Shown: positions 1 to 64,000 of the stretch, in pieces
Layout of the letters: each line of letters starts with the position of its first letter
How positions within the stretch are numbered: the stretch's first letter is position 1
DNA from: Orobanche coerulescens
Taxonomy: Eukaryota > Streptophyta > Magnoliopsida > Lamiales > Orobanchaceae
Length of the DNA stretch: 64,000 nucleotides
Assembly (NCBI GenBank): GCA_033398695.1
Contig: CM065819.1
Span: 6,125,501-6,189,500, forward strand
Reading direction: 5' to 3'
The notes under the pieces: generated by a model
The model's input: the letters and a program-made list of their open reading frames with translations, nothing else
Database searches by the model: none
What the model was told of the DNA's origin: nothing
Program-made: the position numbers and the translations under genes

Positions 1-1169
1 CACCGAGAGATGTCTCGGGAAGCGGAATAGTCGAGCCGACAACCAACGACTCTCCTTATTGATCCGGGTGGCGTCAAGGTCGTCGTCCGACAAGATCCTT
101 ATCCGCTCCAAGACAACCAGGAAGTCAAAAGGCAGCTCCTCGATCGCCGGAATGTGAAAACCTGCAAAACCGAAATCAAATTAGATCAGTCCAAAACGCA
201 TCCGAACGAAGGGAGAGTCTAAACCCTTACCGGGATTCCACTCCTGAAACTCAGTGGGGATCTCCAGCTCGCCCGAAGGATTGTCGCTCGCGGAAGCCCT
301 CCACTTGCCGACGACCCAGAACCACTTCGTCGGATCGCCCCGCGCCTTATTGGGGACTCCATGAATTACCCGACCAGATCGGCCCTGAATATGGTAACTG
401 CCGATCGACCCTTTCTGAGCCGTCAGCTTGAACAAATGGTTCATCTCCAACGGCGATGGGAGGCGGTACAGGCGGTGACCGCCGAAAAGGGTGAGAGTGC
501 AGATAATTTGGAGCCAGGCGTTCGGCGTCAGCTGAAGTGGCGCCACATTCCAAGCGGCCAGCAGGTGAGAGACAGCAAAGGATAGAGGGAAGCGCAGCCC
601 GGCCTCCATAATCGCCTCATTCACGGCGACCATACCCATCGGAGGCTGGTCGGCTCGTTCATTCTCTGTCGGCGCGAACATGTCCACATCTGAAGGAACA
701 TGGAATCTTGTCCTCCAGACGGCCAGATCTTTCCTGGTCGTCGAACTCCGTATTTGGCCAAGCGACCACAACGATGGTCGCGCAGACGGCATCGCGACCG
801 TTTGGGAAGCACATAGGGGTAGGCGACCGAGTATCCCCGGAAATCGAATCTCGGAGTAGGGCCGGCCAACTTCTCCATTATCTCAGCAAAGGCCTTATAG
901 GCCCGGCCGAAAGCACTATGCTGCTCCCAGTAGGCCCTAATCGCCAAATCTCTCTCAATCTGCGATCGTCTTTCTTCAGCAGCCGCCTCCTTAGCAACAT
1001 CGGCTTCGTTAAATAAAGCCTCGACTTCAGCAGGGTCGATTCCGGCCCGAATAGCTTCAGCGGCCGTCTCCAGGTGGAAGTCGGAAGAAGGTTCTCCCCG
1101 GACAGTCGATGTCCTGGCGCCAGAACTGGTACCCACTCCACGTGATGATGAGGTTCCGGCCATTCTCAA
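1..1169 (-). pseudogene. antisense ORF (aORF) of Tat retrotransposon, putative gypsy-type transposon domain (PF04195-like)
   Basis: Reading from ATG at 1167-1169, a charged, Ala/Glu-rich N-terminal part (to about residue 120) precedes a conserved block with the motifs FAPTENERADQPP, EAGLRFPLSF, LTPNAW and KWFWVVGKW, which resembles the plant 'putative gypsy type transposon' domain. The two halves are in different frames, so there is an indel between about 700 and 800 and the gene is probably dead, or the sequence has an error. After a 69-bp intron (162-230) the frame stays open to position 1, so the protein continues outside the window. The function of these proteins is unknown. In Tat elements they sit antisense between pol and the 3' LTR, as here. 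Confidence 0.72.
162..230 (-). other. probable intron of the aORF
   Basis: On the minus strand a GTAAGG donor (from 230) and a TTTTGCAG acceptor (ending at 162) bound 69 bp. Read unspliced, the frame stops at 181. Removing the intron joins the codons in frame and leaves about 50 further codons open to the window edge. The splice signals are seen; splicing itself is inferred. Confidence 0.55.
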
Positions 1170-1310
1170 AGAAAGATAAGAAGAAAAGGATTTTTCTTAC
1201 CCAAAAGCGAAATCGAACGACGATCGGCACTAAGATCTTCAGAAAAATCGACAGCAAGTCCTTCTTTCTCCAATAAGTGCGCGTGAGTATGAAACTGCAG
1301 CACTACGCCC

Positions 1311-1318
1311 TTTTATAG
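1311..1318 (-). promoter_or_regulatory. TATA box for the antisense ORF
   Basis: The minus strand reads CTATAAAAGGGCG here, about 140 bp upstream of the aORF ATG at 1169. Spacing and sequence fit a plant TATA box, so the aORF probably has its own promoter independent of the LTR. Confidence 0.5.
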
Positions 1319-1666
1319 AAGAAGGCAGGGACTCATTTGCAATAAAGGAAAATCTCAGGGATCGGACCCCAAACGTCGCATTAATTGACTCCCTCGAGAC
1401 CCGCGTATGCGTCTTTTCAAGGACGCGTCAGACGAGGAGTCATTAATGACCGTTGGTATCCTCCAATAGAAGCCCGACACGTGCGCGGAGACTTTTCAAC
1501 GCCAGTCCCTTTTCCCGCGCAGTTTAGCGGCCAACCAGGTCGTCCGAACCCAGAGTATATCAGCTCAAAGACGATCGCCAGGACAATGAAACGCAAAGTC
1601 GCTCGTCAAAAGTTCAGCGATCGCCAAGAGAGCCACCTCACCCCACGTTTCCAACGTATGAGCGAG

Positions 1667-1674
1667 CTGGGGGG
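1667..1674 (+). promoter_or_regulatory. polypurine tract of the Tat element
   Basis: CTGGGGGG followed by CAATTTTTG lies directly before the LTR start TGTCACG at 1684. A G-run at this distance is the usual plus-strand primer site of Ty3/gypsy elements. Confidence 0.5.
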
Positions 1675-1683
1675 CAATTTTTG

Positions 1684-2561
1684 TGTCACGATTTATTCAT
1701 CCCGACAGGCGATCGACTATAAGGCCGAGCGACCAAGTCAACTCCAGTCAAACTTTGGCTAGCTCGCCTAATCGAAGATATCAGACCACCATCAGGTACC
1801 CAGCGATCGACTCCCAAGGCGATCGCCATTTGGTAGCTGGCGACCGACTCTAGTATCCGGCTAAGGACGGTCGACCTACGTCCCGAGCAGGGATGATCGC
1901 CCATCAAAGTCATCGAGGAATGGATCTCAGAACAGCACCCACATGCAGATCCACAAAAGGCGCTGACAGGCAAGATCTCCGCTTGACTGCCAGCAACTCC
2001 TGCAGACTTTAAGGGAACAAGCCCATGTGCTAAAAGACGATCGCCCGATTATTATAATGCAGTAAAGGCGATCGCCCGGCATATCAAAAGTCCTATAAAT
2101 AGAGAACCTCCTCCTACTGGAAAAAGATTCGGAATTCATTCCACCAACAACAGAAATACAGTAGAACACAAATAATACCAAGCTCCCCGCTTTCTCGCCG
2201 GAATCCATCTCAGGACTTCTCTCTCCGAATCTCTCGTCCAGAAGACGATCGGCAGAATCAGCGAGTTTCCACTAGACAGATTCCGAGAGATTTATAAGCC
2301 CAGGAGCCCAAGCATCCAGCTAAATACTCGCCGTGAGAGACGGTCGATCTCTCACCGCCGCGACTGTTCATCTCCTTTGTTACAAGAACTCACAGAGCAT
2401 CAAATCTGGTTCTTCCGGCAATCTACACGCTCACTAGCTAAGATAACAAGAATCTTTACACTCATTGTAATTGTATTCTTACATTAGTACTTGTATCCCC
2501 GAATATTAGTATTAATAATATCTCGCGAGAGCATTCAAGCCCGGGACTAACAACCCCGGCA
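1684..2561 (+). repeat. 3' LTR of the Tat element
   Basis: The LTR starts TGTCACG and probably ends CCCCGGCA. The right edge is uncertain by up to about 30 bp because the 5' LTR is not in the window. A TATA box (TATAAAT, 2094-2100) splits U3 from R. No coding sequence is expected in it and none is claimed. Confidence 0.6.
1708..2076 (+). repeat. GGCGATCGCC-type palindromes in the Tat LTR, upstream of TATA
   Basis: GGCGATCGCC occurs at 1818-1827 and 2067-2076, with variants at about 1708, 1802, 1892 and 2036. The last lies 17 bp before the TATA box. Related GATCGCC sequences also occur at about 1571 and 1615, outside the LTR, so this array is looser than those in the other LTRs. Confidence 0.5.
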
Positions 2562-2570
2562 AATCTTGTG

Positions 2571-2866
2571 TTATTTATCTTTCTCACGGAAGTGCTCTTG
2601 CATTTGTTTGCTATCCCATCCATTCCAGCAATATCTATCTCCGGATAATATTTTGGGTAGCAACACAGGTGCTAGGCCATACTTCCTTCTGACAACAAGA
2701 GAGGCAAACTCTTGTTCTTCTGTTGAGGAGAATTTTTGTTCTTCAAAAAGTTTCTTAATCTCTTTCTGCAATGCTAGCTCATCCAATTCATCGTTTATTA
2801 ATGTGGGAGGTTCTTCAGATCTGAACAGGGGAATCATGGGGTAAGCATCCCATTCCTTTGCATATT
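2571..2866 (-). pseudogene. unidentified coding-like fragment between Tat LTR and CACTA end
   Basis: An open frame of about 98 codons runs from the CACTA boundary at 2866 to a TAA at 2571-2573. It contains an acidic, Glu/Lys-rich stretch and ends with a Trp/Tyr-containing tail (CWNGWDSKQ, HFREKDK). There is no start upstream of the transposon boundary, so if real it is the C-terminal exon of a gene or transposon protein interrupted by the CACTA insertion. I do not recognise the family. Confidence 0.3.
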
Positions 2867-3601
2867 CACTACCAAAATAGGGGGTTTAGCCAACGACTTA
2901 AAGTCGTCGGCTAAAGGTAAATATCGTCGGCTAATCCTATCAGTCGTCGGCTAAAAAATCGTCGGTCGATATTCGTCGGCCAAGGTTTAGCCGACGAATT
3001 TTATGGTAGTCGTCGGCTAAAGTTTTTTAAAAAAAAAAGTAATATACTTTAGCCGACGACATTTAACAAAGTCGTCGGCTAAAACATTTTTTTTTTAAAA
3101 AAATAATATACTTTAGCCGACGACTATTGTAAAGGTCGTCGGCTAAAACCTAATATAAAAAAAAATATTTCAGATTTTGGGAACAATTTATAGTCAACAC
3201 AATACACCAATTAATAAATTAGAGAAAAAATACACAACAATTCATACAATTCAACACAAATACATAACACATATACAATACACCAATTCAACAGAATACA
3301 CCAATTAATAACACAACATACCAATAATACATACAATTCAACACAATACACCAATTAATAAATTAGAGACAAAAATACACCAACAAAATCGGACTAAAAT
3401 CGGGCAAAAAAATAAAATCTACCTGCTGGGCGGCGGACAGCGGCGGACGGCAGACTGACATGCGGCGTACTGATGAAATTATGAGGTGAAATAATAGTAT
3501 ACAATACACCAATTCAACATCAACAAAAATACACCAATTCAACACAATACACCATTTAATAACACAATACACTAACAATACATACAATTCAACACAGTAC
3601 A
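2867..3601 (+). mobile_element. CACTA (En/Spm-type) transposon, left end only
   Basis: The end begins CACTACCAAAATAG, a CACTA-type terminus, and is followed by the dense direct and inverted 13-mers typical of CACTA subterminal regions. From about 3160 it becomes an A/C-rich low-complexity stretch with repeated ACACCAATT and ACAATTCAAC words and a short GC-rich island near 3420-3470. No transposase is visible and no matching right end lies nearby. The element stops abruptly at 3601 where LTR F sequence begins. Confidence 0.7.
2884..3150 (+). repeat. CACTA subterminal repeats, GTCGTCGGCTAAA
   Basis: About ten copies or variants of GTCGTCGGCTAAA are present, with at least four as the inverse TTTAGCCGACGAC. 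Several direct/inverted pairs could form hairpins separated by A/T runs. Such arrays are the usual binding region for the CACTA DNA-binding protein. Confidence 0.7.
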
Positions 3602-4192
3602 TATTCTGATGAGATTTATTTGAGTAAGTAAAGTTACTACGATAAGATTACATTGGTCGTATTCTCATTTTGTATTCTCATTGGTATGTAGTTATTAATA
3701 CGATGTGACGGTTATCATTGTTGGATATTATGGCTGACCCCGTCGTGGGCTTTCTTTTTAGGTTCTTTGGATATCGAGCTTGTAGCGGTCGTGGAGAGAT
3801 GAGCTTCCCGGAGGATACTGGCTAGGGCTTGTTTTTGTATTGAGTTTCCTGATCAGTTGTTGTATTCTGCTGCTAGAGTATTTTTAATTGTTTGTCTTTT
3901 CCGCTGCGTGAGTATTTTTAAATGGCCTTCCGTTTCTGGTAACTTGAGTTAGTTTGGAAATCGTTATCTAAACTATTGAGTTTCGGCCGTTTGGCCTTGC
4001 CCTTTTCAAAATGAGATTTTACGACGGTTTTGATAAATGGGTTTTATAACGTCTCCGAATATTTTAAAGATAGTACTGTCGTTAGCCTCTTGGGCAATTG
4101 TAAATGTTTACGAAAATTTCCTTTAGCCTTGTGGGTTCCATTTCGGGGCCCACGACGTTGTAATATTCCCGGCTAAATTTGGGGGTGTTACA
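3602..4192 (+). repeat. right-hand 591 bp of solo LTR F (left part at 53025-56079)
   Basis: The sequence matches the reverse complement of the start of the B/G LTRs and ends with the family terminus GGGGGTGTTACA at 4192. Aligned by eye to the LTR of element G, it starts exactly where the F sequence at 56079 stops. The two pieces sum to 3646 bp, close to the B (3679) and G (3635) LTRs. It is followed by TACGT (4193-4197), which equals the TACGT before F at 53020-53024. Confidence 0.75.
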
Positions 4193-4725
4193 TACGTAAT
4201 ATGTACGTTGACTTACTACAGTGAAACTCCATTTAACGAACGTTATACACTTCCCGTAGCGTACGTTAACCTCAGTGTTGACTCTCCCGTCCACATCCGC
4301 GCAGAAAGCTGCCGACCACGGAACCCACCTATCGGCCATAGCCTGATCCTGCCCGACATGAACTTAACGTACGTTAGCCTCCACTTAATGTACATAATAT
4401 GTATGCATCTTACGTACGTTAGCTATCTTTCTTAACGTACGTAATCCTTGTGCATTAGCGTACGCTAAGTATACATCGTAGCGTGCGATAACGTGAATAT
4501 ACTTGGCCATTTACACTGATCTTGCTTGTCATTTCAATATACCGAATACGTATACACAATATACTATATCCTTGAATGCAGTTGTCGACAAAGTACGACA
4601 ATTATACTAATACATATGTCTCAGTCTTTCAATAATTTTGTCCATACTGTACAAATTCCACATTGTACAATATAACTCGGATAAAATAACATTAAACAAT
4701 CATAGTACAAATTCAGGACATTACA
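4193..4725 (-). repeat. outer end of the B element's second LTR (rest at 49871-53024)
   Basis: This matches 46823-47354 at roughly 94% by eye and ends in the LTR terminus ATTACA. Counted without the F target duplication it adds 528 bp to the 3154 bp at 49871-53024, giving 3682 bp against 3679 bp for the other B LTR. It is followed by ATTTA (4726-4730), identical to the ATTTA before B at 43671-43675. It contains ACGTACGT palindromes (about 4365-4490). Confidence 0.75.
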
Positions 4726-4728
4726 ATT

Positions 4729-5303
4729 TAGGGTTGGGATAGTTCGGTTTTTGAAAAAATAGTCTAGAACCGAAATTCAAATTTTGTTATGTAATTTGGG
4801 TTCGGATCCTGGTCTTTTTCTTCAGGAACCAACCTTTTAGGAACCGAAGTAGTTTTCTCGAGGAACCGAAATACCCGAACTGAAGTTTCTATTTCAGATT
4901 CTCAGAAAGAACCGAAAAGAACCGAATTTTTTCGGTTACTTCATTTTTCTTTGTTTATTTTCAAATTTCTCAGAGAAAGGAATAGTAAATTATGGTATTT
5001 TTATTTATATAATATGTAACAAAGTTAGAAATAAAAATAATCATAAAAAATATTGTATGGTTTATATTTCGGATATCAGGGGTTTTAATATATTATTTGG
5101 TTATTGACGTTAATTTCGGGTATTACAATAATTGAAATTTTGATATTATAATAACCGAACTCGAACCCAAAATTTATTTTAGGACCGAATCCGAATTTTT
5201 TTAGTGATTTCTTTCTCAATTCCCGAACCAAACGGAACTGAAATTGACAGTTCTGTTCGTATCTTCAGTTATTGGGGTCCTAAGTCCGAGCCCTAGTGAT
5301 ATT
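4729..5303. mobile_element. hAT-type MITE with 8-bp target duplication
   Basis: The left end reads TAGGGTTGGGA and the right end, reversed, TAGGGCTCGGA. The interior is non-coding and full of GAACCGAA and TTCGGTT words, as in many plant hAT-derived MITEs. The right TSD is GTGATATT (5296-5303). The left TSD is not here: it is at 43666-43673, because element B inserted two bases into this terminus and the locus was then rearranged. Confidence 0.7.
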
Positions 5304-5429
5304 ATCTTTCTAATACAAATCTCAATATTAGGAGTTGTTTGAGTGGATATTCGAATAAGTAACTATATTTTTCATTAAATTTTGAAGAAGCAGCCACATG
5401 TTATCAGCATAACAGAAAAGTACTTTGTC

Positions 5430-7196
5430 GCTTTGTATAAGAACAAAAATTATGTTAAAGACAGTTATAAGTATCGCATAATTAAATTAAGAGTTCTACC
5501 ATGAAATTTATGGGAATAAATGATTGACCAAAGGCTTAGAAATGTATGAAGATCTAGGAAAATTGGTGCAAATTTATGCCTCGAAGGTCGATCATGGAAC
5601 CAAATTATTTTATGAGATGGATGACGAATCACGATCGAGATAAGAAAAAAATACACATATGATTTGTATTAATTTAGAGGAGCATTTTTTTATCAGAAAA
5701 AGATAGTTATTTGTTAGTTGTTATTAGTAGTTGGTTCACCAAGTAGCGAACACTCCTAAACTTCTTAACCCCAACACCCTTACCACCAATCCACCTTATA
5801 ACTCCCTAATTCGTCCCCAAATAGAATCGAACTCGGGTCTCCACAAAGGGAAGAATCTGGTGGCCAGTGGCTAAAGTCACTGGTTAGTTTAGGGGAAACA
5901 TATGCTAAAGTACCAGAGAGAGTAATTTTGTAGGCCTTGCCAAAGAATGGTGTATCACAAAATTATATTGACCTTATAAAGGATATTTTTTATGGGAGTT
6001 AGTACAAGTATACGAACTAATGTTTGGATGTAGAAAAGTTCCCATTATGATTGGGGTATATCAAGTATACGATCTTAGTATTTTTCTCATTGCCACAGTC
6101 ATGAATAAACTGATAGGTTAGTTCAAGATTATATTTTTTGGTGTATAATGTTCACATATGATATTGTGTTGATTGATGCAATGAAGGTTGGATCCAAAGG
6201 AAGTTGGAACTATGGATGAAAACTTTGAAAGCTCGAAGTTGTAGGTTGAGTGAAGTAAGACAGAATACTTGGAATGCAGTTTTAGTGAAAATAGAGATCG
6301 GAGGCGGTGATGATTACTTTTGATGGGGAACTTGTTATCGTGGGTCTAATGTTCAAAATGATGGAGAGATATATGGTGATGTTGCTCAAAGAACTAAGGC
6401 GGATTGGTTGAAGTGGAATATTTCACAAGGTTTTTATGTGATCATGACATGCTTCATAGGCTGAAGGGTAAATTTCTACCGCACGACAATTAGGATTGCA
6501 CTGTTATATGACACCGTATGTCGGACTTTAAAATAGTGTCACTTTCTGAATGTGGCAGAGATGCATATATTACGATGGATTTATGGCCATACAAAAGGAT
6601 CGGCTCAGAAATGAGGTGATTAGGGAGAATATCACTATTGCGCTATAGAAGATAAGATGATGGAAAATCGATTAAAATATTTGGCCATGTGAGACAGAGA
6701 CCAGTTGATGCCCCAATGAGGATGCTTGAAGATTGAGGAACGGACAAAATTGCGAGTTAGAGGAAGACTCAAAAGAATATGGATAAAGATAATTGAAAAT
6801 GATACGAGGTAAGAGAACAATATGGATGAAAATATACAAGTGAATGATGGAGTTCGACTCTTATTTTTATTATTTTTGTTCATTTTCTATTGTGGGTTAC
6901 GTTTCAGACTTTTCAAATGGTTTACATAATCTTCTACTATCATTCTCAATTTGAATGATTTTTTCTTTATGCTTCGTACTTTTTATTACTGCTATTAATT
7001 AAATTTTTCTAAATCTTAAAAAAAAAATCACTTTTCGTGACTTTCACAAATTTATTTGTAGATCGACTATTTATTGTGTTTCCCTTTGTTTTCCCTGTTA
7101 ACTTATGTATGTAACAACTTGTTGACCATTTTAATGGATGATATATGTTAGCCTATTCCAAATTATTTTGGGATTAAGCCCAAATGTTGTTGTATT
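5430..7196 (+). pseudogene. LINE (L1-type non-LTR) reverse transcriptase relic, 5'-truncated
   Basis: Translations in shifting frames follow the familiar plant LINE series: a YKNK block near 5440, a FMP-RS-ME block near 5575, INLEE then KTYAKVPE split by a SINE, IDLIKD near 5968, a KLELW block near 6205, GEIYGDV and WLKW near 6370-6415, LKGKFYR near 6465, IEDKMMENRLK near 6650 and RGRLKRIW near 6765. It lacks the 5' half and has many stops and frameshifts. The 3' end matches the common LINE tail, TTTTGGGATTAAG followed by a TTG-rich end near 7190. It is an old, inactive copy. Confidence 0.7.
5683..5887 (-). mobile_element. tRNA-derived SINE inserted in the LINE
   Basis: About 205 bp split the LINE reading frame between INLEE and KTYAKVPE. 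The minus strand begins near the tRNA-like head, with TTTAGCCACTGG as a possible A-box region and GAGTTCGATTC as a good polymerase III B box. It ends at a T-run on the plus strand. Flanking TTTAGAGGAG (5673-5682) and TTTAGGGGAA (5888-5897) form an imperfect 10-bp target duplication. Confidence 0.6.
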
Positions 7197-7556
7197 AATC
7201 TAAATTTGCATCCACATTCGACATTCACTAATGGAGAAGCTTTTCTAATATGTTTAAATTTTATATGCCATGCCCACACTACATTAGTCATTGGAGATTA
7301 GGACTATAAATGAACCAAGTTGAGTTGAGTTTTAATTTATCAAACTCGAGTTCCATGCTTTTCTTATCGAATTGAGTTGAGTTTGTTACGATTATTGGTA
7401 AAAGAATTGTTCGCAAACACATGTTCTTATAGAATCGAGTGGAGTCTCACTTATCGAGTTTGAACTCGAGCTTTTATCAAGCAGCTCAATCATTTTACAA
7501 ATTAGAGCCAAATTAAGTAGAGTTTTGGCTCATCGAGATCCAGTTCAAGCTTCTTC
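7197..7556. other. AT-rich stretch, no gene seen
   Basis: The segment contains several GAGTT(G)AG and CTCGAG words in both orientations, of the kind found in old hAT or retrotransposon remnants. I see no open frame, terminal repeat or structured RNA that I can support. Confidence 0.4.
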
Positions 7557-7784
7557 TTATAGAGTTCCCTCGTTCATGTCCTGATTGTCGTCCTCGTCAT
7601 GCGAATAATACTCGCGCGAATCCTTAGTACCAAAGTCAGTATAAGGTACGTGATCCCTACGCTCTGCCTCCCGCTGTCTACGAACGGACGCATCAACACC
7701 ACGAGCTCTGGTGTGACGCGCTCCAGAACCCATCAACTCTGTGACTAGCGGCATAGATTTGCCCGCTCCTCCTCTCATCTGCAT
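7557..7784 (-). CDS. exon-like open frame, unknown product
   Basis: The frame ends at a stop near 7557. It begins with ATGCAG, itself a possible splice acceptor (TAAATGCAG then ATGAGAGG), so this could be a last exon. The product would be short, hydrophilic, Arg-rich in the middle and acidic at the end (HDEDDNQDMNE). Codon use looks more protein-like than the surrounding AT-rich DNA. I do not recognise a family. It could be transposon-captured gene sequence. Confidence 0.3.
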   Translation of the reverse strand: MQMRGGAGKSMPLVTELMGSGARHTRARGVDASVRRQREAERRDHVPYTDFGTKDSREYYSHDEDDNQDMNEGTL

Positions 7785-7869
7785 TTAGCAAATAATACAA
7801 CTAATGAGTAATAATCATATAAACAATACACATTATTAATTATTAATTGAAAATTTTATTTTTTTCGAA

Positions 7870-8135
7870 AAAAGGGCTGGGGCATCCGGCCATGACGCCT
7901 GCACCAAGGTAGGGGCGTCTGGTCTGGACCCCAGGACTGTGTTTAGGGCGTCCAATGAGGACGCCGATTCCAGCGCATAGGCGTCCGATCTGGACGCCTG
8001 TCCATGGTTCAGACGTCCGACCAGGACGTCTATACTAAGGCTAGGGCGTCTGGTCTGGACACCTGCGCCATGGACAGGCAGAATCGGCGGACGCCTATGC
8101 CATGGACAGGTGTCCTCGGCGGACGCCTGTGAAAA
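7870..8135. repeat. GC-rich degenerate palindrome array, GGCGTCC/GGACGCC
   Basis: At least eight degenerate copies of a 17-20 bp inverted unit (core GGCGTCC, 4-6 bp, GGACGCC) lie in tandem within AT-rich DNA. Examples are GGCGTCCGATCTGGACGCC near 7980 and GACGTCCGACCAGGACGTC near 8010. No element boundary could be fixed. The 8136-8500 stretch to the right is GC-rich then AT-rich, with a MULE-terminus-like TAGGGTGGTGACTAGTAA near 8406, and has no convincing gene. Confidence 0.5.
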
Positions 8136-8504
8136 AATTCGATCGCCGCATTCGTCGTGCACTCCGACACGGCGGCCGGCGCCCAAAGTAGCAGAAACCC
8201 AAAAAAAAAAATTACCAGAGCTTTTCCTTTTCCAGACATGGCGGCGGATGGCGGCAGCTGTCTGCGTATCATGGCGCATGTGTGGCCAGGTCAGGCGGCG
8301 TCTGTGGCGGTGGTGGCTTCTTTATAGTAGGTCGAGAGAGAAAAGTAGTGAAAAGGTAATTTTACGAATCTGCTGAATATGAAGTAAGGGCAAAAATGTA
8401 ATATTATAGGGTGGTGACTAGTAATTTAGGGCGGTGTTTAGTAATCCAGTATGTTTTACATTCACTTTACTTTTTGGTTCTAATTAGTAAAGCCCTCCCG
8501 TGCA

Positions 8505-11500
8505 TAGAGGTGTTCAACAGTTCGATTCAACCGGTCGAACCGTCAATTTTGAATAGTTGGGTGCAGTTCGGTTCAAAATTGAAACCGTCATTTGTTTTAA
8601 GACGGTTCGGTTTTTGTTCGGTATTTTGACGAATCGCGAACCGACGGTTCAACCGTCGGTATAAAAAATCAAAATTTGAATTTTTAAATTCTCGAGGGGA
8701 AAATTCAAATTTTGAATTTCAAAACCGTTACTCCAAACTGCCTGTTCCTGTCAGATCAATCGGGAACCATTTTCATATATTTTAACACCTATAAATATCA
8801 CCCTCTCACCCTCTATTTTTCTCACACCAACTCTAATTATCTATCTATTTTCTTTCCACTATCTCAAGTATTACACTATTACTTTCTTTCATATTAATTG
8901 AAAAAAGATGTCAAGTGACCAATTCAATTGGGGAAAGAGAAAGGATATCACCAGCATTCCTCGACGAGGAAGAGGTAGTGCGAGTGGTAGTGGTACTCCT
9001 ACTCATATTCCGAGTTCTACTTCTATTCCAAGTTCAAATTTTGGAGATTATGTTCCCGAATAATTAACCAAGTAACAAACCAACCAAATGTTTGAAACCT
9101 AGAAATAGATTCAAAATATCGAAGATGATGAAGATGATGAGCAACCAAAAAAAACAAAACAAGAAAACTGTCTGAGCTCAAATCTCCATTATTTGCGGTG
9201 CATTATACAAAATTGGACGAAGTTGCCTCCGGTCCGAGTCATTTCTTGGCCAAGTGCAACTATTGCAAGAAATCTTACAAGTTTAGAAAGGGGGAGGTTA
9301 CGGGACACTAAATGGCCATATACAAAGACAACATCCGACAAAATTGGCATAGAGTCTAATCAAATCCAACTCTGAGGCACGGCGACATCGTTTAATGCCA
9401 CCAATCAAGGTACTATTATTTATTTAAATTTAGTCCAATTACCTCTAGAAAAGAATTAGTTATATTTGTTTGTGGTAAATCTCTTTCTTTTAACTTTGCC
9501 GACGATCAAATGTATGAAAATTTTACTCGACTAAGTTTTAATTCTGCTAGTAAAAAAAGTTTCATGCTCTACCGTAACTCGTGATGTTAGAAAAACTACT
9601 AGCAAGGCAAAATTAATTTTAGCTAATACATTTTTAAAACTAGATCATAAAGTTTGTATATGCTTCGATGCTTGGAGTGGTTTTAGAGAGTTCAATACCG
9701 CACATACCGCCTAAAATATTTTGCATAAAATTCATACAATTTTATCTGAATATAATTTAGTACAAAAAGTTTTTTCAATTTCTTTGATAATGCTAGCTCC
9801 AGTACAACTAGTATAGAATCACTTATTTCAGTATCTAGACCATCTATTGGTGGTAAAAGTTTTTCATGTTAGGTGCATTTGTCCTGTTCTTAATTTATGT
9901 GTTCAATATGATTTAGTTGTTTTATAAGAAGCATATACTCCTATCCGTGAAGGAATAATGTACTTAATTAGACTTTCTTCTCTTGGTAAAAAATGGAGGA
10001 GGTATTGCCCAAAAATAATATGCATCCAAAAAAAATTCAAAAGATGTGTCAAATCGTTGGAGTTCTACTTACAATTTGCTAAATGATAGTTATCAGTATC
10101 ATATTGCATTGTGCAATTTTTATAATGAAGAATAAGTACTCGTTTGGTTATTGCAAGTCAATGGGATAAATGCTCTAGTTTAATGGCACTTTTTAAAATT
10201 TTTAAAGAGGCAACTGAGTCATTGTCCGGTGTTTATTATCCCACTTCTACACTTGTTGAATATTGTGTTAAAATTGTACTGGTATTCAAGTCTTTAATTA
10301 AAGTTCCTGATTTATTTGATTGTATAAAAGAAATCAGAGACATATAGATAAAATATTTTACCTACATTCTTCCGATTTTTATAGTTGCTAAACTTTTAGA
10401 TCCTCAAGTTAGAGAGGAAGGTTTGCTAAAATTACTTATGCTTTACTACAATGCTTTATTTCTTATTCCTAATTTTATTCCTCCAAATCCTAGCGACTCT
10501 GTTCAAAGTGCAAAAAATACTTTATCTGATATCGTGATTATTCTTGTAATTATAATAGTAGTCTTGATCTTAGTATGGGTTTTTCTTCTCTTGTTCACGT
10601 TCCTTCTAGTAGTAGTAATATACCTTCTTTTGGTTTTGCTATTCGGGATTGTAGTTAGTGGAATGCCTATCAAGAAGATTTATCCCGAAAATGATCAAGG
10701 TACCAAAGTAATGCATATCAAGAACTTGAAAATTACTTAACTACTTTTGATTTGGGAGATATAGAATGTGAATCGAATGGCGATAACAATCTTCTTAAGT
10801 GGTGGGCGAAAAGGTCTACAATCTTTTCTGTAGTTGTCACGATCGCAAATGAAATACTAGTTGTTCCTGCCTCAATAGTTTCCGTTGAACAAGCCTTCAG
10901 TGTGGGAGGATATATTCTGGAGGAATGACGATCTCGATTGACGCCTCAAAATCTTGAAGCTCATGCATTATTGAATGATTGGGGGAAAGTCGAGTTATGC
11001 CAACAAGAACCAAATTATAATGAACAAGAAGACAGCGACACATATGATATCGGATCTAGCAATGATTCGATTGACTTGGATGATTGAACCATCTCCTCTC
11101 CGCCTCCATTCCCTAAGGTAAGTATAAGGTAAGTGGACTACGAGGACTTTGATTCCTAAGGTAAGAGGATACTTAAGCAACTTAATTCAAATATTCAAAG
11201 TTAAAATTCTTAATTATAACTTTAAATATTTGAATTAAGCTCAAGTCTATTTTCCCGCTCCCCCCCCCAAAATTTAAAAATAAACTACGACTACTTTGAT
11301 TTTGATTCCTAAACTCTAAAGTTATGGATATCAGATATGTAGGCTCTTAATTCAAATATTTAAAATTAAACATTTTGAATACTTAAATTAAGCTCAAGTC
11401 CAATTTGTACCCCATATTTTATATTTGTATTGACATGTTAAAACTTCAATTAAATTTAAAAGAAAAAAGGTGAACCGCCGGTTCCAGTTCGGTTCCAAAC

Positions 11501-11627
11501 CACCAGTTCACGGTTCAAAACCGAAGCTGTGAACAGCCATAGGGCGGTTTGCTTCCGGTTCCAATTTTCGGCCAACCAAAAACGGCGGTTCAAAAAACCG
11601 ACGGCTTTGAATTGTTGAACACCTCTA
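8505..11627 (+). mobile_element. hAT transposon, structurally complete, transposase broken
   Basis: The left terminus is TAGAGGTGTTCAACAGTTC and the right terminus reads the same inverted (TAGAGGTGTTCAACAATTC). Flanks are CCCGTGCA (8497-8504) and GCCGTGCG (11628-11635), an 8-bp target duplication with the six inner bases conserved. Subterminal regions are rich in GGTTCGG and CCGAACC words. The element is 3.1 kb and encodes one degenerate transposase on the plus strand. Confidence 0.82.
8908..11087 (+). pseudogene. hAT transposase pseudogene (BED finger, RNase-H-like part, dimerisation domain)
   Basis: From ATG at 8908 a Ser/Thr-rich N-terminus is followed, out of frame, by a BED zinc finger (CNYC, then GHIQRQH after one frameshift) at about 9200-9350. 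The middle shows the hAT signature ATESLSGVYYPTSTLV near 10210-10250. The C-terminal hAT dimerisation domain lies at about 10750-10990 with LLKWWA, ILVVPAS, VSVEQAFSVGG and RSRLTPQNLEA. In it a TGA replaces the usual Arg codon before RSRL, consistent with C-to-T decay of CGA. Many frameshifts and stops make it inactive. Confidence 0.8.
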
Positions 11628-11814
11628 GCCGTGCGTGGCATGCACTGTAATTTAAGTTATAAAAATAAAAACAAATATTATTTTAAATTGAGTGTCTTTA
11701 GAAGATTAAGCGAAGAAGAAAGGAATAGAGTGGTCAATAATTTATGAATAAAGTAATATACATGTACAAATATTTTATAAATTATGAAAGACCTCTCTAT
11801 ATAATATGTTTTAC

Positions 11815-12170
11815 GTCGTGGTGGACATATTACTCTCCTTGTCGTATATCAAGATCTTGGGTCTCTTAGAGTGAGTAACCCTTGACTGAGCAACGTAGAG
11901 ATGGCCACGACAGAAATAAGTTTTCTAAGAAATAGTCCAACTTGTTAGAGAGACTGGCCTTGACTCTATCTATCGTCATTGTAAACGACGAAATGAGGAG
12001 GAATTGCCTTCTCGTGAATTTGAAAGGCAATCTCAGTTCAGAAGACCTGAGTGACATCCTAGGAATCACATTTTGTGCCCCAAATTATTTCGGTTACGTA
12101 GGTTCCAAGCCTGGTCATGATCATTCTTGTCATATTGCATAGCCCTACCTTGAACATTGTTCCGTATAAA
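11815..12170 (-). pseudogene. Helitron PIF1-like helicase relic, C-terminal part
   Basis: The minus strand encodes, across frameshifts, GLCNMTRMIMTRLGTYV, then RLPFKFTRRQF, then a degraded TIN(K)SQGQSLSQVGLFLRKP-like block and LKILIYDKE-like remnants. This order matches the end of the RepHel helicase of plant Helitrons. Neither the Rep domain nor Helitron termini were found. It lies between the hAT element and element A and is an isolated fragment. Confidence 0.65.
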
Positions 12171-12800
12171 TAACATACAACCCCACAATTTAATTTAGTA
12201 AACAAATTTGATTCTATCAAGAAATTAACTATATCTTATCAATCGTAACATTCATTATTGTTGTGGTTATGTGTGTAATATCCGCAATTTTCGATTTTCG
12301 GTAATTTTCTTTTTTCGGCGGGAGTCCATTTTGACGACTCGCTTGTGACCATTCCGTCATTCTGAGAATATTTAATTCTGCACTTTTCGACGTCCGAGTT
12401 CGTTTCGGTGTCGTTTTGCCGAGTTCCGTGCTTTTTAGCGACTTTTCCGCACTTGAGTTCGATTCTTACGAATCTCGTCCGAAACTATTGTTTTGAGTTT
12501 CCCGTAAGTCCGTTTAACTTGGTTAGACGTGTTGTGAACTTTGGTTTGGTTATTCGATTACGTATCGTGATTTTCGGGTATTTTGGGCCATTTTATAATT
12601 TCCCAAAGTGGTGGGTATCCGTATACGTATTTGTTGTCTCGACCCTTTTTATGGCCGCGTGTGAGTTTGATTGTAACTCAAGCTCTTAGTATGATCTTAT
12701 TCTGGAGCTTTCCATGCGTATCTTGAACTTGGTGTTCCGATCGGAGGAATCCGTTGTTGTAATCGGCTTTGAGAGCACTGTTGCTGTCCTTTTGAGTCGT

Positions 12801-13174
12801 TAGCGCACGCTACACCTATTGGTTAGCGCGCGCTATGGTGCGGTTGTTAGCGCACGCTACAGGTTTGGTAGCGCACGCTAACGGGTGGTGCAGAAACATT
12901 CCAGAGGCTACTGGACTGGGTTAGAACGTTGGTTAGCGCACGCTATTTGGTAACATAACGCGCGCTAGGGTGCATTGGTAGCGCACGCTAGGGAAGGATA
13001 GCGCACGCTACCCGGTAGTTCAGGGCAGTCCAGGAGCTACTGGACTGGGTCTGGGGGACTCGTTAGCGCATGCTAATTTTTGTAGCTAGCGCGCTCTAAC
13101 TGTACATTTTGGCAGAACGTTTTGTTCTGATGCTTCGATAGCGCACGCTAATCAGGTAGGATTAGCGCACGCTA
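12801..13174 (+). repeat. palindrome cassette TAGCGCACGCTA in A 5' LTR
   Basis: Twelve copies or near copies start at 12801, 12824, 12848, 12869, 12934, 12956, 12979, 12999, 13064, 13087, 13139 and 13163. Most read TAGCGCACGCTA; variants are TAGCGCGCGCTA, TAACGCGCGCTA, TAGCGCATGCTA and TAGCGCGCTCTA. Spacers are unrelated except for a duplicated GCTACTGGACTGGG. The last copy ends 10 bp before the TATA box. Confidence 0.9.
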
Positions 13175-13184
13175 AGCTGTCCAG

Positions 13185-13192
13185 TATATAAA
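13185..13192 (+). promoter_or_regulatory. TATA box of A 5' LTR
   Basis: TATATAAA lies directly after the palindrome cassette and before a C/T-rich leader (TTTCTTCATTTCTTC). The same arrangement is at 40919-40926 in the 3' LTR. Confidence 0.7.
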
Positions 13193-14108
13193 GTGGACAA
13201 CAGTCATTAATCTGCATTTTTCTTCATTTCTTCTTTTTCCTCCGCGAGTTTGAGACGTGACGAATAGGGTTCGCATCTGGGCTGGTTTGCTTCCATCCAA
13301 AGGTGTTTTGGAGTATCCTAGGTGATTATAACATCATCTAATCCATTGTTCTTCACCGAATCAAGGTATTTTTCTTGGATCCCTAGAGTTGACTTTTTGG
13401 GGGATTTGTTCTTGATTTCGTTTTCCTTTCGGTTTTAATAGACCAATTGTTGTTTAATGATGTTGTTAAACATATCCTATGGATTGTATATTTATATTTC
13501 AGTTTGGAATTCCGTTTTCATGTTTTGGTCGGTCAATTCACGTTCTTGGCCGTTTTGGGGGAAACCCTTGAACTTTCGTCGTTTGTTCTTTGAATTCGGC
13601 GGCTTTGGGTCGTGCTATAGAATTCATTTTCATTGTTGTTATTGTTGTTCGTAGTTTATTGTCGCGGGTTAGCGCTCGGTGGAGTCGGCGGGTTCGTAGT
13701 CGGTTCGTGCCAACCTACTTCGATCGGTTCTTCGCGTAGGTGGTTGTTCGAGGTAAGTACCTTGTCCATACAATTCTTGTTTTATGGATATGGTAATTAG
13801 TGATCGTCTCCTTGTGTTTATTTGATCGTTTGAATTTTACTTTCAAAGATTCGGTTAGCCTTGTTAAAGGCCCTCTTTCAAAACGCGTGTATTTTGTGGA
13901 CATTGTGTTCGTGGATGGTTAGGTGAATTACTATGAATACACTTGGTGTTGTCGTTGTGCTTTGATAATATATATGTATATATTATCTCATATCGTTGCA
14001 GTGTGATTTGACCATTGCGTCGTGCATTGTGTTCGTTGCCATTGAGTGAATTACTTGGACATTATTGATGTGACATGTTATTTGTGTGAATGTGTGGATA
14101 TGGTTGAA

Positions 14109-14440
14109 GGTCTACGATGACACATGGCACGTGATCATGTGGTCACGATGCAGCAAGTGATTGATCCAACCGTGAGAGCCTGAGATAATCTACGGTGACA
14201 CATGGCTTGTGATCATGTGGTCCGGATGCAACAAGTGATTGATCCAACCGTGTGTGATTTGTTTAGCTAGCCAGTTCGGGAGGGTCCTTAGAGGCCTCGA
14301 GTGGGATTTGTGGCTTCGTCCCGATCCTAGGCGATGCATGTGCGTGATTTGTTTTATGATTGTGGCCAGCTCGGGAGGGTCCTTAGAGGCCTCGAGTGGG
14401 ATTTGTGGCTTCGTCCCGGTCCTAGGCGATGCTTGTATGT
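14109..14440 (+). repeat. minisatellites in A 5' LTR, downstream of TATA
   Basis: Two copies of a unit of about 80 bp (CTACGGTGACACATGGC, then GATCATGTGGTC) are followed by two copies of a unit of about 95 bp (GGGAGGGTCCTTAGAGGCCT, then GGGATTTGTGGCTTCGTCCC, which can form a GGGA/TCCC hairpin). The equivalent repeats of the 3' LTR are at about 41841-42190. Confidence 0.75.
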
Positions 14441-15199
14441 GATTATGTTGTGTTGATTTTATGTCCGTTGAGGACACTTGATGTGGGCTCTGACCCTGTG
14501 AATTGTTGTTGGTTTTATTTGTGAAAACAAAACCTTTGGGCTGTGACCCCTGTTGATTTTGTAAAGAGAAGGATTTGATAATCCTAAATTGTTTTCTACT
14601 AAAACTCCCGATGGCTTATTAAACCATTTTGTAAATTGTTTCCCTTGACTTGGGATCTTTCGATTTTGGAAAGCTTTACCTAAACTCTCGCCTCGGGAAA
14701 TATTTTCGTTATGTTTAAATCTTTGTGGATTCCTGGTTATTATTGTCCTTGGAACTCGTATTATATGGCTCGTATTTGCACTTTGTACTCGCACTAGCAA
14801 AACAGTGGAGTTTTGCTAACCCCCGAGTATTCGGGGGGTGGATGTTTGTTTTGCATTCACGTTTTGGAGCATAGCACAGGGTCGGCATGATGGATGATGA
14901 AAGATGAACGATACTAATCACACGAGGACCCGTTGATGTCGTATTGGTTTAGTTGTATTTTATTTTCCGCTGCAGTATTCTTTCCCCATTGTACGGGAGT
15001 GTGTTGTACTCGACCCCTGCGTGGGCATGTGTTGTGATTGAGTTGTATGTATTTATTGAAAGACCAAATCGGTCTAGTGAGTCATTTTAGCCTTAAAGGC
15101 ATTGTCGAGATGTTTAACATTATTACCAGCCTGGTAGATCCTTGAGGAAAGGTTCTACGGCGTGTAATATCCTTGAGCGGATCGGGGGTGTTACATAAA

Positions 15200-15211
15200 T
15201 GGTATCGAAGC
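15200..15211 (+). promoter_or_regulatory. primer binding site of element A
   Basis: TGGTATCGAAGC starts 5 bp after the LTR and differs from the initiator-Met tRNA site TGGTATCAGAGC at two positions, which suggests decay or an altered primer. Confidence 0.65.
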
Positions 15212-16251
15212 TTAGGTTGTGGAAACCTAGGCTGTCGGGTCAGTTGTGTTTGTTGAGTTTTGTCTCATCAGATTTTGTCTGACTGTGTTGTGTCGCGATG
15301 CGTCGTCTGAGTTTGTTGGTCGTGATTAGTATCGTGGGGCAATCATCATCTTCGTGCGACCTGTGGCCGTATGTCTCCCTTCTTTGTATTGTGCCTCGTG
15401 TGACACGAGCTATTTGTTTGATTATTTGTTCAGTGATGGAACCTTCATGTGGATTCTTGGTTACGTGATGCGTTCGCGTGATTCTCATATTTCGTTTATA
15501 TGAGGAGTGTTGTCATTATTTATGTCCTTTTGACTGTGATATTTGAATGTTTGTTTTCCGGTAAAAGACATGTGCTGTCTTGATTTTGAGCGAGTTGATG
15601 AGTGTATTATGATTGTATGTAAGTGAATATTGTTACATGTGAGTTTTTAGGCATTCTAGCCTAATAGATTTTTGAAAACCTTGAGTATCTTAGAAAATAA
15701 ATTTCGAGACGTACCTTTAAAATGAATTATTATCTCGCGGTACTTTCAATGTGTTTTCTAGTGCCGCAATATATTTCAAACTATTCGAGTTGGGGACCAA
15801 AATATTTTAAGATATTTTCAATTATTTTTAAAAACACAGTTGCTTAGACGCAAGGGTCGAATATTTCTGAAAGTTTCGATTTAAAGTAAAGTGTCCTCGT
15901 TTTATCAAATTCAAGATGGTTTTCAAAGTCTCGATAAAGGTGTTTGTACAACTTTTTGAAAATGTGATGCTCAAGATCAACTGGTGTTTCCAAATTATTT
16001 TCAAAACGTGGTTTTCGTTTTTTTTTTAAAACCTATCAATTCCCGTCTGCGGTCTGGGGATGTATGTATGATGTTCGCATTGTCATTATGATGTTAGCTC
16101 CCGAGTATGATCGAACTGGTGGCATGAACATTGAGGCATTGCCACACAATTGTTATACTAGTCCTCTGTGAGAGGTGTGAACTGATATTTACTGTTTGTC
16201 GCCTCGTGGTGATTTGCGTGTTGTCGCACGAGTGTGAGATGTTGAAGCTTG
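15212..16251 (+). other. element A, non-coding 5' internal region
   Basis: No coding frame is seen. Blocks such as GAAAACCTTGAGTATCTTAG near 15676 and CTCTGTGAGAGGTGTGAACT near 16163 recur in the interior of element C (about 35589 and 36066). It ends at GCTTG (16247-16251), the target duplication of the copia array; the same tract resumes at 29829. Confidence 0.7.
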
Positions 16252-16384
16252 TGTTGGAACATTTTATTCCATGCATAAATTAAAAGTGTTTTGATGATTA
16301 ATGTTGATAAGCAAAACAAAACAACGAAGAGACGAAGCCAAGCATCGAAGGAAACAAAGTGCAAAAGGCTGAAAAAACAAAACG

Positions 16385-16703
16385 TTAACGTACGTAACGT
16401 GTGATCACTAACGTACGTAATATATGGATTTTTATGTACGTAATGAAAGTTATATAGCGTATGTAAACAAGTTCAAACCAGATGAACGTTGGATGAGTTG
16501 AAGTCAAAAAGGTGGCAACAGACATATGACGTCAGCAGTGACGTACTATTAACGTACGTAATGAGAAGTATGATAACGTACGTAAAGAAAGAAACGAATG
16601 TTCTTGGGTGAATGCGGGAGAAGCTAACGTGCGTAGCGATTAATGCGGTTAACGTACGTAAACAAGCTTACGTACGTAATGGAAAGTATATAGCGTACGT
16701 AAT
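16385..16703 (+). repeat. palindrome cassette TTACGTACGTAA in copia LTR 1
   Basis: About ten copies or variants of TTACGTACGTAA/TAACGTACGTAA are spread over 320 bp, ending about 40 bp before the TATA box (TATAAAT, 16744-16750). Equivalent cassettes are at about 19515-19834, 22643-22962, 25783-26099 and 28918-29235 in LTRs 2-5. Confidence 0.88.
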
Positions 16704-16743
16704 GAAGGTCATGGCAGCTAACGGCTAGTTTGATCAAGAAGCC

Positions 16744-16750
16744 TATAAAT
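16744..16750 (+). promoter_or_regulatory. TATA box of copia LTR 1
   Basis: CCTATAAATACC follows the palindromes and is conserved in all five LTRs. Confidence 0.7.
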
Positions 16751-17293
16751 ACCATGTCTATGGTATTGATTGTGTACAACAACACAAAGCATTCTATACC
16801 CTGATCAGAGATTGATATTCATTATATTGTTGTTGTAATATTGAGCTTACATTGAGTGTTTGAGTGTTATACACAAAATCATACACGAGCGGTAAAAGAA
16901 AATATACGATTGGATTCGGTGTTATTAGGATCAAGGATCCGACATTGTTAGAATCGCAATCGCTATCTTCGTGAGGTTTATCTAGTACCCATAGAAAGCT
17001 AGAGCGGTTGATTCCTTGTCCGATAGAAAAGGAAAATGGTTTAACTTGGACTGACGCAAAGACAAGTACGAGTGGTTTATCACGGACCAATAGAAGACGT
17101 GATTGTAACGGTTATACCTCGACCGATAGAAGAGAGACGTAGAGGTTGCTATCTTTAACCTATTGAAAAAGATAAAGAGAGGACGTAGGCTCGTTTATAG
17201 CCGAACCTCTATAAATTCTTGTGTCATTTATTTTCCGCAATTTTACTTACGCTTCCGCAAACGGCCCAAATATCCGACCCCATACCCAACAAT

Positions 17294-17305
17294 TGGTATC
17301 GGAGC
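17294..17305 (+). promoter_or_regulatory. primer binding site of copia unit 1
   Basis: TGGTATCGGAGC starts two bases after the LTR, one change from the iMet site TGGTATCAGAGC. It recurs after LTRs 2, 3 and 4. Confidence 0.7.
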
Positions 17306-17352
17306 GGTACTCCAATACGCGGCTTAACATCCGAGGAGAAAAAGATCAAAAA

Positions 17353-18890
17353 ATGGCGTTTCAATTCTCTCCATAAGGCCTTGCTCTCAACCGACCACCA
17401 TTCTTCGATGGCTCAAATTATTTGACATGGAAGAAAAAGATGTCAATCTTTATTCGTGCCTACGATATAGAGATTTGGAAGATTATTTGTCTCGGCCCAA
17501 AAGTTCCTATCAAATCCGATGGTATGCTCAAATCTTTTGAAGAATACGACGATGCCGATTGGAAAAATGACCATCTAAATTGTAAGGCCACCCAACTTTT
17601 ATTTTGTGCCTTAAATCCCGAAGAGGTCAATAGAATCTCGTCGTGTGAAAGTGCGAAAGAAATATGGAAAATTCTTGAAATCACACACGAAGGGACAACT
17701 CAAGTCAAGGAGACGAAGATCAATATGCTTCTCCATGACTACGAGTTATTCATGATGAAGGGTGACGAGTCCATCACCAATATGCTCGACCGATTCTTGG
17801 TCATCACCAATGGAATAGCTTCGTTTGGCAAATCATTATCTAGTAGTGAAAAAGTCAAGAAAATCTTAAGATCACTACCTAGCGAATGGGACGGCACCGT
17901 GACCGCGATTATGGAATCCAAAGATCTCAACACGCTCGATTTTAGTGCCCTTGTTGGTTCACTAATCAATTATGAGATTGTATTAAAATCACGTAGTGTC
18001 AAGCCGAAGCCGAAGGAATGATCGTTAGCCATGAAGGCTAAGATATCGAGGAAGAAAGAAGAAATCCCGGTGGAGGAAAGCGACGAAGAAGCGGCATATT
18101 ATGCCAAGAATATTAAAAAATTCCAAACTTTATTAAACCGGAGGAAGAAGGATATCTCGAGCGAAATGAAGAAATTCGACAACTCTTGTCGACAATGTGG
18201 AAAACCGGGCCACTTTGCTAAGCATTGCCGAGCTAAACCCAAGAAAGAGGTTCTCGTGGCAACATGGAGCGATGAAGACGAAGACGACGATTTTATCAAT
18301 CAAAATAATCTCGCTCTCATGGCCCGAAGTTCGTTCGACGACAGCGACGTCGAAACCCAAGTAAGTACATCCTCCCATGATGAACTTTTTAATGCATTTG
18401 AATTATTGCATACGGATTTTCAAAACGCTTTATCCAAAATAAAATCCCTTAAGTCTAAAATTAAATATTTGGAAATTGAAAATTCCAAAATTATCGAAAA
18501 GGAAAATTTGTTGAAATCGATCATTCAAAGTGTATTGAAAATGAAAATATTTTGAAGAATGATCTCGCTAAAATCCAAATCGAGCTTAAATCTTTAACAA
18601 AGAAATTCTCGTGCGGAAATGAGAAATTTGAACAAATGCTTGGTGTTCAAAAGTTTACTTTGAATAAAGAAGGGTTAGGATTCAAAACTCGCTCGAAAAT
18701 CGAATCCGTTAATTTTAAGATACCCCATTGCGAAAAGTGTTTAAAAATCGGGCATCATATCTCAAGTTGCAAAAGCCCGAGATGGACGATAAAAATTAAG
18801 AAAATTTGGGTTCCTAAAGGAACAATCGTTTCAAATATCGTCTACGTCTCTAAACAAAAACCAACTATAGGTTGGGTTCCCAAAAATTGA
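17353..18890 (+). pseudogene. copia gag, unit 1
   Basis: The start MAFQFSP is followed at once by TAA because a 3-bp deletion changed the codons at 17374. The same frame then stays open to an in-frame TGA at about 18019-18021. This first part has the UBN2/gag-2 signature (WKKKMSIFIRAYD, AKEIWKILE, LPSEWDGTVTAI). Beyond TGA the frame reopens at 18031 with an acidic linker and a CCHC box (CRQCGKPGHFAKHC). A one-base deletion near 18500 moves the rest to another frame, which holds LGVQKF and a second CCHC (CEKCLKIGHHISSC) and ends at IGWVPKN. Gag forms the particle and packages RNA; this copy is broken. Confidence 0.85.
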
Positions 18891-19383
18891 TTTTTGATAT
18901 TTTACTCAGGGGGAGTATAATTTTTTTTAATGAGAGATAATATTTTCTGGGGAGTTTTTACTCTTTATGCATTTATTTATATCGTGCATATTCTACATTT
19001 TGGTATCATTAAATTCAATTGCTATTTTTTTACTTTTTGATGAAAACAAAAAGGGGGAGAGAAAGGAGGAAAATAAGAAAATGGGATTTACCCTAAAAGG
19101 GGAGAAACGAAGGAGTTAAAAAAATGAAAAGGGGAAGTCGAAAAATGACAGAAAAAGAAAAATTGAGGAGACGTCGAAAAGATGATGAAAATTTGAAAAG
19201 TCGAAAAGAAAAAGAAAAGGAAAGAAGGAGAAAGAAGAAGTCGAAAAAGAAATGGGAGAAGAAACTAACGAAATGGACAAAGTCGAAAACTTTGGTCTGT
19301 ACACATATACATATATTTACATTTTTTTTGCAGGAAAATCCCATTGTGAAATGTTGTTTTGTAATCATCAAAAAGGGGGAGAT

Positions 19384-20422
19384 TGTTGGAACATTTTATT
19401 CCATGCATAAATTAAAAGTGTTTTGATGATTAATGTTGATAAGCAAAACAAAACAACGAAGAGACGAAGCCAAGCATCGAAGGAAACAAAGTGCAAAAGG
19501 CTGGAAAAACACAACGTTAACGTACGTAACGTGTGATCACTAACGTACGTAATATATGGAATTTTATGTACGTAATGAAAGTTATATAGCGTATGTAAAC
19601 AAGTTCAAACCAGATGAACGTTGGATGAGTTGAAGTCAAAAAGGTGGCAACAGACATATGACGTCAGCAGTGACGTACTATTAACGTACGTAATGAGAAG
19701 TATGATAACGTACGTAAAGAAAGAAACGAATGTTACTGGACTGAATCTGGGAGAAGCTAACGTACGTAACAGTGTCTGGTTAACGTACGTAAACAAGCTT
19801 ACGTACGTAATGGGAAGTATATAGCGTACGTAATGAAGGTCATGGCAGCTAACGGCTAGTTTGATCAAGAAGCCTATAAATACCATGTCTATGGTATTGA
19901 TTGTGTACAACAACACAAAGCATTCTATACCCTGATCAGAGATTGATATTCATTATATTGTTGTTGTAATATTGAGCTTACATTGAGTGTTTGAGTGTTA
20001 TACACAAAATCATACACGAGCGGTAAAAGAAAAGATACGATTGGATTCGGTGTTATTAGGATCAAGGATCCGACATTGTTAGAATCGCAATCGCTATCTT
20101 CGTGAGGTTTATCTAGTACCCATAGAAAGCTAGAGCGGTTGATTCCTTGTCCGATAGAAAAGGAAAATGGTTTAACTTGGACTGACGCAAAGACAAGTAC
20201 GAGTGGTTTATCACGGACCAATAGAAGACGTGATTGTAACGGTTATACCTCGACCGATAGAAGAGAGACGTAGAGGTTGCTATCTTTAACCTATTGAAAA
20301 AGATAAAGAGAGGACGTAGGCTCGTTTATAGCCGAACCTCTATAAATTCTTGTGTCATTTATTTTCCGCAATTTTACTTACGCTTCCGCAAACGGCCCAA
20401 ATATCCGACCCCATACCCAACA
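19384..20422 (+). repeat. copia array LTR 2
   Basis: 1039 bp, shared between unit 1 (as 3' LTR) and unit 2 (as 5' LTR). It is preceded by the purine tract AAAAAGGGGGAGAT. Confidence 0.92.
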
Positions 20423-20483
20423 ATTGGTATCGGAGCGGTACTCCAATACGCGGCTTAACATCCGAGGAGAAAAAGATCAAAAA

Positions 20484-22017
20484 ATGGCGTTTCAATTCTC
20501 TCCAGTCGAAGGCCTTGCTCTCAACCGACCACCATTCTTCGATGGCTCAAATTATTTGACATGGAAGAAAAAGATGTCAATCTTTATTCGTGCCTACGAT
20601 ATAGAGATTTGGAAGATTATTTGTCTCGCCCAAAAGTTCCTATCAAATCCGATGGTATGCTCAAATCTTTTGAAGAATACGACGATGCCGATTGGAAAAA
20701 TGACCATCTAAATTGTAAGGCCACCCAACTTTTATTTTGTGCCTTAAATCCCGAAGAGGTCAATAGAATCTCGTCGTGTGAAAGTGCGAAAGAAATATGG
20801 AAAATTCTTGAAATCACACACGAAGGGACAACTCAAGTCAAGGAGACGAAGATCAATATGCTTCTCCATGACTACGAGTTATTCATGATGAAGGGTGACG
20901 AGTCCATCACCAATATGCTCGACCGATTCTTGGTCATCACCAATGGAATAGCTTCGTTTGGCAAATCATTATCTAGTAGTGAAAAAGTCAAGAAAATATT
21001 AAGATCACTACCTAGCGAATGGGACGGCACCGTGACCGCGATTATGGAATCCAAAGATCTCAACACGCTCGATTTTAGTGCCCTTGTTGGTTCACTAATC
21101 AATTATGAGATTGTATTAAAATCACGTAGTGTCAAGCCGAAGGAATGATCGTTAGCCATGAAGGCTAAGATATCGAGGAAGAAAGAAGAAATCCCGGTGG
21201 AGGAAAGCGACGAAGAAGCGGCATATTATGCCAAGAATATTAAAAATTCCAAACTTTATTAAACCGGAGGAAGAAGGATATCTCGAGCGAAATGAAGAAA
21301 TTCGACAACTCTTGTCGACAATGTGGAAAACCGGGCCACTTTGCTAAGCATTGCCGAGCTAAACCCAAGAAAGAGGTTCTCGTGGCAACATGGAGCGATG
21401 AAGACGAAGACGACGATTTTATCAATCAAAATAATCTCGCTCTCATGGCCCGAAGTTCGTTCGACGACAGCGACGTCGAAACCCAAGTAAGTACATCCTC
21501 CCATGATGAACTTTTTAATGCATTTGAATTATTGCATACGGATTTTCAAAACGCTTTATCCAAAATAAAATCCCTTAAGTCTAAAATTAAATATTTGGAA
21601 ATTGAAAATTCCAAAATTATCGAAAAGGGAAAATTTGTTGAAATCGATCATTCAAAGTGTATTGAAAATGAAAATATTTTGAAGAATGATCTCGCTAAAA
21701 TCCAAATCGAGCTTAAATCTTTAACAAAGAAATTCTCGTATGGAAATGAGAAATTTGAACAAATGCTTGGTGTTCAAAAGTTTACTTTGAATAAAGAAGG
21801 GTTAGGATTCAAAACTCGCTCGAAAATCGAATCCGTTAATTTTAAGATACCCCATTGCGAAAAGTGTTTAAAAATCGGGCATCATATCTCAAGTTGCAAA
21901 AGCCCGAGATGGACGATAAAAATTAAGAAAATTTGGGTTCCTAAAGGAACAATCGTTTCAAATATCGTCTACGTCTCTAAACAAAAACCAACTATAGGTT
22001 GGGTTCCCAAAAATTGA
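20484..22017 (+). pseudogene. copia gag, unit 2
   Basis: The start MAFQFSPVEG is intact. One base is missing in the GG of CTCGGCCC near 20628, which shifts the frame. The TGA shared by all units is at 21146-21148, and one A is missing from an A-run near 21245. From 21292 the frame is open for 241 codons through both CCHC boxes to the natural end. Domains and role are as in unit 1. Confidence 0.85.
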
Positions 22018-22511
22018 TTTTTGATATTTTACTCAGGGGGAGTATAATTTTTTTTTAATGAGAGATAATATTTTCAGGGGAGTTTTTACTCTTTATGCAT
22101 TTATTTATATCGTGCATATTCTACATTTTGGTATCATTAAATTCAATTGCTATTTTTTTACTTTTTGATGAAAACAAAAAGGGGGAGAGAAAGGAGGAAA
22201 ATAAGAAAATGGGATTTACCCTAAAAGGGGAGAAACGAAGGAGTTAAAAAAATGAAAAGGGAAGTCGAAAAAATGACAGAAAAAGAAAAATGAGGAGACG
22301 TCGAAAAGATGATGAAAATTTGAAAAGTCGAAAAGAAAAAGAAAAGGAAAGAAGGAGAAAGAAGAAGTCGAAAAAGAAATGGGAGAAGAAACTAACGAAA
22401 TGGACAAAGTCGAAAACTTTGGTCTGTACACATATACATATATTTACATTTTTTTTGCAGGAAAATCCCATTGACGAAATGTTGTTTTGTAATCATCAAA
22501 AAGGGGGAGAT

Positions 22512-23550
22512 TGTTGGAACATTTTATTCCATGCATAAATTAAAAGTGTTTTGATGATTAATGTTGATAAGCAAAACAAAACAACGAAGAAACGAAGCCA
22601 AGCATCGAAGGAAACAAAGTGCAAAAAGCTGGAAAAACACAATGCTAACGTACGTAACGTGTGATCACTAACGTACGTAATATATGGAATTTTATGTACG
22701 TAATGAAAGTTATATAGCGTATGTAAACAAGTTCAAACCAGATGAACGTTGGATGAGTTGAAGTCAAAAAGGTGGCAACAGACATATGACGCCAAGAAGG
22801 ATTTACTATTAACGTACGTAATGAGAAGTATGATAACGTACGTAAAGAAAGAAACGAATGTTACTGGACTGAATCTGGGAGAAGCTAACGTACGTAACAG
22901 TGTCTGGTTAACGTACGTAAACAAGCTTACGTACGTAATGGGAAGTATATAGCGTACGTAATGAAGGTCATGGCAGCTAACGGCTAGTTTGATCAAGAAG
23001 CCTATAAATACCATGTCTATGGTATTGATTGTGTACAACAACACAAAGCATTCTATACCCTGATCAGAGATTGATATTCATTATATTGTTGTTGTAATAT
23101 TGAGCTTACATTGAGTGTTTGAGTGTTATACACAAAATCATACACGAGCGGTAAAAGAAAAGATACGATTGGATTCGGTGTTATTAGGATCAAGGATCCG
23201 ACATTGTTAGAATCGCAATCGCTATCTTCGTGAGGTTTATCTAGTACCCATAGAAAGCTAGAGCGGTTGATTCCTTGTCCGATAGAAAAGGAAAATGGTT
23301 TAACTTGGACTGACGCAAAGACAAGTACGAGTGGTTTATCACGGACCAATAGAAGACGTGATTGTAACGGTTATACCTCGACCGATAGAAGAGAGACGTA
23401 GAGGTTGCTATCTTTAACCTATTGAAAAAGATAAAGAGAGGACGTAGGCTCGTTTATAGCCGAACCTCTATAAATTCTTGTGTCATTTATTTTCCGCAAT
23501 TTTACTTACGCTTCCGCAAACGGCCCAAATATCCGACCCCATACCCAACA
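22512..23550 (+). repeat. copia array LTR 3
   Basis: 1039 bp. Its first 150 bp carry the same private changes as LTR 5 (GAAGAAACG, AAAAGCTGG, AATGCTAACG), while the rest matches LTR 2, so it is a mosaic. It also has GACGCCAAGAAGGATTTAC in place of GACGTCAGCAGTGACGTAC. Confidence 0.92.
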
Positions 23551-23610
23551 ATTGGTATCGGAGCGGTACTCCAATACGCGGCTTAACATCCGAGGAGAAA
23601 AAGATCAAAA

Positions 23611-25148
23611 ATGGCGTTTCAATTCTCTCGATGAAGGCCTTGCTCTCAACCGACCACCATTCTTCGATGGCTCAAATTATTTGACATGGAAGAAAAAGAT
23701 GTCAATCTTTATTCGTGCCTACGATATAGAGATTTGGAAGATTATTTGTCTCGGCCCAAAAGTTCCTATCAAATCCGATGGTATGCTCAAATCTTTTGAA
23801 GAATACGACGATGCCGATTGGAAAAATGACCATCTAAATTGTAAGGCCACCCAACTTTTATTTTGTGCCTTAAATCCCGAAGAGGTCAATAGAATCTCGT
23901 CGTGTGAAAGTGCGAAAGAAATATGGAAAATTCTTGAAATCACACACGAAGGGACAACTCAAGTCAAGGAGACGAAGATCAATATGCTTCTCCATGACTA
24001 CGAGTTATTCATGATGAAGGGTGACGAGTCCATCACCAATATGCTCGACCGATTCTTGGTCATCACCAATGGAATAGCTTCGTTTGGCAAATCATTATCT
24101 AGTAGTGAAAAAGTCAAGAAAATCTTAAGATCACTACCTAGCGAATGGGACGGCACCGTGACCGCGATTATGGAATCCAAAGATCTCAACACGCTCGATT
24201 TTAGTGCCCTTGTTGGTTCACTAATCAATTATGAGATTGTATTAAAATCACGTAGTGTCAAGCCAAGCCGAAGGAATGATCGTTAGCCATGAAGGCTAAG
24301 ATATCGAGGAAGAAAGAAGAAATCCCGGTGGAGGAAAGCGACGAAGAAGCGGCATATTATGCCAAGAATATTAAAAATTCCAAACTTTATTAAACCGGAG
24401 GAAGAAGGATATCTCGAGCGAAATGAAGAAATTCGACAACTCTTGTCGACAATGTGGAAAACCGGGCCACTTTGCTAAGCATTGCCGAGCTAAACCCAAG
24501 AAAGAGGTTCTCGTGGCAACATGGAGCGATGAAGACGAAGACGACGATTTTATCAATCAAAATAATCTCGCTCTCATGGCCCGAAGTTCGTTCGACGACA
24601 GCGACGTCGAAACCCAAGTAAGTACATCCTCCCATGATGAACTTTTTAATGCATTTGAATTATTGCATACGGATTTTCAAAACGCTTTATCCAAAATAAA
24701 ATCCCTTAAGTCTAAAATTAAATCTTTGGAAATTGAAAATTCCAAAATTATCGAAAAGGGAAAATTTGTTGAAATCGATCATTCAAAGTGTATTGAAAAT
24801 GAAAATATTTTGAAGAATGATCTCGCTAAAATCCAAATCGAGCTTAAATCTTTAACAAAGAAATTCTCGTGCGGAAATGAGAAATTTGAACAAATGCTTG
24901 GTGTTCAAAAGTTTACTTTGAATAAAGAAGGGTTAGGATTCAAAACTCGCTCGAAAATCGAATCCGTTAATTTTAAGATACCCCATTGCGAAAAGTGTTT
25001 AAAAATCGGGCATCATATCTCAAGTTGCAAAAGCCCGAGATGGACGATAAAAATTAAGAAAATTTGGGTTCCTAAAGGAACAATCGTTTCAAATATCGTC
25101 TACGTCTCTAAACAAAAACCAACTATAGGTTGGGTTCCCAAAAATTGA
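23611..25148 (+). pseudogene. copia gag, unit 3
   Basis: The ATG frame ends after seven codons because two bases are lost at CTCGATGAAGG; the gag body continues in a neighbouring frame without its own ATG to 24286. A one-base change in the CCAAGCCGAAGG region shifts it again before the shared TGA site. One A is missing near 24378. From 24423 the frame is open for 241 codons with both CCHC boxes. Confidence 0.85.
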
Positions 25149-25647
25149 TTTTTGATATTTTACTCAGGGGGAGTATAATTTTTTTTTAATGAGAGATAAT
25201 ATTTTCAGGGGGAGTTTTTACTCTTTATGCATTTATTTATATCGTGCATATTCTACATTTTGGTATCATTAAATTCAATTGCTATTTTTTTACTTTTTGA
25301 TGAAAACAAAAAGGGGGAGAGAAAGGAGGAAAAGAAGAAAAATGGGATTTACCCTAAAAGGGGGAGAAACGAAGGAGTTAAAAAAAATGAAAAGGGGAAG
25401 TCGAAAAAATGACAGAAAAAGAAAAATGAGGAGACGTCGAAAAGATGATGAAAATTTGAAAAGTCGAAAAGAAAAAGAAAAGGAAAGAAGGAGAAAGAAG
25501 AAGTCGAAAAAGAAATGGGAGAAGAAACTAACGAAATGGACAAAGTCGAAAACTTTGGTCTGTACACATATACATATATTTACATTTTTTTTGCAGGAAA
25601 ATCCCATTGACGAAATGTTGTTTTGTAATCATCAAAAAGGGGGAGAT

Positions 25648-26687
25648 TGTTGGAACATTTTATTCCATGCATAAATTAAAAGTGTTTTGATGATTAATGT
25701 TGATAAGCAAAACAAAACAACGAAGAGACGAAGCCAAGCATCAAAGGAAACAAAGTGCAAAAGGCTGGAAAAACACAACGTTAACGTACGTAACGTGTGA
25801 TCACTAACGTACGTAATATATGGAATTTTATGTACGTAATGAAAGTTATATAGCGTATGTAAACAAGTTCAAACCAGATGAACGTTGGATGAGTTGAAGT
25901 CAAAAAGGTGGCAACAGACATATGACGTCAGCAGTGACGTACTATTAACGTACGTAATGAGAAGTATGATAACGTACGTAAAGAAAGAAATGAATGTTAC
26001 TGGACTGAATCTGGGAGAAGCTAACGTCGTAGCGATTAATGCGGTTAACGTACGTAAACAAGCTTACGTACGTAATGGGAAGTATATAGCGTACGTAATG
26101 AAGGTCATGGCAGCTAACGGCTAGTTTGATCAAGAAGCCTATAAATACCATGTCTATGGTATTGATTGTGTACAACAACACAAAGCATTCTATACCCTGA
26201 TCAGAGATTGATATTCATTATATTGTTGTTGTAATATTGAGCTTACATTGAGTGTTTGAGTGTTATACACAAAATCATACACGAGCGGTAAAAGAAAAGA
26301 TACGATTGGATTCGGTGTTATTAGGATCAAGGATCCGACATTGTTAGAATCGCAATCGCTATCTTCGTGAGGTTTATCTAGTACCCATAGAAAGCTAGAG
26401 CGGTTGATTCCTTGTCCGATAGAAAAGGAAAATGGTTTAACTTGGACTGACGCAAAGACAAGTACGAGTGGTTTATCACGGACCAATAGAAGACGTGATT
26501 GTAACGGTTATACCTCGACCGATAGAAGAGAGACGTAGAGGTTGCTATCTTTAACCTATTGAAAAAGATAAAGAGAGGACGTAGGCTCGTTTATAGCCGA
26601 ACCTCTATAAATTCTTGTGTCATTTATTTTCCGCAATTTTACTTACGCTTCCGCAAACGGCCCAAATATCCGACCCCATACCCAACA
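25648..26687 (+). repeat. copia array LTR 4
   Basis: 1040 bp. It is chimeric: TGTTACTGGACTGAATCTGG as in LTR 2, followed by TAGCGATTAATGCGG as in LTR 1, with one palindrome reduced to AACGTCGTAGC. Confidence 0.92.
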
Positions 26688-26748
26688 ATTGGTATCGGAG
26701 CGGTACTCCAATACGCGGCTTAACATCCGAGGAGAAAAAGATCAAAAA

Positions 26749-28285
26749 ATGGCGTTTCAATTCTCTCCAGTCGAAGGCCTTGCTCTCAACCGACCACCAT
26801 TCTTCGATGGCTCAAATTATTTGACATGGAAGAAAAAGATGTCAATCTTTATTCGTGCCTACGATATAGAGATTTGGAAGATTATTTGTCTCGGCCCAAA
26901 AGTTCCTATCAAATCCGATGGTATGCTCAAATCTTTTGAAGAATACGACGATGCCGATTGGAAAAATGACCATCTAAATTGTAAGGCCACCCAACTTTTA
27001 TTTTGTGCCTTAAATCCCGAAGAGGTCAATAGAATCTCGTCGTGTGAAAGTGCGAAAGAAATATGGAAAATTCTTGAAATCACACACGAAGGGACAACTC
27101 AAGTCAAGGAGACGAAGATCAATATGCTTCTCCATGACTACGAGTTATTCATGATGAAGGGTGACGAGTCCATCACCAATATGCTCGACCGATTCTTGGT
27201 CATCACCAATGGAATAGCTTCGTTTGGCAAATCATTATCTAGTAGTGAAAAAGTCAAGAAAATCTTAAGATCACTACCTAGCGAATGGGACGGCACCGTG
27301 ACCGCGATTATGGAATCCAAAGATCTCAACACGCTCGATTTTAGTGCCCTTGTTGGTTCACTAATCAATTATGAGATTGTATTAAAATCACGTAGTGTCA
27401 AGCGGCCGAAGGAATGATCGTTAGCCATGAAGGCTAAGATATCGAGGAAGAAAGAAGAAATCCCGGTGGAGGAAAGCGACGAAGAAGCGGCATATTATGC
27501 CAAGAATATTAAAAAATTCCAAACTTTATTAAACCGGAGGAAGAAGGATATCTCGAGCGAAATGAAGAAATTCGACAACTCTTGTCGACAATGTGGAAAA
27601 CCGGGCCACTTTGCTAAGCATTGCCGAGCTAAACCCAAGAAAGAGGTTCTCGTGGCAACATGGAGCGATGAAGACGAAGACGACGATTTTATCAATCAAA
27701 ATAATCTCGCTCTCATGGCCCGAAGTTCGTTCGACGACAGCGACGTCGAAACCCAAGTAAGTACATCCTCCCATGATGAACTTTTTAATGCATTTGAATT
27801 ATTGCATACGGATTTTCAAAATGCTTTATCCAAAATAAAATCCCTTAAGTCTAAAATTAAATCTTTGGAAATTGAAAATTCCAAAATTATCGAAAAGGGA
27901 AAATTTGTTGAAATCGATCATTCAAAGTGTATTGAAAATGAAAATATTTTGAAGAATGATCTCGCTAAAATCCAAATCGAGCTTAAATCTTTAACAAAGA
28001 AATTCTCGCGGAAATGAGAAATTTGAACAAATGCTTGGTGTTCAAAAGTTTACTTTGAATAAAGAAGGGTTAGGATTCAAAACTCGCTCGAAAATCGAAT
28101 CCGTTAATTTTAAGATACCCCATTGCGAAAAGTGTTTAAAAATCGGGCATCATATCTCAAGTTGCAAAAGCCCGAGATGGACGATAAAAATTAAGAAAAT
28201 TTGGGTTCCTAAAGGAACAATCGTTTCAAATATCGTCTACGTCTCTAAACAAAAACCAACTATAGGTTGGGTTCCCAAAAATTGA
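26749..28285 (+). pseudogene. copia gag, unit 4 (best preserved)
   Basis: ATG at 26749 opens 222 codons with the full UBN2-type gag body, ending at TGA (27415-27417). The same frame reopens at ATG 27427 for 196 codons with CCHC 1 (Cys53, Cys56, His61, Cys66 of that part) and a coiled-coil-like Lys/Glu/Ile-rich stretch. A 2-bp loss at TTCTCGCGG near 28007 shifts the end, which carries CCHC 2 and finishes at 28285. Only the TGA and the late shift separate it from an open frame. Confidence 0.87.
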
Positions 28286-28300
28286 TTTTTGATATTTTAC

Positions 28301-28784
28301 TCAGGGGGAGTATAATTTTTTTTTAATGAGAGATAATATTTTCAGGGGGAGTTTTTACTCTTTATGCATTTATTTATATCGTGCATATTCTACATTTTGG
28401 TATCATTAAATTCAATTGCTATTTTTTTACTTTTTGATGAAAACAAAAAGGGGGAGAGAAAGGAGGAAAATAAGAAAAATGGGATTTACCCTAAAAGGGG
28501 GAGAAACGAAGGAGTTAAAAAAAATGAAAAGGGGAAGTCGAAAAAATGACAGAAAAAGAAAAATGAGGAGACGTCGAAAAGATGATGAAAATTTGAAAAG
28601 TCGAAAAGAAAAAGAAAAGGAAAGAAGGAGAAAGAAGAAGTCGAAAAAGAAATGGGAGAAGAAACTAACGAAATGGACAAAGTCGAAAACTTTGGTCTGT
28701 ACACATATACATATATTTACATTTTTTTTGCAGGAAAATCCCATTGACGAAATGTTGTTTTGTAATCATCAAAAAGGGGGAGAT
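28301..28784 (+). promoter_or_regulatory. multiple polypurine tracts of copia unit 4
   Basis: GGGGGAG occurs five times: near 28304, 28345, 28450, 28497 and 28776, the last directly before LTR 5. A long A/G-rich stretch (about 28500-28680) lies between. Repeated purine tracts upstream of the 3' LTR are a known Sirevirus trait. Units 1-3 have the same layout, some with one G fewer. Confidence 0.75.
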
Positions 28785-29823
28785 TGTTGGAACATTTTAT
28801 TCCATGCATAAATTAAAAGTGTTTTGATGATTAATGTTGATAAGCAAAACAAAACAACGAAGAAACGAAGCCAAGCATCGAAGGAAACAAAGTGCAAAAA
28901 GCTGGAAAAACACAATGCTAACGTACGTAATGTGTGATCACTAACGTACATAATATATGGAATTTTACATACGTAATGAAAGTTATATAGCGTACGTAAA
29001 CAAGTTCAAACCAGATGAACGTTGGATGAGTTGAAGTCAAAAAGGTGGCAACAGACATATGACGTCAGCAGTGACGTACTATTAACGTACGTAATGAGAA
29101 GTATGATAACGTACGTAAAGAAAGAAACGAATGTTACTGGACTGAATCTGGGAGAAGCTAACGTACGTAACAGTGTCTGGTTAACGTACGTAAACAAGCT
29201 TACGTACGTAATGGGAAGTATATAGCGTACGTAATGAAGGTCATGGCAGCTAACGGCTAGTTTGATCAAGAAGCCTATAAATACCATGTCTATGGTATTG
29301 ATTGTGTACAACAACACAAAGCATTCTATACCCTGATCAAATATTGATATTCATTATATTGTTGTTGTAATATTGAGCTTACATTGAGTGATTGAGTGTT
29401 ATACACAAAATCATACACGAGCGGTAAAAGAAAAGATACGATTGGATTCGGTGTTATTAGGATCAAGGATCCGACATTGTTAGAATCACAATTGCTATCT
29501 TCGTGAGGTTTACCTAGTACCCATAGAAAGATAGAGCGGTTGATTCCTTGTCCGATAGAAAAGAAAAACGGTTTAACTTGGACCGACGCAAAGACAAGTA
29601 CGAGTGGTTTATCACGGACCAATAGAAGACGTGATTGTAACGGTTATACCTCGACCGATAGAAGAGAGGTGTAGAGGTTGCTATCTTTAACCTATTGAAA
29701 AAAATAAAGAGAGGACGTAGGCTCGTTTATAGCTGAACCTCTATAAATTCTTGTGTCATTTATTTTCCGCAATTTTACTTACGCTTCCGCAAACGACGCA
29801 AATATCCGACCCCATACCCAACA
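28785..29823 (+). repeat. copia array LTR 5 (oldest-looking)
   Basis: 1039 bp. Its 3' half carries about a dozen private substitutions, such as ACAATTGCTATC and GAAAAACGG, that LTRs 1-4 do not share. It looks like the original 3' LTR of the insertion, with the other units copied later. Confidence 0.92.
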
Positions 29824-30027
29824 GCTTGGGTTGGTACGTTCGTGTATATGTGTGATTGTTTCCATGATGTTTTGTGATTATGTGCTGATTATCGTTCGGG
29901 CTGTTGAAATCGCTGAACGATACCGTCGTTGCTATGATTTTAGTATGCGTGTTGCTTTACGATGGAAATCGTTATATGAGGTATGTGTTATGATTTTTCT
30001 ATTGTGCTGAGTGATTACTTATTCAGT

Positions 30028-30989
30028 ATGCCGAGAGGCCGAGGTCGTGGTCGTGGCAATCAGACACTTGGTCAATATCATGCTGCCGGTGATGATGTCG
30101 GTATCGGTGTCGCTACTATTTACAACAGGTAGCCACACAAATGACTCAGTTGACTCAGGCAGTTCAGCGTGTTACAGATGTGACCCAGAACACTGGTGCA
30201 AAGCAGTGGCTTTGAGAAGTGGTTCATATGAATCCCCCTCATTTCGTTGGTGCTGCAGATGCATTAGGTTGGGATGATTGGCTTTTCCAGTTGGAAAAGA
30301 TATTCGAGGTAGTTGATTGTCCAGAAGAACATAAGGTCCCGGTAGCTCAGTATCTTTTTGACAAGAATGCCGCTAGCTGGTGGGAGGCTGTTAAGCCTCA
30401 AGATCGTGTTGTCACATGGGCAGAGTTCCAGAGATTCATGAGAGATGAGTTTTGTCCGGATCCGATCAGAAATCAGAGGATTAATGAATTCTTTTCGGCG
30501 AAACCGCAGGATGTACCACTGTCTCAAGCTATTATTGATTTTAGCAAACAGCTCGGCTATGTGCAGAATCAAGTAAAGACATAGGAGGACAAGATTTGTC
30601 ATTTTAGTAGGCGGATAAAGCCGGAGATTCGTCAGTACATGGCAGGTCTCGCTTGTACTTCCTTGAGAGATTATCAGAATAGGGCGTTGGCCTATGAGCT
30701 ATCCAGATTGCCGACCGAGATTATGTCCGCGTCGAAGAAATAGAAAACCGTTGGGGACTTTTCAGGAAATCAGGGGAGTAGTACCCCTGCAGTGAGTTAT
30801 GTGAACAGCTCGAAGATATGTTATACCTGTAGTCGAGCGGGCCATACTGCGAAGAATTGTCGTTCACCGTTAGTCAACTGTTTCGAGTGTGGCCAGGTGG
30901 GTCACCAAGTTGTACATTGCGAGACAGTAGCTGAGAGATTCGGGGATCGAGGTTGCGTCTCTGCTCCGAAAGTACACGGATATGCCTAG
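30028..30989 (+). pseudogene. Ty3/gypsy gag of element A
   Basis: ATG at 30028 starts an Arg/Gly-rich N-terminus (MPRGRGRGRG) that soon shifts frame. From about 30219 the gag body is open: NPPHFVGAAD, WLFQLEKIFEV, ASWWEAV, W-EF-RFMRDEF. Stops at 30582 (TAG) and near 30740 interrupt it. From about 30792 two CCHC knuckles follow (CYTCSRAGHTAKNC and CFECGQVGHQVVHC). There is no protease or reverse transcriptase after the knuckles: only about 390 bp remain to the LTR. The element thus kept gag and lost pol, and gag itself is now broken. Confidence 0.85.
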
Positions 30990-31362
30990 TGTGGTTTTGA
31001 AGATTTCGGCGTGGTCCGAATTGTTTGTGTTTGTCCTTGTGGATCGTTTGTGTGTTTATTTCTGTTTTCTTGATTGTGCATGTTTCCTTGTAATAGGTGC
31101 TTAGTGTTTTGTGGTTTTTCGGATAATTGACTTGATTGTATTATCTATCTGATGACGCTTGTCACTTGTTGGTTTTACTACGTTTCTACCGGTGGCGTTG
31201 TGTTGGTCGATGTGGAGCGCGTTTTCACGCCGTATATTCCTTTGCGTGCTTGTAATGTTTTGCCGATAGGCGAAAGTTACGCGTTTCTTGTGTTTCTCGT
31301 TGAATGTTTCTTGGCAGGATGTTGCTCCTCCATACTTATTTTAAGTTTCGGGACGAAAGTTC

Positions 31363-31379
31363 TTTTAAGGAGGGTATAA
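31363..31379 (+). promoter_or_regulatory. polypurine tract of element A
   Basis: TTTTAAGGAGGGTATAA directly precedes the 3' LTR, after AGTTTCGGGACGAAAG, the usual end of Tekay/Del-type interiors. Confidence 0.75.
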
Positions 31380-31922
31380 TGTAATATCCGCAATTTTCGA
31401 TTTTCGGTAATTTTCTTTTTTCGGCTGGAGTCCGTTTTGACGACTCAATTGTGACCGTTTCGTCATTCTGAGAATATTTAATTATGCACTTTTCGACTTC
31501 TGAGTTCGTTTCGGTGTCGTTTTTCCGAGTTCCGTGCTTTTTAGCGACTTTTCCGCACTTGAGCTTGATTCTTACGAATCTCATCCGAAACTATTGTTTT
31601 GAGTTTCCCGTAAGTCCGTTTAACTTGGTTAGATGTGTTGTGAAATTTGGTTTGGTTATTCGATCACGTATCGTGATTTTCGGGTGTTTTGGGCCATTTT
31701 ATAATTTCCCAAAGTGGTGGGTATCTGTATACGTATTTGTTGTCTCGACCCTTTTTATGGTCGCGTGTTAGTTTGATTATAACTCAAGCTCTTAGTATGA
31801 TCTTATTCTGGAGCTTTCCGTGCGTATCTTGAACTTGGTGTTCCGATCGTAGGAATCCGTTGTTGTAATCGGCTTTGAGAGCACTGTTGTTGTCCTTTTA
31901 AGTCGTTAGCGCACGCTACACC
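31380..31922 (+). repeat. 3' LTR of element A, left part
   Basis: The first 543 bp of the LTR, from TGTAATATCCGC to the first palindrome TAGCGCACGCTA (31907-31918), where element C inserted. The last five bases, ACACC, are the target duplication of C. Confidence 0.9.
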
Positions 31923-32483
31923 TGTAATATCCGCAATTTTCGATTTTCGGTAAATTTCTTTTTTTTCGGTGGAAGTCCGTTTTGACGACTCGCTCGTGAC
32001 CGTTTCGTCATTCCGAGAATGATTAATTCTGCACTTTTTGTCATCCGAGTTCGTTTCGGTGTCATTTTGTTGAGTTCCGTGCTTTTTAACGGTTTTTCCG
32101 CACTTGAGTTCGATTCTTGCGAATCTCGTCTGAAACTGTTGTTTCGACTTTCTCGTAAGTTCATTTAATGTTAATATTCATGTTGCGAGCTTCGGTTTGG
32201 TTATTCGATCACGTATCGTGATTTTGGGGCGTTTTGGGCCATTTTCGTAATTTCCCAAAGTTTGGGGTAATTACTTTCCGTTGTCGAATTTCGAGCCTTC
32301 GGGTAGTCGGAATCGTGTGTTGTATTAGTGCTCGGATTCGTCTTTTCGAGTACTTCGTAACCGTATCTTCGATTCGCAGTTCGGGTTCGGGGTCGTTCGG
32401 GCCGTCGGAGTTGGTCCCGCCGAGTCATGGCGGGCATGCTCGGGCCAGCCACTGGCCGAGTAACGTGCGGTAGTGGACCGGCG

Positions 32484-32605
32484 ATTATGTACGTAAGACC
32501 GATTCGTACGTAAGACCTGGCCGTGCGTACGTAACGTTCCGGCATTTTCCAGCAGGAGTTCGGCCATGGCGGTTACGTCGTAAGCCATGGCGATTCGTCG
32601 TAACG
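32484..32605 (+). repeat. palindrome cassette (TACGTAAG / TTACGTCGTAA) in C 5' LTR
   Basis: Five units are seen: TATGTACGTAAG, TTCGTACGTAAG, GTGCGTACGTAAC, TTACGTCGTAAG and TTCGTCGTAAC. The cassette ends about 11 bp before TATTTAA (32617-32623). Confidence 0.8.
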
Positions 32606-33576
32606 GCCGATCGGCCTATTTAAGGCACAGCGGCGTTTTTCTTCAGCCATTTCTCATTCTTTCTCTTCCCGTACGCGGCTGTGGGTGTGTGAATCATCTA
32701 GAGATGTTGTTGGACAATGAATCCATGAAGTGTTGAGGTTCATATCATCAATCATCCGTCCTATAACATCCTCCGATCTACCGACCAGTCGATTTCTTAG
32801 AAATCTAGTTTTGGGGAATTTGGGTATTTTGGTTGTTTTCGTCCGATTAATCCGATTTAACTTAGGATTATGATGGATTGATGAATATTTAGATGTATTA
32901 TATCATTTCCTTTATTATTCCATGGTTGGATCGTATCGATTCGTTGTTTTGGTCGAGTTCTTGGTCGACGCCTTGAAGGTGTCCAGTAGAATGTCATAGA
33001 GGGGTTTTCGGGCGTTCTACGATTATTCTTCCTCGTATGATCGATGATTTATTGATTATATGTTGTTAGGGTCGAATTCTTGTGAAGAACTCGAGTCGGA
33101 ACCCTTCCGTTCGTTGTCTTCTTCGGGGTCCGAGCTTCCCGATCGAACCGTGTTCTTCGGAGCGTTTGGTAGCGGTTATTAAGGCAAGTATCTTATTATA
33201 CGACTTGTATCTTGTGACTAGTAATTACGTATGATATGATATGTATGACGATTTTGCTTGCCTCCGTAAATATGTTCCGTTTGAGTTGGTTGTGTTTTCC
33301 GAAATTTGAAGGCTTTGTGATAATAGTGATATATTGGTATCCGTGTTAGGCGTTGTGCCATTTGTGCAGGATTGCGAAGTACATATGAGATGGTTGTACA
33401 CGTGGTTGTTCAATGTATTGTGTACCGAATGTGTGTTATGTTGGTTAAGAGTCGTTGTGATGATCATGATATTTGTGTTGTTTTGGTTTACATACTTGAT
33501 TGTACATTTTATTGTAATGTGGAATGGCTTGACATTTAATGATTATGAATTGTGTCGTGTCGATGTGTGTGTGTTC

Positions 33577-34015
33577 CAGGTAGGGTCTGACGAGGCCTCT
33601 GGAGTTCGGTACATGATGTGTACGAACAAAGTGTGTGATCTAGGTAGGGTCTGACGAGGCCTCTGGAGTCCGGTACATGACGTGTACGGACAAGGTGTGT
33701 GATCCAGGTAGGGTCTGACGAGGCCTCTGGAGTTTGGTACATGATGTGTACGAACGATGTTGTGGCCGGGTAGGGTCCGTTGAGGCCTCCGGAGTTCGGT
33801 ACATGATGTGTACGAACAGTGTGTGTGGCCGGGTAGGGTCCGTTGAGGCCTCCGGAGTTCGGTACATGATGTGTACGAACAGTGTGTGGCCGGGGTGGGT
33901 CCGTTGAGGCCTCCGGAGTTCGGTACATGATGTGTTCGATCAGTGTGTGTGGTCCGGGTAAGGTCCGTCGAGGCCTCCGGAGTTCAGTACATGATGTGTA
34001 CGAACATTGATTGTG
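33577..34015 (+). repeat. seven-copy minisatellite in C 5' LTR
   Basis: The unit is about 61-64 bp: GTAGGGTC, GAGGCCTC, GGAGTTCGGTACATGATGTG, then TACGAAC. It contains a GTACA/TGTAC hairpin. It lies in the transcribed part of the LTR and translates into repetitive peptides that are not real proteins. Confidence 0.88.
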
Positions 34016-34751
34016 TAGCAGTGATTGTTCGGGTAACATTTTAAATATGGATCTCGGACTCATAATGATATATTATTTAGTATGCTTTGAAACGAGAATC
34101 GGGCTAAGGCCCTAATGTTTACGAAAAGGTTTTGTAAATTGGGACTCGAGGTCCAAAAGAATTTCTACTTTAAGAATCCCGAGATGATGTGTTCCTTTTC
34201 AAATATCTCTTATTTGAGTTCGAAATTCTAAAACTTCTCGGGAACATTTTGATAATTGATTTTCGTATTAAATTCGTAGTTGCTATTTGCTTGTTACATT
34301 TCGTATGGTTTGATACTTGCACTAGTAAAACAGTGGAGTTTTACTAACCCCCGAGTATTCGGGGGGTGGATGTCTGTTTTGCGTCCAGGTACCTACAGAT
34401 TCAGGGGAGCAGTCACAGGATTGGCACAAGAGGATGACGAGCTGCGATACTAATCAAGAGTCGAGAGTTGGTAGAGTTTGGTTGTATTGTTAGAGTTCAT
34501 TCAGTCTTCCGCTGTATTGTGTTTCGACCCCTGTGTGGGTAATGTTGTTAGTCAGTTCTGTTGATAGAGTTGTATGAACTCATCGGTCTGTGTGTTTATG
34601 TGTAAGTGACCTTAACGGTCTGTAATATTATATTGTTTGACCCTGGTCGGGCAAGCATTTAGTCTTTTATGGATGTTTAGCCTGGTAGATCCTTGTGGAA
34701 GGGGTCTACGGCGTGTAATATTCCCATACGGTTTTGAGGATGTTACAATTA

Positions 34752-34763
34752 TGGTATCGGAGC
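34752..34763 (+). promoter_or_regulatory. primer binding site of element C
   Basis: TGGTATCGGAGC starts 5 bp after the LTR, one change from the iMet site and identical to the copia primer site. Confidence 0.7.
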
Positions 34764-36386
34764 TTAGGTTGCGGAAACCTAGGCTGTCGGGTCGAGTCGA
34801 GTCGTGGTTTGTCGAGTAATGTGTTGTCTTGTCGTTCGTGTCTTCAGGTGACAAGTTGAGTTGTGCGTAGTCACAGCGTGTCGGATATGTTGTCGGATGA
34901 GATTAGTATCGTGGGCGACCGTCATCTCCGTGCGGCCTGTGGACGTAAGTCTCCTCTTTTATGCGAAGTACCTGTGTATCTCGATTTTATCTTAGTGAGT
35001 TAATTGCGGTGCATGATTTTATTTACACAGTATTGTGTAATATAGTTGTGTTTAATACTTGTGGCATATAGTATGTGTATAGAACTGGGCATATTAGTGT
35101 TTTATCTTTGAACCACCGGGTGGTGTGGTATGGTGTGGAAGTTGTAAACCTTGATGGATTTCGAAAAGGTATCGACGATTGAGTTCGTGAGAAACTCCGA
35201 GGAATGGTTTTGTTATATGTTTAAACTAGATGCTGTGAGACGTGTTCAATTGGATTGTGCATGTGGGACTGTGTTTTTTTTCCCGCTGCGTGAGTTCTTT
35301 TGTAATGGCTTTCGGTATTTTACCGACTGAGTTTTATTTTGAAAATCGATTCCCTTAACCGAGTTTTTGGCATTATGGCCTTGATCGTTTTGGCGAAATT
35401 CTTATGACAGTATTTAGTATTTTGTAAATGGATTTTGTGAGTTTTTGAAATATTACCGTCATCGGCCCTTTTGGCGTTTTTGTAAATGGTTTTTATCCTG
35501 GTGGGTTCCGGCGCGGGACCCACAGCGCTATAATGTTCCGTGTAAGTACCTAAACTTTTTGGGCATTCTAGCCCATTGAATTATTTTTGAAAACCTTGAG
35601 TATCTTAGAAAATTAAAATTCGAGACGTACTTTTAAAACGAATTATTTTCTTGCGGTGTTTTCAAGGTGTTTTCTAATGCCGCAATACATTTCAAAAAAT
35701 TTCCGATTGAGGACCAAAAATATTTTGAGATATTTTCAAATGCAGTTGCTTAGACCCAAGGGTCGAATATTTTTGAAAGTTTTTCACTAAAAGAAAGGTG
35801 TCCTCATTTTTGTTCAAACGCAAGATGACTTTCAAAGTCTCGATAATGGTGTTTGTACTACTTTTTGTAAAATGATACTCAAGATCAACTGTTGTTTCCA
35901 AACTGTTTTCAAAAGGTGGTTTTTGTTTTTAAAACCTATCATTCCTGTTTGCGGACCGGAAATGCGTGTATGGTTTTCGAACTTTCATTACGGTGTTAAC
36001 CCCGAATTGTGATCGAATTGGTGGCATGAACGTCGAGGCGTTGCCACGCATTTGTTGTACTAGCCCTCTGTGAGAGGTGTGAACTGGTATTTACTGTTTG
36101 TCGCCTCGTGGTGATTTGCGTGTTGTTGCACGGGTGTGAGTTGTTGAAGCTTGAGTTTGTACGTTTGTGTACATGTGTGATTGTTTCATGATGGTTGTAA
36201 TTATGTGCTGGTTATCGTTCGGGCCGTTGAGGTCGCCGAATGATACCGTCGTTGCTGTAGTGTTTGTGTGTGTATTATTTTACGATGGTAATTATTGTAT
36301 ATGGTATGTGTTATGATTCTTTGTTGTGCTGAGTTGGCATCTCCGCTATGTTGTTTTGCGACGATATGCCCCATTGTATCTAGCAT
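34764..36386 (+). other. element C, non-coding 5' interior
   Basis: No gene is seen. It aligns in blocks with 15212-16251 plus 29829-30030 of element A, which also shows how A looked before the copia insertion. Confidence 0.65.
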
Positions 36387-36640
36387 TTGTATTTTCGGTA
36401 TGCCGAGTCGAGGCGTCTCAATCGTGATGTGCCGGGGCATGCACGTGTAAATTTGTCCTTCTCGTCGGTAACACATTTCAAGTGTGGACTCGAGGGACAC
36501 CGAATTCAGTTTTGCGAATTGGCTACCGAGACTTTCGGAGTTCGCGCTCAAAGACGAGTATCAGAATCGGCTTTGAGAGGCCTTCGAAGGATGTTTCTGT
36601 CGGTTGCTTGTTGTGTTGTCGCCTTGATTTCGTTGTTGTG
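36387..36640 (+). pseudogene. gag scrap of element C (CCHC region)
   Basis: The frame holds HFKCGLEGHRIQFCELATETFG, which aligns with CFECGQVGHQVVHCETVAERFG of element A. The first Cys of the second knuckle is His here and the first knuckle is largely lost. The upstream gag body is deleted. Confidence 0.65.
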
Positions 36641-37437
36641 AGTTTCGGGGACGACACTTCTCTTAGAAGAGGTCGAATATAATACCCGTATTATATTTGG
36701 CTCCTGCATTTTCTCTTTCTCAATTCTATCGGCTCGCTCGTGTTCGTTGATACTTTCTGAACTTGTCCTGTATTTCGGTTTCATCGTTCGAACGAGCTGT
36801 GATCTTGTTTTGGGTCGATCTGGTTATCGCTGTAACTTTTCCGAGTTCGGTTCGATTCTTGTGAACCTTGTTCGGAAGTAACATCCTTTGGTTCTACTAA
36901 TTCTTTTATTGGAAGTGGATCGGATTTGGAACACTTGTGTTTTCGACTCTGTCGACTCGTTTATGTTCGTTAACATTTTCTGAGCTTGCCCTATCCCTTG
37001 CTTTTATTGATCGAACGAGTGTGGTGTTTCGAAATTACTCGTTTGTCGTTGTGACTTTTCAATTGCTATTCCCTTTCCTATGGATCTTATGTGAATCACA
37101 TCTTGTTGCTTTTACCGGATCATATATTGTCTCGAGCCGAGACGTGAACCTGAGAGTTGTTGTTTGAATTTTATTGTTCTTCGTGATTCGAACATGATTG
37201 TTCGATTTTTGTTGTCTCGACCATTGTGGTTCGATCGTTTGATTGTTCGGTTTTTGTTGATCTCGTTTCGTGATTGTTGAGCGTTCAGACTCCTTCCTAA
37301 TTTCCTTATATTCTGGAAATTTTTCACGTTTACGATCTTCCAACCCTTGGGCGGTGGAATTCCGTATTTCTTCAGCGATTGGCTCGCGTTTTGATTGATG
37401 TACCGTTGAGGTGGTCAATCATATTGATTTTCGTTCG
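36641..37437 (+). other. extra purine tract and LTR-like scrap inside element C
   Basis: AGTTTCGGGGACGACACTTC and CTTAGAAGAGG at 36640-36672 repeat the interior-to-LTR junction, followed by TAATACCCGTATTA, an LTR-start-like sequence. At about 37437 the tail shared with A (31108 onward) resumes. It looks like a junction from another gypsy family trapped by template switching or nested deletion. Confidence 0.5.
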
Positions 37438-37699
37438 TTGTGTTTTGTGATTGTTCGGATAATCGACTTGGTTGTATTATCTGTTTGATGACGCTTGTCA
37501 CTTGTTGGTTTTATTATGTCTCGATCGGTGGCGTTGTGTTGGTCGTCGTGGAGCGTGTTTTCACGCCGTATGTTCCTTTGCGTTTCTTGCAGCGTTTCGC
37601 CGTCGGGCGCGAGTTTTCGGTTTTTGGGTATCTCGTCGAGTTTTCCTGACAGTTGATATTGCTTCTCCCTACTTATTTTAAGTTTCGGGACGAAACTTC

Positions 37700-37716
37700 T
37701 TTTAAGGAGGGTAGAA
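37700..37716 (+). promoter_or_regulatory. polypurine tract of element C
   Basis: TTTTAAGGAGGGTAGAA directly before the 3' LTR. Confidence 0.75.
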
Positions 37717-40545
37717 TGTAATATCCGCAATTTTTGATTTTCGGTAAATTTCTTTTTTTCAGTGGAAGTCCGTTTTGACGACTCGCTCGTGACCGTTTCG
37801 TCATTCCGAGAATGATTAATTCTGCACTTTTTGTCATCCGAGTTCGTTTCGGTGTCATTTTGTTGAGTTCCGTGCTTTTTAGCGGTTTTTCCGCACTTGA
37901 GTTCGATTCTTGCGAATCTCGTCTGAAACTGTTGTTTCGACTTTCTCGTAAGTTCATTTAATGTTAATATTCATGTTGCGAGCTTCGGTTTGGTTATTCG
38001 ATCACGTATCGTGATTTTGGGGCGTTTTGGGCCATTTTCGTAATTTCCCAAAGTTTGGGGTAATTACTTTCCGTTGTCGAATTTCGAGCCTTCGGGTAGT
38101 CGGAATCGTGTGTTGTATTAGTGCTCGGATTCGTCTTTTCGACTACTTCGTAACCGTATCTTCGATTCGTACTCAGGTTCGGGTTTCGGGGTCGTTCGGG
38201 CCGTCGGAGTTGGTCCCGGCCGAGTCATGGCCGGGCATGCTCGGGCCAGCCACGGCCGAGTAACGTGCGGTAGTGACCGCGATTACGCACGTAAGACCGA
38301 TTACGTCGTAAGACCCGGCCGTAACGTATGTAACGTTCCGGCATTTTCCAGCGGGGAGTTCGCCATGGCGATTACGTCGTAAGCCGTGGCCGATTCGTCG
38401 TAACCCACGGCATCGGCTTATTTAAGGCACAGCGGCGTTTTTCTTGACCATTTCTCATTCTTTCTCTTCCGTACGCGGTGTGGGTGTGTGAATCATCTAG
38501 AGATGTTGTTGGACAATGAATCCATGAAGTGTTGAGGTTCATATCATCAATCATCCGTCCTATAACATCCTCCGATCTACCGAATCAGGTCAGATTTCTT
38601 AGAAATCTAGTTTTGGGGAATTTGGGTATTTTGGTTGTTTTCGTCCGATTAATCCGATTTAACTTAGGATTATGATGGATTGATGAATATTTAGATGTAT
38701 TATATCATTTCCTTTATTATTCCATGGTTGGATCGTATCGATTCGTTGTTTTGGTCGAGTTCTTGGTCGACGCCTTGAAGGTGTCCGGTAGAATGTCATA
38801 GAGGGGTTTTCGGGCGTTCTACGATTATTCTTCCTCGTATGATCGATGATTTATTGATTATATGTTGTTAGGGTCGAATTCTTGTGAAGAACTCGAGTCG
38901 GAACCCTTCCGTTCGTTGTCTTCTTCGGGGTCCGAGCTTCCCGATCGAACCGTGTTCTTCGGAGAGTTTGGTAGCGGTTATTAAGGCAAGTATCTTATTA
39001 TACGACTTGTATCTTGTGACTAGTAATTACGTATGATATGATATGTATGACGATTTTGCTTGCCTCCGTAAATATGTTCCGTTTGAGTTGGTTGTGTTTT
39101 CCGAAATTTGAAGGCTTTGTGATAATAGTGATATATTGGTATCCGTGTTAGGCGTTGTGCCATTTGTGCAGGATTGCGAAGTACATATGAGATGGTTGTA
39201 CACGTGGTTGTTCAATGTATTGTGTACCGAATGTGTGTTATGTTGGTTAAGAGTCGTTGTGATGATCATGATATTTGTGTTGTTTTGGTTTACATACTTG
39301 ATTGTACATTTTATTGTAATGTGGAATGGCTTGACATTTAATGATTATGAATTGTGTCGTGTCGATGTGTGTGTGTTCCAGGTAGGGTCTGACGAGGCCT
39401 CTGGAGTTCGGTACATGATGTGTACGAACAAAGTGTGTGATCTAGGTAGGGTCTGACGAGGCCTCTGGAGTCCGGTACATGACGTGTACGGACAAGGTGT
39501 GTGATCCAGGTAGGGTCTGACGAGGCCTCTGGAGTTTGGTACATGATGTGTACGAACGATGTTGTGGCCGGGTAGGGTCCGTTGAGGCCTCCGGAGTTCG
39601 GTACATGATGTGTACGAACAGTGTGTGTGGCCGGGTAGGGTCCGTTGAGGCCTCCTGAGTTCGGTACATGATGTGTACGAACAGTGTGTGTGGCCGGGTA
39701 GGGTCCGTTGAGGCCTCCGGAGTTCGGTACATGATGTGTACGAACAGTGTGTGTGGTCCGGTAAGGTCCGTCGAGGCCTCGGAGTTCAAGACATGATGTG
39801 TACGAACATTGATCGTGTAGCGATGATTGTTCGGGTAACATTTTAAATATGGATCTCGACTCATAATGATATATTATTTAGTATGCTTTGAACGAGAATC
39901 GGGCTAAGGCCCTAATGTTTACGAAAAGGTTTTGTAAATTGGGACTCGAGGTCCAAAAGAATTTCTACTTTAAGAATCCCCGAGATGATGTGTTCCTTTT
40001 CAAATATCTCTTATTTGAGTTCGAAATTCTAAAACTTCTCGGGAACATTTTGATAATTGATTTTCGTATTAAATTCGTAGTTGCTATTTGCTTGTTACAT
40101 TTCGTATGGTTTGATACTTGCACTAGTAAAACAGTGGAGTTTTACTAACCCCGAGTATTCGGGGTGGATGTCTGCTTTAAGGCCCGTGCACTGCGCAGAT
40201 TCGAGGAGCAACACAGGATTGGCACAAGAGGATGACGAGCTGCGATACTAATCAAGAGTCGAGAGTTGGTAGAGTTTGGTTGTATTGTTAGAGTTCATTC
40301 AGTCTTCCGCTGTATTGTGTTTCGACCCCTGTGTGGGTAATGTTGTTAGTCAGTTCTGTTGATAGAGTTGTATGAACTCATCGGTCTGTGTGTTTATGTG
40401 TAAGTGACCTTAACGGTCTGTAATATTATATTGTTTGACCCTGGCCGGGCAAGCATTTAGTCTTTTATGGATGTTTAGCCTGGTAGATCCTTGTGGAAGG
40501 GGTCTACGGCGTGTAATATTCCCATACGGTTTTGGGGATGTTACA
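37717..40545 (+). repeat. 3' LTR of element C
   Basis: 2829 bp, TGTAATATCCGC to GGGGATGTTACA. The cassette is at 38282-38404 (TTACGTCGTAAG units), the TATA-like TATTTAA at 38419-38425 and the minisatellite at about 39379-39812. Long stretches (for example 39027-39456 against 33225-33654) look identical to the 5' LTR, but the cassette differs clearly. Confidence 0.9.
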
Positions 40546-40550
40546 ACACC

Positions 40551-42937
40551 TATTGGTTAGCGCGCGTTATGGTGCAGTTGTTAGCGCACGCTACAAATTT
40601 GGTAGAGCACGCTAACGGGTGGTGCAGAAACAGTCCAGAGGCTACTGGACTGGGTTAGAACGTTGGTTAGCGCACGCTATTTGGTAACATAACGCGCGCT
40701 AGGGTGCATTGGTAGCGCACGCTGGGGGAGGATAGCGCACGCTACCCGGTAGTTCAAGGCAGTCCAGGAGCTACTGGACTGGGTCTGGGGAACTCGTTAT
40801 CGCACGCTAATTTTTGTAGCTAGCACGCGCTAATTGTACATTTTGGCAGAACGTTTTGTTCTGATACTTCGATAGCACACGCTAATCAAGTAGGATTAGC
40901 ACACGCTAAGTTGTCCAGTATATAAACTGGACAACAGTCATTAATCTGCATTTTTCTTCATTTCTTCTTCTTCCTCCGCGAGTTTGAGACGTGGCGAATA
41001 GGGTTTGCAGCTGGGCTGATTTGCTTCCATCTAAAGGTGTTTTGGAGTATCCTAGGTGATTATAACATCATCTAATCCATTGTTCTTCACCGAATCAAAG
41101 TATTTTTCTTGGATCCCTAGAGTTGACTTTTTGGGGAATTTGTTCTTGATTTCATTTTCCTTTCGGTTTTGATAGACCGATTGTTGTTTAATGATGTTGT
41201 TAAACATATCCTATAGATTGTATATCCATATTTCAGTTTGGAATTCCGTTTTCATGTTTTGGTCGGTCGATTCGCGTTCTTGGCCGTTTTGGGGGAAACC
41301 CTTGAACTTTCATCGTTTGTTCTTTGAATTCAGCGGTTTTGGTTGGTGCTATAGAATTCATTTTTATTGTTGTTATTGTTGTTCGTAGTTTATTGTCGCG
41401 GGTTAGCGCTCGGTGGAGTCGGCGGGTTCGTAGTCGGTTCGTGCCAACCTACTTCGATCGGTTCTTTGCGTTGGTGGTTGTTCGAGGCAAGTACCTTGTC
41501 CATACAATTCTTGTTTTATGGATATGATAATTAGTGATCGTCTCCTTGTGTTTATTTGATCGTTTGAATTTTAGTTTCAAAGATTTGGTTAGCCTTGTTA
41601 AAGGCCCTCTTTCAAAACGCGTGTGTTTTGTGGACATTGTGTTCGTAGATGGTTACGTGAATTACTATGAATACACTTGGTGTTGTCGTTGTGCTTTGAT
41701 AATATATATGTATATTATCTCATATCGATGCGTTGTGATTTGACCATTGCGTCGTGCATTGTGTTCGTTGCCATTGAGTGAATATCTTGGATATTATTGA
41801 TGTGACATGTTATTTGTGTGAATGTGTGGATATGGTTGAAGGTCTACGGTGACACATGGCACGTGATCATGTGGTCAGGATGCAGCAATTGATTGATCCA
41901 ACCGTGAGAGCCTGAGATAATCTACGGTGACACATGGCTTGTGATCATGTGGTCAGGATGCAACAAGTGATTGATCCAACCGTGAGATATGGTATGTGAT
42001 TTGTTTAGCTAGCCAGCTCGGGAGGGTCCTTAGAGGCCTCGAGTGGGATTTGTGGCTTCGTCCCGGTCCTAGGCGATGCATGTGCATGATTTGTTTTATG
42101 ATTGTGTCCAGCTCGGGAGGGTCCTTAGAGGCCTCGAGTGGGATTTGTGGCTTCGTCCCGGTCCTAGGCGATGCTTGTATGTGATTATGTTGTGTTGATT
42201 TTATGTCCGTTGAGGACACTTGATGTGGGCTCTGACCCTGTGAATTGTGTTGGTTTTATTTGTGAAAACAAAACCTTTGGGCTATGACCCCTGTTGATTT
42301 TGGAAAGAGAAGGATTTGATAATTCTAAATTGTTTTCTACTAAAACTCCCGATGGCTTATTAAACCATTTTGTAAATTGTTTCCCTTGACTTGGGATCTT
42401 TCGATTTTGGAAAGCTTTACCTAAACTCTCACATCGGGAAGTATTTTCGTTATGTTTAAATCTTTGAGGATTCCTGATTATTATTGTCCCTGGAACTTGT
42501 ATTGTATGGCTCGTATTTGCACTTTGTATTCGCACTAGCAAAATAGTGGAGTTTTGCTAACCCCCGAGTATTCGGGGGATGGATGTCTGTTTTTGCCTTC
42601 AGGTTTTGGAGCATAGCACAGAATCGGCATGATGGATGATGAAAGATGAACGATACTAATCACACGAGGACCCGTTGATGTCGTATTGGTTTAGTTGTAT
42701 TTTATTTTCCGCTGAAATATTCTTTCCCCGTTGTACGGGAATGTGTTGTACTCGACCTCTACGTGGGCATGTGTTGTGATTGAGTTGTATGTATTTATTG
42801 AAAGACCAAATCGGTCTACTGAGTCATTTTAGCCTTAAAGGCATTGTCGAGATGTTTAACATTGTTACGAGCCTGGTAAATCCTTGAGAAAAGGTTCTAC
42901 GGCGTGTAATATCCCTGAGCGGATCGGGGGTGTTATA
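40551..42937 (+). repeat. 3' LTR of element A, right part
   Basis: Continues the LTR after element C. It holds the rest of the TAGCGCACGCTA cassette (about 40552-40909), the TATA box (40919-40926) and the minisatellites (about 41841-42190), and ends GGGGGTGTTATA. Together with 31380-31922 it is 2930 bp. Confidence 0.9.
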
Positions 42938-42942
42938 ATGTG

Positions 42943-43665
42943 GTCATAATAGTTGTACCTATTAATTAAAATTCTAATCGTAATTTAGTAATATTCTGAT
43001 CTATTTAGATTATCTAACTCAGTAATTATATTAATGAAATTGTAGGCAAACGAGGATAGATAATAAGGAATTATTTTTTAATATATGTTACTTCATGTAA
43101 CTTGTAAAATAATTTAATTTTATAGGCCTAAAATATTAATTACAATGATAATTGTAATAAACTAATTATCCGATTAATAGATAAATACAAATCAAATTAA
43201 AATAATTAGGTGATGGCTCGGTTTTGGAGATATGATGAGTATTGATATTATTTCTAAGTTGTGATTATCTATAATTATTGTATTTCTCATTATATTAATT
43301 TGCAATTGTAATCTAATAATAGTATGCTTTAGTCATATATAATTCTCTTGAAAACTATATATATATATATATTAATTTATTTTTTTTGTAAATACGATAA
43401 TCTTCTGAAATGAAAAACGACTTATTTTTAGCTTTTTGCTAAGTTAATCAATTGATAGTTAGATGGAAAGATTTTATTAATTATAATTAAATATTATCAA
43501 TATTAAACAATGATATTTTCAGATATTTTGAGAGATATTGTTTGTTTTGTAAAGATAGATACGTCTGGATATTCTAGATTTTTTTATTACTTTTCTATTT
43601 CAGGATGATGTTTTGGCCGGGGGAAATGAGGGGTGAGCTTTAATATATCTAAATATTTTTGTAGT
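42943..43665. other. AT-rich host DNA, no gene seen
   Basis: The stretch between elements A and B is strongly AT-rich and contains a short (AT)n run near 43357-43372. It ends with TTTTTGTAGTG and then GTGATATT (43666-43673), the left target duplication of the MITE whose body is at 4729-5295. Confidence 0.55.
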
Positions 43666-44769
43666 GTGATATTTATGTAACAACCCCATATCCGACCGGG
43701 AATATTACAGCGCCGTGGGCCCCGAGATGGAACCCACAAGACTGAAGGAAATTTTCGCAAACATTTACAAACACCCAAGAGGCTAACGACGGTACTGTCT
43801 TTTAAAAACATTTGAAGACTTTATAAAACTCGTTTATCAAAACCGTCGTAAAATCTCATTTGAAACCACAAAGCCAGAAATGCCAAAACTTAACAGTTTA
43901 AAAATATAGGTTAAGCTATCGCTTACACGTACCGATAAAATAATTTAGAAAACGATTGCCAAATTAACCCAAGTTACCAAAAACCAACATGCCACATAAA
44001 ATACTCACGCAGCAGAAAAAGACAAACAATTAAAATACTCTAGCATCGGAATTACAACCACTGATCAGGAAACTCAATACACAAATACATGCCCTAGCCA
44101 GTATCCTTCGGGAAGCTCATCTCTCCACGACAGCTACAAGCTTAATAATCCAAGAACCTAAAAAGAAATCCCACGACGGGGTCAGCCATAATATCCAACA
44201 ATGAAAACCATCACATCTCGTCAATAATTACATACCAATGAGAATACTAAGTAAGAATACTATCGATGTAATCTTACCGCCATAACTTTACTAACTAGTG
44301 ATAATGAATACAAAAGTTCACATCTCGTATTCTTTCAACAACACGATAAGCTCATACCAAAATATCTGTATTGTATCTCAACAATACCCAAGGTTCTCAA
44401 AATATTATCATAAGTCGCAATACGGAAATATACCAACTCTGACCAATTCGATCCATCGGAAATAAACATCATCAAATCTCAACACGACAATCGATTGTCC
44501 ATCCCAAGATAAGAAACAAGAAGGAAAATACGGAACGTACCTCAGGACACGCAATGCCACGACGAATCACGTCAGTCTAATCCAAGTTCAGATCAATACA
44601 ACATACGGACATGGTCCTAACACAAGACCTACAAATGCATACTCATATGACAACGTCAATATGCTCACATCAATAACAACACTACATACTTATGGCAAAC
44701 CCATAATATACATATGCACAATAACAACACATGATAAAATCAATGATGCGAATCCACATGATTCCATCG

Positions 44770-44960
44770 ACACAACACTAGGTAATCCAACGATCCAGCG
44801 CCCTCAGCATAGATCCCCATGATGATCCCGCCGGACCAACGCATGGTGGAAAACCTGTCCAACGATCCATTGCCCTCAGCATAGATCCCATGATGATCCC
44901 GTCGGACCAACACATAGTGGACATCCGATCCAGCGCCCTCAGCATAGATCACACGATCCC
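44770..44960 (-). repeat. minisatellite in B LTR
   Basis: About three units of roughly 70 bp containing CCAGCGCCCTCAGCATAGAT and GATCCCGTCGGACCAACGCA. The GATC-flanked part can fold back on itself. The same repeat is at about 50980-51150, 55436-55620 (F) and 59517-59840 (G). Confidence 0.8.
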
Positions 44961-46656
44961 ATCGGATCAACACAACATAAACAATACAATTATGCATACA
45001 CATATGCAACTCAATATGTTCATCAACATGAACAACATATGAATCAAAAACATGAACGACACTATGATGAAACAACTAAGACGACTTCATGTTCAGCAAC
45101 ATGAATGACAACCTGCATGATCAACATCATCAACACTAAACCAAATTAAACTAAGATACTTGTCCCGAGTCCTTCAGGAGAAATCTCGATGTTAAATCAT
45201 CACCGGCTATTATCCTCAAGCTCGGCAATTCAAACGTACCATGGGATATAGATACTCATATCCTCATCTTTATCGCAACGTAACCTTGATACCCGAATAC
45301 GCCAATAACCGAGATAAAGCATATACATTGTGATTCAACTCCCATAATCGGAAAGACAACATATAATCCAAATCTCCAGAATTTGCAGTAATAATCATTG
45401 CTATATGCATTATAAACGAAATGAAACTGAAACCATTCATTAAACATTATAACTGAGCAAGTAATAACTTGCCTCGATACCGATGAAGCCGTCACCAATC
45501 CTTTGCCGTCGTCTGTAAGTTCCTCGACCCCTATCAATGCAAATCCACGAGCATCCTCGAACTTGACCGTAAGGCATGATTCTTATCAATGGTCAATTAT
45601 CGCAACCTATTGCATTAATAGATAAACAACAATCCGATAAACAATCAACAACCAACACGACCAATCAATCAATCTCACGGTTTAACGATATATCGATCAT
45701 ACACAAAACCAAATACTCCAACTCAACAAATACGAACTCGTATCTATAATACAAACCGCAAATCGACGATCATACTTAACAATTAATACAACCGATCAAT
45801 AACCCAACGGTTCCACAATTATCCCAATTAAACATAAATCCGAACAACCTGAATCAATCAATCACGAACTCATTACCACGATACGTTTCCATAATCCGGT
45901 AATCGTATCAACGATCAACTCATCTCGATAACAAGGATTACATAACACACTCTATTCCGAATTCATATGAATTAACACGATTCCTCCTTGTTTATAATTG
46001 TAAATTTCATAGTGGAACAATACTATCGGCATAATTGACAATCCGAACTATCCAAATAGTTCAATACCATTGATAATCTTGTTATAAGATTAACTATAAT
46101 CTTTCCGGATTCAAAATTGTTATCGTGATTCGTCTTTCGTCAAGAACATACGAATTCTACCACTATAATCAACATAGCATTGTTCTAAATCATCAATTCC
46201 ATGATTATACTTAAAAACCATCATATATCTTGTCAAATTTCCCTCTTTGATGTGGTATATATATAACAAGAACATCAAGAACATCATGATTCCATAATCA
46301 TGATTATAACAAATAACCTAATCGAAGACGTATATCATTGTATCTTCCAATATACAATTTACATGACCTCAAGAATCATAACAAAAACACCGTAATCATC
46401 TTCATACGAATTATTCACCAACAATGTCATCAAAATCCAAATTCAAGGTGTAGAGTTCATTAACATACCTCAAGAACATCAATAACACAATTAACCCTTC
46501 AAGAATCATTGATATCTTCATACCCAAGCTTCTAATCCATGCTTCCAAGCTCATAACCAAGATAGAAGAGGTTTATTCTCACTTTCATGTGCAGAGGGAC
46601 GAAGTTGGAGGAAGGATATTGATTTTCTCTTGTGAAGAAATGAAAGAACAAACCTT

Positions 46657-46664
46657 ATTTTATA
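46657..46664 (-). promoter_or_regulatory. TATA box of B LTR
   Basis: Minus strand TATAAAAT directly downstream of the palindrome cassette. The second LTR has the same box at 52855-52862. Confidence 0.65.
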
Positions 46665-46678
46665 AACTACATCGCTCA

Positions 46679-47112
46679 TTACGTACGTTATCAATCCATA
46701 TTAACATACGTAATGCGCCTTACGTACGCTATATGTCTCTCATAGCGTACGTAACATCATTCCAGAACTCACTCCTATTCCGTTAAATCGATTACGTATG
46801 TAACATATCCTTCATAGCATACGTAATATGTACGTTGACTTGCTACAGTGAAACTCCATTTAACATACGTTATACACTTACCGTAGCATACGTTAACCTC
46901 AGCGTTGACTCGCCCGTCCACATCCGCGCCGAAAGCTGCCGACCACGGGACCCACCTGTCGGCCATAGCGTGATCCTGCCCGACATGAACTTAACGTACG
47001 TTAGCCTATCCACTTAACGTACGTAATATGTATGCATCTTACGTACGTTAGCTATCTTTATTAACGTACGTAATCCTTGTGCATTAGCGTACGTTAAGTA
47101 TACATCGTAGCG
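46679..47112 (-). repeat. palindrome cassette (ACGTACGT and TAGCG types) in B LTR
   Basis: More than a dozen units such as TTACGTACGTTA, TAACGTACGTAA, TAGCGTACGTTA and TAGCGTGCGCTAA are present. On the minus strand they sit directly upstream of the TATA box. The mix shows both the copia-type and the A-type core in one LTR. The second LTR has the start of the same cassette at 52878-53024, where F inserted. Confidence 0.88.
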
Positions 47113-47354
47113 TGCGCTAACGTGAATATACTTGGCCATTTACACTGATCTTGCTTGTCGTCTCAATATACCGAATACGTATACAGAACATACTATATCC
47201 TCGAATGCAATTGTCGACCAATTACGACAATTATACTAATACAGATGTCTTAGTCTTTCAATAATTTTATCCATAATGTACAGATTCCACATTGTACAAT
47301 ATAACTCGGATAAAATAACATTAAACAATCATAGTAGAAATTCAGGACATTACA

Positions 47355-49870
47355 TTCTACACCACTTAAAATAAGTTTCAGCCTCGAAACTTGTAATCCG
47401 TCATAAAACAAACAAACCGTTAAACCAAATATCCCGAAACCATCACGACAACGATCAATCATCATCATTACGAGTAGACAAAATAGTACACTTACAAATG
47501 CGCAAAGTCGACGATCTCCTGAGATACAAGCAAGTGACTCCACCGTAAAGCCTCAATACGCTTATAATCACAATTCCATGAATCTGAACAAAATATATCA
47601 TCTTCGGATGAAATGATCTATCCATGCTAAATCTCGTCCGCTTGATTATACAATCAAGTCCCAACCTGCTGAAAAACCAACAGTGTACGATACATCTGTT
47701 AAACAACTGCCCAAAACAATGGCAACAAGTCCCGAAACATCGACACAAAATCCGAATGCTCAGATGATCACCAGCAATAGTCAACCAATAAATCAACCGA
47801 GAATATCATCGACATGATAAACCCTAATTCGAGCAATCCAAAGGTCAACACGCAGCTGAGAATATCATCAACATGATAAACTCCTATATGACCAACCAGA
47901 GGCCAAAACACCATCGAGAATATCATCAACATGATAAACTCCAATATAACCAACGAATGATCAATGATAATCGAGAATACCTTCACATGGTAAGCTCCAA
48001 CATGATGAACACAGAACCATAGAGACCGATATATGAAAGAGCAAAAGTTCTCAAAATGTTAAACAAATCATATACAGTGGATCTCAACGAAACACAACCG
48101 ACTGGTGAACATACTCCTTGGCATACGAACAACCAATCACAAACCGACGAACATATCCAATCATACATGGAGCGGGAATGACCACTCAATATCCAGAACA
48201 ACCAGCATGGGGTCACCATCCCTAAATCTACACTTACAAAGAAATGCTTCAAAAATCACTATCGTAAAAAAATCACATAGCACATATGTCCCGATTTCAC
48301 GAAATCCAAAGTTCCAAAATTACATCCTGTGCATGGATCTACAACACACAGCATATTCTCTTATCTGATCAACCAACCGATCATCTCTAGATAACCGAAC
48401 TACCATACTAAAATTCGAATCTCTTTTACATCGTACCATAGTGATGTATTATCCAGTTTCTGAGTCTCGTTCAGAACTTCACCATGATATGCATTATGCA
48501 CTAAATGCGTATATATATATCAATCACATTTTCAAAACCAGTTTGAAATCATATAGTCTCATCAAGAAGACAAATTTTTGAAAGTCCTTTCAAGAGTTTC
48601 TAAACTCAAAACACAAATTTTCGTAAGACCACAAAACCAATTTTCGAAAAATTAAATCAACTTGCTTACATCAAGTTCTCGACAAAATTCTTTTCGAATA
48701 CACATGATTAAGTAAAATGGAATTATGCAAATGAATGACTACATCCATACTCCTGTATACCAGTTCGGCTTGTCACCGATCCACTGATATTCCATCGGAA
48801 AACCACAGGATAAAGTTCCACAATCTCAATGTATAGACTTCGACAAAAACTCCTTTTCCACATATGACTCGCAACGTCAACCATTATCCCATCCTGGATC
48901 ACCTCAATTATGCTATGACAAAACATTGAATAATCGACAGATTAAACACAATGAAAGACTACCCGAGAAGTTTCATTTGAACCAATGAACCCAAACCCCG
49001 AAAGGCAGTAATAAAATAGATAAACGATTGGTAAAGTGTTTTACAAATCTCGGGAGTTTTAGAAAACAAAAAAACTTTCTTTTGAAACATTAGGGTCTCA
49101 GCCCGTATCTTGTTCCGCATTACAAGAAGTTTAAAAAGTAGAAAACCCTTTTCGGACCCCAAGTCCTGAGTTATAAAACTATTTCAAAATCAATTATGTC
49201 TCGGTCCAAAAATCATTTTCCGTAAAACATTCGTGAAACATTCATTTTGAAAAGTATCATTTTCAAATGCTCAAAAGCATTTCATATATCTCAAAATGTA
49301 CTAACATGACTACATGTTCTTCTCAACCATCCACAACATTTCTTCCAAATGCACAATTCCGTTCCAAAATCTAACCAACATACTGATTTCCAAAATTATA
49401 GTTTCTCAAGATCATCAATCTTGTCCCAACTCTGTCACCTTATACTGTAACGCATAATATTCTACTGAATCTCAAATCATATCAACTTAGAATGGCAATA
49501 AATTTCAATGCAATTCAAAAATCCAAATACTTACAGATCGTGAAGTCCACGATTCCCCGTGATACTGGCACATGTCTCAACTCAAGAAAATACTCGACAC
49601 ATCTATTTTCAAAACACAGATTTTGCAAACTCAGTTCAACTCAAGAACACAACACATCTCTATCGGGAGAAACACGTTAATACTTTTTGGAAAAGTTTAC
49701 AACAAGCCCAGTACTACACTGGTAAATCACATAACGCACAAGCCCGAGTGAACAACAAAAACCCAGAGCTCAAACACTTTCAACCGAAAACTCGAATGAC
49801 ACGACAAAAGCACGACCCAACTTGACCCGACTGCCTAGGTTTTCTCAACCTAAGCTCTGATACCATAATC
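47355..49870 (-). other. non-coding interior of element B
   Basis: No gag or pol signature is seen in any frame. The left edge, reversed, reads TTTTAAGTGGTGTAGAA before the LTR, a decayed purine tract. A short imperfect repeat of about 65 bp (GAGAATATCATCAACATGAT) occurs three times near 47800-47960. Confidence 0.7.
49854..49865 (-). promoter_or_regulatory. primer binding site of element B
   Basis: Minus strand TGGTATCAGAGC, an exact 12-base match to the plant initiator-Met tRNA site, five bases from the LTR. This fixes the element's orientation. Confidence 0.82.
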
Positions 49871-52800
49871 TGTAACACCCCCAGATCCGACCGGGAATAT
49901 TATAGCGTTGTGGGCCCCGAGATGGAACCCACAAGGCTGAAGGAATTTTCGGAAACATTTACAAACGCCCAAGAGGCTAACGACGGTACTATCTTTTAAA
50001 AACAGTCAAAGACTTTATAAAACTCGTTTATCAAAACCGTCGTAAAATCACATTTGAAACCACAAAGCCCGAAATACCAAAACTTAACAGTTTAAAAATA
50101 TAGGTTAAGCTATCGCTTACACGTACCGATAAAATAATTTAGAAAACGATTGCCAAAGTAACCCAAGTTACCAAAAACCAACAGGCCATTTAAAATACTC
50201 ACGTAGCAGAAAAAGACAAACAATTAAAATACTCTAGCAGCGGAATTACTACCACTGATCAGGAAAATCAATACCAAAATCCTTGCCCTAGCCAGTATCC
50301 TCCGGGAAGCTCATCTCTCCACGACCGCTACAAGCTTAATAATCCAAGAACCTAAAAATAAAGCCCACGATGGGGTCAGCCATAATATCCAACAATGATA
50401 ACCATCACATCTCGTCAATAATTACATACCAATGAGAATACTAAGTAAGAATACTACTGATGTAATCTTACCGCCATAACTTTACCAACTAGTGATAATG
50501 AATACAAAAGTTCACATCTCGTATCCTTTCAACAACATGATAAGATCATACCGAAATATTTGTATTGTATCTCAACAATACCCAAGGTTCTCAAAATATT
50601 ATCATAACTCGCAATACGGAAATATAACAACTCTGGCCAATTCGATCCATCGGAAATAAACATCATCAAATCTCAACACGACAATCGATTGTCCATCCCA
50701 GGACAAGAACCAAGAAGGAAAGTACGGAACATACCTCAGGACACGCAATGCCACGACGAATCACGTCAGTCTAATCCAAGATCAGATCAATACAACATAC
50801 GGACATAGTCCTAACACAAGACCTACAAATGCATACTCATACGACAACGTCAATATGCTCACAACAATAACAACACTTTATACTTATGGTAAATCCATAA
50901 TATACATATGCACAATAACAACACATGATAAAATTAATGATGCGACTCCACATGATTCCATCGACACAACACTAGGTAATCCAACGATCCAGCGCCCTCA
51001 GCATAGATCCCCATGATGATCCCGTCGGACCAACGCATGGTGGAAAACCTGTCCAACGATCCAGCGCCCTCAGCATAGATCCCCATGATGATCCCGTCGG
51101 ACCGAAGCACAGTGGACATCCGATCCAGCGCCCTCAGCATAGATCACACGATCCCATCGGATCAACACAACATAAACAATACAATTATACATACACATAT
51201 ACAACTCAATATGTTCATCAACATGAACAACATATGAATAAAAAACATGAACGACACTATGATGAAACAACTAGGACGACTTCATGTTCAGCAATATGAA
51301 TGAAAACCTGCATGATCAACATCATCAACACTAAACCGAATCAAACTAAGATACTTGTCCTGAGTCCTTCAGGAGAAATCTCGATGTTAAATCATCACCG
51401 GCTATTATCCTCAATGCTCGGCGATCCAAACGTACCGTGGACCATAGATACTCATATCCTCATCTTTATCGCAGCGTAACCTTAATACCCGAATAAGCCA
51501 ATAACCGAGATAAAGCATATACATTATGATTTAACTCCCAGAATCGGAAAGACAACATATAATACAAATCTCCAGAATTTGCAGTAATAATCATTAATAT
51601 ATGCATTATAAACGAAATGAAACTGAAACCAGTCATTAAACATTATAACTGAGCAAGTAATAACTTGCCTCGATACCGATGAAACCGTCACCAATCCTTT
51701 GCCGTCGTCTGTAAGTTCCTCGGCCCCAATCAATGCAAATCCACGAGCATCCTCGAACTTGACCGTAAGGCATGATTCTTATCAATGGTCAATTATCGCA
51801 ACCTATTGCAATAATAGATAAACAACAATCCGATAAACAATCAACAACCAACACGACCAATCAATCAATCTCACGGTTTAACGATATATCGATCATACAC
51901 AAAACCAAATACTCCAACTCAACAAATATGAACCCGTATCTACAATACAAACCGCAACTCGACGATCATACTTAACAATTAATACAACCGATCAATAACC
52001 CAACGGTTCCACAATTATCCCAATTAAACATAAATCCGAACAACCCGAATCAATCAATCACGAACTCATTACCACGATACGTTTCCATAATCCGGTAATC
52101 GTATCAACGATCAACTCATCTCAATAACAAGGATTACATAACACACTCTATTCCGAATTCATACGAATTAACATGATTCCTCCTTGTTTATAATTGTAAA
52201 TTTCATAGTGGAACAATACTATCGGCATAATTGACAATCCGAACTACCCAAATAGTTCAATACCATTAATAATCTTGTTATAAGATTAACTATAATCTTT
52301 CCGGATTCAAAATTGTTATCGTGATTCGTCTTTCGTCAAGAACATACGAATTCTACCACTACAATCAACATAGCATTGTTCTAAATCATCAATTCCATGA
52401 TTATACTTAAAAACCATCATATATCTTATCAAATTTCCCTCTTTGATGTGGTATATATACATAACAAGAACATCCAGAACATCATGATTCCATAATCATG
52501 ATTATAACAAATAACCTAATCGTAGACGTATATCATTGTATCTTCCAATATACAATTTACATGACCTCAAGAATCATAACAACAACACCGTAATCATCTT
52601 CATACGAATTATTCACCAACAATATCATCAAAATCCAAATTCAAGGTGTAAAGTTCATTAACATACCTCAAGAACATCAATAACACAATTAACCCTTCAA
52701 GAATCATTGATATCTTCATACCCAAGCTTCTAATCCATGCTTCCAAGCTCATAACCAAGATAGAAGAGGTTTATTCTCACTTTCATGTGCAGAGGGACGA

Positions 52801-53024
52801 AGTTGGAGGAAGGATATCGATTTTCTCTCGTAAAGAAAAGAAAGAATGAACCTTATTTTATAAACTGCATCGCTCATTACGTACGTTATCAATCCATATT
52901 AACGTACGTAATGCGCCTTACATACGCTACATGTCTCTCATAGCGTACGTAACATCATTCCAGAACTCACTGACCTGTTCCGTTAAATCGATTATGTACG
53001 TAACATATCCTTCATAGCGTACGT
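49871..53024 (-). repeat. second LTR of element B (5' LTR on the minus strand), cut by F
   Basis: Starts TGTAACACCCCC and matches the other LTR at about 97% by eye. It breaks off inside the palindrome cassette at TAGCGTACGT, with TACGT (53020-53024) as the F target duplication. Confidence 0.88.
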
Positions 53025-53282
53025 TGTAATATCCAAAATTTCTACTACAGTTGTTTAATATTATTTTATCCGAGTCATGTTGTACAGCGTGGAATCTGTA
53101 CAGTATGGATAAAATAAATGAAGGACTGAGATGTCAGTATTGGTATAATTGTCATATTTGGTCGACAATTATATTTGAGGATACTATGTGTTGAGTATAC
53201 GTATTCAGTATGCTGTATATTCATATGCTGCATGTCGAGATGTTGGACAAGAGTAGCTGAAAATGGCTAAGTATAGCCATTT

Positions 53283-53729
53283 TAGCGCACGCTACGATGT
53301 ATACTTAGCGTATGCTAAGCTACAAGGATTACGTACGTTAATGAGTAGAGTTAACGTACGTTAAGTTGCTAAGTGTTACGTACGCTATGCATGAGGCATT
53401 ACGTACGTAACGAGAGGAATTAGACAGCTCAGGCTATGGCCGGCAGGTGCGACCTGCGGTCGACAGCTTTCGGCGAGGAACGTGCACGGGTGAGTCAACA
53501 TTGAGTTAGCGTACGCTACGATTAGTGTATAACGTACACTAACTGGACATTTACTGTAGCAAGTCAACATACGTATTACATACGTTATGGAGGAAACATT
53601 ACGTATGTAAGCAAGTGAACGAAACAGGTCAGCGAGCTTTGGCCGGACGTTAGCGTACGCTAAGGATTTGAGTATAACGTACGCTAAGCCTTTTACGTAC
53701 GTAATGGAGTATAGGTAACGTACGTAATG
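53283..53729 (+). repeat. palindrome cassette (mixed TAGCG and ACGTACGT types) in F
   Basis: TAGCGCACGCTA, TAGCGTATGCTA, TTACGTACGTTA, TAACGTACGTTA, TAGCGTACGCTA and TAACGTACGTAA follow one another and end about 10 bp before TATAAAA (53742-53748). Confidence 0.88.
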
Positions 53730-53741
53730 AACAATATAGTT

Positions 53742-53748
53742 TATAAAA
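53742..53748 (+). promoter_or_regulatory. TATA box of LTR F
   Basis: GTTTATAAAATG follows the cassette, at the same relative place as in B and G. Confidence 0.65.
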
Positions 53749-55435
53749 TGAAGATCGGCTTCTCATTTCTCCACCAGAGAAAAGCTATTTCCTCCTTCAA
53801 ACTTCATCCCTATGAGTGTGTTAGTGAGGATAAACCTCTTCCAACTTGATTATAAGATTGAAGCATGGATCAAAGGCTTGGATGTGAAGATGTCAATGGT
53901 TCTTGAAGATTTTGATTGTGATCATCATGTTCTTGAGGTATGTTGATGAAATCTTCACCTTGATTTTGGAATTTTGGTATTGTTATCCATGTTTGATTCG
54001 TATGAGGATGATTAGGGTGTTGTTGTTACGGTTCTTGAGGTTATATGAACTATATGTTGAAGGATACGATGGTTTATGTCTTGATTATGTTGGTTATGAT
54101 TATAGATTCATAGTGTTCTTGGTGTTATTGGTATGATTGTTTCCATTCTTGATGTTAGGAGAATCATATATTGGAAAATATGATAATATACACTTTGAAT
54201 CATGAATAAGGATTGTTTAGATGTTAAAGGATATCGAATTACGTTGTTTTGATGGCTACGAACAAGGTTTTGAATCATTTAGTGTTCTTGAGAAACTCCT
54301 TGATGAATTGAACATAGCAAGACGATCGTAGGTTGAATTATCGATATCTTTAGATATGAAGATCGAATGTTCGTTGATTGTAGTGGTATAATTCGTATGT
54401 TCTTGATGAAATACGAATCATGATATCAATTTGGAATCCGAAAAGACTGTGATTGATCACCGAATATGATTTCCTTTACATTCGTATCCGTAATTGTATT
54501 TTGGTTATGAATTCGTAATTGTTGAGTTGGATGGTTCGGACTTGTGTCTAATCGAGATATTGTGAAATCGTTGAGCTTGTCGATCGGTTATATTGATTAG
54601 TAATCATCGGATTTCGGTTCATATAGTGGATATGAATTCGTAAAGTGGTTTGAGTATATTATTTGGTTTTATATATGATCGAGGTATCATTGACCCATTA
54701 GGTTTGATTGATTGGCTATGTCGGTTATTGATTGTTATCGAATCGTTGCTATTTGATTACTTCAATAGGTTGAGATTATTGATCGGTGATTATAACCGTA
54801 TGTTGCGGTCGTGTTCGAGTACGTTCGTGAATCACTTTGGCCGGGATCCGAGGAGCTCATAGACGAAGGCAATGAGATTGGTAGCGGTTTCATCATCGTC
54901 GTATCGGTATCGAGGCAAGTTATTACTTGCTCAGTTATAATGTTAATGAATGGTTTCAGTTTCGTTTCGTTCATAATACATATAGCAATGATTATTACTG
55001 CAAGTTCTGGAGATTTAGATTATATGTTGTCTTTCCGATTATGGGAGTTAAATCATAATGTATATGCTTTATCTCGATTATCATCATATTCAGGTATCAA
55101 GGTTACGTTGAGATAGAGATGAGTATGTGAATATCTATAGTTCGTGGTACGTTTGGATCGCCGAGCATTGAGGATAATCGCCCTGAAGGACTCGGGAGAA
55201 GTATCTTAGTTTGATTCGGTTTAGTGTTGATGATGTTGATCATGCAGGTTGTCATTCATGTTTCTGAACATGAAGTCGTCCTAGTTGTGTCATCATAGTG
55301 TCGTTCATGTTTTGATTCATATGTTGTTCATGTTGATGAACATATTGAGTTGCATAAGTGTATGCATAATTGTATTGTTTATGTTGTGTTGATCCTGTGA
55401 GATCATGTGATTTATATGTTGTGTTGATCCTGTGA

Positions 55436-55620
55436 GATCATGAGATCTATGCTTAGGGCGCTGGATCAGATGTCCACTATTCGTTGGTCCGACGGGATCA
55501 TCATGAGGATCTATGCTCAGGGCGCTGGATCGTTGGACAGGTTTTCCACCATGCGTTGGTCCAAAGGGATCATCATAGGGATCTATGCTGAGGGCGCTGA
55601 ATCGTTGGATTACCCGGTAT
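55436..55620 (+). repeat. minisatellite in F
   Basis: Two and a half units of the B-type repeat (ATCTATGC, then GGGCGCTGGATCGTTGGA), in opposite orientation to B. Confidence 0.75.
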
Positions 55621-56079
55621 TGTGTTGATGGAATCATGTGGATTCGCATCATTGACTTTATCATGTGTTGTTATTGTGCATATGTATATTATGGGTTTGC
55701 CATAAGTATACATTGTCGTTATTGATGTGAGCATATTGACGTTGTCATATGAGTATGCATTTGTAGGTCTTGTGTTAGGACCGTGTCCGTATGTTGTTGA
55801 TCTGATCTTGGATTAGACTGACATGATTGTCGTGGAATTTCATATCTTGAGGTATGTTCCGTATTTCCTTTGGTATTCGTCTTTTGATGGACAATCGGTT
55901 ATCGTCTTGGGATTTGATGATGCTATCCGATGGATCGTATTGGTCAGAACTGGTATATTTCCGTATCGTGGGTTGGTTATGATAGTTTGAGAATCTTGAG
56001 TATTGTTTGAGGTACAATACAGATATTATGTTCGAGTTTATTGGTTAATCGAGTACGAGATGTGAAATATGATAATGGT

Positions 56080-56156
56080 GAGGAGGATGTTGAACAGCTC
56101 TGCTAGCCACTGAACTCCAACTTCCCCCAGACAAAGCCACACCTCAATAGGGATCT
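56080..56156. other. 77-bp sequence of unknown origin between F and G
   Basis: It does not continue LTR F, as shown by comparison with the G LTR, and precedes the G terminus. No feature is recognised. It marks the right-hand edge of the rearranged segment. Confidence 0.5.
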
Positions 56157-56453
56157 TGTAACACCCCCAGATTTAACCGGAGATATTACAGCGCCGTGGG
56201 CCCCGAGATGGAACCCACAAGGCTAAAAGAAATTTTCGCAAACATTTACAAATGCCCAAGAGGCTAACGACAGTATTATCTATTGAAAATAATCAAAGCT
56301 TTATAAAACTCATTTATCAAACCGTCGTAAAAACTCATTTGAAATCGCAAGGCCAAACTGCCGACATTCAAAAGTTTAGAAAATGATTTCCAAAGTAACC
56401 TCAGTTACCAGATATCAAAAGAGCATTTCAAAATACTCACGCAGCGGAAAAAG
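56157..56453 (-). repeat. LTR of element G, left part
   Basis: Starts TGTAACACCCCC; ends at AAAAG (56449-56453), the target duplication of E. Confidence 0.88.
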
Positions 56454-57161
56454 TGTAATATCCGCAAATTTTCGATTTTCGGTAAATTTCTTTTTTCGGC
56501 CGAAGTCCGTTTTGACGACTTGCTTTTGACCGTTTCATCATTCGGAGAATATTTAATTCTGCACTTTTTGTCATCCGAGTTCGTTTCGGTGCTGCTTTGT
56601 TGAGTTCCGTGCTTTTTAGCGACTTTTCCGCGCTTGAGTTCGGTTCTTGCGAATCTCGTTCGAAACTGTCGTTTGGGGTTTTTCGTAAGTTCATTTAACG
56701 TTGTTATACGTGTTGTGAGCTTCGGTTTGATTATTCGTTGTCGTATGGTGATTTTCGGGCATTTGGGCCATTTTCGTAATTCCCCAAAGTTTGGGGTAAT
56801 TACCTTCCGTTGTCGAATTTCGAGCCTTCGGGTGGTCGGAATCGTGTGTCCTACAAGCTCTTAGATTCGTCTTTGTGAGTACTTCGTAACCCTATCTTCG
56901 GTTCGTATTCAGGTTCGGGTTTCGGTGTCGTTTTGTTGAATTCAGGATTACTAAACGACTTTTCTAAGTATGAGTTCGACTTTGTTAGATCACCATTAAT
57001 TTTTGGTAACTCCAAAAATTCTGAATCTTTGCAATATTATAGAGCATCGAGTTAGCTTTCCAATGGTTCGAACGGTGAGTCAATCGGAGTCCGGACGAGA
57101 GAGTTATGGTCGTTTTAGCTCACCCGCTCGTTATTGGCCGATCACTGCCGGCCGAACTCGG

Positions 57162-57457
57162 CCGTGTCGTCCGACACGGCCCGTGCCGTACTCGTCCGGA
57201 AATGCCGAAAGTTTCTGTCTCAGGACCCGGCCGTGTCGTCCGACACGGCCCGTGCCGTACTCTTCCGGATAAGCCGGAACCGACTGCCCAGAGGCCCGAC
57301 CGTGTTCCAGGACACGGTCGAGTCGTCTTGTCATTGTCGGGCCGGACGGTCGCTATCGGAAGGCCCTACGCGCCCGCGACCGTGTCAAGCGGGACACGGT
57401 CGAGTCCTGTCGGCAGGTATGCGACACGGCCGTGCCGATCGGCACGGGCCGTGTCCG
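57162..57457 (+). repeat. palindrome cassette CCGTGTC/GACACGG in LTR E
   Basis: Perfect or near-perfect palindromes occur at 57162-57179 and 57231-57248 (CCGTGTCGTCCGACACGG), 57300-57317 (CCGTGTTCCAGGACACGG) and 57380-57399. A 36-bp compound palindrome of CGACACGG and CCGTGTCCG arms spans 57422-57457. TATAAAAG starts 14 bp later at 57471. Confidence 0.9.
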
Positions 57458-57470
57458 GCAGCGATCGACC

Positions 57471-57478
57471 TATAAAAG
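57471..57478 (+). promoter_or_regulatory. TATA box of LTR E
   Basis: CCTATAAAAGGCC after the cassette, followed by a C/T-rich leader like those of A and C. Confidence 0.7.
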
Positions 57479-58077
57479 GCCGCAGACGTTTTTCTTGCCA
57501 TTTTTCACCTTCTTCTTCTCCTCTTCCGCACTGGCGTGTTCAAGCTTGAAGCCATGTTGTTTAGCAACATATCCATGGAGTTCCTTGGGTTATATCATCA
57601 ATCATTCGTCTGATATCATCCCTTGATCCAAATAATCAAGGTTAGATCTTTAGAACCCTACTTTAGGTAAAATTGGGGGTTTTCATGTTTTTGTCCGATT
57701 CGTTCCGTTTTGTCGATTAATTCATGATGAATATGATTAATCTTGTTGGTATTCTTAGTTTCCCTACGGATTCATGGTATATTTCGTGATTTTCTAATAG
57801 AGAGGGTTTGGTTGCGGTCGCCCTCGTTGTTGTTTATATACGAATATACATGAATCGTAGGCGGATTTTGGTGTATTCCAATTCCGTATTCATTTAGAAA
57901 TGGTTGTGATTGTATTCTTCGAATCGTCGAGTTCGGTTTCATTGGTTCTAGCGTTCGTCGGTGACTTTCCTTTAGTTCGTTGCGTCGTCAATAATTCAAG
58001 GCAAGTATTTTGGAAACCTTTAAGCTTAACATGAAATGGTGATGTATATTACTTGTGTGTAACTCACCTTGTGTTGG

Positions 58078-58312
58078 CCAGACGGGGGTCAAGGAGGAAA
58101 TCTATCTTTGCCGCCCTGGATTTCACGAGTTTCGTCTGCTAGCCAACTCGGTAGGGTCCTTGTGAGGCCTCGAGTGAGAATGTATCCGCCGCCCTGTTCT
58201 CACGGCATAGCGTGTGCGTGGTTTTGTTTTTTTGTAATTGTAGCCAACTCGGTAGGGTCCTGCGAGGCCTCGAGTGAGAATGTATCTTTGCCCTGTTCTC
58301 AAGGCTAATTGT
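58078..58312 (+). repeat. minisatellite in LTR E
   Basis: Two full units and one partial: AACTCGGTAGGGTCCT, GAGGCCTCGAGTGAGAATG, then TGTTCTC, with a GAGAA/TTCTC hairpin. The GGTAGGGTC and GAGGCCTC words are shared with the minisatellites of A and C. Confidence 0.8.
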
Positions 58313-60666
58313 GGACTGTATATTTTCCGGAAAAGACATGTCTTGTATTTGTTTTCGAAATGATATTGGTGCATGTACTATGAAATGTGTAAGCGATTGG
58401 TTTGCCTTAATTACTTGTACTAGCGTAATTGCTAACCCCTCTGGGGACCCGTTGTCGGGGAAATTCTTGTTATGGATTTCAGGTTATGTTCAGCCAGACG
58501 AGCGGGCGCTGGGATGGTACGAGGATGTCGGCCAAGGTTGTTGACATGTGCAATCGAGTCTTGTTATTTCTTACTGTCTCTTTTGATGTGGATGTTTTCC
58601 AAATTGTAAACTTATAGATTGTACTCGCGAGTACTTAGGCTTTTCAAATTCAAACTCCGTGTTGTACTACTTTTAAGTTGTTACATTGTTGGTTGATGAT
58701 CGTTTCGCCGGTTGCTCCGGGCGTAACTTTTTATGTCTTATAATTAAATGTGTGTCCTCGCTAACCGGGATGGTTAGTCGAGTGGAGTTTTCTTGTTTGT
58801 AGCCTGGTGGGTCCCATGTGGGGGTCCACGGCGCTGTAATATACTCTGAATATCTCGGGGTGTTACAAAAAGACCAACCATAAAGATACTCTAGCAGCGG
58901 ACTACGAGAACCAAACAAGAAACTCAAAGCATACAACATGTCCTAGCCAGTATCCTCCGGGAAGCTCATCTCTTCACGACCGCTACAAGCTCGATACTCC
59001 AAGAACCTAAAAAGAAATCCCACGACGGGGTCAACCATAACGTCCAACAATGATATCAATCACATCACATCAATAATACATACGACCAACGTAATCTTAC
59101 CGCCATAACTTTGCTTACTCAAGTAATTCTCATCAGAGTAACCATTATCACACTACACATCCTATACTCGATTTACTAATAAACTCGAACATAATATAAG
59201 TACTGTACCTCAAACATTACTCAAGGTTCTCAAACTATCATAACCAACTCACGATACGGAAATATACCATTTCTGACCAATACGATCCATCGAATAACAT
59301 CATCAAATCCCAAGACGATAACCGATCGTCCATCAAGACGAAAACCAAAGGAAATACGGAACATACCTCGAGATAAGAAGTGCCACGACAATCATACCAG
59401 TCTGATCCGAGATCAGATCAATGCAATACGGACAGGGTCCTAACACAAGACCTACAAATGCATACTCATATGACCTCGTCAATATGATCACAACAATAAC
59501 AATCATGTATACTCAATGGAAATCCGACGATCCAGCGCCCTCAGCATAGATCCCTTTGTTGATCCTATCAGATCAACATAAGGTGGATAACTAACAATAC
59601 ACATGTGAACAACAACACATGATAAAATCAATGATGCGAATTCACAAGATTCCATCAACACAATACTGGTAATCCAACGATCCAGCGCCCTCAGCATAGA
59701 TCCCCATGATGATCCCGTCGAACCAACGCATGGTGGAAAACCTGTCCAACGATCCAGCACCCTCAGCATAGATCCCCATGATGATCCCGTCGAACCAACG
59801 CATGGTGGACATCCGATCCAGCGCCCTCAGCATAGATCCTCATAATCCCATCGGATTAATTACACAACATGAACAACACAATACGCATACACATATGCAA
59901 TTCAACACGTTCATCAACATGAACAACATAACATGCACGACAACATGACAATTTACTAGGACGACTCCATGTTCAACAACATGAAAGAAAATGTACGAGA
60001 CCAAAATAAATAACACTAAACCATAATCAATATGGAATACCGCCCAGAGTCATTCGGTAGCAACCTCGATGTCCAATCATCACCGACGATTATCCGCAAC
60101 GCTCGACGATCCAAACGTATCATGAACCATAAATATTCGAATCCTCGTCTTTATCACAATGTAACATCGATACTCGAACATACCAATAATCGAGATAAAT
60201 CATATACATTATGATTTACCCCTTAATCGAAAGAACGATATGCGATCCGAATACCCGGAGTTCACAATAATAATCATCGCTATATGCATTATAAACGAAA
60301 TGAAATCAAAACCATTCATTAAACATTATAACCGAGCAAGTAATAACTTGCCTCGATACCGATACGACGATGATGAGGTCGTTACCAATTCCATTGTCAT
60401 CGTCTACAAGTTCCTCGGTCCCGACCAAAGCAATTCACGAACATCCTCGAACACGACCGCAAAGATACGGTTATAGACACCGATCAATAAACTTGACCTA
60501 GTACAATAATCGATTAAACAACAATCCGATAATAATCAACAACCGCTAAAACCACTTCACAAACCCAACGGCTCAACAATATCTTAGTTAACCACAAGTC
60601 TGATCAAACCAACTAAAACGATCACGAATTCATAAACGAAGCGAATATATTACCACCTTTTGTTGA

Positions 60667-61950
60667 CTTAGCGCACGTTAATCTTTTCTTGTAGCGTGCG
60701 CTAAGTTGTTCCCGATAGCGTGCGCTAGCGGTAGCTTAGCGTGCGCTAATAACGTGCAGTTACATGCATTTCGGATACCGATCAACATCTGGCGATTATC
60801 AAAGACTCTAAGTGATTTTGAATCATGTTCATAGCTATCAAACAACGAAATCCAATATCCTTTAACATATAGGTAATCATCCGACTTTTAATTCAAGTCA
60901 TATATTCATATTTCATCTTTCTTAATATCAACAACCTAAACACCAAGAACTCATAATCATGCCATGTTCATCATCATATGAAGGAACCAACAACAACGAC
61001 ATCACAGATCCGAATTGAAGGAAGACATTATCCAACATATCTCTTTGAAGATAACAACTCATTTGAAACCATCTAATTCATATCAATATCTTCATATCAA
61101 CGATAACATTATCATAATCCGGTAATCCAACTCATAATCATACTTATGAACTTGTTTATATGATAATCATCAGCTCAAGAACATCATATACAATCCAAAA
61201 CGAAATCTCAAAGTGAAGAGTAATTACCTTTTTGAAGGAATGGATTGATTTTCAAGGTTGAATCCATTTACAAGAATCACCAATGATTTCAAGCTTCAAA
61301 TGTTGTTATGGATGATTAACTCCATCTTAATCCAGTGTTTGGAACCTCAAATATATCCCAACTCTCTCTCTCTCTCTCTCTCTCTCGGCGGAAAGAAGAA
61401 AGAATGACGAAATGCTTAATAACACCCTTCTGCCCCTTTTTATAATATTCATTATTAACGTGCGCTAACATCTCATGTTTAGCGTGCGCTACCGCCTTAG
61501 CGTGCGCTAACTGACTTTGTTAGCGTGCGCTATCAGCTCCGAGGCTCTTGTCTTGCTTCGTAAACTAACTTACGTCGTAATGCCCATGCATTAACGTCGT
61601 AAATCATCCCGATTAGCGTCGCAAGTCATTTACCTTAGCGTGCGTTAATACGATTGACTTGCTACGGTCCCACCTACCACGAAGATGCTCATGACCCCAC
61701 ATTCCGAAATCAACCATTAAAGCCAAGATTCCCTGTTGACTGATATACAGTTAGCGTGCGCTAATCAACATGCATTAGCGTGCGCTAACACTACATTACA
61801 ACATCCATTGACTTATCATAACGTGCGCCGAAAGTGGCCAGGTCCACGCGTAGATTCCTTCTCGAGTGATGCACTAGCGTCGCTAACCTATGAACGTGGC
61901 GTGCGCTAATCACGCGATAGCGTGCGCTATGCATGAATATCAGCGTGCGC
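60667..61950 (-). repeat. palindrome cassettes (TAGCGTGCGCTA, with TTACGTCGTAA) in G LTR
   Basis: Two clusters are present: about four units at 60667-60751 and about a dozen at 61455-61950. The main unit is TAGCGTGCGCTA, the reverse complement of the A unit, with a few TTACGTCGTAAT-type units near 61570-61600. On the minus strand the larger cluster ends directly before TATAAAAA (61437-61444). Confidence 0.85.
61361..61386. repeat. (CT)13 microsatellite
   Basis: Uninterrupted CT dinucleotides in the transcribed part of the G LTR; on the element's strand it is a GA run. It is absent from the B LTRs. Confidence 0.9.
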
Positions 61951-62210
61951 TAATAACGCTATACTTAGCCATTTTCAGCTATCCTTGTCCAACATCTCGA
62001 CATATCAAATACGAACATACGACATATCAAATATACATTACTCAACACATTATATCCTCAAATACAATTGTCGACCAAATACGACAATTATACCAATACT
62101 GACATCTCAGTCCTTCATTTATTTTATCCCTCTTCATGCATTCCATGCTGTACAATATAACTCGGATAAAATAACATCAAACAACAGTAGTAGAAATTCC
62201 GGATATTACA

Positions 62211-64000
62211 TTCTACACCCCTTAAAATAAGTTTCGTCCTCGAAACTTGCAATCCATCATAGAAAACAAACAAACATACTGGTCAACCCAAAAATATCCC
62301 AAAACCATCACGACACTGATCAATCATCATTATTCTGAATAGCCAAAACCGCATACTTACAAATACGCAGGTCGACGATCTCCGGAGATACTAGCCAGCG
62401 ATCTCACTGTACAGTCTCAATACGCTTACGATCACAATTCCCTGATTCTCAACAAAATATATCATCTTCGGATGAAACAATCTGCCCGAATCAAATCCCG
62501 TCTGCCTGATTACATAATCAAGTCCCAATTCTGATAAGACTAATAATACACAATACATCTGCAAAACAACTGCCCAAAACAATGACACGAATTCCGAAAC
62601 ATCAACACAAAATCCGAACGCTCAGATGATCACCAACAATGATCAACAATCAACCGAATTTATCATCGACATGGTAAATTCCAATATGACCGACCAGAGG
62701 TCAAAACACAATCGAGAATATCATCAACGTGATAAACTCCAATATTACCAACGAATGATCAACGAAAATCGAGAATACCTTCACACGGTAAACTCCAACA
62801 CGATCAACACAGAACCCCAGAAACAGATATACGAAAAAGCAAAATTCTCAAAACGACACACCGATCACATACAGTGGATCTCAATAAACATATCAGACTG
62901 GCGAACATACCCCTCGGCATATGAACAACCAATCACAAACTGACGAACATACCCAATCATACACGGAGTGGAAACGACCACTCAATATCCAAAACAACCA
63001 GTATGGGGTCACCATCCCCAAATCTACGCTTACAAGGAAATCATTCCAGAATCACTAAGATAAAATCGCGCTACTACCATACCAATGGAATCACATAGCA
63101 CATATGTTCCGGCTTCACAAAATCCCAAGTTTCCAAAATAATATTATGTGCATGAATCTACAACACGCAACATATTTCTCTTATCCGATAACTCAACCGA
63201 TCATCGCCGGATAATCAAACTAACATACCGAAGTTCGAATTCCTTTTCCATCGTACCATCAATATGATATGCACTATGCACTAAATGCGTATGTATATCA
63301 ATCACATTTTCAAAGCCAGTTTGAAATCACAAAGTCTCGTCAAGAATACAAATTTTTGAAAGTTCTTTCAAAAATTTCAAAACTAAAAACATAAATTTTG
63401 GTAAGACCACAAAATCAATTTTCGAAAAAATTAACTTGGCTCGATGGTGCCAAGTATTCGATAACAGTTTCCTTCGAATCCACACGATTTCGAAGTTTTA
63501 AAAATGAAAAGTATGCAAATGCTCGACTATAACCATACTCCTGTATATCAATTCGGTTCGTCACCAATATCCACTGATATTCCATCGGAAAACCACCCGA
63601 TCGAGTTCCAAAATCTCAATATATAAATTCCGACTAAACTCCTTTTCCACACATGACTCGTATCGTCAACCATTTCCCCTTCCTGGATCACCTCAAACAT
63701 GATATGACAAAACGTTGAAACAAATCAACAAATCAAACACGGCGAAAGACTTCCCGAGAAATTCCATTTGAACAAGTAAACCAAAGCCTCGAAAGGCGGA
63801 AATAACATAGGTAAACGATTGGTAAAGTGTTTTACAAGTCTCGGAAGTTTTAAGAAAACAGAAAAGCCGTTTGAAACATTAGGGTCTCAGCCCGTAACTC
63901 GTTCCGCATTACAAGAAGTTTAAAAAGTAGAAAACCCTTTTTCGAACCCAAATCCTGAGTTATAAAACCATTTCAAAATCAATTGGGTCTCGACCCAAAA
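62211..64000 (-). other. non-coding interior of element G
   Basis: Aligns block by block with the interior of B, starting with the same TTCTACACC junction and the GAGAATATCATCAACG-type repeats near 62710. No coding sequence is seen. Confidence 0.7.

Follow-up and report, generated by a model that had tools for sequence, protein, structure and literature searches.

The window, a 64,000-nt stretch of the Orobanche coerulescens genome (CM065819.1:6125501-6189500; assembly of 3.65 Gb), consists of LTR elements nested in one another, as resolved by self-comparison and inspection of boundaries. Element A (12274-42937; 5′ LTR at 12274-15195; target duplication ATGTG) contains a tandem copia array (16252-29823; five LTRs and four internal parts; period of ∼3.13 kb), the copies of which are ∼98.5% identical when shifted against each other. 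Copia matches ∼3.1 kb apart also occur at other places in the genome, e.g., C7:9721359 and 9724498. Element C (31923-40545; target duplication ACACC) lies inside the 3′ LTR of A. The LTRs of B, F, and G measure ∼3.6 to 3.7 kb each and lie at 43676-47354 (B, minus strand; the second LTR is split into a part that includes 52877-52952 and a part displaced to the left side of the window), at 53025-56079 and 3602-4192 (F, plus strand), and at 56157-56453 and about 58868-62210 (G, minus strand). A solo LTR, E (56454-58867, plus strand; target duplication AAAAG), interrupts the LTR of G, and a 3′ LTR at 1684 to about 2667 (plus strand) keeps the label Tat-like from a first-pass annotation of this DNA.

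LTRs of A, C, E, F, and G start with TGTAATATCC (12274, 31923, 37717, 53025, and 56454 on the plus strand; 62210 on the minus strand), that of B starts with TGTAATGTCC (47354, minus strand), and the ends are GTTACA or its decay. The first-pass annotation had assigned its families to unrelated superfamilies; copia and Tat do stand apart, but the common termini unite A, B, C, E, F, and G, which we provisionally label Tekay-like and chromovirus-like. Because no ORF of at least 200 aa is present in the internal parts of A, B, and C or in the part of G inside the window, these copies look non-autonomous. Rfam gave no match within the window at gathering thresholds. In the one copia copy scanned, a gag domain (PF14223) was found at 17377-18018, along with two further ORFs without a match. 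The octamer AGGGGGAG occurs at 19374, 22502, 25638, and 28775, each exactly 10 bp before an LTR start, with two to four further copies per copia internal region. A polypurine tract with this octamer, present in several copies and ending up exactly 10 bp ahead of the 3′ LTR, is a Sirevirus criterion in the accessible text of PMC2829016, and we refer to the copia element as Sirevirus-like.

The order of elements is permuted across 3602-4730 and 43671-56079. The target duplication of B (ATTTA) is found at 43671-43675 and 4726-4730 and that of F (TACGT) at 53020-53024 and 4193-4197, and the break between the two F segments falls, on the homologous LTR of G, between exactly adjacent positions (3070|3071). 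This arrangement resembles a linearised circle re-inserted elsewhere, a translocation, or a misassembly. Upstream of the Tat-like LTR, a 233-aa ORF (184-882, minus strand) has a weak match to Transposase_28 (PF04195).

Palindromic arrays upstream of TATA boxes

Most palindromic units in these LTRs fit one degenerate 12-bp dyad, TWRCG-NN-CGYWA (TWRCGNNCGYWA). The 5′ LTR of A has 10 exact units (12801..13174, plus strand; eight with a CA core and two with a CG core) and, with one mismatch allowed, the 12 counted in the first-pass annotation; the last lies 10 bp before the TATA box TATATAAA (13185..13192, plus strand). In the 3′ LTR of A, element C was inserted 4 bp after the first unit (31907..31918, plus strand), and the remaining array (40558..40744, plus strand) has five exact units and several decayed ones. 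Copia LTR 1 (16252-17291) holds seven exact units, all with a TA core (16386..16702; 10 with one mismatch), and LTRs 2 to 5 hold eight (19518..19833), eight (22646..22961), seven (25782..26098), and eight (28919..29234), all on the plus strand; the TATA box follows the last unit by 41 bp. The B array (46679..47119, minus strand) has nine exact units, or 14 with one mismatch, and a TATA box 14 bp past the last. The second LTR of B retains three exact units in its TATA-proximal part (52877..52952, minus strand) and six in the distal part displaced to the left side of the window (4234..4467, minus strand). F has 10 exact units (53283..53727, plus strand), the first with a CA core and nine with a TA core, with TATA 14 bp on. 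G has eight (61456..61952, minus strand), all with a CA core on the LTR strand and TATA 11 bp on, and a second array of four units (60669..60748, minus strand), which lies ∼700 bp past TATA as the LTR strand is read.

Other LTRs approach this pattern less closely. C fits the 12-mer weakly, with a single exact unit in its two LTR copies together: the 5′ LTR (32461..32616, plus strand) has degenerate TTATGTACGTAA, TTACGTCGTAA, and GGCCGATCGGCC against TATTTAA and no exact unit, and the 3′ LTR (38261..38384, plus strand) has one exact unit (38283) and copies of TTACGTCGTAA with an N1 centre. In E (57164..57470, plus strand), GTGTCG-TC-CGACAC dyads are separated by 69 bp and accompanied by further CG-N2-CG sites up to TATAAAA at 57471; none of its dyads fits the 12-mer, the 5-2-5 geometry being the same and the arms different. 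Both C1 and E have a dyad at 0 to 3 bp before TATA. The Tat-like LTR (1710..2078, plus strand) has CGATCG dyads (GGCGATCGCC at 1818 and 2067) and neither an exact 12-mer nor the 23-bp pitch described below. These CGATCG sites are mostly kept in L052, a copy 89% identical, and CG-N2-CG counts exceed all 200 shuffles in the Tat pieces L049, L051, and L052, and not in L050. E and Tat are possible relatives of the code, not members. Tat-like copies elsewhere in the genome have ∼149 bp more between positions 1983 and 1984, missing from the window copy and L052.

The TATA positions of the first-pass annotation are right for A (13185), copia (16744), F (53742), E (57471), C (32617; TATTTAAG), and Tat (2094); for B and G, its values of 46657 and 61437 mark the low-coordinate ends of minus-strand boxes, whose starts are near 46664 and 61444. 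Its observation that the last unit lies close before TATA is borne out by the distances in A, B, F, G, and copia given above.

Inverted-repeat coverage reached 0.33 in A (12801-13200) versus 0.055 in dinucleotide shuffles (z = 6.4), and z was 6.8 in F (53201-53600), 5.7 in G (61401-61800), and 3.2 in E (57201-57600). Near TATA in C it was 4.1 (38001-38400) and 3.1 (32201-32600), with 4.9 to 5.4 farther off. By this plain palindrome measure, copia reached only 2.0, and B and Tat were not among the best 60 intervals listed. The CG-N2-CG count, which gave a clearer picture, was taken over 450 bp before TATA (410 bp for Tat) in nine LTRs with 300 shuffles and was in excess in seven of them (≤0.013 of shuffles reaching the observed value): observed versus expected counts were 11 and 2.8 in A, 19 and 7.8 in E, 9 and 3.5 in B, 11 and 3.4 in F, 8 and 2.8 in G, 8 and 2.1 in copia, and 10 and 1.9 in Tat. 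Neither C copy had an excess. Downstream of TATA, none of the nine LTRs showed one, and of the seven with a distal U3, G alone had a weak excess there (0.033). The claim that every LTR family has a cassette before TATA fails outside the window: L009, a copia element with RVT_2 that is autonomous, has an LTR with no unit even when one mismatch is allowed and no significant CG-N2-CG excess (2 versus 0.7; 0.147).

For comparisons of array position and similarity, we used the 37 of 44 arrays that have at least three units (for similarity, C2 and E were added and one copia LTR was kept). TATAWA lies within 90 bp of an end in 15 of the 23 arrays from a genome sample (∼4 expected by chance, at 9.8% per side), in 14 of these 15 at 10 to 14 or 35 to 42 bp. 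The same is true of 10 of the 14 window arrays; the exceptions are fragments of interrupted or gapped arrays, together with G's second array.

A 12-bp dyad with a fixed centre and pitch

Exact 12-mers number 95 in the window versus 0.95 in shuffles. All 95 lie within LTRs, 91 of them in U3 before TATA, and the 29.2 kb of the window outside annotated LTRs contains none; the only four outside a U3 form the second array of G. The genome sample, which was not used to define the motif, comprised twenty 10-kb pieces with hand-chosen coordinates on 19 contigs of 138 to 237 Mb. It holds 155 exact units versus 2.6 in shuffles, present in 14 of the 20 pieces. When the half-sites were held fixed and the centre was varied across these pieces, N2 gave the 155, and none of the remaining centres between N0 and N12 gave more than five. 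The mean of 7.75 units per 10 kb (bootstrap, 4.6 to 11.3) corresponds to ∼2.8 million 12-mers genome-wide (1.7 to 4.1 million), if the 20 pieces are representative. A motif-free count of 5-2-5 inverted repeats over both sample and window returned TAGCG (79), TTACG (40), and TAACG (17) as the top CG-containing arms. Besides L009, five further sample pieces, which may lack a whole LTR, are without a unit.

Distances between neighbouring units were counted with copia LTRs 2 to 5 left out as near-copies and with arrays split at gaps of >200 bp. Of 179 distances, 96 are ≤30 bp; 80 of these fall at 22 to 24 bp (53 at exactly 23 and 22 at 24), eight at 18 bp, and none below 18. The mode is 23 or 24 bp in copia and, separately, in four other groups, which we assigned from similarity (loosely for L020c/d, L022a, and L023a). 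Just before TATA, an 18-bp step between steps of 23 to 25 bp recurs in copia, B, F, and G. Outside the 12-mer, information per position is mostly <0.5 bit, with a maximum of 1.3 bits in the 19-unit GC-core group. Tandem Repeats Finder (TRF) reported repeats in B (23 and 47 bp) and in A (130 bp).

The array is present in both LTR superfamilies, namely the Sirevirus-like Ty1/copia element and Ty3/gypsy chromovirus-like elements. Sample piece L014 encodes gypsy RVT_1, RNase H, and integrase zinc domains and SH3_Tf2-1, with a weak Chromo match (21.5 bits, below the cut-off of 25.1); its 3′ LTR, starting with TGTAATATCC at 5393, carries a unit array. L011, gypsy by its pol domains, has an array of the GC dialect. 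The description of a modular promoter-proximal cassette therefore fits: the array recurs in two superfamilies, and its spacers have little sequence in common.

CACTA elements were considered as further carriers, since the 23-bp-pitch array of L026 adjoins a tnp2 ORF (PF02992), and were rejected because the array comes from another repeat family. Among the genome matches of L026, 39 of the 40 scored cover the tnp2 part alone, and seven further tnp2 copies (L036 to L042) have no array, L036 having one exact unit. When 40 of 252 candidates for the array's own family were scored (43 matches), its copy L046 was found to start with TGTAATACC, like gypsy LTRs.

Dialects and conservation of the units

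Units vary in their cores, and they do so by array. Core letters agree in 0.70 of within-array pairs over 23 arrays versus 0.38 after permutation (maximum of 2,000 permutations, 0.46). Most CA cores are flanked by TAGCG half-sites and most TA cores by TWACG, and GC or AC cores have TTACG; mixed cores are found in L014, L020a, L025a, and L027. CGGCCG units occur in the sample arrays of L011, L021, and L027, and the CA and TA dialects lack CGGCCG. The first-pass annotation called the motif family specific, which these assignments contradict: TWACG-TA-CGTWA is common to copia, B, and F, and A and G have the same unit on opposite strands, since G lies on the minus strand and its TAGCGTGCGCTA is TAGCGCACGCTA of A.

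The CA core is polar. It reads CA rather than TG on the LTR strand in 54 of 56 units over 15 arrays, with both exceptions in L014 (strands were set by similarity to F for L020a, by the ORF for L014, and by the side of TATA or the LTR ends for the rest). Symmetry between half-sites, counted on the same set of units as the distances, is at the chance level at the W position (160 of 219 versus 158 permuted) and above it at R (175 of 219 versus 164; reached by 0.001 of 2,000 permutations). The distal U3 regions of A, C, and E are 84 to 87% alike over 239 to 373 bp, yet their units differ, being TAGCG-CA-CGCTA, a degenerate TTACG type, and TGTCG-TC-CGACA, respectively. Contrary to the quick turnover that had been proposed, the motif does not change freely, and most array-bearing families keep one geometry.

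Within six elements, we compared the two LTR copies; a unit was counted when at least one of them matched exactly, a choice that favours units. CG sites changed in 20 of 215 cases in units, 91 of 1,025 in the rest of the LTR, and, somewhat faster, 32 of 225 in spacers. Non-CG unit sites changed in 10 of 420, ∼four times more slowly than unit CGs, and non-CG sites changed three to four times more slowly than CGs. Since the unit CGs change like other LTR CGs, the standing copies are probably methylated and look unprotected.

Between families, nine pairs were aligned in both directions with slices trimmed to the LTR. Alignment anchored on units, which is biased towards them, gave identities of 84% in units, 61% in spacers, and 72% in flanks, with CG kept in 225 of 299, 132 of 288, and 165 of 353 cases. 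Masking the units before alignment, which misaligns distant pairs, gave 60%, 58%, and 72%, with CG kept in 146 of 301, 124 of 299, and 164 of 352. Thus, as to substitution within and outside the cassette, a comparison to which the first-pass annotation had pointed, the anchored alignment favours the units and the masked control shows little. In the masked alignments, 80 of the 149 units that aligned coincide exactly with a unit, versus 1.3 expected after sliding, with positions kept between B and F (eight of nine and nine of 10), from L023b to B (seven of seven), and from L016a to B (nine of 10). Taking both biases into account, we conclude that unit positions are kept between related families. 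The same alignments make selection on the letters of individual units likely, with the two versions pointing in different directions. Unit-for-unit switching of dialect, seen in the anchored comparisons of copia with L017 and of F with G, fails with units masked: zero of seven units from copia to L017 and one of four back fall exactly on a unit, as do one of 10 from F to G and zero of eight back.

A candidate host reader and its rivals

One geometry (TWR-CG-NN-CG-YWA, with an N2 centre and a 23- to 24-bp pitch) across superfamilies argues for a common reader over a separate target for each family. We somewhat favour the interpretation that the cassette is a binding-site array for a putative dimeric DNA-binding factor of the host. 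Each 12-bp unit would offer a dimer two T-W-R-C-G half-sites around the fixed 2-bp centre, and units packed at ∼23-bp intervals immediately before the core promoter would seat several dimers side by side, which may raise or protect transcription of the element. Reliance on one host factor, or on its paralogues, would explain why copia and gypsy elements share these sites, and the CA, TA, and GC dialects would reflect different paralogues or a shifted specificity. From the motif and its layout we infer binding, a dimer, a protein of host origin, and activation in preference to other effects. In a broader form, which we offer tentatively as possible rather than probable, one host protein family would read a polar CG-N2-CG dyad, spaced at 23 bp, at ∼2.8 million sites in two superfamilies, and the dialects would track diverging paralogues, amounting to contest or exploitation across the genome in a code that can be read.

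No factor that we considered fits all dialects. The first-pass annotation had pointed to ACGT cores as bZIP sites; neither the CA nor the GC dialect contains ACGT, which makes bZIP proteins poor general readers. NAC proteins are likewise rejected in that role: the site TTNCGTA, as given in the accessible text of PMC8725346, fits TTACG-TA half-sites and is lacking in TAGCG-CA and TTACG-GC units.

Arrays of this kind could also arise as neutral minisatellites, ∼23-bp tandem repeats grown by slippage or unequal exchange with units that are recent copies of one another. The regular pitch, the largely uniform cores, the TRF repeats in A and B, and the masked alignments, in which units are hardly better kept than spacers, are what such growth would leave; slippage would copy spacers too, yet these have little common information, and neither the same 12-mer and pitch in two superfamilies nor the strict N2 centre and the 91 of 95 units before TATA are expected of a neutral repeat, so we consider this origin unlikely. 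Transfer dispenses with a common reader in another way, by letting one lineage (e.g., Sirevirus) evolve the array and others capture it by template switching. The 12-mers and 18-bp step common to copia, B, F, and G speak for it; pooled spacers have little common sequence in the copia or gypsy groups, and the gypsy groups differ in dialect, so that capture is very unlikely on this showing. The units are near-palindromes, and U3 is the transcribed 3′ end of genomic RNA in retroelements; they might accordingly pair in the RNA and serve in dimerisation, packaging, or processing. Symmetry at R is above the permuted level, as pairing would have it. A 2-nt loop cannot close a hairpin, W is symmetric only at the chance level, the CA core is polar, and the arrays end near TATA, all of which leave an RNA-level role barely credible.

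Another reading is silencing, in which small RNAs or a methylation recruiter would recognise the palindromes and the dialects would be escape variants. Palindrome-rich LTR regions of maize Sireviruses are rapidly evolving small-RNA hotspots in the accessible text of PMC5311732, so that a silencing role stays open, and unit CGs change ∼four times faster than non-CG unit sites, as in methylated DNA. The decay of unit CGs does not outpace that of LTR CGs elsewhere, leaving no extra methylation visible, and a target read by a silencer only should be lost, whereas 14 of 20 pieces retain exact units, most of them in arrays of 3 to 16; we regard this account as quite unlikely. The first-pass annotation drew a comparison, an analogy only, with VANC proteins of VANDAL elements. 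A protein of autonomous relatives would bind the arrays and lift silencing, with non-autonomous copies as parasites. VANC targets are short tandem-repeat motifs, different from one related element to the next, and VANC6 motifs also occur in AT9TSD1, which is unrelated (accessible text of PMC5735166); the dialects here are likewise largely uniform per array. One geometry in copia and gypsy would require a single element protein to serve both, and a Pfam scan of the long ORF of L014 returned domains of the gag-pol type alone, which makes an element-encoded reader highly improbable. VANDAL and VANC remain similar in having a short arrayed motif in noncoding DNA that differs between related elements, although the VANC target described there is a nonpalindromic 9-bp motif, YAGTATTAY, in DNA transposons, and its reader is a product of the element itself.

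The closest known system is the repeated-motif (RM) box of Sireviruses (Bousios et al. 2010, PMC2829016), here as set out in the accessible text of that paper. RM boxes are palindromic, occur in many copies, are alike within an element and different between elements, and cluster upstream of TATA, which follows the CpG island by 37 bp on average; their authors found no common site for a single factor. The window copia resembles these elements in its AGGGGGAG copies and their 10-bp distance from the LTR, and 10 dyad units (with one mismatch allowed) stand before TATA in its LTR 1, against eight or more in RM boxes, the TATA box coming 41 bp after the last. RM boxes vary in length, have a CGG-CCG core in all but one case, and were reported to be Sirevirus specific within Ty1/copia. 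Here, in contrast, one 12-bp N2 dyad at a 23- to 24-bp pitch spans copia and Ty3/gypsy chromovirus-like elements, as in the 3′ LTR of the gypsy element L014, and CGGCCG is confined to the minority GC dialect. Maize Sirevirus LTRs have a highly variable, palindrome-rich regulatory region (Bousios et al. 2016, as described in PMC5311732), which that description, in its accessible part, places in one lineage with no mention of sharing across superfamilies. Host factors are known to bind LTR promoter sites in ONSEN heat elements and at the W-boxes of EVADE, described per single family in the accessible text of PMC12786077; here, one site grammar recurs in 14 of 20 genome pieces. Palindromic boxes before TATA are therefore known in Sireviruses, and a word and pitch shared with Ty3/gypsy look new. 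A literature text search with three unit strings of 9 to 10 letters gave no match that mentions "retrotransposon"; it mostly did not cover subscription papers, and this absence is weak.

The promoter-site array is real, abundant, and position specific, and a shared code is more interesting than the partly wrong family-specific reading. The pattern suggests that one kind of host protein may read the promoters of many mobile elements in this genome. An abundant motif of fixed centre and pitch in both superfamilies is a direct bait for the candidate factor, which may drive or restrain many retrotransposons of the 3.65-Gb genome, and the dialects are natural variants for tests of co-evolution. The motif would also extend the Sirevirus boxes, reported as lineage specific, to Ty3/gypsy elements.

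Two of the nested insertions in the window fall inside cassettes, C in that of A (31918-31922, ACACC) and F in that of B (53020-53024, TACGT). In a study of nested plant elements, LTRs were not common targets and the preference for palindromes was weak (accessible text of PMC6911290), and two cases prove nothing about insertion preference. Within C, a stretch of the internal part that runs across the start of the 3′ LTR (36601-37800) has an excess of CG-rich inverted repeats (z, 3.4 to 5.5).
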